From Proteiniphilum saccharofermentans (GTDB lineage Bacteria > Bacteroidota > Bacteroidia > Bacteroidales > Dysgonomonadaceae): DNA of 64,000 nt. Position 1 is the stretch's first letter. Each line of letters begins with the position of its first letter. Positions 1-64,000 of the stretch are shown here, piece after piece. A program made the position numbers and the translations under genes. The DNA is taken from assembly GCF_900095135.1 (NCBI RefSeq), contig NZ_LT605205.1, positions 3,844,001 through 3,908,000 on the forward strand. Reading direction: 5' to 3'. The notes under the pieces are model-generated. The model saw only the letters and a program-made list of their open reading frames with translations, was not told the origin of the DNA and searched no databases.

Positions 1-1139
1 AAGCAAATCGTGATGGACTTAATACGATTGAGTCAGTAAAAAAACTATATTTGGATATCAAAAAGATTTACAATTTATATGGTATGTCTGAAAATATAAG
101 ATTGATAGAAACACCCGGCGGACACTCATACCATGAAATATCCAGAAAAAATATACATGCTTTTTTTATAAAACATCTAATGAATAAGGATGTTACGACT
201 GATGAAGCTGGAGATATCAGTCTTGATGAAAATAATTTGCTTAGCGCAAATGAGTTAAAAGTCTATCTGAACGGAGTCCCTAAGAATGACCGCACTACAA
301 CAATTCAAGATTCATTTATAAAATTGTCACAACCTCCCCAAATATATTCCAAAGAAGAAATGTTTTCACACCGAGATAAGGTGAAGAATTTTTTGACTAA
401 TAAAACATTTGGAGCGTTTCCCAGTGCTGAGACACCTTTTGATAGTAAAATAGAATTTCGTTCACTTGATGGAGCAAAATTTGGATGGAATATACACAGT
501 TTTGTACCTGAAGAAGGTTGGCGGTTAAAAATTAATTTTTACTGGAGACAGGACACAACACAAAGAAAACCTTTATTGATTGTCCTTAAAAACTACGATG
601 AGGAACGCAATGAATCGCAGGGCTTCGTTTCTGAATTAGAAACTGATTGGAATATTGCATATTTTGAACCTCGAGGTATTGGTGAAACTGGTTGGGATCC
701 GGGCCTACAGTGGCATATACGAAGATCTGCAGCTTGGACAGGCAGAACAATCGCTTCAATGCAAGTATATGATCTTCTAAGATGTATAGAATATTGCAGG
801 ACTTTACCGGAAGTTGATCCATTGAAAATCGGGATTGCCGCACAGAATGAAAACGTAGTTGTAGCATTATATGCAGCATTATTAGACAATAAATGCGAAT
901 GGCTCGCACTAAAAAATCCTCCTGCAACACAGGATGTTTCAAGTCAGCAAGATGGCAAAGGATATGCCATTGAAATGCTGAACTGCTTGCGCGTAACTGA
1001 CGTATACCAACTACCAGCCCTAATTTACCCAACAAAAGTTTCATTATTTGGCGATATTCCTAAAAATTATAGCTGGTCCGAAGATCTGATTCGACATTTT
1101 GAAAATACTAACCAAAATGTTTTACTATTGCGAAATTAA
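1..1139 (+). CDS. C-terminal part of a double alpha/beta-hydrolase (acetyl-xylan-esterase-like), cut by the window edge
   Basis: The frame is open from base 3 to the stop at 1137-1139, so the gene starts outside the window. Residues near the left edge (around TPGGHSYH) look like the end of a first hydrolase domain carrying its catalytic His. The rest resembles the second hydrolase domain of roughly 700-residue Bacteroidota esterases, with the segment GRTIASMQVYDLLRCIEY. The nucleophile elbow of this second domain reads GIAAQNENV rather than GxSxG, so it is probably not catalytic. The stop codon overlaps the first bases of the 9-bp flank of the downstream IS. Before the inversion described below, the GH20 gene would have followed this gene in the same direction. 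The exact substrate cannot be told. Confidence 0.6.
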   Translation, partial: ANRDGLNTIESVKKLYLDIKKIYNLYGMSENIRLIETPGGHSYHEISRKNIHAFFIKHLMNKDVTTDEAGDISLDENNLLSANELKVYLNGVPKNDRTTTIQDSFIKLSQPPQIYSKEEMFSHRDKVKNFLTNKTFGAFPSAETPFDSKIEFRSLDGAKFGWNIHSFVPEEGWRLKINFYWRQDTTQRKPLLIVLKNYDEERNESQGFVSELETDWNIAYFEPRGIGETGWDPGLQWHIRRSAAWTGRTIASMQVYDLLRCIEYCRTLPEVDPLKIGIAAQNENVVVALYAALLDNKCEWLALKNPPATQDVSSQQDGKGYAIEMLNCLRVTDVYQLPALIYPTKVSLFGDIPKNYSWSEDLIRHFENTNQNVLLLRN

Positions 1140-1146
1140 ATTCAAT
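1138..1146 (+). repeat. IS flank AAATTCAAT (left side of IS copy 1)
   Basis: Nine bases directly outside the left inverted repeat of IS copy 1. The same nonamer, as its reverse complement, lies outside the left edge of IS copy 2 (13887-13895), not on the other side of copy 1. This is one half of an exchanged target-site duplication. Confidence 0.85.
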
Positions 1147-2457
1147 CATTAGTGGGCACTTAAATAAAAAAATAGTTCTTTGAAATCTTTTGTAGATCGC
1201 AGTTTTGAGAAATTTTAGTTGTGTGACGATTTGAAATGCGATGATTATATTTTACTTTGCCCAAAAGTAAAAATCATGAATCAAGGCAAATATATTTTCG
1301 CGCAGCTTACAGATTTTCTACCACGCAGGGTATTTGACAATATCGTATCCAGACACGATGGAAACAAGAAAGTCCGAAGTTTCACCTGCTGGAACCAGAT
1401 GCTATGCATGATCTTTGGACAATTGACAGCCCGTGACAGTATGCGGGACTTGATGCTGAGCCTGGAAGCCCATCAATCCAAATATTACCATTTGGGACTG
1501 GGGGCAAGCGTAACCCGGACAAATCTGGGTAAAGCCAATCGTAACCGTAGCTATAAAATCTTTGAGGATTTTGCCTATGTGATGATGGACAAGGCCCGTC
1601 AAAGTCATTACAGGGAGGACTTCGAAGTCAAGGTGGACGGGAACGTCTATGCCTTTGACTCCTCCACCATCGACCTGTGCCTGAGTGTCTTCTGGTGGGC
1701 GGAGTTCCGCAAGCACAAGGGAGGCATCAAGTTGCATACATTGTATGACCTGAAGACTTCCATTCCGACTTTCGTGTTGATCACCAGCGCAAAGGTCAAT
1801 GATATGAACGCGATGGATTATCTTCATTATGAATCCGGGAGCTTTTATATCTTCGACCGCGGATACGTGGACTTTGACAGGTTGTACCGGGTGAATGAAT
1901 CCGAAGCCTGGTTTGTCACGCGGGCCAAGAAGAACTTCAAGTTCCGCAGGATGTATTCCCGGGAAGTTGACAAGTCGACGGGCGTGCAATGCGACCAGAT
2001 CGGGAAACTGGAGGGATTCTACCAGCAAAAGGACTATCCCGGCAAACTGCGCAGAATCAAGTATCACGACGTGGAACTGGGCAGGACTTCGTTTTTATAA
2101 CCAATAACATGGACTTGACGGCCGTCGAGATAGCGCTACTGTATAAAAAACGCTGGATGGTTGAGCTGTTCTTCAAATGGATAAAACAACACCTGAAAGT
2201 AAAAAACTTCTGGGGAACGACCATCAACGCCGTTAAAATCCAGTTATATTGTGCTATCATCGCTTACTGTCTGGTAGCCTTGATTGGTTACGAATTGAAA
2301 GTTGAGCGTCCAATCTACGAAATTCTGCAAATACTCAGTATCTCCCTACTGGACAAAACTCCTATAAGAGAGATACTTACGAATTGCGATTACAAAAATG
2401 TCAAAGAGCTCGATTATAAACAATTAAAAATCAACTGGATCTAAGTGTCCAGTAGTG
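1147..2457 (+). mobile_element. IS4-type insertion sequence, copy 1 (1311 bp)
   Basis: The boundaries are set by imperfect terminal inverted repeats, CATTAGTGGGCACTTAAAT on the left and CACTACTGGACACTTAGAT on the right read inward (15 of 19 identical). An inverted copy of exactly the same length lies at 13896-15206. All open frames of the two copies translate identically. The flanks are AAATTCAAT and ATGTTTCAT, so this copy has no matching target duplication of its own. The single gene is an IS4-family DDE transposase split by a frameshift. Confidence 0.9.
1276..2444 (+). CDS. IS4-family DDE transposase, in two frames needing a -1 shift
   Basis: The protein begins at MNQGKYIF (1276); the reading frame is open upstream to 1219 but only from a weak start. 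The first frame ends at 2100 and the second runs to 2444. A -1 shift at about 2087-2097 joins them into roughly 390 residues, normal for the family. Catalytic Asp residues lie in the first frame (AFDSSTID and IFDRGYVDF). The family Y-(2)-R-(3)-E-(6)-K signature (YKKRWMVELFFKWIK) lies in the second, so only the fused product would be active. The first-frame stop TAA directly follows G TTT TTA, a slippery-like but non-canonical heptamer. The same split is present in copy 2. Confidence 0.85.
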
Positions 2458-2466
2458 ATGTTTCAT
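2458..2466 (+). repeat. IS flank ATGTTTCAT (right side of IS copy 1)
   Basis: Nine bases directly outside the right end of IS copy 1. Their reverse complement ATGAAACAT sits at the right edge of IS copy 2 (15207-15215). With the AAATTCAAT pair this shows that the inner flanks of the two insertions have been exchanged. Confidence 0.85.
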
Positions 2467-2486
2467 AATAGGTGATTAATAATAGA

Positions 2487-3452
2487 TCAATGTAAAACTG
2501 GAAAATATACGCATACCTTATCATGCATAGTATATAATCGATATTCATGGTCATCAAACACCAAAATTGGACTGGAAGTATCTCCTTTTACTAGAGGATT
2601 GTCAGGATATTTAGTCCAGTTTATTAGATCTGTGGACATGGCTACTAAGGAAGACCATTCTGCATTTTCTTCTGGATTTGCCCAATTAGGGTTTGTTGAA
2701 CCGTGATAATACATAAAATAGCGGTTATTATATTTTACTATTTGGTTTGCAGCTACAGCACCCTCATCATATTTTTCAGGTCCCATTTTTAACACTGGCT
2801 CATCTTGAATATTCATCCAATTAATTTTATCCTTAGATGTTGCCAACCAGATGCCCAAATCATTTCGTTCGTAAAATAAATACCATGTATTATCTTCAAT
2901 CCAAACAGTAGGCGTTCCATAAGGAGCAGGAATTGTATCACCATTTGTGGTGAAAATGATTAAATTTCCTTGGGAATTCCAATTGATTCCATCTGTAGAT
3001 ATAAGCAAATGTGCAATATCATTTTTACCTTCTGCATACATGTAATAAATTCCATCATCTTTAATCACAAAAATATCTTCGGTCCACTTATCATTAAAAA
3101 TTGGTTGATCCTGGTATCTGCTCCATTTAACACCATCTGTCGATGTTGAATAACCAAGATATTTAATAGATGAGTCTCCTCCATTATATCCTGTATACCA
3201 CATTTTATATATTCCCTCATCTTTTAAGATATAGCCGCGTTCTCTTATATACTTGTCCCATGTATTACTATTAGTACCAGAAAAAATAGGATTTTCCTCA
3301 TATGATCCAAACAATACCATTTGAGGAGGAAATTTATCAGTTATTGATTTTTGAGAATGATATTGACAGGCAAATATTCCTATAAACAAAACCAATATAC
3401 CTAGGTGATATAAATTTGAAAAATATTTCATTATTTTGCTTTTAATGTTCAT
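2487..3452 (-). CDS. Exported five-bladed beta-propeller glycosidase-like lipoprotein (GH43/GH117-like)
   Basis: The product has 321 residues. The N-terminus has a hydrophobic stretch ending in a lipobox-like IFAC at about residue 29, so it is probably a lipoprotein. The body contains repeated blade motifs of the GH43/GH32/GH117 propeller type: ILKDEGIYKMWYTGY, YSTSTDGVKWSRY, VIKDDGIYYMYAE, and STDGINW and STDLINW pairs. These enzymes remove terminal sugars such as arabinose, xylose or anhydrogalactose, and the substrate cannot be predicted. An alternative start at residue 8 (MKYFSNLY) gives a more typical signal peptide. The gene lies last in the minus-strand operon, 151 bp after the aldolase gene, and would have preceded the PIG-L gene before inversion. 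Confidence 0.6.
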   Translation of the reverse strand: MNIKSKIMKYFSNLYHLGILVLFIGIFACQYHSQKSITDKFPPQMVLFGSYEENPIFSGTNSNTWDKYIRERGYILKDEGIYKMWYTGYNGGDSSIKYLGYSTSTDGVKWSRYQDQPIFNDKWTEDIFVIKDDGIYYMYAEGKNDIAHLLISTDGINWNSQGNLIIFTTNGDTIPAPYGTPTVWIEDNTWYLFYERNDLGIWLATSKDKINWMNIQDEPVLKMGPEKYDEGAVAANQIVKYNNRYFMYYHGSTNPNWANPEENAEWSSLVAMSTDLINWTKYPDNPLVKGDTSSPILVFDDHEYRLYTMHDKVCVYFPVLH

Positions 3453-3603
3453 ACTAATAGTTTATTTTTAACTTCATTGTAAATTTCCCAATGCTATTAT
3501 ATAAATAATCAGCTTATTTTCAGATAGTATATGATTCTCTGTGCTTGACAGTCTCTAAATTTCTCAATGACCTGTAGCGATTTCAGTCTCTCATGCTGTC
3601 TGT

Positions 3604-4416
3604 TTAGCAGGTCGCTTTAAATTTGTCTACCAACAAATCCACAACCTGAGCAGTAGCTTTTGGGAATACTTTACGTAAATCAATTTCATCAGTATTGAAT
3701 AGTATCTGTTTTAATGCTTTCATGAAGGTGTTTTTTATATCCGTAGCCAGATTCACTTTTGTGATTCCATTCCGAATTGCCTCTTGCAGCATACTATCCG
3801 GAATTCCGGAGCTTCCATGCAGTACAAGAATGGTATCCACGGCTGCATGTATCTCTTTCAACCTTTCAATATTAAGATTTGGTGCAGATTTATAGAAACC
3901 ATGTGATGAGCCAATTGCAATTGCCAGCGCGTTAATTCCTGTCTGTTTTACAAAATTTGTAGCCTCTTCTACCGTTGTATAAACTCCACTCTGCTCCTGT
4001 CCTAGTTTAGCAATATAGCCCAGTTCAGCTTCCACATTTGCACCATGTTTTGACGCTTCTTCCACTACTCTGCTTGTGATTTCCACATTTTTATCAAATG
4101 GTTCATTGCTTGCATCAATCATCACTGAGTCAAATCCCTGTGTTAGACACTTTTTCACCAGTTCTAAAGAATCTCCGTGGTCTAGATGTATCCAACCTTC
4201 TATCTTAAAACTATCCAAAGCTTGACGTGCAAGAACAACAGCTTCTTTCAAACCAATATATTCTATGGAGCTGCGTGTTAGTTGCAGGATAACCGGCGAA
4301 TTGCATTCTGAAGCAGCAAGAAGTATTCCCTGTAAAGTTTCCAAGTTATAGAAGTTGGTTGCAAGGATTGCTTCATGTTTTAATTGATATTCTTTTAATT
4401 TCTCTTGTAAGGTCAT
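3604..4416 (-). CDS. gatY: Class II ketose-bisphosphate aldolase (tagatose-bisphosphate aldolase, GatY/KbaY-like)
   Basis: The product has 270 residues, slightly under the usual 280-290. It would cleave tagatose-1,6-bisphosphate (or fructose-1,6-bisphosphate) to dihydroxyacetone phosphate and glyceraldehyde-3-phosphate in the cytoplasm. Class II zinc and substrate motifs are visible: HLDHGDS (about residue 77), VEAELGYI (about 129), GSSHGFY and LHGSSGIP for the two later His regions, and VNLATD near the C-terminus. It starts one base after the stop of the PfkB-type kinase gene, so the two are co-transcribed. The neighbouring kinase and GatZ-like protein favour tagatose-bisphosphate as substrate, but sequence alone does not exclude fructose-bisphosphate. 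Confidence 0.8.
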   Translation of the reverse strand: MTLQEKLKEYQLKHEAILATNFYNLETLQGILLAASECNSPVILQLTRSSIEYIGLKEAVVLARQALDSFKIEGWIHLDHGDSLELVKKCLTQGFDSVMIDASNEPFDKNVEITSRVVEEASKHGANVEAELGYIAKLGQEQSGVYTTVEEATNFVKQTGINALAIAIGSSHGFYKSAPNLNIERLKEIHAAVDTILVLHGSSGIPDSMLQEAIRNGITKVNLATDIKNTFMKALKQILFNTDEIDLRKVFPKATAQVVDLLVDKFKATC

Positions 4417-4417
4417 G

Positions 4418-5374
4418 TTATTCGATTTTTAGTTCCTGGTTAAATTTTTTCCTTGCGATATCCTTTATTTTTTCCTTAGAAGTGAATGCTCCCGTTCCAC
4501 CTGCTGTGGTTGTGTTGATCGCACCTGTTAGATTGCCTGTGATTTGAGATTCTTTATGAGATCTCCCCCTAACAAATGAATGGATAAAACCAGCGTTAAA
4601 ACTATCCCCAGCACCAATTGCATCAACTACTTCATTGTTTATAAAAGCATCCAGTATGATAGGCTCTTTTTGTTTTTGTAATAAAATGGATCCTCTTCTA
4701 CCACATTTTATCACACATAAATTGATATGTGGTTGAATTTTACTCATCGCTTCTTCTAGTGTGTCAGACTGTGTAATGTGTTTTAATTCGGTCTCATTGG
4801 GCAGAAATATATCAACATAAGGTAGAGTTGTCTTGTAATCCATATCCCATTCTTCTTTAGGGTCCCATTGTGGATCAAGCGAAGTAGTCACATTATTTTC
4901 TCGTGCGAATTGTAAAATAGCAAGAAGATCTCTTTTAATTCCTGATTGCAAGAAAATCGAAGAAAGATGAATATGTCTTGTTTGAGTAAAAACTGTTTTG
5001 TCAATATTGTCAAAAGTCATAAAGGCCATTGCTCCTAGATACGTTATATTCGCACGGTCTTCATTATAATTCAGGCAAATGGTGGCGCCAGAGGAATAGG
5101 TGTCAGAATAAATGAGCATAGAGGTGTCCACCCCTCTTTTTTTAAGGGATGACTCAATTAGCTTTCCAAAAGTATCCTTTCCAATCATCCCCACAAAACC
5201 GGTTTTAGAACCTAAGCAGGCAATATTAGCTGCAAATATTGCTGTAGAGCTGCCCAAAGTAAGAAGCATATCTTTGGCAAATACCTCTTTGCCGATTTCG
5301 GGAGTTCTTTCAATTCCATTCAGGATCAGATCCACGTTCAATTCACCTATCGCTACAACATCATATTTTATCAT
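4418..5374 (-). CDS. PfkB-family sugar kinase, probable tagatose-6-phosphate kinase
   Basis: The product has 318 residues, normal for the ribokinase/PfkB family. Family motifs are an N-terminal AIGELNVDLIL, the GSSTAIFAANIACLG segment, and the C-terminal ATP/anion-hole signature DAIGAGDSFNAGF (about residue 250) with the catalytic Asp. It would phosphorylate a ketose-6-phosphate at C1. The position between a GatZ-like gene (4-bp ATGA overlap) and a GatY-like gene (1-bp gap) points to tagatose-6-phosphate, although PfkB substrate specificity cannot be read from motifs. It is part of the agaS-gatZ-kinase-gatY series that forms a complete lower pathway for galactosamine-6-phosphate. Confidence 0.75.
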   Translation of the reverse strand: MIKYDVVAIGELNVDLILNGIERTPEIGKEVFAKDMLLTLGSSTAIFAANIACLGSKTGFVGMIGKDTFGKLIESSLKKRGVDTSMLIYSDTYSSGATICLNYNEDRANITYLGAMAFMTFDNIDKTVFTQTRHIHLSSIFLQSGIKRDLLAILQFARENNVTTSLDPQWDPKEEWDMDYKTTLPYVDIFLPNETELKHITQSDTLEEAMSKIQPHINLCVIKCGRRGSILLQKQKEPIILDAFINNEVVDAIGAGDSFNAGFIHSFVRGRSHKESQITGNLTGAINTTTAGGTGAFTSKEKIKDIARKKFNQELKIE

Positions 5375-6600
5375 GTGAGATAGTTATTAAGATTTACTAA
5401 ATTAAATGCATAGAAATATTTGTCCATATCGCGTTCGATTCGTGAAAGTACAATTTCTTCCGCATTTATTCCGTTTTTTTTCAGATTTTCATAGAGACGG
5501 TAACGTGCTACAACAGCTTCAGGATTTTGCCAGATATAGCGACATCCCGTTTTTATCAGCCATTCTTTCCTTTCAGTTGAGATCTTTTCAAAGGGGATAT
5601 TTTTTTCTTCGGGTTGCAGCCATTTCTGCCAACGATTGGAATTCAGCACCAATCTCCATAGAGTCTTTTTCATATTTGACAGGACGGCAATTCTTTTTTT
5701 CTCAAACATTTTACGTTCTAGTTCCTCTAATTCAACCAATGCATCATATTCACTGATTGTGAATTCAGGCCCCACATTGGCTGCTCCAATCCCGCATAGG
5801 GGATAGTCTTGTGGATTCAAAACGCCATCGGTATAATGTCCTTTAATATAACTGCCAAATTGTTTTACTTTTTTTGTGAGTGTTGTGGCTACTTCTTTGT
5901 CGAATGTGTTGGTGTGCAAATCCGTCCCCACTTTACCTACAATAAAACAGGGCCACACATCGGAGAGTCCTTCCTCTTTCAATCCCCTTTTTAAGAGCTC
6001 AATAAATGTATCGAAGGTATTTTCATCAGCTAATCCTCCATGTACTTCTTCGGTCCCTACCTCATATGAGATAATGGGATGGTTATTTTGACGCCTAAAG
6101 TTCTCACTATGTTTAATCAGCTCTACCGTTCTTTGAACTACTACCTTTATATCAATAATTTCTCCTTCAGGAATAAAAATATCTACCGTGGGGTCTACAT
6201 GAATCAGATCATAGCCTGCTTCAATAGCATCCTCAAAAGATTTTTTTACTCCATCCATTGCTCTTTGCAATTTCCATTTCTCCAGTGACTGTTTATCTTT
6301 TAGCCAGGGACCCCCATGATCGATTGCAACAATATAGGGTCCTTCGAAATTGACGGATCTCGCTTCATCTTCCAGCATTTTAGTGAATTCATTCTGCGTA
6401 ATTCCCACATACCCTTTGTCAGAGTCAATTTGATTAAGTGTAGCAGCGAATTTTATGGGAGCATTGTTTCGTTTTGCTGCCCGAAAAGCTGCCTTAATAA
6501 CGGATATGGAGTTTGGACATACAGCAAAAAGTGTACGAGGAATGTTTGTTTCAGCTTTTAACTCCTCTATTCTTTTTAAAATATTTTCTGTTTTTGGCAT
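5371..6600 (-). CDS. gatZ: GatZ/KbaZ-family protein (tagatose-bisphosphate aldolase accessory subunit)
   Basis: The product has 409 residues, close to the family length of about 420. The fold is a TIM barrel. Recognisable segments are FAVCPNSISVIKAAF, VAIDHGGPWLKDK (about residue 92), LIHVDPTVD, SYEVGTEEVHGG and GHYTDGVLNPQDYPLCGIG. Family members support activity and stability of the catalytic GatY/KbaY aldolase. Some reports assign them a kinase-like role in tagatose-6-phosphate use. It overlaps the downstream kinase by 4 bp and follows agaS by 15 bp, so the genes form one operon. The assignment to this family is firm; the biochemical role is inferred from context. Confidence 0.8.
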   Translation of the reverse strand: MPKTENILKRIEELKAETNIPRTLFAVCPNSISVIKAAFRAAKRNNAPIKFAATLNQIDSDKGYVGITQNEFTKMLEDEARSVNFEGPYIVAIDHGGPWLKDKQSLEKWKLQRAMDGVKKSFEDAIEAGYDLIHVDPTVDIFIPEGEIIDIKVVVQRTVELIKHSENFRRQNNHPIISYEVGTEEVHGGLADENTFDTFIELLKRGLKEEGLSDVWPCFIVGKVGTDLHTNTFDKEVATTLTKKVKQFGSYIKGHYTDGVLNPQDYPLCGIGAANVGPEFTISEYDALVELEELERKMFEKKRIAVLSNMKKTLWRLVLNSNRWQKWLQPEEKNIPFEKISTERKEWLIKTGCRYIWQNPEAVVARYRLYENLKKNGINAEEIVLSRIERDMDKYFYAFNLVNLNNYLT

Positions 6601-6615
6601 TTTTATTTTTATTAA

Positions 6616-7740
6616 TCAATAAATTGTTACACCTTCTACCACCCTTGATATTTTACCACTTTCAGATGGATTATCAGGATCAAGATTCAGGTCAATGGAT
6701 TTAAATAAACCCAGTAATTGACCGATTAGTACGTACAGTATTACATCATATGCAGTTTGATCGTACTTTTCCGGAATCATTTCCAGATCAAATTCAATAT
6801 TGTCTATTTGTTTTTTACTTTGTGCAACATATATTTGGATTGCAGGCTTCTCTTGTCGATTAATTTGTAGAATAAGATCTCGTTCATATTGGAATGTTTT
6901 TTCGTCGTCGGATAAAAGGTAAACGAGTACTGTTTTTTCATTTATCACTGCTTTGGGACCATGTCGGAATCCCAGAAATGAATCGAACAGACAAATTACT
7001 TTGCCGTCTGTCAACTCCTGTAATTTTAGATGACATTCTTCCGCGATACCTTTTCTTTCCCCAGACCCCAAAAATACTGCCCGTTGAAATTCACTGGATG
7101 CTATTTTGAAAATCAGATCGGCGTAGCCAGTAATCATAAATTCACCCTTTCCGGACAATCTATCTATTTCGTTTTTTTTCAATGAAATTTTCTTTATATC
7201 AAAGATTAACATCGAAGCCAGAAGCAGGGAAGTAAAACTGCTTGTCATGGCAAGACCTTTATCATTTGTATCCGGAGGCAGTATCAATAAGAGCGCATTT
7301 TTGTTAACTGCCCTTTTCGCTAATTCTCCCGAATCATTACAGGTTATCATAATATGGGAAATATTTTTTCCGCAAATTGAATTAGCCCTATCTACTGCAG
7401 CGATACTTTCCGGGCTGTTGCCCGATCGAGCTAGAGATACTAGCATATATTTTTTGTTTCTTTGAAAGAAAGTATTTGGATGAGTTGCGACGTCAGTAGT
7501 CGGAACGGATTTAATATTATATATTTTTTGTTTTGGTAACATAAACGTCATAATATTGCCAATGAACGAAGATGTACCGGCACCTGTAAATATTATTATC
7601 ACATCATCAGTGTAAAATTCAGACATAAAATCGGATATTTCTTGTTCTTTTTCTGCAATGATGGAGTAGGTTTCCTTCCACAATGTTGGTTGTTGACAGA
7701 TTTCACGATACGTATGCCAATTGAGAGAATCAATGTTCAT
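6616..7740 (-). CDS. agaS: AgaS-family galactosamine-6-phosphate deaminase/isomerase
   Basis: The product has 374 residues with two SIS domains. It contains FTGAGTSSFIG (about residue 52), VSLARSGNSPESIAA (first SIS), VFLGSGERKGIAEECHLK and SFLGFRHGPKA (second SIS). The characteristic AgaS C-terminus ends SGKISRVVEGVTIY. AgaS converts galactosamine-6-phosphate to tagatose-6-phosphate and ammonia in the cytoplasm. Together with the three following genes this is a full path to triose phosphates. No amino-sugar kinase, PTS or NagA/AgaA-type 6-phosphate deacetylase is visible nearby. Deacetylation may therefore happen outside the cell, or these steps may be encoded elsewhere. A palindrome array lies 160-200 bp upstream. 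Confidence 0.85.
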   Translation of the reverse strand: MNIDSLNWHTYREICQQPTLWKETYSIIAEKEQEISDFMSEFYTDDVIIIFTGAGTSSFIGNIMTFMLPKQKIYNIKSVPTTDVATHPNTFFQRNKKYMLVSLARSGNSPESIAAVDRANSICGKNISHIMITCNDSGELAKRAVNKNALLLILPPDTNDKGLAMTSSFTSLLLASMLIFDIKKISLKKNEIDRLSGKGEFMITGYADLIFKIASSEFQRAVFLGSGERKGIAEECHLKLQELTDGKVICLFDSFLGFRHGPKAVINEKTVLVYLLSDDEKTFQYERDLILQINRQEKPAIQIYVAQSKKQIDNIEFDLEMIPEKYDQTAYDVILYVLIGQLLGLFKSIDLNLDPDNPSESGKISRVVEGVTIY

Positions 7741-7776
7741 AATAATTTATTATTTTCGTTAAACTTATATTCAATA

Positions 7777-7807
7777 CAAAAATAGCTTTCTGCGAAAGAT
7801 TCGAAAT
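7777..7807 (-). promoter_or_regulatory. Candidate promoter/operator of the agaS operon
   Basis: On the minus strand TATTTTTG (7777-7784) matches the Bacteroidota -7 consensus TAnnTTTG, about 37 bp from the agaS start. No TTTG is found at the usual -33 spacing. Instead that stretch holds a CTTTC-tgc-GAAAG palindrome (7786-7798) and a degenerate ATTCGAAAT (7799-7807). The latter resembles the three ATTTCGAAAT sites further upstream, so a repressor bound here would cover the promoter. Confidence 0.4.
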
Positions 7808-7900
7808 TGGCAATATATATGTTGTAAAACATAACCCTTTGCGTGTTCTTTTAAATGATAGTAAATCAATGTATTATGAAATTAGATGTATTTTTTTTTA

Positions 7901-7935
7901 ATTTCGAAACATTTCGAAATACAACATTTCGAAAT
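7901..7935. promoter_or_regulatory. Array of three ATTTCGAAAT palindromes, probable operator
   Basis: The sites are at 7901-7910 (last base C), 7911-7920 and 7926-7935; the latter two are perfect 10-bp palindromes. They lie between the agaS start and a DeoR-family regulator remnant. DeoR-type sugar repressors such as AgaR and GlpR bind repeated TTTCG-containing sites, so this is most simply the operator of the lost regulator. No protein binding is shown by sequence alone. Confidence 0.5.
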
Positions 7936-7962
7936 AACCGTTGTGGATTATATTTATTATGA

Positions 7963-8282
7963 AAAAGATACTATTTTTGTAGAAAACAGATAGATATGAG
8001 AAATTTTTCAATTGAGAAAGGTATCTCACACCCAATGTTGAGGAGACACACATTTATCAAACAATGATATCAATGGCTAAAGAATGTATTGCTGTATTTG
8101 ATACTTCCAAGTTTGACAAGAGAAGTTTTTGTTTTATCGCTCGGGTGAATGATATTGATGCCATTGTCACGGATTCACAGAGTTTCATATCAATGAATTT
8201 CAAAAAGTGCAAGGCAGTTTTTTCTCTCGGTAAAATAATTCCAACTCCTTACTCTATTGGTGTAACTTCTATCAACAAGTGA
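7963..8282 (+). pseudogene. Remnant of a DeoR-family transcriptional regulator
   Basis: Two frames together encode the C-terminal sugar-binding part of a DeoR-type regulator. The first (7963-8067) gives FSIEKGISHPML. The second (8064-8282) gives AKECIAVFDTSKFDKRSF and NDIDAIVTDS. These match the DeoR consensus pattern of GIs.P, then D.SKF..R, then IDT.ITD. The DNA-binding N-terminus is absent, the frames are joined only by a shift near 8064, and a stop precedes 7963. The 3' end runs into the opposite-strand GH36-like gene. It is divergent from agaS and beside the palindrome array, as expected of a local repressor. The operon may therefore now be unrepressed. Confidence 0.6.
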
Positions 8283-10417
8283 TTAAAAAAATCGATATTA
8301 ATTTCAGCGATTGGTCCGTTCACTATTCCCAAATCTTTCTCATCTACATAATTGTAAACTCGGTATGTTTTATTCTTAAGTCCTCGCAATTCAATTGGAC
8401 CATTCCATTCGTCAGCATAAAAGGCATAGTAAAAATTTTCATTTTTTTGGATCACATGTGATTCAGGCTTTTCGTAAATGATATCGTAAAGGTTCAGATA
8501 ATCTCCTTTACTGAGCATTTTTTCATGGTAAAGTTTTATCCATTTTTGCCAATGTTGTTCGCGATCGCTTGTCAACTGCATATTTTCAGGACCCTCAGGC
8601 CAGGTAAACTTAGTTCCGATCACACCTCCAGCCCCCATGGATGTTGCAAAATCTTCTCCTACTTTAGCGGTATCGCTTTTGTCATTAATATCCACATCTA
8701 ATCTAATATGTTCCACATGATCGGTAAAGATGGGAGCATTTGACCCCCAAAGTGCCTTCATTGATTTCACTCTTCTTCGAACTTGTTCAACACTTGTTGG
8801 ATCAGAAACTACAGGTTGGTCGATATAAACTGATTGGTAAAAATCCTGCGTTGTTCCACAATTACAGATTTCAGTTACAGAAGACGGATTGATTGATTTC
8901 GAGGTTTCATAAATAACCTTTAATAACTTAGGAAGATCTTGGTAAGACTCCGCAGGATCCTTATGATTATGTGCCGGGTTATAACATGGAGGAACCACAT
9001 AATAGGCATCTAACTTATGGCCATCGAAACCCCATTCGTCAATAAAACGTGTAGTCAATTCTTTTATATATTCCTGAACATCTGGTAAGCTTGGACAAAA
9101 CTGGTACATGTCACGGTTATCACGTGAATAATTTCCTTTTTCATCCATTATGAGCCACTCCGGATGCTTTTTTGCTATTTCTGCTAATCCCGGATCCACC
9201 GAACCATCCCATACAGGTATGACTTCAGGTTGAACAGGGGTTGGTGCCCACCAAATTTTCACTTTAAACCCAAGATCATGTATTGATTTCACGAACTCTT
9301 TTACTTGCTTTTCTCCTTCGGGGAAGGTATAATTACGTGGATTCCAGTCTCCATATTTATCCCACCAACGATCATCTATTACGATCCATTTAATTTCTAA
9401 ATCTCTTAATTTAGGAATTACCCCGTAGATATCATTAAGTGTGAAATCGGTTAAATATCCCCAACTACACCAAATTGCTTCATGTGCGCCCATAGAAGGA
9501 GCAGGTTGTTTTACTCCTTGATCAGCCATGAGATTTGAATAAGTTCTTAGAGGGTCAAAATAATCCATAGAATGTGTGATTACGGCTCCTTTTATTGTTT
9601 TTAGACTTTCACCGGGTAATAAGTCCTGTTCCGTTTCATTTAGAATAGACACACTCACCCTGTTATCATTTTCAACTTTTACAGGAAATGAAACAAGTTG
9701 TGGTTTTGTTTCAATATGTGAGATGGCAAGTCCAATATCCTGATTCCATAAATCTACAAAGGGTATTCCCCCTCCTGTCTTAGTATCTGGTTGAACACCC
9801 ATCCAATTTTTTTGCTGAAATCCTTCTTTTATTGGAAATATATAATCTTTTCCCCAAGAAACTGAAGCTCCCTGGAAAGAATAAAAATCGAATGGTTTAT
9901 TCACAGAATTAAAAACTGATGCATCCAATTTGAAATAATTTGATATCGTTTTATCCACAGAGATACTTTCCTCTCCCAGATTTTTATATGATGCACTTAT
10001 GATTGCTACATTGGGATACTTGTCATACAATTCAATGGATAACGTTTTCTCCAAAAGGATCCCCGTTTCCGGTTCTGAAACGCCATTCACTCTAAGTTGT
10101 CTTCCTTTGCCAAAATATGAATCAATTGACTCAATAGCGATTTGTTTATAATCGACTATAAATTTTGTTACATCTTTACCATCAACTCTGATAAAATGAC
10201 TTGGCAGGGTTAGACTATCGACTGAATTCAATGGCTTTTCTCCACCTTTATAAAAAACAAGAAGATTCATTTCGGAATCCAGCTTAAGTTCAATCTCTCC
10301 GTTTTTTATCCAGATGTCACCTTTTTCTGAATATGTGAAATCTTTATTTTTATTGGAACATGATGGAAAAATCAAGCAAATAAACAGTAGCTGTAATAAT
10401 AGATCAAATTTTCTCAT
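8249..10417 (-). CDS. Lipoprotein glycoside hydrolase, GH36/GH27-clan (alpha-galactosidase or alpha-GalNAcase-like)
   Basis: The product has 722 residues. A signal peptide with lipobox FPSC (Cys20) directs it to the envelope. An N-terminal beta-sandwich (about 25-300) precedes a TIM barrel with EAIWCSWGY (about 313), WIVIDDRWWDKYGDW, KIWWAPTP, and GFDGHKLDAYY, in which Asp470 fits the clan nucleophile. VVSDPTSVEQVRRRV follows, in which Asp539 fits the acid/base. A small C-terminal beta domain follows. It would release alpha-linked galactose or N-acetylgalactosamine. The aga-type genes nearby favour a galactosamine substrate, but that is context only. The 3' end overlaps the DeoR remnant on the other strand, and the amidohydrolase gene lies 4 bp upstream. 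Confidence 0.7.
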   Translation of the reverse strand: MRKFDLLLQLLFICLIFPSCSNKNKDFTYSEKGDIWIKNGEIELKLDSEMNLLVFYKGGEKPLNSVDSLTLPSHFIRVDGKDVTKFIVDYKQIAIESIDSYFGKGRQLRVNGVSEPETGILLEKTLSIELYDKYPNVAIISASYKNLGEESISVDKTISNYFKLDASVFNSVNKPFDFYSFQGASVSWGKDYIFPIKEGFQQKNWMGVQPDTKTGGGIPFVDLWNQDIGLAISHIETKPQLVSFPVKVENDNRVSVSILNETEQDLLPGESLKTIKGAVITHSMDYFDPLRTYSNLMADQGVKQPAPSMGAHEAIWCSWGYLTDFTLNDIYGVIPKLRDLEIKWIVIDDRWWDKYGDWNPRNYTFPEGEKQVKEFVKSIHDLGFKVKIWWAPTPVQPEVIPVWDGSVDPGLAEIAKKHPEWLIMDEKGNYSRDNRDMYQFCPSLPDVQEYIKELTTRFIDEWGFDGHKLDAYYVVPPCYNPAHNHKDPAESYQDLPKLLKVIYETSKSINPSSVTEICNCGTTQDFYQSVYIDQPVVSDPTSVEQVRRRVKSMKALWGSNAPIFTDHVEHIRLDVDINDKSDTAKVGEDFATSMGAGGVIGTKFTWPEGPENMQLTSDREQHWQKWIKLYHEKMLSKGDYLNLYDIIYEKPESHVIQKNENFYYAFYADEWNGPIELRGLKNKTYRVYNYVDEKDLGIVNGPIAEINIDFFNHLLIEVTPIE

Positions 10418-10421
10418 AGTT

Positions 10422-11549
10422 TTAGGTTTTCATTTTTTTGAATTTTGGGAATAGCTTCTCTGCGTTTTTAAAGTAGATTTTATCTATTATTTCACGCGGA
10501 AGTTTTAATCCTTTGATCTCACCATCAACTTCCCACATAGTGATTGACTCATCTGTTGTGAAGAACTTCCAGTCGGTTAGCCACACATTATGTAAATGTT
10601 CTTTTAATTTTTTGGGATCATTATCATTTTCGGCACTATCGCTATTATCTGTACCATACATTATTCGATCCTGATATTTAATAATAAAATTGCGCACTTT
10701 ATCCCAATCTTTTTGCGACAGAGCTGCAATATGGCAGATTCGCGCAGCCATTTCCAGGGTCATATTAGGGAATTGTTCTAAATGCTCGGTCATTAGATCA
10801 ATACTCCACTCCATGCTCCCGAGATGTGCTCCCACAAATATAAGATTGGGATGTTTTTCCAGCATATGATCTCGGGCTTCAAGCTGGTCTTCATATGAAG
10901 GAAATTCCGGATGTAAATACATGTGGTATTCCGGATTAGATTTAAAATACTTTTTATCGTTGTTTACAGTCATCTCTTCAATGGGGAGCCAACAGTTTTT
11001 TGGTTCACCCAAATGGCCATAAAGTGGGATACCATTATCTTCTAGAAAAGAAAAAACCGGGTCGAATTTGGGATCATCAATCATAATAAATTCCCCATTT
11101 TTATCTTTTTCAACCATACCTATGTTTTTCCATACTTTTACACCAATAGCACCTTTGTCTATTGACTCTTTTATAAGAGTAATTGTCTTGTTATGCCAGC
11201 CTTCATCATCCCAATCGTCTAAAGTAAAGGTTGTTAAATATGAAATGTATCTTGGAAATTGGTTTATTTGATAAAGTGAAAATTTCTCCTGTTCATAAAT
11301 GGTGATATCATCCCACGCGTTTGTATTTACGGTGAGGATCCGGAAGTTATCCGAAATAGCCTGTTCCATAAACGCAGTTCTTGTGGTATTAATGTGACAA
11401 TGAATATCTATCTTATTTACTTTTTCAAAGTCTGATTCAGTGTAATAATCGTTCTTTTCACCACCCCTATTACAAGCAGAAACGAATGTTAATAGTATAA
11501 TTAACGTTATGGCGGCTATTTCCATCAAAATATAATTTTTTGTCTTCAT
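10422..11549 (-). CDS. Amidohydrolase-2-family lipoprotein (metal-dependent TIM-barrel hydrolase)
   Basis: The product has 375 residues. A hydrophobic N-terminus ends in VSAC (Cys26), a lipobox. The barrel shows the PF04909 pattern: IDIHCHIN (metal-binding HxH), IGVKVWKNIG with the position of the usual Lys, YGHLGEP, VGAHLGSMEW and MYGTDNSD for the later His and Asp ligands. Family members are hydrolases or decarboxylases of small ring or acyl compounds. No substrate is known for the exported Bacteroidota forms. It sits between a GH36-like and a GH20 gene with gaps of 4 and 10 bp, so it is co-transcribed. A role in removing an acyl group from a released sugar is a guess. Confidence 0.6.
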   Translation of the reverse strand: MKTKNYILMEIAAITLIILLTFVSACNRGGEKNDYYTESDFEKVNKIDIHCHINTTRTAFMEQAISDNFRILTVNTNAWDDITIYEQEKFSLYQINQFPRYISYLTTFTLDDWDDEGWHNKTITLIKESIDKGAIGVKVWKNIGMVEKDKNGEFIMIDDPKFDPVFSFLEDNGIPLYGHLGEPKNCWLPIEEMTVNNDKKYFKSNPEYHMYLHPEFPSYEDQLEARDHMLEKHPNLIFVGAHLGSMEWSIDLMTEHLEQFPNMTLEMAARICHIAALSQKDWDKVRNFIIKYQDRIMYGTDNSDSAENDNDPKKLKEHLHNVWLTDWKFFTTDESITMWEVDGEIKGLKLPREIIDKIYFKNAEKLFPKFKKMKT

Positions 11550-11559
11550 ATTTATAATT

Positions 11560-13785
11560 CTAATTGTCCAGAACTTTTTCTTTATAATACCTTATATAAT
11601 CCTTTAATCTTTCCAAATATCCTTCCATATTCAATAATTGTTCATCATAGATTAAGTATGACATATCTGGCACTCTATTCGCAAAATGACGGGCACGATC
11701 CTGCTGATGGAAAAACTCTTTTCCACGGGTACTTAAACCTTTTGGTAAACGAGTAATTTCCCATATCCTCACCAAATCATTATAAACTTTCGTTCTGCGT
11801 TCAATACTTGACTCGATCAACTCCTTAGCCTTCAATAGTTGTTCGTGGGCCATTGCTTTATCTGTAAAGGTTAAATTATGTGCCCGGGTTATTATACTCT
11901 CTAAGCTCGAAAGGTCCAGATAAGTACTGCAAGTATGACTAATCAATTCAGCAATAGTTCTGTATAATTCAAAATCATAGTCGTTTTTTGGATTTAACCT
12001 TTTATTGTTTTCGATTATTTGTAATGCTCTCTCCATTTTTTGCAATGTTTCTCTCGATTCTTCCACTTTATTCTGATACCGGGCATTCCAATATGGGTTA
12101 TATTCCATGTTATCGTTTCGAAGCATGTCAGGTATATGGGTTTTGCCTATCTCACCATGGTGCCATACATTCCGCTCAAATGTCCAGGAAAAATAATATG
12201 CCCCTTCATTTAAAAGAGAATATAATTCTTCCATGTCCATTACATTTTTACCATAATAATTCTTGTAAAATGTATTTTCAAACTCTTGCAAAGTGGGGTA
12301 ACTACCATTCCATGAATAAGCCGCAGCGGTAGCAAATCTGAGCATCCACATTTGGTTGTGCAATCCGGAATCGTCCCAAGATGTAGTTATCATGCCATCA
12401 AAAACTCCTGAAACTGCAGCTGAAGTCAAAAATTGATAAGAATTCTCCAAGCTCCCAGTGGTTTTCATTTTTCCACTGTTTCTCTCCCTATATTTATAAG
12501 GAAGAAAAAGCGGTTCGATACCGGGATTAGGATCGTAGGCGTAAACCTCGTATCCAAGATCTTTTGATCTTTTAGCATGCCGATAATCTGGAGTATCATA
12601 GTTGTAACTTTCTGTGAGCACCAAACCTTTAGAAGGAGTGAAGTTTTTAATTGGTGATGGATTGTGTTCCCATCCCATAGGTGTTTCCCATACCATGACC
12701 TTTCTTCCTGCTTTCTTAAGATGTTCAGCCGCTTTTTTTACAAACAGATGATAGACTCCGCTACGCCCGATTTCTTCGGCTTTTGCATTGCATTCAGGAC
12801 AAGCGCATAATTCGAAAGTTTCATCAGAACCAATATGAATATAATCAGAGCCAGGTGTTGCTTCAATCGCTTCTTCCCATAAATCAAAAAGCAAATCGTA
12901 AGTACCATCCTTTAAGGGACAAAATTCCCAGTTTGAGGCTGGAATTTCGCGGAGATGTTTGTATTGTGGCCATTTAAGAATAAAGCTTACATGCCCAAGT
13001 CCCTGAACTAACGGTATAAGTTCTATATGATATTTTTGTGCATAGCGTGTAATCTCCTGCATCTCTCCGGTAGTAAAGGCGCCAGGTGCACCAATCTCAG
13101 GATGGCTATTATAAGCCAGCTTATCTTCCCATTCCCATACTAGCTGGTTAATTTTATACCGCGCTAGATCTCTTATAAATTTCTCAACATAAGATATTTT
13201 ATCCTGATGATGCTTAGTATCATAATGAACCGCACGTTTGTTAATATCCGGCCAATCTTCAATAACCAATCCCGGGATAATATAACCGTTACTATTTTTT
13301 TTAATTAGCTGAAGTAAAGTTTGTGTACCATAGAAGAGACCCTCTTCACTTTTTGCCTGAATAATTAATTCATCACTGGATGTAGTGATTCTATATCCTT
13401 GCTCTTTTAGCGATTCAGGAACCTTGTTACGTGTAAGGACAATAGATTTACTCCCTTTTATACCTGTTTCAGATAATATTGCTTCAATATTCCATTCAGT
13501 TTTTAAGGTAAATACTAACTCTTCAGCTGCAAATTTATCTGCTTCTGAATTATCCTTATCAGTTACAATAATTACTTCTCCATTAATAATGAAATCATCA
13601 CCTCCCAATTGAACGTTCTGAGGAAATGGAATTAGATACAAACCTTTGTCATATAGCTCACTAGAGTGTAAACTAATACTTGAAAACAATATTGTCAAAA
13701 TAATTATTATTGGACTTAAAATTTGACTTTGATATTCTTTCAATTGTGCAGATTTTTGTTTAGTTGCTTTACTTTGATTATACAT
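11560..13785 (-). CDS. Exported GH20 beta-N-acetylhexosaminidase
   Basis: The product has 741 residues. A membrane-spanning segment at about residues 24-38 acts as a signal peptide. A GH20 N-terminal domain (about 45-175) includes EGLFYGTQTLLQLI. The catalytic barrel follows with HIGSDETFELCACPEC, in which Asp321-Glu322 are the polarising and acid/base pair of substrate-assisted catalysis. A long helical C-terminal region (about 545-741) follows. It cleaves terminal beta-linked GlcNAc or GalNAc. It is first in the minus-strand run. In the uninverted arrangement it would follow the esterase gene by about 110 bp. A small Cys-rich CACPEC stretch right after the catalytic pair may bind a metal or form a disulfide. 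Confidence 0.85.
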   Translation of the reverse strand: MYNQSKATKQKSAQLKEYQSQILSPIIIILTILFSSISLHSSELYDKGLYLIPFPQNVQLGGDDFIINGEVIIVTDKDNSEADKFAAEELVFTLKTEWNIEAILSETGIKGSKSIVLTRNKVPESLKEQGYRITTSSDELIIQAKSEEGLFYGTQTLLQLIKKNSNGYIIPGLVIEDWPDINKRAVHYDTKHHQDKISYVEKFIRDLARYKINQLVWEWEDKLAYNSHPEIGAPGAFTTGEMQEITRYAQKYHIELIPLVQGLGHVSFILKWPQYKHLREIPASNWEFCPLKDGTYDLLFDLWEEAIEATPGSDYIHIGSDETFELCACPECNAKAEEIGRSGVYHLFVKKAAEHLKKAGRKVMVWETPMGWEHNPSPIKNFTPSKGLVLTESYNYDTPDYRHAKRSKDLGYEVYAYDPNPGIEPLFLPYKYRERNSGKMKTTGSLENSYQFLTSAAVSGVFDGMITTSWDDSGLHNQMWMLRFATAAAYSWNGSYPTLQEFENTFYKNYYGKNVMDMEELYSLLNEGAYYFSWTFERNVWHHGEIGKTHIPDMLRNDNMEYNPYWNARYQNKVEESRETLQKMERALQIIENNKRLNPKNDYDFELYRTIAELISHTCSTYLDLSSLESIITRAHNLTFTDKAMAHEQLLKAKELIESSIERRTKVYNDLVRIWEITRLPKGLSTRGKEFFHQQDRARHFANRVPDMSYLIYDEQLLNMEGYLERLKDYIRYYKEKVLDN

Positions 13786-13886
13786 ATTTACTTAATTGAT
13801 AGTTTTCAACTTATTTATATTAAACCTTTATATTTCAATATATACTGATACCTATTAGAATTTATTTGTCTGAGTTATTTTTTATA

Positions 13887-13895
13887 ATTGAATTT
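13887..13895. repeat. IS flank ATTGAATTT (left side of IS copy 2)
   Basis: Reverse complement of AAATTCAAT, the nonamer at the left of IS copy 1 (1138-1146). It ends exactly at the IS boundary. The other edge of copy 2 carries a different nonamer. Confidence 0.85.
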
Positions 13896-15206
13896 CACTA
13901 CTGGACACTTAGATCCAGTTGATTTTTAATTGTTTATAATCGAGCTCTTTGACATTTTTGTAATCGCAATTCGTAAGTATCTCTCTTATAGGAGTTTTGT
14001 CCAGTAGGGAGATACTGAGTATTTGCAGAATTTCGTAGATTGGACGCTCAACTTTCAATTCGTAACCAATCAAGGCTACCAGACAGTAAGCGATGATAGC
14101 ACAATATAACTGGATTTTAACGGCGTTGATGGTCGTTCCCCAGAAGTTTTTTACTTTCAGGTGTTGTTTTATCCATTTGAAGAACAGCTCAACCATCCAG
14201 CGTTTTTTATACAGTAGCGCTATCTCGACGGCCGTCAAGTCCATGTTATTGGTTATAAAAACGAAGTCCTGCCCAGTTCCACGTCGTGATACTTGATTCT
14301 GCGCAGTTTGCCGGGATAGTCCTTTTGCTGGTAGAATCCCTCCAGTTTCCCGATCTGGTCGCATTGCACGCCCGTCGACTTGTCAACTTCCCGGGAATAC
14401 ATCCTGCGGAACTTGAAGTTCTTCTTGGCCCGCGTGACAAACCAGGCTTCGGATTCATTCACCCGGTACAACCTGTCAAAGTCCACGTATCCGCGGTCGA
14501 AGATATAAAAGCTCCCGGATTCATAATGAAGATAATCCATCGCGTTCATATCATTGACCTTTGCGCTGGTGATCAACACGAAAGTCGGAATGGAAGTCTT
14601 CAGGTCATACAATGTATGCAACTTGATGCCTCCCTTGTGCTTGCGGAACTCCGCCCACCAGAAGACACTCAGGCACAGGTCGATGGTGGAGGAGTCAAAG
14701 GCATAGACGTTCCCGTCCACCTTGACTTCGAAGTCCTCCCTGTAATGACTTTGACGGGCCTTGTCCATCATCACATAGGCAAAATCCTCAAAGATTTTAT
14801 AGCTACGGTTACGATTGGCTTTACCCAGATTTGTCCGGGTTACGCTTGCCCCCAGTCCCAAATGGTAATATTTGGATTGATGGGCTTCCAGGCTCAGCAT
14901 CAAGTCCCGCATACTGTCACGGGCTGTCAATTGTCCAAAGATCATGCATAGCATCTGGTTCCAGCAGGTGAAACTTCGGACTTTCTTGTTTCCATCGTGT
15001 CTGGATACGATATTGTCAAATACCCTGCGTGGTAGAAAATCTGTAAGCTGCGCGAAAATATATTTGCCTTGATTCATGATTTTTACTTTTGGGCAAAGTA
15101 AAATATAATCATCGCATTTCAAATCGTCACACAACTAAAATTTCTCAAAACTGCGATCTACAAAAGATTTCAAAGAACTATTTTTTTATTTAAGTGCCCA
15201 CTAATG
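13896..15206 (-). mobile_element. IS4-type insertion sequence, copy 2 (1311 bp, inverted)
   Basis: Same length and the same terminal repeats as copy 1 in reverse orientation. Every open frame translates identically. Its outer flank (15207-15215) pairs with the inner flank of copy 1, and its inner flank pairs with the outer flank of copy 1. This rules out a simple composite transposon insertion and shows an inversion of the DNA between the copies. Confidence 0.9.
13909..15077 (-). CDS. IS4-family DDE transposase, copy 2, same frameshift
   Basis: Mirror of the copy 1 gene. The first frame stops at 14253 and the second runs from the shift region to 13909. The shift site, the G TTT TTA run and the following TAA are all conserved. 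The Asp residues are in the first frame and the Glu of the YREK-type signature in the second. Two copies at two different target sites share one split. Either the split allele was able to move (programmed -1 shifting or help in trans) or recombination has made the copies identical. Confidence 0.85.
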
Positions 15207-15215
15207 ATGAAACAT
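15207..15215. repeat. IS flank ATGAAACAT (right side of IS copy 2)
   Basis: Reverse complement of ATGTTTCAT at 2458-2466. It completes the exchanged pair of target-site duplications. It lies 129 bp upstream of the preferred PIG-L start. Confidence 0.85.
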
Positions 15216-15344
15216 ATTAAATAAATAATGAATTAAATATTTATCAATATGAAAAAAAATAATCCTATCTTATCGAGACAAAATCATTTAGTGATATCCA
15301 GAGACATAGCAGAAACATCTATAACCACTAAATATCATATATCT

Positions 15345-16226
15345 ATGAAATACTTATTTGCCTTTATTATTTTTGTTTTTTGTTATAATAATAGTTATAG
15401 TCAAAACAACCAAATTAACCGGAATGATAAGATTAATGTAATTGTATTCGGAGCTCATCCTGATGATGCAGATAGCAAAGCAGGTGGAACAGCCATTCAA
15501 TTCGCGAAAATGGGACATAATGTGCTTTTTGTATCACTGACAAACGGGGATGCAGGGCACCAATCAATGGGTGGAGGAGCACTTGCAAAGAGACGTAGAG
15601 CAGAAGCAGATGAAGCAGGGGAACGCTTTGGAGTGTCTTATATAGTCTTGGAAAATCATGATGGAGAACTGATGGCAACACTTGATGTGAGAAAAGATGT
15701 TATCCGATTAATCAGACAATGGAATGCTGATATAGTAATTGGCCACAGGCAAAATGATTATCATCCCGACCACAGAAACGCTGCCATTCTTGTTCAAGAT
15801 GCAGCATATATGGTTATTGTTCCAAATGTTGTCTCTGATACACCATCTTTGAAGAAAAATCCACTATTCCTTTATGCACAGGACAACTTTCAGAAACCTT
15901 ATCCTTTTAAACCCGATATAGCCATTGATATTTCGGATGTTATTGATCAGAAAATATATGCAATGGCTGCACATGAGTCCCAATATTTTGAATGGCTCCC
16001 ATGGACAAATTCAACTATTGCGCCTACGGATAAAGAAGAAAGAATTGAATGGCTCAAAAATTCTCAAAAAACATCCATTACAACTCCTGTTAGAGAGTCA
16101 CTTACTAAATGGTATGGAAAAGGAAAAGGTAGCACAATAACAGCCGCTGAATCATTTGAAATTTGTGAATACGGTAAACAACCTACAGAAGAAGAAATTA
16201 AAGAATTATTCCCTATGTTGAAATAA
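15345..16226 (+). CDS. Exported PIG-L/LmbE-family N-deacetylase
   Basis: The preferred start is MKYLFAFIIF at 15345, which opens a clean signal peptide ending near SYSQ. The frame extends back to 15249 but adds 32 unlikely residues. Zinc-site motifs are GAHPDDADSKAGGT (family AHPDD) and YHPDHRNA. PIG-L enzymes remove N-acetyl groups from GlcNAc-type sugars or conjugates. A periplasmic deacetylase fits the nearby GH20 and AgaS genes, because AgaS acts on the de-acetylated sugar phosphate. The gene starts just right of IS copy 2. In the uninverted arrangement it would have followed the GH43-like gene. Confidence 0.75.
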   Translation: MKYLFAFIIFVFCYNNSYSQNNQINRNDKINVIVFGAHPDDADSKAGGTAIQFAKMGHNVLFVSLTNGDAGHQSMGGGALAKRRRAEADEAGERFGVSYIVLENHDGELMATLDVRKDVIRLIRQWNADIVIGHRQNDYHPDHRNAAILVQDAAYMVIVPNVVSDTPSLKKNPLFLYAQDNFQKPYPFKPDIAIDISDVIDQKIYAMAAHESQYFEWLPWTNSTIAPTDKEERIEWLKNSQKTSITTPVRESLTKWYGKGKGSTITAAESFEICEYGKQPTEEEIKELFPMLK

Positions 16227-16390
16227 TTACCTCAAAATGAATGATCACATAATAAACCAACGGTAACTAGACTGATACACAGAATTATCGATTTTATAGA
16301 TGAAAGACAAAAATGCAATAGAGAAAATTACCATCGCACTTGTTTATCTAATTTTTTTAAATACAAACTAAAATAAAAAAATATTGACGC

Positions 16391-17116
16391 ATGAAAGTGA
16401 AAATAATCGTATGTGGTTTGTTTATCACATTTGCAGCTCTAGCACAGTGGACTCCTCAACAAACAGAATGGTATTATCCCGTCCCGGCGAAAGTTATTCC
16501 GGGTAAAACCCCTGGTTCCGCCCCTTCCGATGCCATCATACTATTTGATGGAACTGATCTCTCCAAATGGGTAAATGAAAAAGGGGAAAAACCCGGATGG
16601 AATGTTACGGATGGAGTTTTATCTGTCAAGCCTGGCGCAGGAGGTATGATGACTAAAGAACATTTTGGCGATTGCCAGTTACATATTGAGTTTAAATCTC
16701 CGGCTCCTGAAAAATACAACGGACAGGATCGCGGGAATAGCGGGATTTTTCTTATGAGCCGTTATGAAGTTCAAGTACTGGATGGGGACAATAATGATAC
16801 TTATGTAAACGGAATGGTGGGCAGTATATATAAACAGACGGCTCCGTTGTTCAATGCCTATACAAAAAACGATGAATGGCAGGTATATGATATCTATTGG
16901 AAAGCTCCCAAATTCGGCACAGGTGGCGAACTTGAGTCGCCGGCAATGATAACCGTTGTGTTGAACGGTATTCTGGTGCAGAACAATTATATACTGAAAG
17001 GAAATACACCTTACATCGGATTGCCGGAGTACAATGCTCATGGACGACTTCCTTTGATGCTTCAGGATCATGGGACAGCAGTATCTTTTAGAAATATCTG
17101 GATTCGTAATCTATAA
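16391..17116 (+). CDS. Exported PF06439 (DUF1080) 3-keto-glycoside hydrolase-like protein
   Basis: The product has 241 residues with a short signal peptide ending near AALAQ. The jelly-roll fold of PF06439 is recognised by AIILFDGTDLSKWV, GWNVTDGVLSVKPG, GDCQLHIEF, GNSGIFLMSRYEVQVLD and LMLQDHGTAVSFRNIWIR. Characterised members hydrolyse or eliminate at the glycosidic bond of 3-keto sugars made by Gfo/Idh/MocA dehydrogenases. The next gene is a Tat-exported Gfo/Idh/MocA protein starting 16 bp after the stop. The pair therefore fits the oxidative route of disaccharide cleavage. The 164-bp gap before it shows no clear promoter. Confidence 0.75.
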   Translation: MKVKIIVCGLFITFAALAQWTPQQTEWYYPVPAKVIPGKTPGSAPSDAIILFDGTDLSKWVNEKGEKPGWNVTDGVLSVKPGAGGMMTKEHFGDCQLHIEFKSPAPEKYNGQDRGNSGIFLMSRYEVQVLDGDNNDTYVNGMVGSIYKQTAPLFNAYTKNDEWQVYDIYWKAPKFGTGGELESPAMITVVLNGILVQNNYILKGNTPYIGLPEYNAHGRLPLMLQDHGTAVSFRNIWIRNL

Positions 17117-17132
17117 TTATCACACTATTATT

Positions 17133-18446
17133 ATGACAATTACAAGACGCTCTTTTTTGAAGAAAACATCCTATGCCGTGGCGACAGGTTTGACAATGCC
17201 CGCCTATTTAAAGTCCGCAACGTCGGGTGTATCCGCCAACGATACGATAAATGTTGCATTGATCGGGTGCCGCTCCATGGGATGGAGCAATTTGTCGAGT
17301 TTCCTGAAGTCGGATGAAGTACGGTGTTTGGCATTATGTGATATTGATAAATCGATTCTGGACTCACGGGCAAAGGAGTTAGCTTCTATCCGGAAAGAAA
17401 AATTCGAGTTGTACGATGATTATCGCCGGATCCTCGATCGACAGGATATTGATGCGATCATTATCGGAACACCTGATCATTGGCATTGCCTGCAATTTGT
17501 GGATGCATGTAAAGCAGGAAAAGATGTATATGTGGAGAAACCGGTTAGTAATTCGATGGCGGAATGTGACGTGATGGTGGAAGTCGCCAATAAATATAAG
17601 CGGGTAGTACAGGTCGGCCAACAGCAAAGAAGCGCGAAACTCTGGAAAGAAATGATTGATTACCTGGATTCGGGTATACTGGGAGAAATATCCCGTATAC
17701 ATGTGTATGCCAACTTCAATTATGCGGCAATAACCAGATCTGTTCCTGATTCGAATATCCCGGAAGGTGTTGATTTTGATACCTGGTTGGGGCCTGCGCC
17801 TGAACGGACATTCAATAGTCAACGTTTTCACGGTTCATGGAGAATGTTTTGGGATTATGGGGGTGGCCTTATGACCGACTGGGGGGTACATTTATTAGAT
17901 ATGGCATTGTGGGCAAAGAAAGTAAAAACAATGCCCAACAGTATACAGGCGAATGCCGGCAATTTTCTCTATCCGGATGGCATGCATGAAACTTTTGACA
18001 CTCAATCTGTATTATATCAGTTTAATGATTATATATTGACTTGGGAGAATAATGCCGGTATCGAATCCGGTCCGTATGGTAAAAATTATGGATTAGTCTT
18101 TACCGGTAAAAACGGAACATTAGTCGCCAATAGAGATGACTGGCAGGTTTATCCCCAAAGGGAAAAGGTTCCCGAGAAAATCGTGAAAGCTGATTATCAA
18201 GATCACAAAGATCATGTTTTCAATTTCTTGGAATGCATGAAAAGAAGAGACAGGAATACGGCATGCACGATAGAAACAGGAAGTTTATGTGCCAAATATG
18301 CTCATTTGGGGAATATTGCTTCTCGGATGAGCGGAGTCTCTTTACAATATGACGATAAGAATAAATCATTCAACATCGGTGAAGCGAACAAATATATAAA
18401 GCCTCAATACAGAGAGCCATGGTTTTTTCCTCGAATAGAAAAGTAG
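17133..18446 (+). CDS. Tat-exported Gfo/Idh/MocA-family oxidoreductase (1)
   Basis: The start at MTITRRSFLKK (17133) is chosen because it opens a twin-arginine signal; the upstream frame only overlaps the previous gene. The 437-residue protein has a Rossmann region VALIGCRSMGW and the family stretch DAIIIGTPDHWHCLQFVDA. It also has the dinucleotide-site Lys motif AGKDVYVEKPVSNS and the C-terminal domain motif GGLMTDWGVHLLDMAL with the catalytic-site Asp/His. It probably oxidises a sugar C3 hydroxyl with tightly held NAD(P) in the periplasm. It is paired with the PF06439 gene upstream. Confidence 0.75.
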   Translation: MTITRRSFLKKTSYAVATGLTMPAYLKSATSGVSANDTINVALIGCRSMGWSNLSSFLKSDEVRCLALCDIDKSILDSRAKELASIRKEKFELYDDYRRILDRQDIDAIIIGTPDHWHCLQFVDACKAGKDVYVEKPVSNSMAECDVMVEVANKYKRVVQVGQQQRSAKLWKEMIDYLDSGILGEISRIHVYANFNYAAITRSVPDSNIPEGVDFDTWLGPAPERTFNSQRFHGSWRMFWDYGGGLMTDWGVHLLDMALWAKKVKTMPNSIQANAGNFLYPDGMHETFDTQSVLYQFNDYILTWENNAGIESGPYGKNYGLVFTGKNGTLVANRDDWQVYPQREKVPEKIVKADYQDHKDHVFNFLECMKRRDRNTACTIETGSLCAKYAHLGNIASRMSGVSLQYDDKNKSFNIGEANKYIKPQYREPWFFPRIEK

Positions 18447-18466
18447 TTTGACCGAAGAAAATGCTA

Positions 18467-18474
18467 TATTTTTG
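18467..18474 (+). promoter_or_regulatory. Candidate -7 promoter element TATTTTTG
   Basis: Matches the Bacteroidota -7 consensus TAnnTTTG, with TTTG at 18447-18450. The spacing between them is 16 bp, shorter than the usual 19-21. It lies about 38 bp before the gene stub cut by the IS66 element. Its meaning is uncertain. Confidence 0.3.
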
Positions 18475-18512
18475 AATTGAATATGTTTTGAATAAATGAA
18501 AAACATTCTAAT

Positions 18513-18542
18513 ATGAGAAAAATTTTACAAACAATATTATTG
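18513..18542 (+). pseudogene. Ten-codon 5' stub of a gene truncated by the IS66 element
   Basis: An ATG followed by MRKILQTILL reads like the start of a signal peptide and runs straight into the IS66 left end at 18543. Nothing resembling the rest of the gene follows the right end of the element. The body of the gene has therefore been lost, which agrees with the lack of a target-site duplication. Confidence 0.4.
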
Positions 18543-18612
18543 GTAACTACTCAGGTACTCCGCCCATAGGCAGAGAACCATGAATCCGTCAATAACTATG
18601 TACAGCTCGACG

Positions 18613-19803
18613 CTATATTTGTGCGAGGGTCGCAATGACCCGAAGGACCTCGAAGGGGTTCTGCCCGTTCTTGACCGCCGTCTGGATGACGGATGCGACG
18701 GTGGCGTAGTTCTCCGCTCCCTCGTCGGAGCGGAAGCACCCGCTGACCTTCAATTTGGTCTTGGCTGGCCTCAATGCCTTTTCGGAGTCGTTGTTGGTGG
18801 GGGGAACGGCAGGATCGGCGAGGAAGGCGGCCACGGCATTCTGGAAAACCCAGAGCCAGTTGTTTTCTCCCTTCACGTTGATCCCGGTCTCGTCCGCCCT
18901 GGCGACCTTTCCCCCGGCGACTTTCCGGCGTATCATCCCGTAGGGCGTCTTGGAGAACTTACGCATGGTTTTCAACATGTTGGACACGGATCCCTCGCTG
19001 ATGTGAAGCCCGAATATGGTGTCGAACAGGTGGGTGAGCCGCTTGAACGGGACATTCTGGTAAGTGCTGAGGTAGGATGTCATCGCCATGATGTTGGGAC
19101 CGAACGACACGGGGGCGTTCACCTCCTGGGGGAACTGTCCCTTGCGGCAATGCCCGCAGGAGCACTTCACCTGCATCGCCATGTGGTTGACGACCGTGGC
19201 CGCGACCGGAAGCGGTATGTCCACCACCTGGCGCGTGGCGCGCACGCTGGCGGAGTCCATCTCCAGGGTCTTCCCGCATTCAGGACATGCGCGGGCGGGG
19301 TACCACCGCCCGGTTCCGGTCACATTTTCGGATTGGGGCAGGGTGCTCCCCCGGTGCCCTTCTTGCCCGCCGGTCTTCCTGCCGGAAGGCTTACGCCGGG
19401 ATTGTGTGTGGCGTATGCCGATCGGGTTTTTGGACGGCGGGACGCTGCTGTTCGCGCTGCTCTTTTTTACGGGCTTCACGCCCTCCTCGAGTTCGGCGAC
19501 GCGGGATGCCAGTTCGGCGATGCGGGATGCCTGGTCGGCAATACGGGCCTCTTTCACTTTCATCCCGCTCTCACGCGCAGAAAGGACAAGACCCATCCTG
19601 GCAAGTTCCCTGTCCTTCTCCCCGATGGTTTTGGCCAGGGTCCTGTTGGCGTTTGTCCGGACCGGCAATCGCTCCGCCAGTTCCGTGGAATCAAGCTCGT
19701 CATGGAAGCCAAGTTCACGAAGTATTTGCTCGCGCCGCCGGGTGAGCTTCACCCGGTCCGCCTCGAGGCTCTTCCCGAGTCCTGTGTTAAAGTTCTTTTT
19801 CAT
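18613..19803 (-). pseudogene. IS66 TnpC transposase with in-frame internal deletion
   Basis: The product has 396 residues; typical TnpC has about 500 or more. It keeps the N-terminal leucine-rich coiled coil (ASRIAELASRVAELEEGV) and the KNPIGIRHTQSRRKPSGRKT basic region. The zinc-binding Cys motifs (CPECGKT and CSCGHC) and the first DDE Asp (ADETGINV) are also kept. The sequence then jumps from NWLWVFQN to AVAAFLADPAVPPTNNDSEK. The stretch that normally carries the second catalytic Asp is missing, while the third (around NNDSEKALRP) remains. The frame is intact across the deletion, so the protein may still be made and bind IS ends without catalysis. Confidence 0.8.
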
Positions 19804-19833
19804 ACCTGCGCAAAGAACGGTAAAATAATCGAC

Positions 19834-20013
19834 ATGAGCAAATTCAACAATTTAAACATCAATGGATTAGAAGCTATTTGCCGGCGTTTTGGCGAGGCCG
19901 GGGAACCCTCTTTCGGAGGGTCATTCCGAAAACTTTTGAAGGTTGCATATCACCTCCGAGAGGCTTCCAATGACCTGATGTATAGCGACTTAAATGCACG
20001 AATGGCGGCATGA
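19834..20013 (+). CDS. Small divergent open frame inside the IS66 element, unrecognised
   Basis: The frame encodes 59 residues starting MSKFNNLNINGLEAI and ending LMYSDLNARMAA. It begins 30 bp from the tnpC start and points the other way. The composition looks protein-like (mixed charged and hydrophobic, no low complexity). It overlaps a longer frame that is only the antisense shadow of tnpC. I do not recognise the family. It may be an IS66 accessory gene, or chance. Confidence 0.25.
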   Translation: MSKFNNLNINGLEAICRRFGEAGEPSFGGSFRKLLKVAYHLREASNDLMYSDLNARMAA

Positions 20014-20125
20014 GGAAAAAAATTAAAAAATTTATGACAGGTGGTCGAAAACATTACCACGTTCTCCATCATTGGCCAGAAAAAGGGAACCTGGATAGTT
20101 ACAATTTTTTTAAATACTTATTCGT

Positions 20126-21487
20126 ATGAAAAATAAATTAAGAGAACCCGGCAGAAGAAAATTTTTTAAAGATGCTGCCACTTTAGGAGTAATGGGAACA
20201 ATCGGAGGAGGATACCTACTCTCATCCTGTAACAAACCGGGAAAAACAACAATAGCCTCCTCCTACGAAGCACCGGTTTTTCCGACAAAAGCTCCCGATG
20301 GGAAAATGTTAAAAGCCGGACTGATTGGCTGCGGTGGAAGAGGAACCGGTGCGGCAGTGAATTTTATCAATGCTGGTCCCAATTTACAACTTATCGCCCT
20401 TGCAGATTTATTTCAGGATCAAATCGATAAATGCAGGGCAACATTAAAGAAAAATAATAATGTTGAGATTCCCGATGAAAACTGTTTTGTGGGGTTTGAT
20501 GCCTATCAACGGCTGATAGATTCCGATGTGGATGTAATTATACAGGCTACTGCAACGCATTTTAGGCCTATGCATCTGAAGGCTGCAGTAGAGGCCCGGA
20601 AACATTGTTTTATTGAGAAGCCTGCCGCAGTCGATCCTGTAGGTATCCGATCAGTCATTGCTTCGGGGAAAATGGCAGAATCAATGGGTTTAACAATCGT
20701 TGCCGGTACACAAAGAAGGTATCAGGACGATTATAATAAAACATTCAGCATGATCAAAAATGGTGCTATTGGCGAACTCATATCTGCCAACTGCTATTAC
20801 AACAGGGGAGGAGTTGGGAATTTCATACGAAAGCCCGAATGGAGCGATATGGAAGCAATGATCAGGAACCGGGCAAACTGGAGATGGCTGACGGGTGACT
20901 CCATTGTAAATTTAATGATTCATAATATTGACGGGGTAAATTGGTTTTTTGAAAAGCATCCGGTAAAAGCATCGGGGGTTGGAGGACGTTATCACAGGCC
21001 AACAGGGGATATGTATGATTTTTTCAGTGTGGATTTCGTTTTCGATGATAATAAGCACTACCAGGGGATGTGTCGTGAAATGGACGGATGCACTAATAAT
21101 GTAGGTGATATAATTTTAGGGACAAAAGGGTATACAAATGGACAGAACAAAATATTTGATTATAACGGCAATATTATCTGGGAATATGAATATCCACTGG
21201 GAAAAGATGGTCAGCCGACCAACAGTACAGCCATTTCGCCCTATGACCAGGAGATGATATGTTTTGTGACAGCTGTTCGAACGAATAAGCCTATTAATGA
21301 TGCAGAGCAGCTTGCTCATTCAACCCTCACAGGTATTATGGGAAGAGAATCAGCTTACACGGGCAAGGATGTCACATGGGATGATATTATCTATTCGGAT
21401 TTAAAGCTTGGTCCGGATGAATACAAATGGGGACTCGTTGATATTCAACCCGTATCACCTGTCCCGGGTATAGCGGTAACACGCTAA
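20126..21487 (+). CDS. Exported Gfo/Idh/MocA-family oxidoreductase (2), Tat/lipoprotein signal
   Basis: The product has 453 residues. The N-terminus GRRKFFKDAATLG followed by LLSSC combines a twin-arginine motif and a lipobox Cys (Cys35). The Rossmann motif is GLIGCGGRGTGAA. DVDVIIQATATHFRPMHLKAA and the family EKPAAVD Lys motif follow. The C-terminal domain has DSIVNLMIHNIDGVNWFF, where the usual Asp/His pair reads HNIDG. It probably oxidises a sugar in the envelope. The gene starts 24 bp after the IS66 right end, so its native promoter may have been displaced. Two sulfatase genes follow in the same direction. Confidence 0.75.
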   Translation: MKNKLREPGRRKFFKDAATLGVMGTIGGGYLLSSCNKPGKTTIASSYEAPVFPTKAPDGKMLKAGLIGCGGRGTGAAVNFINAGPNLQLIALADLFQDQIDKCRATLKKNNNVEIPDENCFVGFDAYQRLIDSDVDVIIQATATHFRPMHLKAAVEARKHCFIEKPAAVDPVGIRSVIASGKMAESMGLTIVAGTQRRYQDDYNKTFSMIKNGAIGELISANCYYNRGGVGNFIRKPEWSDMEAMIRNRANWRWLTGDSIVNLMIHNIDGVNWFFEKHPVKASGVGGRYHRPTGDMYDFFSVDFVFDDNKHYQGMCREMDGCTNNVGDIILGTKGYTNGQNKIFDYNGNIIWEYEYPLGKDGQPTNSTAISPYDQEMICFVTAVRTNKPINDAEQLAHSTLTGIMGRESAYTGKDVTWDDIIYSDLKLGPDEYKWGLVDIQPVSPVPGIAVTR

Positions 21488-21569
21488 TAATGAATTTAAA
21501 TTTATCAAAAGATATTTATCACCAAACTTAATAAATACATTTACTATGGTAGCCTTTTTAGAGTCAAAT

Positions 21570-23000
21570 ATGCTGAAAAAAGGAAAAATCTGGGCATACT
21601 TGATCGGAAGTATATGTTTCTCACAAAATATCTGGGGGCAAAAACCGTCTGCTTCTCCACCCAATATTCTCGTTTTTATAGCCGATGATGCGGGTATGGA
21701 TTTTGGTTGTTATGGAAACCCAGCAATAAAAACGCCTAATATCGATCGTCTGGCAACCAAAGGAATACGTTTTAAAAATGCATATGTGACCTCTCCCCAA
21801 TCAAGCCCCTCCCGAACCAGTATGATGACAGGAATGTTTGCCCATACCATAGGAACAGAGGATTTGCATACTCCATTGAAAGAGGGCATAAAAATAATAC
21901 CCTTTTATTTCAGTGAAGCCGGATATTATACAGGCTCGATGCTAAAGACTCATTGGGGACTGGAAGGAGATAAACAATTTGACCGAGTGATCCCTGGAGG
22001 ATATCTTCCAAATCAAGGTAATCTGACAGAAGAAAGTTATAAAAACTATATTGATTTTTTGCATGCATGTGAGAATAATCCTTTTTTTCTTTGGGTAGGC
22101 TTCGTTGATCCGCATCGTCCTTATAACAGGAATGTTTGCCCGCAAAAAAATAATCCGGACAAAGTAAAGGTTCCGCCATATCTGGTTGATGGGCCGGATA
22201 CCCGTCGGGATCTTACGGACTATTACGATGAAATAACCCGGATGGATGAAAATATAGGCAGAATGCTTTCCATATTAGATGAAAAAGGAAAACTTGATAA
22301 CACCATTGTTGTCTTTCTTAGTGATAATGGGATGCCCTTCCCCAGGAGTAAAGGCTCACTCTATGACTCGGGAATACAAACTCCACTGATCTTTATGTGG
22401 GAAGGAAAGATTAATCCCGGGACAGTACATGAGAATGGTCTAATCACTACTGTGGATCTTGCTCCTACACTTCTAAGCCTTGCCGGTATTCCGACACCAC
22501 AAAGTATCTATGGAGAGAGTTTTCACAAGGTCGTCCTCGATCATACCGGAAGGGGTAGGAATTTTATCTTTGCCGAACGTAACTGGCATGATACGGATGA
22601 ATATATCCGTTGTATCCGGTCCGAGAAATATAAGCTGATCTATAATGCCTATTATGAATTCCCTCACGGGACAGCAGCAGATCTGAGCTCAAGTATGAGT
22701 TGGTATGAGTTAAAAAAGCAACAAAGGAAAGGTTTATTGACAAAAGAACAACTTCAGATATTTACAGCACCCCGTCCTATGGTTGAACTTTATGATCTGG
22801 AGAATGATCCTTTTGAGTTGAATAATATCGCCGATCTACAGGAATATGTTCAAGAGGGTAGAAAATTAGCCAAATTACTTACCCAATGGCAGGAGGAGAC
22901 TCACGATCATCCTTCATGGAAGCATAAAAGAGCTGATAAGAATGATCGTATAACAGGTTTTTTATTATTTGATGAAATTCCGGAATTGAGAGATGAGTAA
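21570..23000 (+). CDS. Exported S1-family sulfatase, serine-type (1)
   Basis: The start MLKKGKIWAYL (21570) gives a classical signal peptide ending near IWGQ; an upstream ATG at 21546 adds eight residues. The protein has the sulfatase metal motif IADDAGMDFGCYGNP, and its maturation signature reads SSPSRTSMMTG. The first Ser of SSPSR is the residue converted to formylglycine. VFLSDNGMPFPRSKGSLYDSG supplies the second metal-site residues. Serine-type sulfatases need an anaerobic radical-SAM maturase (anSME), not seen in this window. It would remove a sulfate ester or sulfamate from a glycan. The substrate is not predictable from motifs. It lies 58 bp after a Gfo/Idh/MocA gene. Confidence 0.85.
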   Translation: MLKKGKIWAYLIGSICFSQNIWGQKPSASPPNILVFIADDAGMDFGCYGNPAIKTPNIDRLATKGIRFKNAYVTSPQSSPSRTSMMTGMFAHTIGTEDLHTPLKEGIKIIPFYFSEAGYYTGSMLKTHWGLEGDKQFDRVIPGGYLPNQGNLTEESYKNYIDFLHACENNPFFLWVGFVDPHRPYNRNVCPQKNNPDKVKVPPYLVDGPDTRRDLTDYYDEITRMDENIGRMLSILDEKGKLDNTIVVFLSDNGMPFPRSKGSLYDSGIQTPLIFMWEGKINPGTVHENGLITTVDLAPTLLSLAGIPTPQSIYGESFHKVVLDHTGRGRNFIFAERNWHDTDEYIRCIRSEKYKLIYNAYYEFPHGTAADLSSSMSWYELKKQQRKGLLTKEQLQIFTAPRPMVELYDLENDPFELNNIADLQEYVQEGRKLAKLLTQWQEETHDHPSWKHKRADKNDRITGFLLFDEIPELRDE

Positions 23001-23073
23001 TTGATCTTTTCTTTCCAGTCTTTGGATAGCTTCTTTTTATGTTTGTCTTAGTACTGTTAGACTCTAAAACACA

Positions 23074-24489
23074 ATGGTTGTGAAAAAATGTGAAGTCAAT
23101 ACAATGTTGACCCTTGCTTTGGTCACGGGAACAAATATTTTAGCCCAGCCGACTGAACCCGCAAAAAAATACAACGTGTTGTTCATCGCGTCAGATGACC
23201 TGAACACCGATATGCATTGCTACGGAAATCCACAGGTGAAAACTCCGAATATTGACCGGATATCCCGGCAGGGGATCCGCTTCGACAAGGCATACAATCA
23301 GTATCCCCTATCGGGTCCAAGCAGGGCTTCGCTGATGACCGGTTACCGTCCGGACAAAACTGGAGTATATGACCTGGAAGTCAATTTCAGGGAAAATCTT
23401 CCTTCAGCCAAAACCATTGCCCAACTATTCAGGGAAAATGGTTATTTCAGTGGTAGGATCGGAAAAATTTTCCACTATGGTGTTCCTGGAGAGATCGGTA
23501 CCGACGGTATGGATGATTCCATATCATGGACTCAACGGTTTAATCCCATCGGGATTGATAAGACCGAAGAACACCTGATCACAAATTACACTCCAAAACG
23601 GGGACTGGGCAGTTCATTATCCTTTAGGGCGACAGATGGTACGGATAACGAACATACGGATGCCATAACAGCAAACGTAGCCATACAGATGATGCGTCAA
23701 CATAAGGATAAATCGTTCTTTCTGGCTGTAGGCTTCTTCCGTCCCCACTGTCCCTATATAGCACCCAAAAAGTATTTCGACATGTATCCCCCCGACCAGT
23801 TATTACTACCCGAAGAACGTGAAGATGACTGGGCAAACAAACCGGATGTGGCAAAATTTACCGATCCTCTACACTGGGGATTATCGGAATCCCACCGCAG
23901 GGAAGTGCTTCAGGCCTACTATGCTTCCATTTCCTTTATGGATGCGCAAGTGGGAAAATTGCTGGATGCACTGGGAGAACTGGGATTGAAAGAAAACACA
24001 ATCATTGTCTTCTGGAGCGACCATGGTTATCATGTCGGACAGCACGGGCAATGGATGAAACAGAGCCTGTTCGAACATGTGGCACGTACTCCGCTACTGA
24101 TATCGGTTCCGGGAATCACTGACGGGACACCCTCTTCTCGGGTAGTCGAACTTGTCGATATTTATCCGACACTGGCAGAATTGTGCGAATTGCCTGCACC
24201 GACCGACCTGGATGGGAAAAGCCTTGTCCCACTGCTGAACAATCCCGGGATGGAATGGGATTATCCGGCTTTCACACAGGTTTTACGGTATCGAGATAAT
24301 GTAGAGATAGAAGGACGTACTATCCGTAACGAAAGGTATCGCTATACGGAATGGAGCAAAGGCTTATATGGGTTAGAACTGTATGATTACGAAACAGATC
24401 CTCTGGAATTCACTAATCTTGCCAACGACAAGAAATACAAGAAAATAGTGGATGAAATGTCCTGGAAATTGAGAGCAAGCTATGAATAG
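23074..24489 (+). CDS. Exported S1-family sulfatase, iduronate-2-sulfatase-like, serine-type (2)
   Basis: The product has 471 residues. The weak signal peptide is MLTLALVTGTNILAQ, preceded by ten residues if the first ATG is used. Motifs resemble iduronate-2-sulfatases: FIASDDLNTDMHCYGNP, the formylglycine signature YPLSGPSRASLMTG (Ser80), GYRPDKTGVYDLE, AVGFFRPHCPYIAP and FWSDHGYHVGQHGQW. It would remove 2-O-sulfate from an iduronate- or similar uronate-containing glycan such as heparan or dermatan sulfate, but the family is broad. Like its neighbour it needs anSME activation. TATGTTTG at 23038-23045 is a possible -7 element. Confidence 0.8.
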   Translation: MVVKKCEVNTMLTLALVTGTNILAQPTEPAKKYNVLFIASDDLNTDMHCYGNPQVKTPNIDRISRQGIRFDKAYNQYPLSGPSRASLMTGYRPDKTGVYDLEVNFRENLPSAKTIAQLFRENGYFSGRIGKIFHYGVPGEIGTDGMDDSISWTQRFNPIGIDKTEEHLITNYTPKRGLGSSLSFRATDGTDNEHTDAITANVAIQMMRQHKDKSFFLAVGFFRPHCPYIAPKKYFDMYPPDQLLLPEEREDDWANKPDVAKFTDPLHWGLSESHRREVLQAYYASISFMDAQVGKLLDALGELGLKENTIIVFWSDHGYHVGQHGQWMKQSLFEHVARTPLLISVPGITDGTPSSRVVELVDIYPTLAELCELPAPTDLDGKSLVPLLNNPGMEWDYPAFTQVLRYRDNVEIEGRTIRNERYRYTEWSKGLYGLELYDYETDPLEFTNLANDKKYKKIVDEMSWKLRASYE

Positions 24490-24654
24490 AGAGATGTGAT
24501 TCACATTAACCAGAGGCTGGAGTATCTGTCAATTGAAAAATATTAATTGCATAAAAAATCGTCCATCTCTACTCTGTTTCTTTGCTTTAGCTAGTTGCTT
24601 ATAAGCATTTACTCAATCTTCCAATTTTATTTGGATTTTAAATGAAAAATAGAT

Positions 24655-25164
24655 ATGATAAATGAAAATAATTATTCGAAATCTCAACTCACATTATTAC
24701 TCGTACTCCGGTTTGTTATTGGTTGGCATATTCTGTACGAGGGAATATCGAAAATTTTAAATCCTCAATGGACATCAGCAAATTTTCTTCAGGAGTCACA
24801 AGGAATTTTATCAGGTCTTTCCGGTTGGATTATCTCAAATCCCAATATTTTGGCCATAGTCGATTTCATGAATATCTGGGGACTGGTGACCATAGGGTTA
24901 GGATTGATATTTGGATTTCTTTTCAAACCGGCGGCTATTATAGGATCGTTTTTAGTTTTCATCTATTACCTGAACGTTCCGCCTATGGTGGGATATGAAT
25001 ATACCCTGCCTTCCGACGGGAGCAACTTGGTTGTTAATAGAACACTCATTGAGGCAATCGTTCTCTTTGGATTAGCCCTTTTCCCGACAAGTAAAATATT
25101 CGGATTAGATTTTTTTATTTATTCTCGTGATAAAAGAAAACTTCAATATGGAAAAAACAAATAA
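24655..25164 (+). CDS. DoxX-family membrane protein
   Basis: The product has 169 residues with about four membrane spans: LLLVLRFVIGWHILYEG, an IWGLVTIGLGLIFGFLF hairpin, IIGSFLVFIYYL, and IEAIVLFGLALFP. The pattern LRFVIGWHILYEGISKI is typical of DoxX proteins, which associate with quinone-linked oxidoreductases. It is the first gene of a tight operon and overlaps the next gene, a Gfo/Idh/MocA oxidoreductase, by 17 bp. It could pass electrons from that enzyme to the quinone pool; this is inference from pairing only. The 165 bp before it shows no convincing promoter. Confidence 0.65.
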   Translation: MINENNYSKSQLTLLLVLRFVIGWHILYEGISKILNPQWTSANFLQESQGILSGLSGWIISNPNILAIVDFMNIWGLVTIGLGLIFGFLFKPAAIIGSFLVFIYYLNVPPMVGYEYTLPSDGSNLVVNRTLIEAIVLFGLALFPTSKIFGLDFFIYSRDKRKLQYGKNK

Positions 25165-26755
25165 CAACTCGAAAGAAGAAAATCTGAACGAACAGAGTTC
25201 TCTTTTAGATGATATAAAAAAAACACCAAAAGACATTTCACGCAGGAATGTACTGAAAGCATTCGCAGGAATTCCGGTCGCAGGGTTGTTCGGTTTCGAA
25301 CTGCTCAAAAAGATTAACTATGACAAGGATAAAAGACAACGGATACTTCAAGAGCTGGGACTTGATAAAATGGAGTTTTCTATTCCGGATTATGGTAGAG
25401 AACAGAAACAGGATATAATCCGGGTAGGAATTATAGGATTTGGGCAACGTGCAGAGCAATTATCAGCGGGCTTGGGATTTATGCATCCGGAAGAAGTGAA
25501 GAAAAGAGAAAACAACAATACATTAAAAAGCTGGCTGGAACAGGAAAATCTTCATGTTGCCATTACCGGTATTTGTGATGTTTTCGATCTACATGCGGAA
25601 CGTGGCTTGACCATTGCAAATAATAATATCCTGTCGGGAGCGTCCCCATTTCCTGTCAAACGATACCACACATACCAGGAAATGCTTGCCGATAAGGATA
25701 TTGATGCAGTCATAATTGCTACTCCCGATCATCATCATGCCCGTATTGCGATCGACGCCACCAAAGCAGGTAAACATGTCTATTTGGAAAAGAGTATCGC
25801 ACACACAGAAGAGGAACTCAATGAATTATACCGTGCGGTAAAAGATAGCCATATTACTTTTCAGTTAGGACACCAAATCACGCAGAGTACTGTCTTTAAA
25901 CAAGCCAAAGAGATTATTGACAAAAACGTATTGGGTAAAATCACCCTTATAGAAACGACTACTAACCGTAATACAGCAGATGGGGCATGGATTAGACATC
26001 TGGATAGCAAAGGTAATCTCAAACCCGGAGATGAAAATAATATCGATTGGAAGCAATGGTTAGGCCATACACCCCATATTCCTTTTAGCATCGACCGGTT
26101 TTATAATTGGACTAAATGGTTTGCTTACGATACCGGAATGATTGGTCAATTATTCACTCATGAATTTGATGCGGTCAATCAATTACTCAGGATTGGCATA
26201 CCCAAGTCCGTGTCTTCTTCGGGAGGGATCTACTACTGGAAGGATAACCGTGAAATACCCGATAGCTTACATTGTATCTTCGAATATCCTGATAGAGACT
26301 TGACATTGATGTATAGTGGGAACCTTGCTTCCAGCAGGAATCGCGGAAGGGTCTTTATGGGACACGATGCATCAATGGAACTGGGGCAAAATATTAAGAT
26401 AACCGTTGACTGGAATTCAACGCAATACAAAAAAGGGATAGCATCCGGATTAATTGATACCAATTCACCAATATTATCGTTCAACCCTAATGCAGGAGAA
26501 ATCGATGCGGTCACATCGGCATCTGAGAAATACTATGCCGATCGCGGATTGACAAACACCGTTATAAGTGGTCAACAAATAGACGTAACACACTTGCATT
26601 TACGTGAATGGCTTAACTGCATCCGTGAAAACAAGACACCAAGCGCCAATATAGAAGTCGCTTACGAAGAAGGTGTCACATGTTTAATGGCACATCGTTC
26701 TTATCTTGAGAAACGACAAGTATTTTGGGATGACGAAAACAAAAGAATCATTTGA
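25148..26755 (+). CDS. Gfo/Idh/MocA-family oxidoreductase (3), Tat-like signal
   Basis: The start at MEKTNNNSK (25148) is preferred over 25127 because the latter overlaps doxX further. A long polar leader precedes ISRRNVLKAFAG, a twin-arginine motif around residue 37. The protein has the Rossmann motif VGIIGFGQRAEQL, DAVIIATPDHHHARIAIDA, and AGKHVYLEKSIAH with the dinucleotide-site Lys. GMIGQLFTHEFDAVNQLL lies in the active-site domain. At 535 residues it is longer than usual because of the leader and an insertion before the dinucleotide fold. It forms one transcript with DoxX and the NRAMP-fold gene (5-bp gap). The substrate is unknown. Confidence 0.7.
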   Translation: MEKTNNNSKEENLNEQSSLLDDIKKTPKDISRRNVLKAFAGIPVAGLFGFELLKKINYDKDKRQRILQELGLDKMEFSIPDYGREQKQDIIRVGIIGFGQRAEQLSAGLGFMHPEEVKKRENNNTLKSWLEQENLHVAITGICDVFDLHAERGLTIANNNILSGASPFPVKRYHTYQEMLADKDIDAVIIATPDHHHARIAIDATKAGKHVYLEKSIAHTEEELNELYRAVKDSHITFQLGHQITQSTVFKQAKEIIDKNVLGKITLIETTTNRNTADGAWIRHLDSKGNLKPGDENNIDWKQWLGHTPHIPFSIDRFYNWTKWFAYDTGMIGQLFTHEFDAVNQLLRIGIPKSVSSSGGIYYWKDNREIPDSLHCIFEYPDRDLTLMYSGNLASSRNRGRVFMGHDASMELGQNIKITVDWNSTQYKKGIASGLIDTNSPILSFNPNAGEIDAVTSASEKYYADRGLTNTVISGQQIDVTHLHLREWLNCIRENKTPSANIEVAYEEGVTCLMAHRSYLEKRQVFWDDENKRII

Positions 26756-26760
26756 AAAAT

Positions 26761-27969
26761 ATGAAACGATTCAATTGGATACACACTATCGGTCCCGGCT
26801 TGATTGTCGGCGCACTGGTATTCGGCCCGAGCAAACTGACCATCACCTCGAAAATAGGGGCAAACTTCGGGTACGATTTACTATGGATCATTCTTATCGC
26901 CATCTTTTTTATGGCTGTATATACTATTATTGCCGAACGCATAGGTTTGGCCACCGATAAGTCCCTACTCACAGTAATAGGTGAAAAGTGGGGAAGAAAG
27001 TTTGCGGCAGTAGTGGGTATCGGTATTTTTTTAGTGTGTACCTCATTTCAAACCGGCAACTCGGTGGGGGTAGGCATAGCCATCGGGGAATTGACCAATA
27101 CAAATAACAACATCTGGATAATATTCTTCAATTGTGTCGGCATAGCGTTGCTCTTCTTCCGGAACTTTTATAAAGTGTTGGAAAAGGTGATGATATTCCT
27201 GATAGGCTTGATGTTGCTGGCATTCCTTATCACCCTGTTGGAGGTAAGCCCCAATATTGGTAAAATCATTTCCGGTTTTATCATCCCGAAAGTCCCGACC
27301 GGATCCATGGGGCTGATCATCGCTTTCATGGCTTCCTGCTTTTCTATTGTCGGAGCCTTTTATACATCCTACCTGGTACAGGAAAGAAAGAAAATAAATA
27401 CAAAATCAGACGAAAAAGTATCTAAAAACAGTAGCCTGACCGGAATAATTGTCCTGGGAGTGTTGAGCGCAATCCTGATGATTTGTGCGGCTGCGATTCT
27501 CCAACCTTTAGGGATCGAGGTGAAAACAGCGACAGACATGTCCCTGGCACTGCGGCCCGCTTTCGGGGAAGCCGCTTCTGCCGTATTTTTAATCGGGCTG
27601 TTTGCCGCAGGATTCTCCTCGATAGTCGGAAATGCCACTATTGGAGGAACTTTAATGAGTGACGCATTAGGATTTGGGAGCAGCTTCGATTCTCATAAAA
27701 CCAGATTGCTGATAGCTCTTGTGATGGCTTTTGGTGCTATTATTGCGCTTCTCTTTGGGAGTGCGCCATTGGAACTGATCGTTTTTGCACAGAGTATTAC
27801 CATTTTTATAGTCCCTGTGATCGGAATTGCCATGTTCTTAATCGCAAATGATAAAAAAGTCATGAAAGAAAATAAAATAAGACCTTTCCTGAAAATACCG
27901 GGATTCATCGGACTGTGCATTGTAATAGTACTGGCCCTGTTTAACTTTATAGATATATTTTTAAAATAA
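26761..27969 (+). CDS. NRAMP-fold membrane transporter lacking the canonical metal-binding motifs
   Basis: The start MKRFNW at 26761 is chosen; a TTG three codons upstream is unlikely. About 11 hydrophobic segments. The N-terminal GPGLIVGALVFGPSKLTI aligns with helix 1 of NRAMP metal transporters, but the metal motif DPGN is replaced by GPSK. In helix 6 the position of the usual MPH reads SIV within FSIVGAFYTSYLVQ. It may therefore carry a substrate other than Mn or Fe, perhaps an organic acid or sugar derivative produced by its operon partners. That is inference from motif loss and context. It lies between an oxidoreductase and an SDR gene. Confidence 0.65.
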   Translation: MKRFNWIHTIGPGLIVGALVFGPSKLTITSKIGANFGYDLLWIILIAIFFMAVYTIIAERIGLATDKSLLTVIGEKWGRKFAAVVGIGIFLVCTSFQTGNSVGVGIAIGELTNTNNNIWIIFFNCVGIALLFFRNFYKVLEKVMIFLIGLMLLAFLITLLEVSPNIGKIISGFIIPKVPTGSMGLIIAFMASCFSIVGAFYTSYLVQERKKINTKSDEKVSKNSSLTGIIVLGVLSAILMICAAAILQPLGIEVKTATDMSLALRPAFGEAASAVFLIGLFAAGFSSIVGNATIGGTLMSDALGFGSSFDSHKTRLLIALVMAFGAIIALLFGSAPLELIVFAQSITIFIVPVIGIAMFLIANDKKVMKENKIRPFLKIPGFIGLCIVIVLALFNFIDIFLK

Positions 27970-27978
27970 GATAATCGT

Positions 27979-29001
27979 ATGAAAACATTTGATAAGAATA
28001 CCGTATTACAAGAATATTTGAAGCCCTCGCCTCAATTATTGAATGACATCGTTAAGATAGAGGGTGATATCCTTATTCTGGGCGCAGGTGGTAAAATGGG
28101 GCCTGCCATGGCCAAACTGGCCAAGGATGCCATCAACGAAACGAAAATCCGGAAACGGGTCATCGCCGCATCAAGGTTTTCCGATCCTGACGTATGGAAC
28201 GATCTGAACAACCACGGCATTACAACCATCAAGGCGGACCTGCTGAATGAAGATGATCTAAAAAAGCTACCTGGAACTCCCAACGTGATATATCTGGCGG
28301 GGCATAAATTTGGCACTACAGGGAATGAATCCTATACCTGGGCAATGAACACATTCTTGCCGGGGATGGTGGCTAAGAGATTCAAGCAATCCAATATCGT
28401 GGCATTCTCTTCGGGGAATGTCTATCCTTTATCACCTGTTACATCAGGAGGAATGCCAGAGGAGATGCCGGCTTCTCCCATAGGAGAGTATGCCCAATCC
28501 TGTCTGGGAAGGGAAAGAATTTTCCAATATTTTTCCCAAAAGAATGATACTCCTATCCTGATATACAGATTAAATTATGCCAATGATGTATCCTATGGTG
28601 TATTGCTGGAGATCGCCAAGTCAGTCTACGGGGATAGGGAAATCGATTTGGCGATGGGGAATGTCAACGTAATCTGGCAGGGGGATGCCAATGAAATTGC
28701 TATCAGGTCACTTCTCCATTGTGCCGTGCCGGCCAAGATTTTGAACGTTACAGGTCCCGAAACAATATCGGTAAGATGGATTGCCCAGGAATTCGGAAAA
28801 ACTTTCAATAAAACAGCGAAATTTACCGGCATCGAAGAATCGAATGCTTTGTTAAGTAATGCCGCCGAGTGCTTCAACCTTTTCGGATATCCCAATATCA
28901 GTTTGAAACAAATGATCGAGCTGGTCAGCCATTGGGTTATCGAAGGAGGAGAGATAAAAGAAAAACCCACCCATTTTCAAGAAAGGGAAGGAAAATTTTA
29001 A
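27979..29001 (+). CDS. NAD-dependent epimerase/dehydratase (extended SDR family)
   Basis: The product has 340 residues. The Rossmann motif is ILGAGGKMGPAMAKLA at about residue 30. VIYLAGHKFGTTGNE, AFSSGNVYPLSP (the Ser/Thr position) and IGEYAQSCLGRERIF follow. The last is the usual YxxxK site, but the Lys is replaced by Cys (YAQSC), so classical SDR proton relay would be altered. It lies 9 bp after the NRAMP-fold gene and 12 bp before a DapA-family gene, in one operon. It probably acts on a sugar or sugar-acid intermediate; the reaction is not predictable. Confidence 0.6.
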   Translation: MKTFDKNTVLQEYLKPSPQLLNDIVKIEGDILILGAGGKMGPAMAKLAKDAINETKIRKRVIAASRFSDPDVWNDLNNHGITTIKADLLNEDDLKKLPGTPNVIYLAGHKFGTTGNESYTWAMNTFLPGMVAKRFKQSNIVAFSSGNVYPLSPVTSGGMPEEMPASPIGEYAQSCLGRERIFQYFSQKNDTPILIYRLNYANDVSYGVLLEIAKSVYGDREIDLAMGNVNVIWQGDANEIAIRSLLHCAVPAKILNVTGPETISVRWIAQEFGKTFNKTAKFTGIEESNALLSNAAECFNLFGYPNISLKQMIELVSHWVIEGGEIKEKPTHFQEREGKF

Positions 29002-29013
29002 ACTGACAACCAG

Positions 29014-30075
29014 ATGAATGCTACAATAAATCCAGAAGTTTTAAAACGATTAAGAGGAGGCGGATTCATACCTGCGCATCCACTCGCCCTGCACGAAGAT
29101 TTAACTATTGATGAAGAGACGCAACGAAGGTTGACTCGCTATTATATCTCTTGCGGTGTCGACGGGATAGCTATTGGCGTCCATACTACCCAGTTCGAGA
29201 TCCGAGACCCGGAATATAATTATTATGAGAAAGTACTGGAAATTGCCGCTGACGAAATCAAAAAAGTAAATCCGGATACCTCATTTATAAAAGTGGCCGG
29301 TATCTGTGGGCCGACTCCACAGGCGGTAAAGGAGGCCCGTATTGCAAAAAGCCTCGGCTACGATCTGGGGTTACTTAGCATGGGGGGATTAAGTTCCCTT
29401 TCGGAAAAAGAGCTTATCGGGCGTGCCAAAGCTGTCGCACAAGTGATCCCGGTATTCGGGTTTTACCTGCAACCCTCTGTGGGAGGGAGGATATTCAGCT
29501 ATTCGTTTTGGAAGGAATTCTGCGATATAGATAATGTCTACGCAATCAAGACTGCCCCTTTCAACAGGTATCATACTTTGGAGGTAGTACGGGCAATCTG
29601 TAATTCCAGAAGAGACAAGGAGATTTCCCTTTACACCGGCAATGATGACAATATCGTGCTGGATTTGATCACTCCCTATAGGATCCATACAGGAGACCGG
29701 CTGGTTGAAAAAAAGTTCGTGGGCGGGTTACTGGGACATTACGCCGTCTGGACAAAAAAATCGATCGGACTATTTCGCCATATAAGGGACGGGTTACAAA
29801 GTGACACCCTGAATTATGAGGAGATACTGAAAGTAGCCGTTGAAGTTACCGATATGAATGCCGCCATTTTTGATGTGCCCAATAATTTCAAGGGTTCCAT
29901 TGCAGGAATTCATGAAGTACTGAGAAGGCAGGGATTATTGAAAGGAATATGGTGCTTGAGCCCCAAAGAGAAATTATCGGAAGGACAAGCAGACGAGATC
30001 GGGAGGGTTATCTCCCAATATGAAAAATGGACGGACGACGAGTATGTGAAGGAATTTATTGCCAACGACAGATGA
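29014..30075 (+). CDS. DapA/NanA-family aldolase or dehydratase
   Basis: The product has 353 residues, longer than the usual 290-310 owing to a C-terminal extension. The TIM-barrel family is recognised by GGFIPAHPLALHEDL, CGVDGIAIG, the Tyr motif FGFYLQPSVGG (Tyr151) and the Schiff-base Lys in VYAIKTAPFNRY (Lys179). Members cleave or dehydrate 2-keto acids such as N-acetylneuraminate, 2-keto-3-deoxygluconate or dihydrodipicolinate precursors. Oxidoreductase and SDR genes before it and an M20 deacylase after it (4-bp ATGA overlap) suggest breakdown of an acylated sugar acid. Confidence 0.7.
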   Translation: MNATINPEVLKRLRGGGFIPAHPLALHEDLTIDEETQRRLTRYYISCGVDGIAIGVHTTQFEIRDPEYNYYEKVLEIAADEIKKVNPDTSFIKVAGICGPTPQAVKEARIAKSLGYDLGLLSMGGLSSLSEKELIGRAKAVAQVIPVFGFYLQPSVGGRIFSYSFWKEFCDIDNVYAIKTAPFNRYHTLEVVRAICNSRRDKEISLYTGNDDNIVLDLITPYRIHTGDRLVEKKFVGGLLGHYAVWTKKSIGLFRHIRDGLQSDTLNYEEILKVAVEVTDMNAAIFDVPNNFKGSIAGIHEVLRRQGLLKGIWCLSPKEKLSEGQADEIGRVISQYEKWTDDEYVKEFIANDR

Positions 30076-31256
30076 CACTAAAAGATGAAATAAAAGCAAT
30101 CGCTTCCGGGATCAGGGAGGACATCCTTGCCAAAAGAAGATATCTGCATCAACATCCGGAACTTTCTTTCAAGGAATTTAATACATCAGCATTTATAAAA
30201 AAATCGCTTGATGAATGGGGAATCCCCTGGATACCAGTTGCCGACACAGGAATAATAGCCACACTGGGGGGTAATCATAAAACGGCCAATACGATAGCCC
30301 TCCGTGCCGATATGGATGCCCTCCCCATCCACGAAAATACGGGCCTCGCTTTCAAGTCGGTCAACCCGGGAGTGATGCACGCCTGCGGACATGATCTACA
30401 TATTGCTTCTTTATTGGGTGCGGCACACATACTCAAAAGACTGGGGAAGGAAATCAATGGGACTGTGAAACTTATTTTCCAACCGGCGGAGGAGATATTA
30501 CCGGGGGGAGCCATTAAAATTTTACAGGAAGGGGTTCTACAGAATCCCAAAGTCAATGCTATTCTCGGACAACATACAATGCCTTCCATAGAAAGCGGGA
30601 AAGTAGGAATTCGAAAAGGCATGTTCATGGCCTCCATGGATGAGATCAGGATAAAAGTGAAAGGAAAAGGAGGCCATGGCGCCGAACCTCATAACAATAA
30701 TGACCCGGTTGTCGCCGCAGCAACAATGATTGTCACGTTACAGCAGATTGTCAGCAGGTATAATAACCCGAAAACTCCAACGGTCTTATCGTTTGGGAAA
30801 ATAGAGGCGAACGGTTCAACCAACATAATACCCGATACCGTTTACATAGAAGGAACTTTTCGCACTATGGATGAGCACTGGCGTGACGAAGCGCATGAAA
30901 AAATTACAAGGGCTACAAAATCCATTGCCCATGGATTAGGCTGTGAATGCGATATCGACATCCAAAAGGGTTATCCATCCCTTTATAACTGTGAGGTACT
31001 CACAGATAAAATCCATTCCTATATGAGGGAATACATGGGTGATGAGAGTATAATTGAAACTGACATCTGGATGGCTTCAGAAGATTTTGCCTATTATGCC
31101 CAGAATTTCAGTTCCTGTTTCTATCTTCTGGGAACAGGTTACCCCAACAGGATAAATTCATCATTACACACCCCTGCCATGGAAATCAATGAAGAGTGCA
31201 TCGAAACAGGTATGGGGCTGATGAGCTATTTAGCTGTGAAAAAACTAGAAGATTAA
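30072..31256 (+). CDS. M20-family amidohydrolase/deacylase
   Basis: The start at MTLKDEIKAI (30072) overlaps the DapA-family stop by 4 bp; the longer frame from 30027 is only overlap. The 394-residue protein has the M20D pattern: RRYLHQHPELSFKE, RADMDALPIHE, MHACGHDLHIASLLGAA (Cys/His metal site), IFQPAEEILPGGA with the catalytic Glu, and HGAEPHNNNDPVVAA. A late metal-site His lies around SSLHTPAMEINEE. Family members remove acyl groups from amino acids or related amines. It ends the six-gene operon, and gene debris follows. Confidence 0.75.
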   Translation: MTLKDEIKAIASGIREDILAKRRYLHQHPELSFKEFNTSAFIKKSLDEWGIPWIPVADTGIIATLGGNHKTANTIALRADMDALPIHENTGLAFKSVNPGVMHACGHDLHIASLLGAAHILKRLGKEINGTVKLIFQPAEEILPGGAIKILQEGVLQNPKVNAILGQHTMPSIESGKVGIRKGMFMASMDEIRIKVKGKGGHGAEPHNNNDPVVAAATMIVTLQQIVSRYNNPKTPTVLSFGKIEANGSTNIIPDTVYIEGTFRTMDEHWRDEAHEKITRATKSIAHGLGCECDIDIQKGYPSLYNCEVLTDKIHSYMREYMGDESIIETDIWMASEDFAYYAQNFSSCFYLLGTGYPNRINSSLHTPAMEINEECIETGMGLMSYLAVKKLED

Positions 31257-31262
31257 CCTGTG

Positions 31263-31375
31263 GTATTCACACCCGAAACAATGGTGACTGCCTTCGACGT
31301 GAAACATGGGAAACCCCATCCCGAACCTTATCTGATGGGGCTGCGGAAAGGCGACAATCTGAAATCCAACAAATA
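31263..31375 (+). pseudogene. Fragment of a HAD phosphatase gene duplicated from the gene at 32619
   Basis: About 113 bases are nearly the same as 33054-33166 inside the intact HAD gene. Both read VFTP.TMVTAFDV.HGKP.PEP and then LMGL. The copy has diverged a little (GKPHPEP against GKPDPEP) and is cut at both ends. It lies 6 bases after the M20 stop, so it is a remnant of a rearrangement or partial duplication. Confidence 0.7.
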
Positions 31376-31509
31376 ATTTCAGAACTTCTGATCCTGTTAT
31401 TGAAGATCAATAATTTTCAAAGTCGTTATTGAAAACAAAAAGGTCGTACATTTGAAAAAAATTACGTATCATACAATTCCAATTACCCTTATTCCCGGTT
31501 GACATAAAA

Positions 31510-31737
31510 ATGGTGAACGAGATAGTCGGTTTCCGGGAGCAGGACGGTTTCGTCTATTACCTTCATTGCGGCAACCCGATCTATTGCCACAAGAAAGAAG
31601 ACAAGAACAGTTACCGCCATACGATGGCTAGCCTGGTTATAAACCACCTTTGCACGGTTGGGGAGTTAAGCCACGCATTGGGAGTGCGAAAATTACGACA
31701 ATGCCACCTTGGAGATAACCCTACACCCGTTGGCTAA
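31510..31737 (+). pseudogene. Short open frame, possible remnant of a helix-turn-helix transposase-like gene
   Basis: The frame encodes 75 residues. The segment NSYRHTMASLVINHLCTVGEL followed by ALGV looks like a winged-helix DNA-binding start as seen in some Bacteroidota transposase-related proteins. The end (from about codon 60) is out of frame with that. It has no partner gene and is surrounded by debris. I cannot name the family. Confidence 0.3.
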
Positions 31738-31846
31738 CAACAGGAGCAACGAGGCGGGCAGGAAAATAATTGAGACTTTGAAATTGACGCACGCAAAATA
31801 CCCGGGTACGGATCTGCTGCTTTTATATAAAATTTCGACAATATAA
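31694..31846 (+). pseudogene. C-terminal fragment of an unrecognised protein
   Basis: A second frame overlapping the previous remnant reads YDNATLEITLHPLANN, SNEAGRKIIETLKL and YPGTDLLLLYKIS, then stops. It has the composition of a genuine protein C-terminus but no start. It does not resemble its neighbours. It adds to the evidence that 31.3-32.0 kb is a graveyard of broken genes. Confidence 0.3.
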
Positions 31847-32003
31847 GCTATTAAGGATCAGGCATCTGAGTTTATAAGACAAAAAACCACTTCCGAGAAA
31901 ATTTTTAGTATGCTGAGCAAACCGTGGCAAAATGAAGATATGCTCAATCATGAACATGGAGTCAAAATATTTATTTTCGGAATCCCCGCTATTTTATCCT
32001 CAA

Positions 32004-32035
32004 TTTGGCTATCAAAAGAAAATCGTGTATATTTG
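32004..32035 (+). promoter_or_regulatory. Promoter of the toxin-antitoxin remnant
   Basis: TTTG (32004-32007), a 20-bp spacer and TATATTTG (32028-32035) match the Bacteroidota -33/-7 consensus TTTG-N19-21-TAnnTTTG. Transcription would begin near 32042, which supports the antitoxin start at 32078 rather than an upstream start at 31910. Confidence 0.6.
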
Positions 32036-32077
32036 GAAAATAAAAGATGCGCCTCGTACAATAAAAAATCAAGCACA

Positions 32078-32335
32078 ATGTCAACCGCTGAATTAAAACT
32101 ACAAATATTCCGACAGATAGATTCTCTTGATCAAAAGAGTCTGGAGAAATTACATCATATTGTGGATAGACTTATTGATCCTCCTTCCAATTCTAACGAC
32201 TGGGATGAATTAACGGAACAGCAACAGCAAGGCATTTTGGATGCAGTAGAAGAAGCCGAAGCCGGTTATCTAGTTTCTCACGAAGAAGTAATGAAGAAAG
32301 CACGAACAAAAATTAACAATGCGATACTCCATTGA
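32078..32335 (+). CDS. Antitoxin-like protein of a type II toxin-antitoxin pair
   Basis: The product has 85 residues starting MSTAELKLQIFRQIDSL. A short helical N-terminus is followed by the WDELTEQQQQGILDAVEEAE pattern and SHEEVMKKAR. This layout is common in small Bacteroidota antitoxins that precede RelE/ParE toxins. The start is fixed by the promoter ending at 32035. The gene overlaps the next frame, a ParE/RelE toxin relic, by 17 bp, as in intact operons. The antitoxin itself looks undamaged. Confidence 0.6.
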   Translation: MSTAELKLQIFRQIDSLDQKSLEKLHHIVDRLIDPPSNSNDWDELTEQQQQGILDAVEEAEAGYLVSHEEVMKKARTKINNAILH

Positions 32336-32614
32336 CTGGACAAGATCAGCCGAAACCGATTATTTGCAAATTATCGATTACCTCCTGTAAAACTGGCCTA
32401 TATCGGTTGTAGAAAATTTTATTGAGATTACTGAAAATAGAATTCAACAAATTCAAAGATTCCCTCTTCCGTCCGCAATAATTCACGAAAGGAAAAAATA
32501 CGAAAATACGTATTAACCAAACAGAATTCTCTGTATTACAGAGTAACAAAAAACAAAATCCATATATTACGAATTTTTGACGTCCGTCAAGATTCTTCAA
32601 AACTACAGTTCTAA
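32319..32614 (+). pseudogene. ParE/RelE-family toxin gene, inactivated
   Basis: The frame opens MRYSIDWTRSAETDYLQIIDYLL and meets a TAA at 32388-32390. Beyond it the same frame continues NWPISVVENFIEI and HERKKY. A frameshift in the A-rich run near 32500 then leads to RKYVLTKQNSLYYRV and HILRIFDVRQDSSKLQF. That is the typical ParE/RelE core and C-terminus (tLYYRi ... i.il.ifd.Rqdp.k). Two lesions make it a clear pseudogene. The intact HAD gene begins 5 bp after its end. Confidence 0.75.
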
Positions 32615-32618
32615 AAAA

Positions 32619-33362
32619 ATGATCGAAATTCTTACACAATATCTCCAAAAAAATCATTTTTCTCATTTTGACCTCAAAGCAGTCATTTTCGACATGGATG
32701 GTGTATTATATAACTCCATGCCTGCACACGCAGAATCATGGCAACAAACGATGGAGGAATTTGGATATACCTCAACGGAACCATTGGAATTTTATTATCA
32801 CGAAGGAAGAGTAGGTTCCTCTACCATCAATATTATCACTGAACGGGAATTCGGACGTAAAGCTACCAAAGAAGAAATAATAAAGATTTACGCAAGAAAA
32901 TCAGTACTTTTCGCTCAATATAATCATAGTGAAATTATCCCTGATATAAAAGAAATTATTAAGTTTGTACAGGCGAACGGGCTAAAACCCGTGCTGGTCA
33001 CCGGATCAGGTCAACCCTCACTGCTGGACCGGCTCGATACACACTTCCCGGGAGTATTCACGCCCCAAACCATGGTGACTGCTTTCGATGTGGAACATGG
33101 GAAACCCGACCCTGAACCCTATCTGATGGGGCTGCAGAAAGGTGGCGATCTGAAACCCAACCAGGCTATTGCGATAGAAAATGCACCGCTGGGCATCGAA
33201 TCGGCTGTCGGAGCTGGCATCTTTACCATCGCCGTGAATACGGGTCCCCTCCCCGACTCCGTACTGACCGACGCAGGTGCTTCGGTAGTTTTCGACTCAA
33301 TGGAAACATTACTTGAGAAAATACAGGAAATACTGCGGCTGACACATGCAATCAGTGTTTAA
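32619..33362 (+). CDS. HAD-family phosphatase/phosphomutase (beta-phosphoglucomutase-like)
   Basis: The start MIEILTQYL at 32619 is preferred because the longer frame from 32577 lies in the toxin relic. The 247-residue protein carries HAD motif I AVIFDMDGVLYNS and a helical cap with HEGRVGSSTIN. Motif II is PVLVTGSGQ, then the Lys region HGKPDPEPY, and the final motif is AIENAPLGIESAVGAG. It acts on small phosphorylated sugars in the cytoplasm. The substrate is unknown. A piece of it is duplicated at 31263-31375. Confidence 0.75.
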   Translation: MIEILTQYLQKNHFSHFDLKAVIFDMDGVLYNSMPAHAESWQQTMEEFGYTSTEPLEFYYHEGRVGSSTINIITEREFGRKATKEEIIKIYARKSVLFAQYNHSEIIPDIKEIIKFVQANGLKPVLVTGSGQPSLLDRLDTHFPGVFTPQTMVTAFDVEHGKPDPEPYLMGLQKGGDLKPNQAIAIENAPLGIESAVGAGIFTIAVNTGPLPDSVLTDAGASVVFDSMETLLEKIQEILRLTHAISV

Positions 33363-33417
33363 ACCAATTCCTTTCGCACTGGCAGATAAATAACATTCAA
33401 ATTAAAAATCACAACCA

Positions 33418-34851
33418 ATGAGAAAGACTTTAAGCTTATTTATCGTGCTGTCCCTGTTCGGTTGTTCTTCTCCAAAACACCACTATTCTACCAAAGAGAT
33501 TAACAAAGAAATAACATCGGGAAATTTTACAAGGGCAACGGAACTGATTGATTCTCTTGTATCGGTAGGACAACCAAGCAAAGCGCAACAACAGGTTCTT
33601 CTTTTTACGCAAGACTCCTTGCGCAGGGTGAGGCTGGATTTCAACAAAACAAAGGATGAAATAATCGATTGGATAGAAAGAAACCGACTGTTCATCCCTT
33701 CCGATTCACTGATAGATAGCTGGGAACGATCTAAAACACTCGAATTCAGGATCATCGACGGAGAGAAACGATATTTCAGGAATGCCGCACCCAATATATT
33801 CCGGGTAGATGCTTCGGCGAGAGAGCTGACAAAGATCCTCGCGCCCGGATCAGATACACCGCGCGATTCGTTGCTCATCAGCGCGTTCAATTATAAAGCT
33901 GAGAGCGACACGAAAGGGAAATACCTCCTCCCCTCCAAGAAAGTCAAAGCGCGCTACACACTTACTGTAAATGCGGATGCAGCGCCCGACGGAGAAGTAC
34001 TGAGGGTCTGGCTCCCGTTTCCGAGAAAAGATATCCGCCGACAAACAGATGTAAAACTACTTGCAGCCTCACAATCCGACTATCTCTTATCCGACGACAA
34101 GACAGTGCATACAAGTGTGTTTATGGAACAAAAGGCTGTAGCAGGAAAACCTACCCTCTTCTGGATCGATTTTGAATTCACTTCCCGGGGAGAATGGTTC
34201 GACCTCTCTGGAATAGAGGTGAATCCTTACGATACAAACAGTACATTATACCAAACATATACAGCCGAACAACAACCCCATATCCTGTTTTCGGAAAATA
34301 TCAGGACTCTGACGGACAGTATAACCCGGAATGCCAGGACCCCGATAGAAACCCTTCAGGCAATTTATCGTCACATTACCTCCAACTACCCCTGGGCAAG
34401 TGCACTGGAATATTCCACTATCTCCAACATTCCGGAATATGTAATCGAGAATCGCAAAGGCGATTGCGGACAAGTAACATTACTATTAATCACCATGTTG
34501 CGTCACAAAGGTATTCCCGCCCGCTGGCAAAGCGGATGGATGACTCACCCGGGAGAAGTGAACCTGCACGACTGGGCGGAAGTCTATTTTGAAGGTACCG
34601 GCTGGATTCCGGTCGATATTTCATTCGGCCGTGGCGAGCCTGTCCCTATCCGGCCGGGACGGGAATTTTTCATGAGTGGCATCGACTCCTACCGCTTGTA
34701 TATCAATTCGGATTTCTCAGGAGATTTTTATCCCGAAAAAATATATCCCCGAAGCGAAACAGTCGATTTCCAGCGGGGAGAAGTGGAATCTGACCGATGG
34801 AACCTTTATTTTGATCAATGGAAATATAAGATGGAGTTAACTTACCGATAA
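33418..34851 (+). CDS. Transglutaminase-like lipoprotein
   Basis: The product has 477 residues. A signal peptide with lipobox LFGC (Cys16) is followed by a domain with an IgA-like beta fold, then a transglutaminase/protease core. The catalytic triad motifs are ENRKGDCGQVTLL (Cys), NLHDWAEVYFEGTGW (His) and PVDISFGRG (Asp). Such proteins act as envelope cysteine peptidases or amidases, and the substrate is unknown. It precedes nadE by 48 bp but a separate promoter for nadE seems present, so the two may not be one unit. Confidence 0.7.
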   Translation: MRKTLSLFIVLSLFGCSSPKHHYSTKEINKEITSGNFTRATELIDSLVSVGQPSKAQQQVLLFTQDSLRRVRLDFNKTKDEIIDWIERNRLFIPSDSLIDSWERSKTLEFRIIDGEKRYFRNAAPNIFRVDASARELTKILAPGSDTPRDSLLISAFNYKAESDTKGKYLLPSKKVKARYTLTVNADAAPDGEVLRVWLPFPRKDIRRQTDVKLLAASQSDYLLSDDKTVHTSVFMEQKAVAGKPTLFWIDFEFTSRGEWFDLSGIEVNPYDTNSTLYQTYTAEQQPHILFSENIRTLTDSITRNARTPIETLQAIYRHITSNYPWASALEYSTISNIPEYVIENRKGDCGQVTLLLITMLRHKGIPARWQSGWMTHPGEVNLHDWAEVYFEGTGWIPVDISFGRGEPVPIRPGREFFMSGIDSYRLYINSDFSGDFYPEKIYPRSETVDFQRGEVESDRWNLYFDQWKYKMELTYR

Positions 34852-34865
34852 TGGATTCTATTCAT

Positions 34866-34873
34866 TATCTTTG
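34866..34873 (+). promoter_or_regulatory. Candidate -7 promoter element TATCTTTG of nadE
   Basis: A perfect TAnnTTTG match. Transcription would start near 34880, downstream of the alternative nadE start at 34873. The element therefore favours the ATG at 34900. No clear TTTG at the -33 distance. Confidence 0.45.
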
Positions 34874-34899
34874 TGATAAAGATTGCAAATTCATTGAAT

Positions 34900-36876
34900 A
34901 TGAACATAAATGACTACGGATTTCTACGTGTGGCAGCTGCGTCACCGAAGCTTAAGGTGGCGGATTGCAATTACAACACCGAAGAAATAAAACAAGTAAT
35001 AGAACAGGCCCAGCAGGAAGAGGTACAGATACTCTGTTTCCCGGAACTGAGTCTCACAGGATATAGCTGCGGTGATCTCTTCTTTCAGAAAGCACTACAA
35101 CAAAAAGCGCTGGAATCATTATGCAAACTGGTTCGTTTTTTAGAGGAGAGGCCTTCCATTATCACTATCGTAGGTCTTCCCCTGCTTATTCAAAACAACC
35201 TCTACAACGTTGCCGCTGTCTTGTCGGGTGAAGGGATCCTGGGCTTTGTCCCTAAAACCTATATTCCCAATAATAACGAATATTACGAGAAAAGATGGTT
35301 CACCTCCGGGGACGATCTTACCGGTCATACTGTGACTATCGACGGTGACAAATTTGATTTAACAATAGACATAGCAACCGGCAAGATACCAATCTCTTCC
35401 ACAGGCATGATCTTTCAGACCTCTTTCGGGAGCTTTGGCATCGAAATTTGCGAGGACCTGTGGATGCCGGCTCCACCGTCATCCTACCTGGCTATGCAGG
35501 GAGCCGATCTGATCTTTAACCTCTCCGCAAGCAATGAACTGGTCGGCAAAAACCGTTACCGGAAGTCCCTTGTACTACAGCAGTCGGGACGATGCAACGC
35601 TGCATACATTTACGCTTCGGCAGGTTGGGGTGAATCGACTACCGATATGGTCTTTTCCGGGGCCTGCTTCATTGCCGAAAACGGAGCCATGCTGGCAGAA
35701 TCGGAACGGTTTTCACCGAAGAGCGAGTTGATCATTGCAGATATCGATATTGAGGCATTGCGTTACGACCGGCTGAGAAATTGCAATTACATATCTCCAA
35801 TATTTCACGAGAAGACCACAATTAACTGTTATATAGACTTCGTGACTTCAGACAGGATGTTCCGCAGGTTTAATCCCCATCCTTTCATTCCTCCGAAAGG
35901 AGAGAGCGGAGAGAGCCTCTCCGAAGTTTTCGATATCCAAACGCACGGGCTGGCAAAACGATTGTTACATACCGGCATAAAAAAAGTCACCATTGGCATT
36001 TCAGGAGGATTGGATTCCACACTTGCACTTTTAGTGACCGTCAAGGCTTTCGATCTGTTGGGCCTGCCACGTGAAAACATCTACGGCATCACCATGCCCG
36101 GCTTCGGAACTACCGGCAGGACATATGACAATGCTGTTGCACTGATGAAATCATTGGGTGTGGCTATCAAGGAGATATCCATAGTAGACGCCGTGACCCA
36201 GCATCTCACAGATATCGGACACGACATCAATAATCACGATGTTACTTATGAAAACAGCCAGGCTCGCGAACGAACCCAGATACTGATGGATTATGCCAAC
36301 AAGATTAACGGCCTGGTAGTGGGAACAGGAAATATGTCGGAACTGGCACTGGGATGGGCAACTTATAACGGCGACCACATGTCGATGTACGGAGTGAACA
36401 CAAGCGTCCCCAAAACACTCGTCTCGACACTCGTAAGATGGGTTGCCGATACCCGGACAGAAGAGGAAGCCTCCCGTAGAATCCTGTACGATATTCTGGA
36501 TACCCCCTTTAGCCCCGAACTGTTACCTGCCCGCGAGGATGGAAAGATTGCGCAGGAAACGGAACACTTCGTGGGTCCTTACGAACTGCACGATTTCTTC
36601 CTGCACCGTATGCTCCGCTATGGTGACGCACCGTCACGCATACGTTTTATGGCTGGACAGGCATTTGCCGGAGAATACTCCACCCAGGAAATAATGAAAT
36701 GGTTGAAACTGTTTTACAAAAGATTCTTCGCCCAACAGTTCAAGCGCTCCTGCATGCCGGACGGCCCTAAAGTAGGATCAGTGAACCTGTCACCCCGCAG
36801 TGACTGGCGTATGCCAAGCGATGCTTCAGTGAATATCTGGCTTGCAGAATTGGAAGAATGGGATGTATCAGGGTAA
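34900..36876 (+). CDS. nadE: Glutamine-hydrolysing NAD+ synthetase
   Basis: The product has 658 residues, normal for the two-domain enzyme. The nitrilase-type glutaminase domain (about 1-290) has CFPELSLTGYSCGD (Glu), VPKTYIPNNNEYYEKRWF (Lys) and FGIEICEDLW (Cys). The synthetase domain has the ATP-binding GISGGLDSTLAL at about residue 370, then VGTGNMSELALGWATYNGDH. It makes NAD+ from deamido-NAD, ATP and glutamine in the cytoplasm. The start at MNINDYGFLR is chosen from the promoter position. This is a core housekeeping gene and marks 32.6-39.1 kb as more conserved than its surroundings. Confidence 0.9.
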   Translation: MNINDYGFLRVAAASPKLKVADCNYNTEEIKQVIEQAQQEEVQILCFPELSLTGYSCGDLFFQKALQQKALESLCKLVRFLEERPSIITIVGLPLLIQNNLYNVAAVLSGEGILGFVPKTYIPNNNEYYEKRWFTSGDDLTGHTVTIDGDKFDLTIDIATGKIPISSTGMIFQTSFGSFGIEICEDLWMPAPPSSYLAMQGADLIFNLSASNELVGKNRYRKSLVLQQSGRCNAAYIYASAGWGESTTDMVFSGACFIAENGAMLAESERFSPKSELIIADIDIEALRYDRLRNCNYISPIFHEKTTINCYIDFVTSDRMFRRFNPHPFIPPKGESGESLSEVFDIQTHGLAKRLLHTGIKKVTIGISGGLDSTLALLVTVKAFDLLGLPRENIYGITMPGFGTTGRTYDNAVALMKSLGVAIKEISIVDAVTQHLTDIGHDINNHDVTYENSQARERTQILMDYANKINGLVVGTGNMSELALGWATYNGDHMSMYGVNTSVPKTLVSTLVRWVADTRTEEEASRRILYDILDTPFSPELLPAREDGKIAQETEHFVGPYELHDFFLHRMLRYGDAPSRIRFMAGQAFAGEYSTQEIMKWLKLFYKRFFAQQFKRSCMPDGPKVGSVNLSPRSDWRMPSDASVNIWLAELEEWDVSG

Positions 36877-36898
36877 TCAACTCAACGAATCATTTATT

Positions 36899-38320
36899 AT
36901 GCAACAACTAATATCCCTCTTCACAACATATACCGGCAAATCCAACCCGACACTGGAGGTATTGCCTACCTCAGGGTCAAACAGGAGATATTTCCGCCTG
37001 AAAAAAAATGACCTGTCGCTTATCGGTGTACATGGGGAATCGCGCGATGAGAACCGTGCATTTATAGCATTGTCCCGCCATTTTCATCAGCAGCAACTGA
37101 ATACCCCGGAGATATTTGCCGTTTCGGAGGATGAAATGTTCTATATCCAACGGGATCTGGGAGATGAGATTCTGTTCGATACCATCAAAGGAGGCAGGCT
37201 CACGGGTGTTTTCAGCCATGAAGAAAAAGTGCTCTTACACAAAACCATCGCGATGCTTGCCGATTTTCAGGTGAAAGGTGCAGAGGGACTGGATTTCAAC
37301 GTCTGCTATCCTCTGCCGGAATTCAATAACCGCTCCGTATATTGGGATCTGAACTACTTCAAGTATAATTTCCTGAAAACGACAGGCATGGATTTTCAGG
37401 AAGATTTACTGGAAAATGACTTTGAGAAACTGGCAAAAAACCTGTTGCAGGACCAATCAGACACATTCATGTACCGAGATTTCCAATCACGGAATGTAAT
37501 GCTGGTAGACGGTAATCCCTGGTTTATCGATTTTCAGGGTGGCAGGAAAGGTCCTGTCTACTATGATGTGGCGTCATTCCTCTGGCAGGCAAAAGCCAAT
37601 TTTCCGGAAGAGCTACGCAATGAACTCATTCATACATATATCGAATCATTAAGGAAATACGAACCGGTAGATGAATCCGCCTTCCTGAAACAACTGCGCC
37701 AGTTTGTCCTCTTCCGCACACTGCAGGTACTCGGAGCTTATGGATTCAGGGGTTATTTTGAAAAAAAACCGCATTTTATCCAAAGCGTGCCATTCGCACT
37801 CAATAATCTCCGAGACCTACTGGAAGAAGATTTTGAGGAATACCCTTATCTCAATAGCATATTAAAAGAGATGACGGAGTTGAAGCAGTTTGCCGACTCG
37901 CGAAAGCGTGAATTGGAAGTGCGCATTTACAGCTTCGCCTACAAGAAAGGAATCCCGAATGATGCTTCCGGCAACGGAGGTGGATATGTGTTTGATTGCC
38001 GCGCCATCAATAATCCCGGGAAATATGAACGCTACAGTAACGTGACCGGTTTGGATGAGCCGGTGATCCAGTTCCTCGAAGAGGATGGTGAGATGCCCGA
38101 GTTCCTTAACTGCATCTATCCTCTGGTGGACAGGCACGTGAAGCGATATATGGAACGGGGCTTTACCGACCTGATGATTTCGTTCGGTTGTACCGGCGGG
38201 CAACACCGCTCGGTCTATGCCGCCCAGAAGACGGCAGAGCATATCTCGAGGCAGTTTGGAATTAAAGTCTCATTGGTGCATCGGGAACAGAATCTGGAGC
38301 AGGAGTTCAGGAAGAGATGA
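36899..38320 (+). CDS. Aminoglycoside-phosphotransferase-like sugar kinase fused to a RapZ C-terminal domain
   Basis: The start MQQLISLFTTYTG at 36899 is preferred; the frame from 36842 overlaps nadE. Residues 1 to about 330 form an APH-type kinase with GSNRRYFRL, MYRDFQSRNVMLVDG (catalytic Asp and metal Asn) and WFIDFQGGRKGPVYYD. Residues from about 350 match the RapZ C-terminal domain, with RIYSFAYKKGIPND, FDCRAINNPG and SFGCTGGQHRSVYAA. The next gene (ATGA overlap) is a MurU-like nucleotidyltransferase. The kinase part therefore resembles AmgK, which phosphorylates MurNAc or GlcNAc at C1 in peptidoglycan recycling. RapZ domains sense GlcN6P-related metabolites in other bacteria. Confidence 0.8.
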   Translation: MQQLISLFTTYTGKSNPTLEVLPTSGSNRRYFRLKKNDLSLIGVHGESRDENRAFIALSRHFHQQQLNTPEIFAVSEDEMFYIQRDLGDEILFDTIKGGRLTGVFSHEEKVLLHKTIAMLADFQVKGAEGLDFNVCYPLPEFNNRSVYWDLNYFKYNFLKTTGMDFQEDLLENDFEKLAKNLLQDQSDTFMYRDFQSRNVMLVDGNPWFIDFQGGRKGPVYYDVASFLWQAKANFPEELRNELIHTYIESLRKYEPVDESAFLKQLRQFVLFRTLQVLGAYGFRGYFEKKPHFIQSVPFALNNLRDLLEEDFEEYPYLNSILKEMTELKQFADSRKRELEVRIYSFAYKKGIPNDASGNGGGYVFDCRAINNPGKYERYSNVTGLDEPVIQFLEEDGEMPEFLNCIYPLVDRHVKRYMERGFTDLMISFGCTGGQHRSVYAAQKTAEHISRQFGIKVSLVHREQNLEQEFRKR

Positions 38321-39093
38321 AAGCAATGATATTTGCCGCAGGACTCGGCACAAGACTCAAACCCCTGACCGACACCATGCCCAAAGCACTGGTACCGGTC
38401 GGCGGGAAACCATTGTTACAGCATGCGATCGAGAAACTGAAAGCCGCAGGATTTGATGAGATCATTATCAACGTACACCATTTTGCACCACAGATTATTG
38501 GTTTTGTGGAAGTAAATCATCACTTTGATATTCATATCGAGTTTTCCGATGAACAGGAAAAGCTGCTTGATACGGGAGGAGGGATAAAAAAAGCCTCTCC
38601 CTTCTTCAACGACAATAAGCCGTTTCTAGTGCATAATGTAGATATTCTCTCCAATATCGATCTACGGAAATTATACGAAGCCCATACACAAAATAACTTT
38701 CCGGACCCGATACGACAATCCGGTCAGCAAAGTTACCCCCTCGCCACCCTCGTCTGCAGCGAACGGAAAACCTCCCGCTACCTTCTCTTCAACGACAATA
38801 ACCACCTGAAAGGATGGATCAATGAAAAAACAGGGGAAATAAAATCACCTTTTCCCTATTTCGATCCCCGGCACTACCGGAAATTGGCCTTTGCAGGGAT
38901 CCAAATTCTCCAACCGGCCATTTTCCAATATATGACTGATCTTCCCGATCGTTTCTCCATCATCGACTTTTATCTCTCGATCTGCGATAAGGTAAACGTA
39001 ACCTGCTATGTTCCCGAGAACCTGCAACTGATCGATGTAGGAAGAACCGACTCCCTTCAAGAGGCTGCTCGATTTCTAGACAGGCTCGTCTGA
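38317..39093 (+). CDS. Sugar-1-phosphate nucleotidyltransferase, MurU-like
   Basis: The product has 258 residues. The nucleotidyltransferase signature MIFAAGLGTRLKPLTD is followed by MPKALVPVGGKPLL with the substrate Lys, then DTGGGIKKASPFF and VHNVDILSNIDL with the metal Asp. MurU joins MurNAc-1-phosphate to UTP, giving UDP-MurNAc without the fosfomycin-sensitive route. The length is close to MurU and far from glucose-1-phosphate enzymes. It overlaps the APH-RapZ fusion gene by 4 bp, so the two act in sequence. An alternative is another NDP-sugar pathway. Confidence 0.75.
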   Translation: MKAMIFAAGLGTRLKPLTDTMPKALVPVGGKPLLQHAIEKLKAAGFDEIIINVHHFAPQIIGFVEVNHHFDIHIEFSDEQEKLLDTGGGIKKASPFFNDNKPFLVHNVDILSNIDLRKLYEAHTQNNFPDPIRQSGQQSYPLATLVCSERKTSRYLLFNDNNHLKGWINEKTGEIKSPFPYFDPRHYRKLAFAGIQILQPAIFQYMTDLPDRFSIIDFYLSICDKVNVTCYVPENLQLIDVGRTDSLQEAARFLDRLV

Positions 39094-39240
39094 TATTTTA
39101 TTTAAGTGTTTGAATATAAATTATCGCCACATCCCCAAATGAATGATTCTTTCTTTTTCTCTGGAATATTTTAATTATACAGAAAACTATTGCTAACTTT
39201 ACGGAAAGTTTTAATCATAATTAAAATAAATACGGCATGC

Positions 39241-39999
39241 GGTTACCTGTACATACACTTTCACAATATTCAGGATAGTGATCAAAATGGGGAATTGTAT
39301 GCAAAATACGGAGGTTTACCCTACCTGATACACCTGAAATTAACGGATACAGTTGTATTGAATACCTAAATAACACCATTGTCTTTAGAGATGTAGTTAG
39401 CCGATACAATCTTCGCAACACTGCATTCTTAGAAAAACTCATCCAGTTTTTAGCGGACAATATCGGACAACAATTTTCAGCGAAGAATATCAGCGATTAC
39501 CCGAAATCGCAATACACGAACTATTTCAGTACATCAGGTTCTCAATTATGTAAACTATTTGGCAAACAGCTTTATCATTCACAGAATAAACAGATACGAC
39601 ATTTCGGGTAAACGTATTTTTGAGATCGGAGAAAAATATTATTTTGAGAATACAGGCATTCAAAATGTAATCGTTGGTGGGTATCGTCCGCGAGACAGAG
39701 GAAAAATACTTGAAAATTTAGCATATAACAATTTGATTATCAATGGATATCCAGTAAAAATAGGAGCATTGGATAATCAGGAAATTGATTTTGTCTGCAA
39801 GAAAAACGGTGAGAAAAGATATTTACAAGTGGCATTAACATTAAATGACCAGGCAACTATCGAACGTGAATTTGGTAACTTAAAGAAGATAAAGGATAAC
39901 TATCCTAAAGCTGTAATCACAATGGACTCATTTATTTCGAACAGCGAAGATGGAATTGTTCATTTGACTTTAAGGGAATTTTTTAATAATTCATTTTAA
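39241..39999 (+). pseudogene. C-terminal relic of a DUF4143-type ATPase
   Basis: Three frames in order give LYAKYGGLPYLIHLKLTD, IEYLNNTIVFRDVVSRYNL and LADNIGQQFSAKNISDYPKS, then VLNYVNYLANSFIIHRINRYD through to a normal C-terminus at 39999. That order matches the end of AAA/DUF4143 ATPases. Frameshifts occur near 39345 and near 39515. The N-terminal P-loop domain is absent. The last frame (39559-39999) alone looks like a gene of 146 residues but is not. Confidence 0.65.
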
Positions 40000-40073
40000 T
40001 TTTAGTCAGCGTGATGCTTGGCACAATCTCAAATACAGAAAGCCGCATATGTAATTATTTAGCAAATTTACAA

Positions 40074-40127
40074 TGTACAAAAAATGGCAATGTTGAGTGT
40101 ACAACTTTTGGCAATATCCAATGTACA
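40074..40127. repeat. Left terminal repeat of the IS21 element
   Basis: TGTACA at 40074, at about 40098 and at 40122, separated by TGGCAA boxes. Its inverted partner is 42461-42514, with about three quarters of positions matching. Confidence 0.8.
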
Positions 40128-40177
40128 GGTTTAACATTACATTAACTATCTCTTTTTTATTGTATTCAACTGTTTTT

Positions 40178-40930
40178 TTATTCTTTCTCAAGGAAAGTTT
40201 TCCGGTTGTCCATACGGTAACCGTTTCCCTCGAACCTGATCACCTCGCAACGATATAGCAGTCGATCCAGGATGGCTGTGGCTAACACTTCATCATCCAG
40301 TGTCTCCGCCCACTGGCTGGGTGACTTGTTAGTGGTGATGATGATCGAGCACTGCTCATGCAGGTGATTGATCAGATTGAACAGAGCCACCGCTTCACTC
40401 TTTTGCACCGGGAACATCATGATGTCATCTATGGCAATCAGGTGTGCCTTGGTGTATCGCTTGTAGGTGCTCATTGCCGATGAGATGATTTCTTTCCTGT
40501 TGAGCACGCCTATCAGGTCAGCCATGGTGGTAAAATAGGCCCTATAACCTTTCTTGATGGCATCATTGACCAGTCCCCCGGCCAGGTATGTTTTGCCCGT
40601 ACCGCTTGGCCCCATCAGCACCAGGTTGTATAGCTGATCGACCCAGAGCAGCTCCCTGAGCTGTGTCATCTGCCTTATGCCGATGCTGCTCGAGGCCTTG
40701 TAATCGTACTCGTCAAGCTCGTGTGCACGTGGCAGACGGGCCAGTTTAGTCCTGCGCCGGTAATCATTCAGCTGTCGCTGCTCTAGCTCTTTTATAAGCA
40801 TGTTCTCCAGGAAGTCCGCGTATCCCGGTGTATCTATGCTCGCCTGGTGAAGCATCGGCTGCAAGTTTTTGCTCAGGTATCCCAAACGAAGTATGCCGGC
40901 ATATTGCTTCATGTTTTCTATCTGCTTCAT
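40178..40930 (-). CDS. istB: IstB ATPase of the IS21 element
   Basis: The product has 250 residues, the normal IstB length. The Walker A motif GPSGTGKTYLAGGL (about residue 108), Walker B LIAIDDIMMF, and sensor IIITTNKSPSQW are all intact. IstB is the AAA+ helper that selects target DNA and activates the IstA transposase. It overlaps the end of istA by 4 bp (ATGA), showing coupled translation. It appears functional, but the partner istA is frameshifted. Confidence 0.9.
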   Translation of the reverse strand: MKQIENMKQYAGILRLGYLSKNLQPMLHQASIDTPGYADFLENMLIKELEQRQLNDYRRRTKLARLPRAHELDEYDYKASSSIGIRQMTQLRELLWVDQLYNLVLMGPSGTGKTYLAGGLVNDAIKKGYRAYFTTMADLIGVLNRKEIISSAMSTYKRYTKAHLIAIDDIMMFPVQKSEAVALFNLINHLHEQCSIIITTNKSPSQWAETLDDEVLATAILDRLLYRCEVIRFEGNGYRMDNRKTFLEKE

Positions 40931-42403
40931 AGCTCCATGATTTGATCGTACCGGTTTATCTTGCTTCTCTCGGGGATGTATGCATCCGTGTCATACTGAC
41001 TTGTTTGAACACCGTCATGCAACACGCTTACAACAGGCAAGGGCTTCTTCTCCCGGCGTTTTAACTCCCGGTAATGTGATGCGGCTTCTTTCAGGTAAAG
41101 GGCGTTGTAGAGCCCATTGTCGAGGCAGTAATCAAGTGCACTGCCAACGATCTCCTCACCATATTCGCCCATCACCTCCCTTATCATTTTCAGATTGTCT
41201 CTCAGATAACGGGGCTTATACTTGTGTATCTCCTCTTACCTTGCCTTTTTCAAGACTGACGGGGTGCTCGGCCAGAAGGATGCCTTGCCGGTTGGAAAGC
41301 GAAAGGGTGCCATCCTTGACCTTGAGTAATACCTCCGGTCCCTTCCCGTTATAGGTGCCATATGGGACCCTGTAGAAGTTCCCCTTGTAACTGATTGTGT
41401 TATCTTTTCTCACCGTGTAGGTGGGAATCTCATCCCGGGGGATTGCCGGTGAGGGGCGAAAAAAGGAGAGATGCTCCTTTTCAATCAACCACACGTCATG
41501 GGGCAGGCGCTTCGTCGTGGCATGTTTGGTGCCGTTCGCCTTGCGCTCCAACCAGCTCAGGACTTCCTCGTTGAGGCGATCTATATCGTGAAAGGTACGC
41601 GCGCGAAGAAAGTTGTTTTTCACGTATCCTACCACGTTCTCGACCCGGCCTTTGCTCTGGGGATCGGCCTTGCGGCAGAACTCAACGCTGATACCGCGTT
41701 CATCCCTGTAGCGACGAAAATCATCAGCCAGGAGATAATCGCCAAGGTTCTCACTTTTCAGAAACACCGAGTCCTGATCATAGAGAAGCTTCCCGGGGAT
41801 ACCCTCTATATACTTGAAGGCCTGCTCGTGAGCCTGGACGGCTGTTTTCCCGGTGAAGGGAGTTGTTTGGAAAAACACATATTTGTAGCGACTGCGTGAC
41901 AGGACAAGGGCAAAAAAATAAACCCTGCGCCTACTGCCGTCCAAACGTCGCATCTGTGCTGTACCGAAGTCAACCTGCGCCTGGCTGCCATATGCAAACT
42001 CTTCCAGGGCTTCCGTCTGGCGGATCTTCTCCGGTACAGGGATCTTCTCCTGACGCCGCACGTGCTGGACAAAGTTGTATACAGTCTTGCTGTTCACCTT
42101 CGGCAAGTCGGCGTATTTCTCCTTCAGCCGGTCTTCTATCACTGCCGCCGGCAAACCATTGTCTATACTCAATAAGGAAAGAACGTCCGGGTAATATGGC
42201 GACAGAACAAGTTCGTATACACGTTGTTTCATTGAAAACTCATGAAACTCTTCTTCACTCATCTTCTTGTACCTGGAAACAGTTCTGCGATCAACACCCA
42301 ACTTTTTTGCAATTTTACTGTCCGAATTGCCCGGATTACTGGAAAGTTCTTTAACTTCGTACCACATACGTACCTTTCTAAGGTCATGTATCTGAGTCTT
42401 CAT
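40927..42403 (-). pseudogene. istA: IstA transposase of the IS21 element, split by a one-base frameshift
   Basis: The first frame (42403 down to 41216, 395 residues) has an N-terminal helix-turn-helix (KIAKKLGVDRRTVSRYKK) and the rve DDE core: QVDFGTAQMRR, LLYDQDSVFLKS and KGRVENVVGYVKN. It stops after KGKVRGDTQV. Shifting by +1 at CAA GTA TAA continues YKPRYLRDNLKMIREVMGEY to the end at 40927. The joined protein has about 490 residues, the usual IstA length. The DDE residues are all in the first part, but the C-terminal IstB-contacting part is lost. A sequencing error cannot be excluded. Confidence 0.8.
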
Positions 42404-42460
42404 AGTGTTTGTATTTTCGTGAATTACAAATATATGAAGACTCTTCTTTAACCCTTTTTA

Positions 42461-42514
42461 TGTACATTGCATATTGCCAATTTCTGTACATTCAATCTTG
42501 CCGAAAATTGTACA
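42461..42514. repeat. Right terminal repeat of the IS21 element
   Basis: TGTACA at 42461, 42485 and 42509 with intervening TTGCCAA and TTGCCGA boxes; it is the inverted partner of 40074-40127. Confidence 0.8.
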
Positions 42515-42515
42515 T

Positions 42516-42598
42516 GCGAAGTTACTGATTACAGCATATAAAGGAACTGACTTTATTCCGTTCTCAAAGCCAAAATTCTTTTTGGATAAACGAATGCC
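42516..42598 (-). pseudogene. C-terminal relic of an AAA-type ATPase gene next to IS21
   Basis: On the minus strand the DNA directly outside the IS21 right end reads GIRLSKKNFGFENGIKSVPL and then YAVISNF. This resembles the extreme C-terminus of Bacteroidota AAA ATPases (GIRLS..NFG....I.S.PLYA). It is cut by the IS21 end. DNA further upstream has stops in all frames. Confidence 0.4.
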
Positions 42599-42958
42599 AT
42601 AGGTACATTTATATTTTTTCATAGACAAAATGATGCTTGTTTGAATTTATCCGTTGCATCCTTAATATTATCTGCAAAATCCCTGTTAACATTATAAAAA
42701 CCTTCCTGCACTCTCTCCAAATCAATATAGATTCCCATATCCTTCTTTACCGCTTAACATAAATAAAGCCTTATCTTTTAACTTAAATTCTCACTAACCA
42801 GCATATATTAAATAGTTAAACTTTGTTAATAGTTCGCCATATAATAAATTATTTTACTTTTATAGTTGCATATATAAATTTATTAATTTTAATTTGCAGG
42901 TATATTTTAATACACTTATATTATTATCGAGGTAAATAGAATTAAATTATGAGATAAA
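42599..42958. other. Gene-free, very AT-rich stretch before the AGE epimerase gene
   Basis: The first 150 bases may be decayed coding DNA on the minus strand. The remainder is very AT-rich with no open frame. TATAGTTG at 42861-42868 is a 7 of 8 match to the -7 consensus but has no -33 partner. No RNA gene or strong hairpin was seen. Confidence 0.4.
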
Positions 42959-44161
42959 ATGGATGAAATGAACAATTTTAACATATTAGCAACGCAATAT
43001 AAAACGGAATTATTTGAAAATGTAATTCCTTATTGGCTATCACACTCTCAGGACAAGGAATTTGGCGGATACTTCACCTGCCTCGACCGGCAAGGAAATG
43101 TGTTCGATACCGACAAATTCATCTGGCTTCAGGGTCGTCAGGTATGGCTGTTCTCCATGTTATGCAATAAGGTAGAAAAACGCCAGGAATGGCTCGATTG
43201 CGCCATACAGGGAGCTGAGTTTCTGAAGAAGTATGGACATGACGGCAACTTCAACTGGTATTTCTCGCTTACCCGGGAAGGGAAACCATTGGTAGAGCCG
43301 TACAACATTTTCTCCTACACTTTCGCAACCATGGCATTTGGACAACTGAGCCTGGCAACCGGGAACCGGGAATATGCCGATATTGCGAAGCGTACTTTCG
43401 ATATCATTCTCTCCAGGCGGGACAATCCGAAAGGCAGGTGGAACAAAGCCTATCCCGGCACTCGTCCGCTCAAAGGATTCTCCCTGCCGATGATTCTCAG
43501 CAACCTCACGCTGGAAATCGAACACCTGCTCGACAAAGAGATCGTCGAACAGACCATGGAAGAATGCATCCACGAAGTGATGGAAGTATTCCTGCGTCCT
43601 GAATTGGGTGGCATTATAGTAGAGAACGTGAATGAAGACAACACGCTGTCCGATTCCTTCGAGGGCCGTTTGATAAATCCGGGACACGCAATAGAAGCCA
43701 TGTGGTTTATCATGGATCTGGGAGTACGGCTCAACCGCCCTGCATTAATTGAAAAAGCAGTAGCAACAACCTTGAAGACCATTGAATATGGATGGGATAA
43801 AGAGTATGGCGGCATCTTCTATTTTATGGATCGAAAAGGGTTTCCGTTACAGGAATTGGAATGGGATCAGAAACTGTGGTGGGTGCATGTAGAAACATTG
43901 ATATCGCTGCTGAAAGGGTATCAATTGACTGGCTCAGAGGAATCGTTCCAATGGTTCAAAAAAGTACACGATTACACATGGAGTCACTTCAAAGACCCGG
44001 AATATCCTGAATGGTGGGGTTATCTGAATCGTCGTGGGGAAGTACTCTTGGATTTGAAAGGAGGCAAGTGGAAAGGCTGCTTCCACGTGCCAAGAGGATT
44101 GTATCAATGCTGGAAAACGTTGGAGGCAGTCAAAACGTTGGAGACAGTCAATGCAAAATAA
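42959..44161 (+). CDS. AGE-family N-acylglucosamine 2-epimerase
   Basis: The product has 400 residues, the family length. An alpha/alpha barrel is recognised by KFIWLQGRQVWLFSML (about residue 50), FSYTFATMAFGQLS, RLINPGHAIEAMWFIMD with a catalytic-site His, WDQKLWWVHVETLIS with the second His, and KGGKWKGCFHVPR. It would interconvert N-acetylglucosamine and N-acetylmannosamine, a step in sialic-acid breakdown. Cellobiose or mannose 2-epimerase activity is the alternative. No other nan gene is adjacent. The DapA-family gene at 29.0 kb is the only possible partner in the window. Confidence 0.8.
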   Translation: MDEMNNFNILATQYKTELFENVIPYWLSHSQDKEFGGYFTCLDRQGNVFDTDKFIWLQGRQVWLFSMLCNKVEKRQEWLDCAIQGAEFLKKYGHDGNFNWYFSLTREGKPLVEPYNIFSYTFATMAFGQLSLATGNREYADIAKRTFDIILSRRDNPKGRWNKAYPGTRPLKGFSLPMILSNLTLEIEHLLDKEIVEQTMEECIHEVMEVFLRPELGGIIVENVNEDNTLSDSFEGRLINPGHAIEAMWFIMDLGVRLNRPALIEKAVATTLKTIEYGWDKEYGGIFYFMDRKGFPLQELEWDQKLWWVHVETLISLLKGYQLTGSEESFQWFKKVHDYTWSHFKDPEYPEWWGYLNRRGEVLLDLKGGKWKGCFHVPRGLYQCWKTLEAVKTLETVNAK

Positions 44162-44475
44162 AATTAGGAATGATTGATTGTTCCTCTCAAACGGAGAACA
44201 AAATCAACTAATTTATTTTACTGAGTAGAAAACTATTTCACCAGACCAAATGGGTAGAGTCTGATTTGTTAAGCTATTAGCTTGGTGAAGAATAATTTGA
44301 ATTAATCAATAAGCAATAATTCAAAAAATGAATAATATATCAATAAGATACCATTATGTCCAAATTTTTGTATTGATTGCCTGTTGCCTATTTCAAATTA
44401 CCTTCAAGCGGAATTTTCAGGTGATCAATAGCAATGATATTTAAGCATTTATAAACAATTAAAAAATTAAACCAA
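44162..44475. other. Intergenic region before susC
   Basis: A 314-bp AT-rich stretch with short dead frames. No clear -33/-7 promoter, no hairpin terminator and no RNA gene were recognised. The promoter of the SusCD operon is likely here because the AGE gene is well separated, but I cannot point to it. Confidence 0.4.
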
Positions 44476-47400
44476 ATGAGAAGTAGCAAGCAACCCCTAA
44501 AATGGAAGTATGGAAATCTCCGATTTCTATTACTATCGCTTTACTTTTTCACATCCATTGTCACTTTTGCACAAATCAATGTAGGAGGGAGAGTGGTTGA
44601 CACTACCGGAGAAACCTTGATTGGAGTAAACGTTATCATTAAAGGTAGCAGTCAAGGTACCGTTTCTGACATAAACGGAGAATTTTCATTACAAGTACCG
44701 TCATCAAACAGTACTCTCGTCTTCTCTTATGTCGGTTTCGTGGAACAGGAAATACCCCTTAACGGAAGGACATACCTTAATATTACAATGGAGCAGGATA
44801 CTGAGATACTCGATGAAGTAATAGTCGTAGGTTATGGTACGCAAAGACGAACCAGTGTAACAGGTGCAGTATCCACATTATCGAATACCGAACTAATCAA
44901 GGCTCCTGTTGTTGGAGTAACGAATGTCTTGGGAGCCAGAGTAGCGGGAGTTACGATGTTACAGCAAACAGGACAGCCCGGACAAGATGCGGCATCATTG
45001 CTCGTTAGAGGCGAAGGCGCCACTTATATTGTAGATGGGGTGATCAGAAGTATAAACGAAATTGATCCCAATGAGATTGAATCCATCTCAATTTTGAAAG
45101 ATGCAACCTCTGCATCGGTTTACGGTTTGAATGCAACTTCCGTGATCATCGTTACTACCAAAAGAGGGAAAGAAGGTCAATTGGGCATATCCTACAACGG
45201 ATCATATGGGATTAGCCAGAATGCAAATCAGATAAAATGGTTAGATGGGCCGGGATATGCCTATTGGTATAATAGAGCTAGAGAATTAGACGGGGATGAA
45301 CCGGTCTTTACATCTGCCCAAATAGAAAAAATGATATCGGGGACCGATGGATGGGGCAATACGAACTGGTATGATGAAGTCTTTGGTGTCGGATCCACTA
45401 TGAATCACAACGTTAGCGCAACAGGAGGAACCGATAAAGTCAAATTCTTCTCTTCAATCAGCGCTTTCCAGCAAAAAGGGAACGTAGACAATTTTGATTA
45501 TTCCCGTTATAATCTCAGGGCAAATATCGATTCAAAAATTACAGACAATATCACATTGGTAATGAATATTGCAGGACGTTTGGACGAACACAACAGGCCA
45601 AGCTACTCTGCAAACCCGAACGACTGGCACAATATTCCACAACAGGCCGTACGAGCCCTGCCTTATCTTCCAAAAACCACTATTGGTGCTGACGGCAGGG
45701 AATACTATGTTTCCACACGCACCGCTTCATCGCCCGTGAGTCCGGTAGCAGCCATTTACGAATCGGGATACAGCAGGCCCAGGAATACGACCATCCAGAC
45801 CAATTTCTCACTGAATTATGATGCACCCTGGATGGAAGGGCTTAGCCTGAAATTTATGGGAGCATACGATAAATTCTTCCAGTTCAATAAATCGCTGATC
45901 ATACCCTATCAAACAATGATCGGGTCATTGCCAAACAGTTCGACCGAAAAGATTGACTATGTTTCCTTCTTTAACAATTCGGGCAATACCTCTTTGAGCG
46001 AGAGCGGACATAGTGCAACAAGCGTTGTAACCCAAAGCAGCTTTACCTATGACAAAGCTTTCGACAACCATAAGATCAATGTTTTCGGTCTTGCTGAAAC
46101 CCGTAACAACTACAGCAATACGCTAGGCGCCACAGGGTACGGACTCGATTTTCTGGAACTGGCGGAATTGAGCAAGATCACCAATACTACCGGAAATGGA
46201 GAGGAAAGAATCCCGACTATTTCGGGGAGTAGTGCGCAATCAAGATTAATTGGTTTCGTTGGCCGTGTGAATTACGATTATGACGAACGTTATTTGTTGG
46301 AAGCTTCAATCCGTCGCGACGGAAGCTACCTTTTCAGCGGCATGACCGGTTCACAATGGGTTAACTTGCCGGCAATCTCTGCAGGATGGAGAATGAATAA
46401 CGAAGAGTGGTTCGTAGCTCATTGGATTGATAATTTGAAAATTCGAGGCGGTATTGGTAAAACAGCTACTTCTGCTGTTAATGCATTCCAATACCTCAAT
46501 CTGATGACATTGAGTTCAAATGCACTAATATTGGGTGATCAGAGACAAAGTATGCTCTACACAGCCACTTTAGGTAATCCTAATCTGACCTGGGCCAAAG
46601 CTATCACATATAATCTGGGCGTTGAATTTATGGCATGGAGAGGATTGTTGGGAGTTGAAGTCGATGCTTTCTATAAATACCAGTACGACCTCTTAGCCAG
46701 CATTGGAGGATCCTATCCACCCTCGATGGGAGGTTACTTCTTTAACTCCGATAATGTAAACAAAATCGACTATAGAGGATTCGATTTCACGATCTCCCAT
46801 AACAACAAGATAGGCGATTTTACCTATGGCGTTAAATGGGTAGGGACACTGGCCTATAGGAGATGGTTATATTATGCAGGTGACTCCGAAAACACACCCG
46901 ATTACCGCAAACTAACCGGTAAGGAGGTTGGCTCACAACTTGGCTTTATAGCCGAGGGACTTTTTCAGTCGCAGGAGGAAATCAACAACTCCCCAACCAT
47001 TACCGGATCACCCGTACTTCCCGGTTATATCAAATATAAGGATCGAAATGGTGATGGAAAAATAACCTATGCACAAGATATGGGATATGTAGGTAAAAGC
47101 CCCTACTCCAGATTCCAAACCTCTCTCAATTTAAACGGGAGTTGGAAAGGATTCGATTTTGATATCCTGTTTCAATCCGGTTTAGGTCGCACGGTAGCAT
47201 TGACGGGGGTATATACATCCACCGGTTCCGAGGGGATTATGGATAATACCGCTTTCACAAAGCTTTTCTATCATGGTGGTAATTCCCCACAGTTCCTTCC
47301 CGAGAACTCATGGACACCGGACAATACCAATGCTGAGTTTCCACGTCTCTCACTGGTAAATGTAAGTACCAATAATGCCTACTCATCTACATTCTGGTAC

Positions 47401-47631
47401 AGAAATGGCAACTACCTCCGCCTGAAATCATTCCAGATCGGATATACTATACCCCAGTCTTTTACAAGGTCTGCGGGAATAGATAGAATCAGGCTCTACG
47501 TAGAAGGATCGAATATTTTAACGTTCAGCGAGCTGACAAAATACAATATCGACCCTGAATCACCCGGAGTGAATAACGGATATTATCCTCAACAGAGAAC
47601 ATTATCATTCGGCTTGAATTTCTCTTTATAA
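44476..47631 (+). CDS. susC: SusC-like TonB-dependent glycan transporter
   Basis: The product has 1051 residues. The signal peptide ends near VTFAQ. A CarboxypepD-like N-terminal domain follows (INVGGRVVDTTGETLIGVNV), then a TonB box region DEVIVVGYGTQRR. The plug domain has YIVDGVIRS and SILKDATSASVYG, and a 22-strand barrel ends with the typical aromatic C-terminus SFGLNFSL. There is no N-terminal anti-sigma-interacting (STN) domain, so it is unlikely to be controlled by an ECF sigma/anti-sigma pair through this protein. It imports oligosaccharides with the SusD-like partner encoded 19 bp downstream. Confidence 0.95.
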   Translation: MRSSKQPLKWKYGNLRFLLLSLYFFTSIVTFAQINVGGRVVDTTGETLIGVNVIIKGSSQGTVSDINGEFSLQVPSSNSTLVFSYVGFVEQEIPLNGRTYLNITMEQDTEILDEVIVVGYGTQRRTSVTGAVSTLSNTELIKAPVVGVTNVLGARVAGVTMLQQTGQPGQDAASLLVRGEGATYIVDGVIRSINEIDPNEIESISILKDATSASVYGLNATSVIIVTTKRGKEGQLGISYNGSYGISQNANQIKWLDGPGYAYWYNRARELDGDEPVFTSAQIEKMISGTDGWGNTNWYDEVFGVGSTMNHNVSATGGTDKVKFFSSISAFQQKGNVDNFDYSRYNLRANIDSKITDNITLVMNIAGRLDEHNRPSYSANPNDWHNIPQQAVRALPYLPKTTIGADGREYYVSTRTASSPVSPVAAIYESGYSRPRNTTIQTNFSLNYDAPWMEGLSLKFMGAYDKFFQFNKSLIIPYQTMIGSLPNSSTEKIDYVSFFNNSGNTSLSESGHSATSVVTQSSFTYDKAFDNHKINVFGLAETRNNYSNTLGATGYGLDFLELAELSKITNTTGNGEERIPTISGSSAQSRLIGFVGRVNYDYDERYLLEASIRRDGSYLFSGMTGSQWVNLPAISAGWRMNNEEWFVAHWIDNLKIRGGIGKTATSAVNAFQYLNLMTLSSNALILGDQRQSMLYTATLGNPNLTWAKAITYNLGVEFMAWRGLLGVEVDAFYKYQYDLLASIGGSYPPSMGGYFFNSDNVNKIDYRGFDFTISHNNKIGDFTYGVKWVGTLAYRRWLYYAGDSENTPDYRKLTGKEVGSQLGFIAEGLFQSQEEINNSPTITGSPVLPGYIKYKDRNGDGKITYAQDMGYVGKSPYSRFQTSLNLNGSWKGFDFDILFQSGLGRTVALTGVYTSTGSEGIMDNTAFTKLFYHGGNSPQFLPENSWTPDNTNAEFPRLSLVNVSTNNAYSSTFWYRNGNYLRLKSFQIGYTIPQSFTRSAGIDRIRLYVEGSNILTFSELTKYNIDPESPGVNNGYYPQQRTLSFGLNFSL

Positions 47632-47650
47632 CCTCTTTAATTTGACTGTA

Positions 47651-49267
47651 ATGAAAAAAATAAATATAAAATTTCTATCTTTGGCCATCTCCGTCATCAT
47701 CTTATCAGGATGTTCGGATTGGCTGGATCTGACCCCTACCGACCAAGTTACTGATAAAATTGTATGGGAGAGGGAATCGAGCGTTGATCTTTATGTAAAT
47801 GGTTTTTATACCTATCTGCATCAATATGGACAGTTCGGAAACCAACAGTTTGAGGGCAGTCTTACTGAGAGTCTGACCAATACTTTCAAATATGGATCCT
47901 ATGCGCTTGGACACAAAGCAGGCCACCCCAATAATTATGTATTTAATCCGGAGGCCGTTACCACGACCAGTTGTTTCTATAGCAATTGGACAGATGCCTA
48001 CAACAAGATCAGGAGGATGAATGAGTTCCTTCATTCAATGGAACTCTACTCCTCTTTTCCCGAGAGTATGAACACACGCTGGGAGGCACAAACCCGTTTT
48101 TTCCGTGCCTTTATCTATTTCCAGCTTGCTAAGCGGTTTGACGGTGTAATCCTCTATACCAGTCTTAATGAGATGCAAAAGGATAAGGCTCGCAGTTCGA
48201 ATGAAGAGACATGGAATCTGATTGAACAGGATCTTAATTTTGCCATTGAAAATCTTCCCGAATCATGGATTCCCCAGGAGAAAGGAAGAGTAACCAAATA
48301 TGCAGCACTCGCTTTTAAATCGAGGGCAATGCTTTACGCGGAACGTTGGCAGGCAGCCTATGATGCGTCCAATGAGGTGATTGAATCCGGCCTGTTCAGC
48401 CTGACAGATAATTATGCAGATTCGTGGAAAGGAAGCAATCAAGAATCGATCCTTGAATTCAAATATAGTGAATTGGGCCCCAACCATACGTTTGATAAGG
48501 ACTACGTACCCCTGAGCGACGGTTATGAGTTCGGCGGATTAGGTACGCCTACACAGGAGATGGTAGAGAGTTATGAAAAAGCAGATGGCACGCAAATGGA
48601 CTGGACTCCTTACTATACTGAGAATGCAACACGCCCTCCCTATGAAGAGTTGGAACCGCGCTTCAAAGCGACCGTGATCTTCCCGGGCAGCACATGGAAA
48701 GGAAATACAATGCAGAATTCGGTGAATGGAACCTATGGCACCTTTATGGCTTACAGGGCTCAACCCTATACCTACGGACATACTACCACCGGTTATTTCC
48801 TCAGGAAACTGATGGACGAGACATTAATAGACATCCGAGGGATTCCGAGCACACAGACGTGGGTTGAAATCAGGTACGCCGAAGTCCTGCTCAACAAAGC
48901 CGAAGCTGCCTTCCGCCTCAACAAACCGGACGAAGCAAGAGAGGCAATGAATGAAGTACGTGAAAGGGTAAACCTCCCTCCCAAGTCTTCCTCCGGAGAA
49001 CAATGGTTTAACGACTACCGCAATGAGAGGAAGGTTGAATTGGCTTATGAAGGACACCTCTTTTGGGATATGAGAAGATGGCGGCTAGCACATATTGAAT
49101 ATAACGACTATCGCTGTCACGGATTCAGGATTACCGGCGATAACTATGAGTACATTGATGTGGATTATCAGGACAGGAAGTTCTCAACAAGGAATTATAT
49201 ACTTCCCATCCCTGACGCTGAATTGGCAAATAACTCGTTGATTGAACAATACGATAGTTGGAAATAA
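47651..49267 (+). CDS. susD: SusD-like glycan-binding lipoprotein
   Basis: The start MKKINIKFLS (47651) gives a lipoprotein signal with lipobox LSGC. The 538-residue body shows the SusD/RagB pattern. It starts with DWLDLTPTDQVTDKIVW, has TPR-type helices with TRFFRAFIYFQLAKRFDG, and ends with RYAEVLLNKAEAAFRL, NEVRERVNLP, NDYRNERKVELAYEGHLFWDMRRW and the final YILPIPDAEL. It caps the SusC barrel and delivers glycan. It forms an operon with susC and the DUF5018-like lipoprotein gene 19 bp downstream. Confidence 0.95.
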   Translation: MKKINIKFLSLAISVIILSGCSDWLDLTPTDQVTDKIVWERESSVDLYVNGFYTYLHQYGQFGNQQFEGSLTESLTNTFKYGSYALGHKAGHPNNYVFNPEAVTTTSCFYSNWTDAYNKIRRMNEFLHSMELYSSFPESMNTRWEAQTRFFRAFIYFQLAKRFDGVILYTSLNEMQKDKARSSNEETWNLIEQDLNFAIENLPESWIPQEKGRVTKYAALAFKSRAMLYAERWQAAYDASNEVIESGLFSLTDNYADSWKGSNQESILEFKYSELGPNHTFDKDYVPLSDGYEFGGLGTPTQEMVESYEKADGTQMDWTPYYTENATRPPYEELEPRFKATVIFPGSTWKGNTMQNSVNGTYGTFMAYRAQPYTYGHTTTGYFLRKLMDETLIDIRGIPSTQTWVEIRYAEVLLNKAEAAFRLNKPDEAREAMNEVRERVNLPPKSSSGEQWFNDYRNERKVELAYEGHLFWDMRRWRLAHIEYNDYRCHGFRITGDNYEYIDVDYQDRKFSTRNYILPIPDAELANNSLIEQYDSWK

Positions 49268-49286
49268 CTAAAATAAGATAGAAGCA

Positions 49287-50957
49287 ATGAAAAAAAATAT
49301 ATTAACTATCATAGCGATATGCTGTTCTGTCGTTTTCATAATGAACGGATGCCAGCAAGTGGAGGACCTGACTCCATCTGTTTCCCGTGACGGAATCAAC
49401 AGCCTGACAGCCTCCTTTTACGGCGATGAAAGTAGTGAAAACAGCTTCACCAGTGAAATAGATTATGAGAGGGGTATCATTACAATCGTTTTTCCATACA
49501 ATTACCCCCGCACCTCAGACAATGTGCTGACAATGGACGATTTGAAAAACGTACGCATTGAGGCCAATCTGGATGATAATGTAACCATCTCGCCTCCTCT
49601 TTTATATCTTGACCTGACCAAAGAAAACTTTATCACTGTAACGGATCAGTCAAAAAACAAGAAGGAGTACAAGATTATAGCAGAGATCCGGAAAAGTGCA
49701 GAAGCAAGAATTACCAGTTTTGAGTTGAGATCACTTGGGATCAGCGGTATAATCGATGAAGAGCTAAAAACGATCTCGCTGATTTCACTTGAGGATATTG
49801 GAGAAGCGCTCGCTGAAGTGAATATTTCTCACGGTGCCACGCTCGATCCCGATCCAAGGACGGTCGCGTTGAATTATGATGAAGAGGTTTCCATTACTGT
49901 AACGGCACAGAATGGAGTGAGCAAATCAGTGTATAAAGTACAGAAAGATGTACCTAACAAGGTAGATTTCGGTATGCGGACAGGTAGTGCAAAAGTTCTA
50001 TGGACGAAAACAATAATGGCCGATCTTGGTCTCTCTGAATTACATATGACAACCGGTATTGCGGTAACCAAAGATTATGTGGTTGTCAACACAAGAAATC
50101 AGCCCTCGAAATATCTTGATCGGAGAACAGGCGCTATCGTGGGTACGATGCCCAATATGGGATCAATAGTCGGAAGCCTTACCAACTTCTTTGCTACTGC
50201 TGACGATGGAGATAATATCCTGGTTTGTAACCTGGCTCCCAATGCAGGTACATTCAAAGTGTGGAATATAAAGGGTGTGAATGGTACGCCTGAACTGCTC
50301 ATCGACTGGAGTGGAAGCGGATCTACAGCTATCGGACGTAAACTTTCGGTAAAAGGAAGTATTGACGGAGATGCCATCATTACCGCTGCAATTATGGGAG
50401 CCGACCGTACCTTTGCCCGTTGGCAGGTAATAGAGGGAGTCCTTCAATCACAAACACCGGAGATCGTAACTATTAATGGAATCGATGGAGGATGGGGCAA
50501 TAACGCCGATGTAGTGTATACCAGTGCCACTGACCTTGATGCAGATTACTTTGTAAGCTATTATGCACCTCCAAGAAAATTTGCATGGGTAAATGGTAGC
50601 ACCAATACTGTAAAAGCATTGGGTCCTGAAATTAATGCCAACTGGATACAAAATGCAGCAGACTACGTTGTGTTCAACAAATGTCCGTATGCAGCAAGTA
50701 ACTCCGTCAACTCTTTCACCTGGGGCAGTGACGATTCCATCTACCTGTTCGATGCAAGTGGAACCTCCACTTTCACGACACCGGTATGGCAAGCTCCAAT
50801 AGGCCTCTACGGAGGTAAAGACCACGGAGGCGTGAATGCGAATGGTACGGGAGATGTGATCCTGAAGGTATCGGATGACGGTTACTATATGTACCTCTAT
50901 TTCATGTTCACCAATGGAGCTATCGTATGCGTACAATACGACTGTCTTGATATATAA
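49287..50957 (+). CDS. DUF5018-like lipoprotein in the SusE position, probable surface glycan-binding protein
   Basis: The product has 556 residues. Lipobox MNGC (Cys22). Two immunoglobulin-like beta domains of the DUF5018 type come first (about 35-230, including ITIVFPYNYPR and FITVTDQSKNKKEYKI). A larger region resembling a beta-propeller follows (about 240-556). By place and build it should be a surface glycan-binding protein of the SusCD system. The N-terminal domain of the phosphodiester glycosidase at 55.6 kb has a similar layout, linking the two. A strong hairpin follows the stop. Confidence 0.65.
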   Translation: MKKNILTIIAICCSVVFIMNGCQQVEDLTPSVSRDGINSLTASFYGDESSENSFTSEIDYERGIITIVFPYNYPRTSDNVLTMDDLKNVRIEANLDDNVTISPPLLYLDLTKENFITVTDQSKNKKEYKIIAEIRKSAEARITSFELRSLGISGIIDEELKTISLISLEDIGEALAEVNISHGATLDPDPRTVALNYDEEVSITVTAQNGVSKSVYKVQKDVPNKVDFGMRTGSAKVLWTKTIMADLGLSELHMTTGIAVTKDYVVVNTRNQPSKYLDRRTGAIVGTMPNMGSIVGSLTNFFATADDGDNILVCNLAPNAGTFKVWNIKGVNGTPELLIDWSGSGSTAIGRKLSVKGSIDGDAIITAAIMGADRTFARWQVIEGVLQSQTPEIVTINGIDGGWGNNADVVYTSATDLDADYFVSYYAPPRKFAWVNGSTNTVKALGPEINANWIQNAADYVVFNKCPYAASNSVNSFTWGSDDSIYLFDASGTSTFTTPVWQAPIGLYGGKDHGGVNANGTGDVILKVSDDGYYMYLYFMFTNGAIVCVQYDCLDI

Positions 50958-51018
50958 TAATCATTCAAAAAAGATATATAACTTCTGAGTTATCCCTATC
51001 TTACAATTCATCTACCTC

Positions 51019-51058
51019 TTTAATTGAATGAGTGAAACTGTTCACTCATTCAATTAAA
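51019..51058 (+). terminator. Perfect 18-bp hairpin between the SusCD block and the enzyme block
   Basis: Arms 51019-51036 and 51041-51058 are perfectly complementary, with a 4-base loop ACTG. No T-run follows, so it is not a standard intrinsic terminator. It may protect the susCD mRNA 3' end, lower read-through to the downstream enzymes, or act as a terminator for both strands. The stem is AT-rich with a GAATGAGTGAA core. Confidence 0.55.
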
Positions 51059-51092
51059 TGTAGAGACGGGGGTAACGTTTTTTTAAAAGCTT

Positions 51093-52487
51093 ATGGTTAA
51101 AATCACTGCTATTGTTCACCATCTCTTTATTACTCTACTATTCACAGGATTCTTTTTAATGATCTCTGCCTGTGAAAATGATCATCCTGAGGATCCGGGA
51201 TATGAATTTCCCGATCCCCCCAAAGAGAACAAAGACAAACCTCGATTTATTTGGATCGATGCGGCTGCCAATTTCCCCGACTTTGCCAATAGCCGGGAGA
51301 ATATCGCCCGTGATCTTGCACTTGCCAAAGATGCCGGATTTACCGATATCGTTGTAGATATTCGTCCTACATCAGGAGACATCCTCTACAAGTCGTCGGT
51401 GGCAGGAGTCCAACAGGTAGAGTGGTTGGGAGCATGGGTAAACGGAGTCTATTCAAAGGTTGAACGTACAGCCACATGGGATTATCTGCAGGCGTTCATT
51501 GACGAGGCGAAGAAGCTGGAACTCAAAGTACATGCCGGCTTCAATACAATGGCAGGAGGCCACAGCAGTGGTTTGGGGAGCCGGGGGATTCTCTATAGAG
51601 ATCCATCAAAAAAGGAGTGGGCCACTTATGAAAATCTTTCAATCGGCATCACAAACACAATGGATGCCGGATCAGGTACAAAATTCTTCAACCCTGCCAA
51701 CGAGGAGGTACAAGAGTTCTTATGCAATCTATTGAAAGATCTGGCGAAGTATGACCTGGATGGGATTATACTTGACAGAGGTAGATTTGATGGCATTCAG
51801 TCCGATTTCTCGGAGAGTACCAAAGGAAAATTTGAATCCTATTTAGGGAACATTAAAATAGCAAATTTCCCGGATGATATCTTACCGCCAGGTACAACGA
51901 TGCAACAGCTTACCGCTATGAATCCCTATCCACCTTACCTGACCAGATGGTTAGAGTTCAGGGCAAAAGTAATTCACGACTTTATGGAAAAAGCACGTAA
52001 CGCCGTAAAATCAGTGAATTCGGAGATAAAATTTGGCGTATATGTCGGAGCTTGGTACTCTAGCTATTACGAAGTAGGAGTGAACTGGGCAAGCCCGAAC
52101 TATAATCCCAGCACTTCATACAGATGGGCTACGGAGAAATATAAGGACTACGGATATGCCGATTTAATGGATCAAATGCTGATGGGTGCGTATGCCTCAC
52201 CTCTTAATGTATATGGTGCGACCGAATGGACAATGCAGGGTTTCTCAAGACTGGCAAAAGAAAAGATAAGGAATAGCTGCCCTATGGTGGCGAGTGGCCC
52301 GGATGTTGGCAATTGGGACAGTCAAAACCAGGCAACACAGGAACAGGAAAATCAGGCCATCGTTAATTCGGTAAAAGCATGTATGGATGAGTGTGACGGT
52401 TACTTCCTGTTTGATATGATCCATTTAAAAATGGCCAATCAATGGGAATATGTAAAGAGGGGAATCAATATTGCGATAGGAGAATAA
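51093..52487 (+). CDS. GH10-like TIM-barrel lipoprotein (GHL10 family), paralogue A
   Basis: The product has 464 residues. Lipobox MISAC (about Cys27). The barrel has FIWIDAAANF, GFTDIVVDIRPTSGDILY, LKVHAGFNTMAGGH, YDLDGIILDRGRFDGI and IKFGVYVGAWYSSYYEVGVN. This matches the GHL10 (PF02638-like) hydrolase family, in which activity on glycans is assumed but few members have been assayed. Its paralogue at 54.3 kb shares the same motifs in the same order. The two flank an FAD oxidoreductase gene. Together they replace the endo-glycanases expected in a SusCD locus. Confidence 0.6.
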   Translation: MVKITAIVHHLFITLLFTGFFLMISACENDHPEDPGYEFPDPPKENKDKPRFIWIDAAANFPDFANSRENIARDLALAKDAGFTDIVVDIRPTSGDILYKSSVAGVQQVEWLGAWVNGVYSKVERTATWDYLQAFIDEAKKLELKVHAGFNTMAGGHSSGLGSRGILYRDPSKKEWATYENLSIGITNTMDAGSGTKFFNPANEEVQEFLCNLLKDLAKYDLDGIILDRGRFDGIQSDFSESTKGKFESYLGNIKIANFPDDILPPGTTMQQLTAMNPYPPYLTRWLEFRAKVIHDFMEKARNAVKSVNSEIKFGVYVGAWYSSYYEVGVNWASPNYNPSTSYRWATEKYKDYGYADLMDQMLMGAYASPLNVYGATEWTMQGFSRLAKEKIRNSCPMVASGPDVGNWDSQNQATQEQENQAIVNSVKACMDECDGYFLFDMIHLKMANQWEYVKRGINIAIGE

Positions 52488-52506
52488 TTGAAAAAGAGAA
52501 GATAGA

Positions 52507-54219
52507 ATGGACAGAAGAAAATTTTTGACCTATGCCGGCATAATGGGTAGTGTCACAACAATACAAGGATGCACAGGAAGCACTCTCTTTCAATCAACCA
52601 AGACAAACCGGCACAATATCTCTTCACGTGAGTTACATGCAGATGTGATCATCATTGGTGGTGGTATGGGAGGATGTGCTACTGCTCTGGCATGCTGCAG
52701 GAACGGACTCAGCGTGATAATGACCGAGGAGACCGACTGGATTGGCGGGCAACTATCCCAACAGGGAGTTCCCCCCGATGAACATCAATGGATTGAGACA
52801 CACGGAGCACCACAGTCGTACCGGGATTACAGAAACAGGGTACGTGATTATTATCGTCGTAACTATCCATTAACGGAATCTGCTCGCTCACGTGAACATC
52901 TCAATCCGGGTGATGGAAGCGTTTCCCGATTATGTCATGAGCCAAGGGTGGCTGTGTCGGTATTGATCGATATGCTTTCACCTTACCTGAGTACCGGAAA
53001 ACTGCACCTGCTACTCAATCATAAAGCAAAGAGTGCCGGTGTGGATGATGACAAGGTAACGTGCATAGAAGCAGTACATATTTATTCAGGCGACCGGATG
53101 GTCCTCACAGGAAAATCGTTTGTAGATGCCACTGAGTGTGGCGATTTGCTTCCCATGACCGGTACTGAATATATCACCGGTACTGAGTCAAGGCTCAACA
53201 CCAGAGAGCTGCATGCGCCGGAAAAGGCTGACCCGACGAACAACCAGGCCTTTACGGTCTGTTTCGCCATGGATTACCAACCCGGAAGAGACAATGTGCA
53301 GAATCCCCCTGAGGGGTATGATTTCTGGAAAAACTACGTGCCGGATCTGACACCACCCTGGTCGGGGAGACTATTGGACTTGTCCTACTCCGATCCGAGG
53401 ACGCTGACCCCCAAAAGGCTGGGATTCGATCCAAACGGGCAAGAGTTGGGCGAAGTACTAAACCTTTGGAATTACCGGAGGATCATCAACCGCCACAACT
53501 TTATAGAAAGCAGTTACGAAGGAGATATCACGATAGTGAACTGGCCCCAGAATGATTTCTTCCCGGGCAACCTGATCGATGTTCCGGAAGAGGAGTTCCA
53601 AGAGACTGTAGGGAAAGCAAAGCAGCTGAGCCACTCCCTATTCTACTGGTTACAAACCGAAGCGCCCCGTCCCGACGGTGAAACCGGATGGCGCGGATTG
53701 AGACTACGTGGCGATATTATGGGTACGGAAGATGGAATGGCCAAATACCCCTATATACGCGAGTCAAGAAGAATTAAGGCAGAATTCACCGTTTTGGAAG
53801 AGCATGTAGGTGCTGAAAACAGGAAAATGGTAGCCGGAGAAATCGAAGGACAGCGTTCCGCCGACTTCTACGATAGTGTGGGTATAGGATATTATCATAT
53901 TGACCTTCATCCCAGTTCAAATGGGAACAACTATATCGATTTCCCATCACTTCCTTTCGAGATCCCATTGGGGGCGCTTCTCCCAATAAGGATGAAGAAT
54001 CTGCTTCCGGCAAACAAAAATATCGGGACAACCCATATTACTAACGGTTGTTATCGATTACATCCTGTGGAATGGAGTATTGGTGAAGCAGTCGGACAAC
54101 TGATTGCCTTTTCCGAAAAGACAAAAGTTCCTTTCAAAGCGGTGAGAGAGCGACGCGACCTTTTATCCGACTTCCAGCAAATGCTCCATAGCCAGGGAGC
54201 AGAGACGAAGTGGAAATAA
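52507..54219 (+). CDS. Exported FAD-dependent oxidoreductase
   Basis: The product has 570 residues. The N-terminus MDRRKFLTYAGIMG followed by IQGC combines a Tat motif and a possible lipobox. The FAD fold has VIIIGGGMGGCATALACC and ETDWIGGQLSQQGVPPDE. FVDATECGDLLPMTG follows, then a C-terminal stretch GTTHITNGCYRLHPVEWSIGEAVGQL typical of the PF12831 flavoprotein family. It would oxidise a sugar or related compound in the envelope. It lies 19 bp after GHL10 paralogue A and 39 bp before paralogue B. Its substrate and electron acceptor are unknown. Confidence 0.7.
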   Translation: MDRRKFLTYAGIMGSVTTIQGCTGSTLFQSTKTNRHNISSRELHADVIIIGGGMGGCATALACCRNGLSVIMTEETDWIGGQLSQQGVPPDEHQWIETHGAPQSYRDYRNRVRDYYRRNYPLTESARSREHLNPGDGSVSRLCHEPRVAVSVLIDMLSPYLSTGKLHLLLNHKAKSAGVDDDKVTCIEAVHIYSGDRMVLTGKSFVDATECGDLLPMTGTEYITGTESRLNTRELHAPEKADPTNNQAFTVCFAMDYQPGRDNVQNPPEGYDFWKNYVPDLTPPWSGRLLDLSYSDPRTLTPKRLGFDPNGQELGEVLNLWNYRRIINRHNFIESSYEGDITIVNWPQNDFFPGNLIDVPEEEFQETVGKAKQLSHSLFYWLQTEAPRPDGETGWRGLRLRGDIMGTEDGMAKYPYIRESRRIKAEFTVLEEHVGAENRKMVAGEIEGQRSADFYDSVGIGYYHIDLHPSSNGNNYIDFPSLPFEIPLGALLPIRMKNLLPANKNIGTTHITNGCYRLHPVEWSIGEAVGQLIAFSEKTKVPFKAVRERRDLLSDFQQMLHSQGAETKWK

Positions 54220-54258
54220 GGGAAGATAAACAATGATCCTAAACAGATAATTGAAAAA

Positions 54259-55605
54259 ATGAAAAGAGAAAGATTTTTATTACAACTTGCTACAAGCCTA
54301 TCAGCGATACTGTTACTCGCATTTTTAGGAATATCATGTAGCCCCGGGAAAAATGCAAACCCTAAATTAATGTGGATTGATGCTACGGCTAACATACATC
54401 ACTTCAATAATAGAGATACAATTGACTATTATCTGGAGAAAGTAAAAGGATTAGGATTTACCGATATCGTAGTTGATATTCGTCCGATTTCCGGCCATGT
54501 ACTTTATGATAGCCAGTATGCCCCAAAACTTACCAACTGGAACGGAAAAGAGGTTCATTATACATTCGACTATCTGGGATATTATATTGAAAAGGCCCAT
54601 GACATTGACCTCAAAGTTCATGCTTCACTCAATACCTTTGTAGCAGGACATAATTATTTGGACATCGGCTCTATATACGAAGAAAATAAATCCGATTGGG
54701 CTTCCGTGGTATATCCGCCTGATGAACAGGGATCTTTTATTCCTATTACCCAGGAAAAACAAAAGTATTCAGCCATGGTTAATCCTGTAAATGAAGAGTA
54801 TCAGGAGTACATCCTCAACATATTTAAGGAGGTGGTTGAAAAATATAAAGATCTGGATGGAATCATACTCGACAGAGTACGATATGATGGATTTACGGCC
54901 GATTTTTCAGACCTGTCCCGGTCTAAATTTGAAGAATATTTAGGTACAGAATTAGACTCTTTTCCGGATGATATTTACAGATGGCAAAAGGATGCGAACG
55001 GAAATCTTTACCCTCAGAGAGGCAAATATTTTCTTCAATGGACTGAATGGCGAGCGACGGTAATTCGTGATTTTATGAAAAAAGCCCGAGAAACCGTCAA
55101 ATCGGCCAATCCATCGATTTCTTTTGGCACATATACAGGGGCATGGTATCCTACATACTTTGAAGTTGGGGTTAACTTCGCAAGTAAATATTATGATCCG
55201 TCTGCTGATTTTGATTGGGCAAGTCCAACATATATGAATACAGGCTATGCCGAACTGCTTGATCTTTTTACTGTTGGCAACTACTATACAACGATCACCA
55301 AAGCAGAGTATATGGAAAAAAATCCCGAAATAAAAAATGAAACCGACCTGTTCGCACAAAAAAATATTTGGTATTGCGTAGAAGGATCGAATGAAAAAAT
55401 AAAGACCATCATGGGTGACAACAAGTTTTATGGAGGAATTCTTGCCAGTCAGTTTTATGAAGATCCTGAAGGACTCACAGAGTCTATTACAATGAATTTG
55501 GCTACGTCTGACGGACTTATGATTTTCGATATTGTCCATATTATAGAGAAAAATTTATGGGAATATGTGGAAAGGGGTATGAGAGAAGCCAAAGTGATTG
55601 AATAA
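54259..55605 (+). CDS. GH10-like TIM-barrel lipoprotein (GHL10 family), paralogue B
   Basis: The product has 448 residues. Lipobox GISC (about Cys27). Motifs parallel paralogue A: LMWIDATANIHHFNN, GFTDIVVDIRPISGHVLY, LKVHASLNTFVAGH, DGIILDRVRYDGFTADFSD and ISFGTYTGAWYPTYFEVGVNF. The C-terminal quarter differs between the two, so their substrates or roles may differ. It lies 15 bp before the phosphodiester glycosidase gene in the same operon. Duplication and divergence within the locus is the likely origin. Confidence 0.6.
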   Translation: MKRERFLLQLATSLSAILLLAFLGISCSPGKNANPKLMWIDATANIHHFNNRDTIDYYLEKVKGLGFTDIVVDIRPISGHVLYDSQYAPKLTNWNGKEVHYTFDYLGYYIEKAHDIDLKVHASLNTFVAGHNYLDIGSIYEENKSDWASVVYPPDEQGSFIPITQEKQKYSAMVNPVNEEYQEYILNIFKEVVEKYKDLDGIILDRVRYDGFTADFSDLSRSKFEEYLGTELDSFPDDIYRWQKDANGNLYPQRGKYFLQWTEWRATVIRDFMKKARETVKSANPSISFGTYTGAWYPTYFEVGVNFASKYYDPSADFDWASPTYMNTGYAELLDLFTVGNYYTTITKAEYMEKNPEIKNETDLFAQKNIWYCVEGSNEKIKTIMGDNKFYGGILASQFYEDPEGLTESITMNLATSDGLMIFDIVHIIEKNLWEYVERGMREAKVIE

Positions 55606-55620
55606 TTGAAATAAAAAAAC

Positions 55621-56868
55621 ATGAACCGGATTTTGCTTTATAGCTTTTTAGTTCTATTCTCTTTCATTGTATCCGCATGCCAGGAGAAATCAAACACAAT
55701 TGATTATAATATAGAGTATATCAAATCAGTAGAAGTAATCTCTCCTCATGCTGAAAATGTAGTATTTGATAATTTTGCACATTTTATTTCCATCGATTTT
55801 CCGACAAATACGGACATTACAGATGTTAAAGTGAAGTTCACTTTAGCTCCCGGTGTAAGTATGGAAAATCCCAAGGAGGAAACTTCGCAATATGACTTAT
55901 CCAAAGAGGCTACATTTGAAATCCGATATGAAGGGCGAATAATATTGTTCCGGATTAAATCGAATTTTGTTGTTACTCCTCCCGATCCAAACGCCCGTGG
56001 ATGGGAAAAGAAAAATGATTTCGGAGGACTTCCTACTTATCTCTCCGTGTACAAATACACCCGGAAAGTAGAAGAAAAAAATGTACAGGCTTACATTGCG
56101 GTAGCCGATATGAATGATAAAGAAGCCCGATTTTCTGTATTAGGTGAAGCGCAAGGCACAAAAACGCCTTCCCAGTTTTTCGATAGTTCAAACAAATCTG
56201 TTGTATTGTTAAATGCCGGTTATTTTTGGGACGGGCATTCCCTGGGATTAATTGTACGGGACGGAAAAACAGTAAAACCGGCACAACCCATGGTTTGGCG
56301 CAACTATAACGGAGAAAGTACTGTTTATTATCCAACACAAGGTATTTTCGGGTTAGTATCCGATGGTGAATTTCATGCACATTGGGGCTATGAATCAGAT
56401 GGAAAACTTTTCGTATATCCATCTCCTGCGCCCAATAAAGCTGGTGAAAAACCACAGGATATTCCATCGGACAAGTTCCCACAAGGAGCACAACAGTGGA
56501 CTCCAAAAGATGCGATTGGGGCAGGACCGGTATTGATAAAAAACGGTGAATACAAGAACACTTGGGAAAATGAGTTGTTCGACGCTTCCAGCGGCATCGG
56601 CCCCACTATAAACAATCCACGTTCCGCCATAGGGTACAGACCTTCAGGCCACCTTATATTTTTCGTATGCGAGGGACGCAACAAAACGCCTGATACACCG
56701 GGTCTCACCCTTAAAAATGTTGCCGACTTATTGCTCGATTTAGGTTGCACGGAAGCAATCAATCTTGACGGAGGAGGTTCCTCCTGTATGCTTATCAACG
56801 GGAAAGAAACAATTATTCCAAGCGACGGTAACCAACGCGCCATCACCAGCGTGGTTGCATTATATTAA
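55621..56868 (+). CDS. NAGPA-type phosphodiester glycosidase lipoprotein
   Basis: The product has 415 residues. Lipobox VSAC (Cys20). A DUF5018-like beta domain (about 30-120) precedes a PF09992 phosphodiester glycosidase domain. That domain has YLSVYKYTRKV, VLLNAGYFWDG, DAIGAGPVLIKNGEY, RSAIGYRPSGHLIFFVCEGR and AINLDGGGSSCMLI. PF09992 enzymes hydrolyse sugar-1-phosphodiesters, as in the human uncovering enzyme for mannose-6-phosphate. In a SusCD locus it suggests a glycan bearing phosphodiester-linked sugars such as teichoic-acid-like or capsular material. Nothing in the motifs tells which sugar. Confidence 0.8.
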   Translation: MNRILLYSFLVLFSFIVSACQEKSNTIDYNIEYIKSVEVISPHAENVVFDNFAHFISIDFPTNTDITDVKVKFTLAPGVSMENPKEETSQYDLSKEATFEIRYEGRIILFRIKSNFVVTPPDPNARGWEKKNDFGGLPTYLSVYKYTRKVEEKNVQAYIAVADMNDKEARFSVLGEAQGTKTPSQFFDSSNKSVVLLNAGYFWDGHSLGLIVRDGKTVKPAQPMVWRNYNGESTVYYPTQGIFGLVSDGEFHAHWGYESDGKLFVYPSPAPNKAGEKPQDIPSDKFPQGAQQWTPKDAIGAGPVLIKNGEYKNTWENELFDASSGIGPTINNPRSAIGYRPSGHLIFFVCEGRNKTPDTPGLTLKNVADLLLDLGCTEAINLDGGGSSCMLINGKETIIPSDGNQRAITSVVALY

Positions 56869-56878
56869 TTACAAGTTT

Positions 56879-58390
56879 ATGACTTATTCACGCAGAAAGT
56901 TCTTAAAGACTGCGGCCATGGGAGCCGCCGGTCTTACCATAGTTCCCAATACGGTACTTGGGAAAGCGCGGGGATATACTTCTCCAAGCGACAAACTGAA
57001 CATTGCCGGTATCGGCGTGGGAGGAATGGGACGCCGCAACCTGGCGAACATGAAAACAGAAAACATCGTTGCACTTTGCGATGTCGACTGGAAATACGCC
57101 TCGAAAACGTTCAACGATTATCCTAAGGCCAAGCAGTTTAAAGACTGGAGGGCAATGTTCGACCAGATGGGTAAATCCATCGACGCTATTATGGTGGCAA
57201 CTCCCGACCATACCCATGCCGGGGTAGCCGCCCATGCCATTACTTTGGGAAAACATGCTTATGTACAAAAACCATTGACTCATTCCGTCTATGAATCCAG
57301 ACTGCTTACCAGACTCACCGAAGAATACAGGGTGGCAACCCAAATGGGGAATCAGGGAAATTCATTCGACTGGTGCCGGCAGATAACCGAATGGGTACAA
57401 TCGGGCGTGATCGGCGATGTATACGAAGCGCATTGCTGGACAGACCGTCCCATCTGGCCCCAGGGGTTGGGTGAACCCAAAGGAGGTGTACCCGTTCCCT
57501 CCACGCTGGACTGGGATCTGTTTATCGGCCCTGCTAAAAAACGTCCTTATGATCCTGCATATACTCCCTGGAACTGGCGCGGATTCTGGGATTTCGGGAC
57601 AGGAGCATTGGGCGACATGGCATGCCATATCATGGATCCGCTATACTGGGCATTGGATCTGAAGTATCCGGTGAGTGTGTCGGCAAGTTCCACATTAGCG
57701 AATCTTTATTCTCCGCCACAGGCACAGAAAGTAATCTATAAATTCCCGGCACGTCCGGCAAAGGGGAAGATCAATATGCCCGAATTGACCGTACATTGGT
57801 ATGACGGGGGATTACTCCCCGATAGGCCGGAAGAGCTGGAAGACGGGGAAATGATGGGTGACTCGAACGGGGGGATCATACTGGTTGGGACCAAAGGGAA
57901 AATCATGACCGGTTGTTACGGGATGAATCCGACATTACTGCCTACCTCAAAAATGTCTGGTTTCAAACAGCCCGAACCTACGATACCACGCATCAAAGGC
58001 GGGAACGGAAATATCTGGGATACGAACGCCCACGAACAGGACTGGATCAGGGCCTGCAAGGAATCCCCGGATAACAGAACCGAGGCTTCGTCGAATTTCC
58101 GGTTTTCAGGCCCTTTCAACGAAATGGTGGTAATGGGAGTTCTGGCCGTACGCCTTTCCGGTCTGCAGGGATTGCACCGTGAACTGCAATGGGACGGGGA
58201 GAACATGCAATTTACCAATATATCCCCGACCGATAAGATCAGCATTGTCACGCACGATGAATATGCCGTGATTGATGGCGATCCGAAATTCGACAGAAGG
58301 TTTGCGGAGTTCAATGCCCTGGAGATGGCGAACGAATGGATAAAGCATACCTACGAAAACGGGTTTACGCTACCGGATATGCCCCGGTAA
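56879..58390 (+). CDS. Tat-exported Gfo/Idh/MocA-family oxidoreductase (4)
   Basis: The start MTYSRRKFLKTAAMG at 56879 is chosen for its twin-arginine signal and 10-bp spacing from the previous stop; the frame from 56765 only overlaps. The 503-residue protein has IAGIGVGGMGRRNLAN, DAIMVATPDHTHAGVAAHA, and LGKHAYVQKPLTHSVYE, where the usual EKP Lys motif reads QKP. WDFGTGALGDMACHIMDPLYW lies in the active-site domain. It is the last gene of the PUL before an island of a toxin module and IS3. The AP2-family gene at 61.0 kb may have been its original neighbour. Confidence 0.75.
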   Translation: MTYSRRKFLKTAAMGAAGLTIVPNTVLGKARGYTSPSDKLNIAGIGVGGMGRRNLANMKTENIVALCDVDWKYASKTFNDYPKAKQFKDWRAMFDQMGKSIDAIMVATPDHTHAGVAAHAITLGKHAYVQKPLTHSVYESRLLTRLTEEYRVATQMGNQGNSFDWCRQITEWVQSGVIGDVYEAHCWTDRPIWPQGLGEPKGGVPVPSTLDWDLFIGPAKKRPYDPAYTPWNWRGFWDFGTGALGDMACHIMDPLYWALDLKYPVSVSASSTLANLYSPPQAQKVIYKFPARPAKGKINMPELTVHWYDGGLLPDRPEELEDGEMMGDSNGGIILVGTKGKIMTGCYGMNPTLLPTSKMSGFKQPEPTIPRIKGGNGNIWDTNAHEQDWIRACKESPDNRTEASSNFRFSGPFNEMVVMGVLAVRLSGLQGLHRELQWDGENMQFTNISPTDKISIVTHDEYAVIDGDPKFDRRFAEFNALEMANEWIKHTYENGFTLPDMPR

Positions 58391-58596
58391 TAAAGGGTAA
58401 ACCGGAAGGGGGACAGTGCCCTGGTCGGTGTCAAGAGCAAAAAGCGTTCTTTAAAATATTGGTTTACACGTTTATCCCATTAGATATTCCTTCTGAAAAT
58501 ACCGGAATAGGTATAATGATTTTCCACTTCTGATTTCCTTACTTCAGGCTTTTTGGTTTTTTATTTTTATTCTTATTTTCTTCTGAAAATTATTTG

Positions 58597-58604
58597 TAAC
58601 TTCG
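58597..58604 (+). promoter_or_regulatory. Candidate -7 element TAACTTCG of the toxin-antitoxin module
   Basis: A 7 of 8 match to TAnnTTTG, about 42 bp before the first gene of the pair. The 60 bases before it are T-rich, without a clear TTTG at -33. Confidence 0.35.
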
Positions 58605-58645
58605 CAGTATTGATTTTACAAACAAAGAAATAGGAGAAAAAAGAC

Positions 58646-58849
58646 ATGGCAACAACAAAGAAAAAGGCTATGCTTAAAAAACGGGGAGCCGTAAAAGGAA
58701 GCTTTAAAACCGGAGCTGATGTGATCAGGGAACTGGAAGAAAAAGGAATCAAACTGGGACAAGGCCCGAAATCTAAAATTGCGCTTTTCAGGGAGAAATA
58801 TCCTGAGGGAGTGTTGGAAACGATAGATATGGATGCAATCTTGGAATAA
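58646..58849 (+). CDS. Probable antitoxin of a PIN-toxin pair
   Basis: The product has 67 residues, strongly basic at the start (MATTKKKAMLKKRGAVKG) and ending in VLETIDMDAILE. It precedes a PIN-domain gene by 4 bp. Size, charge and position fit an antitoxin, but I do not recognise the family by sequence. Similar small proteins precede VapC-like toxins in Bacteroidota. Confidence 0.5.
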   Translation: MATTKKKAMLKKRGAVKGSFKTGADVIRELEEKGIKLGQGPKSKIALFREKYPEGVLETIDMDAILE

Positions 58850-58853
58850 GACG

Positions 58854-59270
58854 ATGAGGTATTATTTAGATACGAACATCCTGTATTTTATTTTGTCAGA
58901 TCGGTATGATGAGATAGATCGTGATGTGAAGGCTATACTTGACGATTATTCCTCGATTGTATATGTGAGTAATATCGTTGTGCAGGAACTAATCTTTTTG
59001 TACCGTATCGGGAAGTTCAGGTATAAATTATACAAATCTGAAAAGGACTTAATAGGAGCTATAGAGGAAAACGACATACGAATTATTTATTCTAATGAAT
59101 ATCACCTCAAGACATATACATCATTGCAGATAGCGGAAGGCCATAAAGACATCAACGACCATGTAATCATTGCCCAAGCCATTTCCGACCAGATACCGCT
59201 CATCTCCTCAGACCACGAGTTTAAGAACTACACCGATCAGGGCCTGGACTTTATCTTAAACAGACGATGA
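58854..59270 (+). CDS. PIN-domain toxin, VapC-like ribonuclease
   Basis: The start MRYYLDTNILYFIL (58854) places the first acidic residue of the PIN site at Asp6. The frame from 58833 adds seven residues that overlap the previous gene. Later motifs are SNIVVQELIF (Glu), GHKDINDHVIIAQAI (Asp) and IPLISSDHEFKNY (Asp). PIN toxins cut tRNA or rRNA in the cytoplasm and are neutralised by the upstream small protein. The product has 138 residues, the normal size. It is followed by a terminator hairpin. It shares an island with an IS3 element. Confidence 0.75.
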   Translation: MRYYLDTNILYFILSDRYDEIDRDVKAILDDYSSIVYVSNIVVQELIFLYRIGKFRYKLYKSEKDLIGAIEENDIRIIYSNEYHLKTYTSLQIAEGHKDINDHVIIAQAISDQIPLISSDHEFKNYTDQGLDFILNRR

Positions 59271-59328
59271 GATGTGAATAAGTAAGGAAATAAAAAGTGA
59301 AGCATCCGGAAAACCGGACAGTTGCAAA

Positions 59329-59368
59329 AAAACGTGTAAACCAATTGATTTGAGTTTGCACGTTTTTT
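59329..59368 (+). terminator. Intrinsic terminator after the PIN-toxin gene
   Basis: Arms AAAACGTGTAAAC (59329-59341) and GTTTGCACGTTTT (59354-59366) pair with one G-T, and a run of six T follows. Loop of 12 bases. The right arm and T-run reappear at 60852-60868, beyond the IS3 element. Confidence 0.6.
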
Positions 59369-59425
59369 ATATTAGCCCTCAAAAAAACCGAGCAGTAAAA
59401 AATAAAAGTTATTTTTACAACTGCT

Positions 59426-59707
59426 ATGGAAAAGAGGAAGAATTTTACATCGAAAATCAAGGCTGAAATAGTTTTATCCTTGTTGCGTGGAGAGGATCCG
59501 GAGCTGCTTAGCCGTGAATACGGAGTTACTCTGGCTGATATCAACCTTTGGCGGGATCAATTTATCGAGAGTGGTACCGACGGGTTCAAGCGTAAACCCG
59601 ACGATTCGAGGCTGGGTGCTGCCGAGCGTAAGATCGGGCAACTGCAGATGGAGCTCGAACTCACAAAAAAAAAGAACGAATTGGCAGCAAAACTAAAAAG
59701 GAAATAA
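59426..59707 (+). CDS. IS3-family OrfA
   Basis: The product has 93 residues. The helix-turn-helix region has KIKAEIVLSLLRGED and LSREYGVTLADINLWRDQF. It ends in a coiled-coil-like KIGQLQMELELTKKKNELA. A canonical -1 slippery heptamer A AAA AAG lies at 59668-59674. From it the -1 frame is open into orfB, so a fused OrfAB transposase can be made. OrfA alone regulates transposition in this family. Confidence 0.85.
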   Translation: MEKRKNFTSKIKAEIVLSLLRGEDPELLSREYGVTLADINLWRDQFIESGTDGFKRKPDDSRLGAAERKIGQLQMELELTKKKNELAAKLKRK

Positions 59708-59712
59708 TCTCC

Positions 59713-60762
59713 ATGCTGATAGAGGAACATTATCCATTAACCGGGAAACCATATCCGAAGCGTTTGATATTCAAGGTAGTCGGCTACAGCAGCAGCACCT
59801 GGTATGAAAACCCTACTCCCAAAACAGGGAAACGGGGCAGAAAACCCAAGCATAGCGATGAAGAGGTTTTACAGGAGATTAAGGAAGAAATTAAGAAGAG
59901 TACATTCAACGCTGAAGGTTATCTGAAAGTGAAAAACCGCATGGGTAAAAGGAAGATAAACGCTCTGGTAGCCGGCAAGGCACGTGTGAACCGCATCATG
60001 CGGGAAAACAACCTGCTGAGCCCCTACAGAAGGCCCGGGGAGACGAATAAGCGCGAACATGATGGTACTATAATCACGGATGCACCCAATGTCATGTGGG
60101 CCACTGATGGGAAGAAGTTCTGGATTGATGGGTCAGGTTGGCATTGGTTCTTTGGTGTGATCGATCACTTTAACGATGAGATTATCTCATGGCATATTGC
60201 AAGGAAAGGCAACCGTTTTGCCGCCATGGAGCCTGTTAGGGCCGCTGTACGGAAGACTTTCGGTTCGGTAGGTAAGGATGTGTGTAAAGGAATGAAGTTG
60301 CAATTAAGAAGCGACCATGGCTCGCAGTATGACTCTGCTGATTTTATGAATGAAATGAAATTCCTGGGATTGGAGATGTCCAAAGCGTTTGTACGGTCAC
60401 CGCAATGCAACGGGATAATAGAGCGGTTTCACCGCACCCTGGAAGAACAGGTGTTGCAAACAGAAACATTTTCTTCTTTTGAGGAAGCTTATAACAGTAT
60501 TAATCAATTTATTAATGATTACAACACGGATTGGATACTTCATAGACTGGAATACTGTTCACCTGTAGAATACAGGGAAAAGTACGCTGAAAACCAGCGA
60601 AAAGAAAATGATGACATACCATCGGGCAATAAGGATCCTGAGGTTCAGCTTGTCCTCATTTCAAGTGGCTCAATGCCACGAAGAAATGAAATAGCTCTTC
60701 AGGCAATGGTAAAAGGGGCAATTACTTACAGTAACACCCCTTCTATAAATCCTTCGGTATAA
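59713..60762 (+). CDS. IS3-family OrfB, rve-type integrase core
   Basis: The product has 349 residues. DDE motifs are VMWATDGKKFWID, a central LRSDHGSQYDS and NGIIERFHRTLEEQ with the catalytic Glu. The frame is -1 relative to orfA and open upstream of the annotated start as far as the A-run, as expected for a frameshift fusion. No lesion is seen, so the element may be active. Confidence 0.85.
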   Translation: MLIEEHYPLTGKPYPKRLIFKVVGYSSSTWYENPTPKTGKRGRKPKHSDEEVLQEIKEEIKKSTFNAEGYLKVKNRMGKRKINALVAGKARVNRIMRENNLLSPYRRPGETNKREHDGTIITDAPNVMWATDGKKFWIDGSGWHWFFGVIDHFNDEIISWHIARKGNRFAAMEPVRAAVRKTFGSVGKDVCKGMKLQLRSDHGSQYDSADFMNEMKFLGLEMSKAFVRSPQCNGIIERFHRTLEEQVLQTETFSSFEEAYNSINQFINDYNTDWILHRLEYCSPVEYREKYAENQRKENDDIPSGNKDPEVQLVLISSGSMPRRNEIALQAMVKGAITYSNTPSINPSV

Positions 60763-60900
60763 TATATCACCATCGGATCAGCTTGTCCGATACAAAAGTA
60801 ATAAAAAAGATTAAATACAATTAATGTGCTCGGTTATTACGGGCTAATACAAGTTTGCACGTTTTTTTACTATATGGAACATTGAGTGATTGATCATAAA

Positions 60901-60960
60901 ACTAACATTTGAAATGTGAATTATACAATAGAACTAACATTTACAATGTGAATATACAAA
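60901..60960. repeat. Two 28-bp tandem repeats with internal palindromes
   Basis: ACTAACATTTGAAATGTGAA at 60901 and ACTAACATTTACAATGTGAA at 60933 have a period of 32 bp. Each has a palindromic core, ACATTT-g-AAATGT and ACATT-tac-AATGT. They lie 47-106 bp before the AP2-family gene and look like paired operator sites. No regulator is encoded nearby. Confidence 0.5.
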
Positions 60961-61006
60961 TGAATCCCTCCAATAATTATCGAAGTACGATAAAATTTTA
61001 AATAAT

Positions 61007-61861
61007 ATGAAAACAACAAAAATGGTATTTATTGCAGTGTCCTGCCTTTTATTAAATGCCGGATGTGCACAAGACAGTACGAAAACCAAAACGGAAAAAC
61101 AGGGATGGCATTTATCCATGCAATCCTATACTTTTCATCTGTTTACAGTAGCGGAATCACTGGATAAAACAGAAGAATTGGGACTCCGTTTTATCGAGAT
61201 CTATCCCGGGCAAAAGATGGGGGAAGGATTCGGAGATCTTGTTTTCGGCTATGATTTAAGTATGAGAGATCAGGAAAGGCTGAGAGTTCTGGCCGCGTCA
61301 AATCGTGTCAAAATCATTTCTTCGGGGGTATGGACTGCCCAAAGAGAGGAATGGGAACATGTTTTTTCATTTGCAAAGGACATGGGGATGGAATTTATCA
61401 GTGCTGAACCGGCCCGTGAAGATTGGGACGTGGTGGAAGAACTGGCTAAAAAACATAACATCAAAGTGGCTGTCCATAACCACCCAAGTGAGAACTCTTA
61501 CTGGAAGCCGGAAATATTACTTGGCAGCATTGGGGGAAGGGACGACCTATTAGGAGCCTGCGTTGACGTGGGGCATTATAAAAGGATGGGGCTGGATCCT
61601 ATTCCTTCCATGCAGCAACTCGACGGGAAGATCATCGCTTTGCATTTCAAGGACATTGCACCGCAGGGAGAAGCACAAAGCCTCGAAGATGTGGTATGGG
61701 GACAGGGTATCCTCAACGTGAAAGGAATGATGGAAGAACTGAAGGGGCAAAACTTCAAGGGGTATTTCACGATCGAATACGAGGCGAACTGGGAGAACAA
61801 CCTACCCCAGATAAAGCAATCCATCGATTATTTCAATCAGGTGGCAGAAGAGATATTATAA
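61007..61861 (+). CDS. AP2-family sugar isomerase/epimerase lipoprotein, possible 3-keto-glycoside lyase
   Basis: The product has 284 residues. Lipobox NAGC (Cys20). The AP-endonuclease-2/xylose-isomerase-like TIM barrel is seen in LGLRFIEIYPGQKMG, VKIISSGVW, MEFISAEPA, IKVAVHNHPSE, GACVDVGHYKRMG, KIIALHFKDIA and GYFTIEYEANWENN, with metal-binding Glu, His and Asp. Exported members near Gfo/Idh/MocA and PF06439 genes work in the 3-keto-glycoside pathway as isomerases or lyases. The PF06439 gene here is 44 kb away. The adjacent Gfo/Idh/MocA gene (56879-58390) is separated by the toxin-IS3 island. Confidence 0.7.
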   Translation: MKTTKMVFIAVSCLLLNAGCAQDSTKTKTEKQGWHLSMQSYTFHLFTVAESLDKTEELGLRFIEIYPGQKMGEGFGDLVFGYDLSMRDQERLRVLAASNRVKIISSGVWTAQREEWEHVFSFAKDMGMEFISAEPAREDWDVVEELAKKHNIKVAVHNHPSENSYWKPEILLGSIGGRDDLLGACVDVGHYKRMGLDPIPSMQQLDGKIIALHFKDIAPQGEAQSLEDVVWGQGILNVKGMMEELKGQNFKGYFTIEYEANWENNLPQIKQSIDYFNQVAEEIL

Positions 61862-61988
61862 ATTCCTCAAACATGCCGGTTAGGCAGGATATTCTGTGAC
61901 TAATTATTTACTATTTTTGTTATATGGTAGATTTTTTAAAGCTATAGATAATCAAACACAAAGGAAAATCACCTTGAATTCACTAAAT

Positions 61989-63068
61989 ATGAACAGAATA
62001 AATACTCTACTTGTCGGCATTTTCTATATTCTTTCTCTACAACTCCATGCGCAAACAGTGTATTATGATGCGGACCAGTTCCCGTTGGTCGGAAAAACGT
62101 CGGACGAGACCGAAACCCGGTACGAGCGGCTTCCGGCCTATCTGAAAGAGGTATGCCGACCGCCGATATGGAACTTGGGAAAAAATACGTCGGGACTGGC
62201 AATCCGTTTCAGGACAAACAGTACGGCTATCTCCGCGAAATGGGAGGTGACAGGCGACAACCGGATGAATCATATGACCGAAACGGGCATCAAAGGTGTC
62301 GACCTGTATGCATGGGAAGAGGGTCACTGGCAGCCCGTGAAAGCCGGGCTCCCTTCCGGAAAAGTGAACGAACGAACCATTATCTCGGATATGACACCGC
62401 AGGAACGGGAATATATGATGTTCCTCCCGCTTTATGACGGAGTGGTTTCCCTTTCGATAGGGATAGACTCTACCGCCTATATCAAAAATCCGGAACTCCC
62501 CTATCCCGATACGACTCATCCCATCCTAATTTACGGGACCAGTATTACCCAGGGAGGATGTGCCACGAGACCGGGAATGTCATACACCAATATCCTCGCC
62601 CGCCGGTTAAACAGGGAAGTGATCAACCTGGGGTTCAGCGGAAACGGGCAGCTCGATTATGAGATTGCGGAATTAATGGCAACCCGCAGGGATGCATCAA
62701 TGTTTATCCTCGATTTTATTCCCAATGTCAATGCTACGCAGCTGACAGAAAAAACAAGGCCTTTTTTCGATATATTGCGCAAAGCAAACCCCGATACCCC
62801 GATCCTTTTCGTGGAGACAGTTATTTTTCCCCATTCGTTTTACGATAAAAACATCTATGAAACCATAACGGAAAAGAACAGGCTGCTGAGGGAAGAATAT
62901 GAAAAGATCAAACGTGAGGGAGATAAAAATGTATATTATCTGGCAAATGACGGCCTGATCGGCAGTGACGGGGAAGCCACAGTGGACGGTATCCACTTCA
63001 CCGACTTGGGCTTTCTACGCTTTGCCGATAAATTGTATAATACTATCCAACATATCAACATTCAATAA
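61989..63068 (+). CDS. Exported SGNH/GDSL hydrolase with N-terminal carbohydrate-binding-like domain
   Basis: The start MNRINTLLVGIFYIL (61989) opens a signal peptide ending near LHAQ. The frame from 61896 is upstream leader. Residues to about 185 form a jelly-roll of the GxDLY type (seen as GVDLYAWEEG). The SGNH domain follows with ILIYGTSITQGG (Ser nucleophile block), RPGMSYTNILARRLN, VINLGFSGNGQ (Gly/Asn), and IVDGIHFTDLG-like DGIHFTDLGFLRFAD at the end with Asp and His. It probably removes acetyl or other ester groups from glycans. Confidence 0.8.
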   Translation: MNRINTLLVGIFYILSLQLHAQTVYYDADQFPLVGKTSDETETRYERLPAYLKEVCRPPIWNLGKNTSGLAIRFRTNSTAISAKWEVTGDNRMNHMTETGIKGVDLYAWEEGHWQPVKAGLPSGKVNERTIISDMTPQEREYMMFLPLYDGVVSLSIGIDSTAYIKNPELPYPDTTHPILIYGTSITQGGCATRPGMSYTNILARRLNREVINLGFSGNGQLDYEIAELMATRRDASMFILDFIPNVNATQLTEKTRPFFDILRKANPDTPILFVETVIFPHSFYDKNIYETITEKNRLLREEYEKIKREGDKNVYYLANDGLIGSDGEATVDGIHFTDLGFLRFADKLYNTIQHINIQ

Positions 63069-63085
63069 CCATTAAACAGAAAACA

Positions 63086-64000
63086 ATGCAGCACAACAGA
63101 AGAGACTTTATCAGGAAAGCCGCCCTTGCCGGCGCTTCGGTAGCGGCTATTCCCGCATTATCTGCTTGCAACGGCGACGGGAAATCATCCTTAGCAGGTG
63201 ATAATCGTTCCAACATATATAAAAACAATGAGTTGAAAAGTAAACTCATTGTACCTGAAAATAACGGAATACAAATAACCGGCACATTCCTGGATGAGAT
63301 ATCCCACGATATTCCCCATCAGAACTGGGGAGAGGCGGAATGGGACCTGGATTTCCAGTATATGAAGGCCATCGGTATCGATACGGTGATCATGATCCGC
63401 TCCGGATACAGGAAATTTATTACCTACCCGTCGGAATATTTATTGAACAAAGGATGTTTCATGCCGTCGGTTGACCTGGTGGATATGTACCTGCGCCTCG
63501 CGGAAAAACATGGGATGAAGTTTTATTTCGGGCTGTACGACTCCGGCCACTATTGGGCCACCGGTGATATGTCGCACGAAATCGAAGACAACAAGTATGT
63601 GATCGACGAAGTCTGGAAAAACTACGGCGAAAAATATAAGAGTTTCGGAGGATGGTATGTGAGCGGTGAAATAAGCCGCGCCACAAAAGGGGCCATCGGT
63701 GCTTTCTACGCCATGGGCAAGCAGTGCAAAGATGTTTCCGGAGGACTACCTACATTTATCTCGCCATGGATCGACGGTAAAAAGGCAGTAGCAGCAAGCG
63801 GCTCAGCACTTACCAAAGAGGAAGCGGTCTCGATCCAACAACATGAGAAAGAGTGGGATGAGATATTTGCGGGGATTCACGAGGTGGTCGATGCCGTGGC
63901 ATTCCAGGACGGACATATCGATTATGACGAACTGGACGCTTTCTTCACGGTAAACAAAAAGCTGGCCGACAAATACGGTATGCAATGCTGGACAAACGCC
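63086..64000 (+). CDS. Tat-signal DUF4434-like TIM-barrel protein, cut by the window edge
   Basis: The frame begins MQHNRRDFIRKAALAGA at 63086 and stays open for 305 codons to the end of the window, so the stop is outside. A twin-arginine motif is followed by LSAC, a possible lipobox. The body has GIQITGTFLDEISHDIPHQN, YMKAIGIDTVIMIRSGYRK, GMKFYFGLYDSGHYW, FGGWYVSGEI and DAVAFQDGHIDYDELDAFF, the layout of DUF4434 glycosidase-like barrels. It starts 17 bp after the SGNH hydrolase gene, so the two are likely co-transcribed. The reaction is unknown. Confidence 0.65.
   Translation, partial: MQHNRRDFIRKAALAGASVAAIPALSACNGDGKSSLAGDNRSNIYKNNELKSKLIVPENNGIQITGTFLDEISHDIPHQNWGEAEWDLDFQYMKAIGIDTVIMIRSGYRKFITYPSEYLLNKGCFMPSVDLVDMYLRLAEKHGMKFYFGLYDSGHYWATGDMSHEIEDNKYVIDEVWKNYGEKYKSFGGWYVSGEISRATKGAIGAFYAMGKQCKDVSGGLPTFISPWIDGKKAVAASGSALTKEEAVSIQQHEKEWDEIFAGIHEVVDAVAFQDGHIDYDELDAFFTVNKKLADKYGMQCWTNA

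What the first reader, a model, noticed from the sequence alone, without database searches (positions are those of the whole stretch)
1138..15215. An 11.4-kb catabolic operon inverted by recombination between two IS copies, shown by exchanged target-site duplications
IS copy 1 is flanked by AAATTCAAT and ATGTTTCAT; inverted copy 2 is flanked by the reverse complements of the same two nonamers in the same left-right order. Each insertion should have one duplicated nonamer on both sides. The exchange is exactly what recombination inside two inverted copies leaves. All genes inside run opposite to all genes outside, and re-inverting gives one co-oriented catabolic series. The repeats are 1311 bp and apparently identical, so the switch could still be reversible and could turn expression of the operon on or off relative to the upstream promoter.
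Basis: seen in the sequence. Interest (0 to 1): 0.85.

Follow-up and report, generated by a model that had tools for sequence, protein, structure and literature searches.

The report
Gene block flipped between inverted transposons
In a biogas-reactor bacterium a block of eight sugar-degradation genes appears to have been turned around by a pair of identical mobile elements, and a second block in the same chromosome shows the same scar; this is a known kind of event, and the scar does not by itself say how the block was flipped or that it works as a switch.

Summary
Two identical 1311-bp IS4-family copies (1147-2457 +, 13896-15206 -) carry reciprocally exchanged 9-bp target duplications; the four other full genomic copies have normal ones. 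Inside are eight co-directional genes resembling a GalNAc/tagatose catabolic set. By exact size the genome is Proteiniphilum saccharofermentans M3/6.

No relative found carries this locus in a readable order, so its ancestral orientation is untested here. But a second IS4-like element in the same genome has the same footprint around dnaE. There the close relative G001 is IS-free and un-inverted, and one healed junction matches it 773/800 with a single target nonamer.

Exchanged duplications do not prove homologous recombination: one-step replicative (or sister-copy) intramolecular transposition leaves the same structure. Both elements having a close inverted pair is unlikely for independent insertions (about 0.001-0.003, post hoc), so I lean to the one-step route. 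Assembly error remains possible (Illumina mate pairs only).

The on/off switch idea is not supported: each gene block keeps the same IS end upstream in either orientation.

The parts
1138..1146 (+). 9-bp target sequence a, AAATTCAAT (left of IS copy 1; overlaps the esterase stop codon at 1137-1139)
1147..2457 (+). IS4-family copy 1, 1311 bp, terminal inverted repeats CATTAGTGGGCAC / CACTACTGGACAC; transposase reading frame broken by a 1-bp difference from the intact copy at G000:C1:3289618
2458..2466 (+). 9-bp target sequence c, ATGTTTCAT (right of IS copy 1)
2487..3452 (-). GH130/GH43-like protein, last gene of the inverted block
3604..4416 (-). class II fructose/tagatose-bisphosphate aldolase
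4418..5374 (-). PfkB-family sugar kinase
5371..6600 (-). GatZ/KbaZ-like tagatose-bisphosphate aldolase subunit
6616..7740 (-). AgaS-family SIS-domain sugar isomerase/deaminase
8249..10417 (-). melibiase/GH31-like glycoside hydrolase
10422..11549 (-). amidohydrolase (Amidohydro_2)
11560..13785 (-). GH20 protein, first gene of the inverted block
13887..13895 (-). second copy of target sequence a (ATTGAATTT on +)
13896..15206 (-). IS4-family copy 2, 1311 bp, identical to copy 1
15207..15215 (-). second copy of target sequence c (ATGAAACAT on +)
51..1139 (+). 3' part (in window) of the 674-aa acetyl-xylan-esterase-like protein whose gene begins about 885 bp left of the window; left neighbour of the inversion
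15249..16226 (+). PIG-L family deacetylase, right neighbour of the inversion

Best explanation
An 11.4-kb block (2458-13895) of a co-directional polysaccharide-utilisation locus is inverted between two identical IS4-family copies. Shown: the exchanged 9-bp duplications and the opposite gene direction. Inferred: the block once ran on + between the esterase and the PIG-L gene. Inferred as most likely: the inversion arose in one step, when a single IS copy at one of the two sites attacked the other site on the same chromosome. This replicative or sister-copy intramolecular transposition flips the DNA in between and leaves a second, inverted IS at the target, so each IS carries one old and one new nonamer. 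The outcome is a fixed or slowly reversible rearrangement, not a dedicated switch.
For: Exchanged nonamers, with 4 of 4 other full copies normal. The outer flanks of the IS-block-IS unit differ (AAATTCAAT, ATGAAACAT), so it is not a composite-transposon insertion. Re-inverted, the gaps would be 108 bp (esterase to GH20) and 62 bp (GH130-like to PIG-L), usual for an operon. A second IS4-like element (5 copies) has an inverted pair 8.9 kb apart with exchanged nonamers AACTGACAA/TAATTGTAT. There the predicted healed HTCS-dnaE site aligns 773/800 to G001 with ATACAATTA once, and G001 has HTCS, dnaE and the MacB genes all on -. In the 4 of 16 fetched relatives that keep the MacB-cluster genes, dnaE is on their strand, opposite to this genome. 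An inverted pair within 12.75 kb in both elements has probability 0.0012 under independent random insertion (0.0029 within 20 kb). Copies within each pair are identical, as expected for one-step duplication though not diagnostic. Tn5, made of IS50, an IS4 subgroup, gives replicative inversions in vivo (PMC2723962, passages). Codon-position-3 skew of the block gives a log-likelihood ratio of 1.7 for native +, above all 24 overlapping runs of eight - genes and within the range of 22 such + runs; a lean, not proof.
Against: The identical copy L003 sits elsewhere with its own normal duplication, so identity does not single out one-step duplication. Tn10 does not make replicative inversions (PMC2723962). 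Both window copies have a broken transposase frame, so the enzyme would have to come from elsewhere or the break came later. The proximity argument is post hoc, its threshold set at the observed spacing, and assumes uniform insertion; local hopping followed by recombination would also give close pairs. GC skew alone favours native - orientation (log-likelihood ratio -5.2), and a spurious + ORF (18580-20013) was in its + background. In distant relatives in-out gene pairs were 16 same to 8 opposite strand, non-independent and partly double-counted. At pair 2 the MacB-side nonamer AACTGACAA is absent from the matching stretches of G001 and G038 (0 and 0), which are diverged there.
Confidence: 0.5

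Rival explanations
1. Two independent IS insertions in opposite orientation, each with its own 9-bp duplication, followed by RecA-type homologous recombination between the 1311-bp copies. The block could then flip back and forth at a low rate.
For: Gives exactly the same flanks. Exchanged duplications were read this way for Galileo in Drosophila (PMC2775673, passages). Copies of this IS look as if they have exchanged sequence: two haplotypes differ at 14 sites in 156-477 and 1061-1194 but at none between 478 and 1020, apart from the frame-site indel.
Against: Needs two low-copy insertions within 13 kb and inverted, in two elements independently (0.001-0.003). In 2 of 2 close inverted pairs examined the duplications are exchanged, whereas free flipping would give about half (weak, n=2).
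Confidence: 0.3
2. Assembly error: the real chromosome has the block on + with normal duplications, and the 11.4-kb contig between two collapsed repeats was placed backwards.
For: The genome was built from an Illumina MiSeq 8-kb mate-pair library with Newbler 2.8 and in-silico gap closure; no long reads are mentioned (PMC5684752 section 7). Identical copies and a shared frameshift would fit consensus gap filling. A second block has the same pattern.
Against: 8-kb mates can span a 1.3-kb repeat and fix contig direction (reasoning; reads not seen). Other IS copies are mostly assembled with normal duplications: 4 of 6, 2 of 5 and 5 of 5 in three elements, the rest being the two exchanged pairs and one orphan. 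Does not explain why both elements have a close inverted pair.
Confidence: 0.17
3. No inversion: the block was always on - and the nonamers match by chance or by target preference.
For: GC skew at codon position 3 of the block (+0.084) resembles - genes of the region (+0.080). No relative shows the order at this locus.
Against: Two exact reciprocal 9-mers, not shared with other copies. TA skew (+0.012) resembles + genes (+0.006) and not - genes (+0.136). The equivalent pattern at pair 2 is an inversion relative to G001.
Confidence: 0.03

Closest known systems
Tn5/IS50 replicative inversion and adjacent deletion (PMC2723962, passages seen)
   Same: IS50 is an IS4-family subgroup (PMC2266710, passages) and the window element matches the IS4-family model. 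A second copy appears at the target and the DNA between is inverted. One further copy here (3581235-3582545) has unmatched flanks, as an adjacent deletion would leave.
   Different: Seen here only as a genomic scar, in Bacteroidota, for single IS copies and not for a composite transposon; no experiment.
Intramolecular replicative transposition of IS26/IS6 family (PMC7986276, passages seen)
   Same: Inversion bracketed by the original and a new inverted IS copy, each with one original and one target flank.
   Different: Different IS family; 8-bp duplications.
Galileo-mediated Drosophila inversion 2z3 by ectopic recombination (PMC2775673, passages seen)
   Same: Opposite copies with exchanged target duplications, normal duplications at other copies, single target site in un-inverted chromosomes.
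   Different: There the copies were chimeric, which identified recombination; here the copies are identical, so that test is silent.
Bacteroidota invertible promoters (recalled, no call)
   Same: Invertible DNA near polysaccharide genes.
   Different: Those, as recalled, use short inverted repeats, a dedicated recombinase and a promoter in the flipped piece; no such recombinase was found among the ORFs scanned.

Membership tests
IS4 family insertion sequence | DDE transposase matching the IS4-family model | tested here: met
   NF033592 177.8 bits over cut-off 115 for the first ORF; PF01609; intact 408-aa ORF in copy L004
IS4 family insertion sequence | target duplications of about 10 bp (8-13 over the subgroups seen) and, in most subgroups, 5'-CA ends (PMC2266710, passages) | tested here: met
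   9-bp duplications in 4 of 6 copies, exchanged in the other 2; ends CATTAG/CACTAC; empty site in G001
IS4 family insertion sequence | YREK signature | not tested
   A Y-R-E-K-like stretch is visible in the ORF, judged by eye only
IS-mediated inversion with exchanged target duplications | inverted copies with reciprocal exchange, normal duplications at other copies | tested here: met
IS-mediated inversion with exchanged target duplications | un-inverted, IS-free arrangement in a relative | tested here: inconclusive
   Window locus: no informative relative. Second pair: order met in G001 and G038, one nonamer seen, the other not
Inversion by homologous recombination | chimeric IS copies | tested here: inconclusive
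   Both copies identical, no informative sites
Replicative (one-step) inversion | immediate ancestor with a single IS at one site | not testable with these tools
   One genome per species is held; no such strain found
Composite transposon | direct target duplication at the outer ends of IS-block-IS | tested here: not met
   Outer nonamers AAATTCAAT and ATGAAACAT differ
Dedicated invertible phase switch | a site-specific recombinase nearby and a promoter that changes with orientation | tested here: not met
   No site-specific recombinase family among 45 window ORFs scanned, not every ORF and not beyond the window on the right; same IS end upstream of each block in both orientations

The most novel reading that the evidence does not exclude
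IS4-family elements of Bacteroidota carry out replicative intramolecular transposition in nature: in one chromosome two different elements left one-step replicative inversions around a sugar locus and around dnaE, and a third copy left an adjacent-deletion-like scar. This would be a natural counterpart of the 'Tn5 paradox' (heading in PMC2723962: conservative in vitro, replicative products in vivo).
Probability: 0.4. Interest if true: 0.5.

Novelty: new member of a known kind. Interest (0 to 1): 0.35.

Why it matters
The footprint is a clean, base-level record of an IS flipping an operon-sized block. With the second case, where a close relative shows the ancestral order, this genome gives two natural examples in which the old question of whether IS4-family elements replicate as they transpose can be tested. 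It also warns that exchanged target duplications, which can be read as proof of recombination, do not separate the two routes, and that short-read assemblies need checking at such loci.

Tried and rejected
Composite transposon: rejected, outer flanks differ. Ancestral order from relatives at the window locus: led nowhere. The melibiase-like gene is in 6 of 39 genus genomes counting this one, at 42% identity or less in the others; 8 loci in genome contigs, 7 of them at 63-67%; the esterase was in 1 of 101 family genomes, this one (E<=1e-60); GH20 in 2 of 101 including this one (E<=1e-60) and 6 of 393 order genomes including this one (E<=1e-150). In the stretches fetched from MAGs with homologues neither the esterase-GH20 nor the GH130-like-PIG-L junction was seen. 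Strand co-orientation there: 16 same, 8 opposite at >=40% identity; 8 and 6 at >=50%. Skew test: leans to native + in sum but GC alone leans to native -; at pair 2, whose native strand is -, the inner genes' skew was not clear either. Relatives at pair 2 that do not help: 12 of 16 lack the flanking cluster; two of these (G022, G030) have 31-34% hits to a 224-aa cluster ORF on the strand opposite to dnaE, and G030 a 70% DUF4143 hit also opposite. Duplication survey of further IS groups: group B 5 of 5 normal (9-10 bp); groups C to F (16 copies) gave no consistent duplications at the boundaries used and were left out of the counts. Adjacent deletion at 3581235-3582545: G001 matches from the exact right end, but 2.1 kb to the left of the IS has no match in the 18-kb G001 stretch, so only suggestive. 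Three related copies in G028 lie in direct orientation within 25 kb, and my boundaries gave no clear duplications for them. Paper searches found no paper and 61 and 64 one each, not on the point.

Slips: my labels for G121, G333 and G473 were shifted by one locus because one stretch did not exist; one search uses the right ones. Distances printed used a wrong segment end; one search gives the right ones. Boundaries were refined. The + ORF 18580-20013, used, is probably not a gene: the - strand there is an IS66 fragment.
Full report
What was checked. The window lies at 3,844,001-3,908,000 of a 4,414,963-base single-contig genome. That size is the one printed for Proteiniphilum saccharofermentans M3/6 (LT605205) in PMC5684752 (passages and section 7 seen); the identification rests on this exact match. 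The inverted repeat is real: 1311 bp, identical, at 1147-2457 (+) and 13896-15206 (-).

The footprint. In IS orientation copy 1 is flanked by AAATTCAAT and ATGTTTCAT, and copy 2 by ATGTTTCAT and AAATTCAAT. Four other full copies elsewhere in the genome each have one direct 9-bp duplication, 4 of 4. For one of these (3585100) the close relative G001 shows the empty site with a single nonamer. So 9 bp is what this element duplicates, and the two window copies have swapped partners.

What is inside. Eight genes on -: GH20, amidohydrolase, melibiase/GH31-like, AgaS-type isomerase, GatZ-like, PfkB kinase, class II aldolase, GH130-like. AgaS, GatZ/KbaZ, a PfkB kinase and a class II aldolase together resemble the N-acetylgalactosamine/tagatose route; that pathway reading is inferred from family names. 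Outside on + are a TonB-receptor (SusC-type) gene, a SusD-type gene, an esterase-like gene, PIG-L, oxidoreductases and two sulfatases. Re-inverted, all run on +, with gaps of 108 and 62 bp at the healed junctions. IS pieces outside on - are an IS66 fragment (18613-19803) and an IS21-type element (40178-42403).

A second case in the same genome. A related element (67% identical over a 200-base match) has five identical copies. Two have normal duplications, one (3581235-3582545) has unmatched flanks, and two, at 4164472-4165782 (-) and 4174728-4176038 (+), have exchanged nonamers. The block between them holds a MacB/FtsX permease gene, a DUF4143 ATPase and dnaE. I compared dnaE surroundings in 16 of the 35 other genus genomes with dnaE. 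Twelve lack the flanking cluster (two have weak opposite-strand hits, see Tried and rejected). The four that keep it (G001, G013, G038, G010) all have dnaE on the same strand as the MacB cluster, opposite to this genome. In G001 the order is HTCS, dnaE, MacB, MacB2, all on -, and the IS end motif is absent from the 40-kb stretch. The predicted healed HTCS-dnaE site aligns to G001 over 800 bases with 773 identities and one gap, with ATACAATTA once. G038 aligns over that junction at 81% and over the MacB junction at 74%. The other nonamer, AACTGACAA, is not in the G001 or G038 stretch, which is diverged there. So in this genome the exchanged-duplication footprint does mark an inversion relative to relatives (or an assembly that says so).

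The window locus itself could not be tested this way; relatives either lack it or have the genes shuffled. Strand skew: the summed log-likelihood ratio is 1.7 in favour of native +, above all 24 overlapping runs of eight - genes and within the range of 22 such + runs, but GC skew alone gives -5.2, for native -. I call it a lean only.

How it arose. Two routes give the same flanks. Homologous recombination between two prior insertions is one. The other is intramolecular replicative transposition, or a hybrid insertion using ends of sister copies; the Galileo paper calls the latter's outcome 'strikingly similar' except that copies are identical instead of chimeric (PMC2775673). The IS6 review describes one original and one target flank on each copy (PMC7986276). 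A paper on Tn5 reports replicative inversions in vivo and contrasts Tn10, which lacks them (PMC2723962). Here the copies are identical, but so is a third copy elsewhere, and gap filling may have evened them out, so identity is weak evidence. The stronger hint is position: each of two low-copy elements has exactly one close pair, inverted and exchanged. Under random independent insertion both would have an inverted pair within 12.75 kb with probability 0.0012 (0.0029 within 20 kb). This is post hoc. I therefore lean to the one-step route without excluding recombination.

Assembly. The genome was made from 8-kb Illumina mate pairs, Newbler and in-silico gap closure. Such mates can orient an 11.4-kb contig across a 1.3-kb repeat, but reads were not available to me, and a back-to-front contig would give the same swapped nonamers. 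I keep 0.17 for this.

Function. The switch idea is weak. Each IS has its right (transposase 3') end towards the block and its left end outwards. Whichever way the block lies, GH20 keeps an IS right end just upstream and PIG-L keeps the left end of copy 2. Only transcription that crosses the whole IS could differ. A Bacteroidota-type promoter-like match (consensus recalled) points outward near each IS left end, at 15063 (+) towards PIG-L and at 1290 (-) towards the esterase; five such matches occur in the window, and no chance estimate was made. It would act the same in both orientations. No site-specific recombinase family was found among 45 window ORFs scanned.

Verdict. A genuine-looking IS-mediated inversion, one of two in this genome; known in kind; mechanism open between two routes; no evidence of regulation.

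Noticed in passing
G000:C1:4164472-4176038 (L035 2472-14038): Second inverted pair of a different IS4-like element with exchanged 9-bp duplications around MacB, DUF4143 ATPase and dnaE; un-inverted and IS-free in relative G001.
   Followed up: yes
window 1147-2457 and 13896-15206; L003, L005, L006: Five of six copies share a 1-bp difference that breaks the transposase frame; only L004 (3289618) is intact. The break occurs in both sequence haplotypes, so it is either old and spread by conversion, mobilised in trans, or an artefact of repeat collapse in assembly.
   Followed up: partly
alignment positions 478-1020 of the element: Two haplotypes differ at 14 sites outside this stretch but at none within it apart from the frame-site indel, suggesting exchange between copies or consensus filling.
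   Followed up: partly
G000:C1:3581235-3582545 (L032): Orphan copy of the second element with unmatched 9-mers; its right flank matches G001 from the exact IS end, its left flank does not: possibly an adjacent deletion.
   Followed up: partly
window 15063-15091 (+) and mirror at 1290 (-): Bacteroidota-type promoter-like motif (consensus recalled) near the IS left end, pointing outward, towards PIG-L in copy 2.
   Followed up: no
window 18613-19803 (-), 40178-42403 (-), 59713-60762 (+); L026 11136-12029 (+): Further IS genes in the same sugar-utilisation region: IS66 fragment, IS21 type (IstB, rve), another rve-domain gene, and an HTH_21/rve (IS3-like) gene after SusD.
   Followed up: no
G000:C1:4034261-4037823 and 4059126-4062688: A 3.56-kb block with two transposase genes repeated directly 24.9 kb apart, 99.9% identical.
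   Followed up: no
L131, L134, L137-L139, L146-L147: Distant relatives keep several of the same genes (GH20, aldolase, AgaS, esterase, PIG-L) in different orders, so this gene set is often reshuffled.
   Followed up: partly
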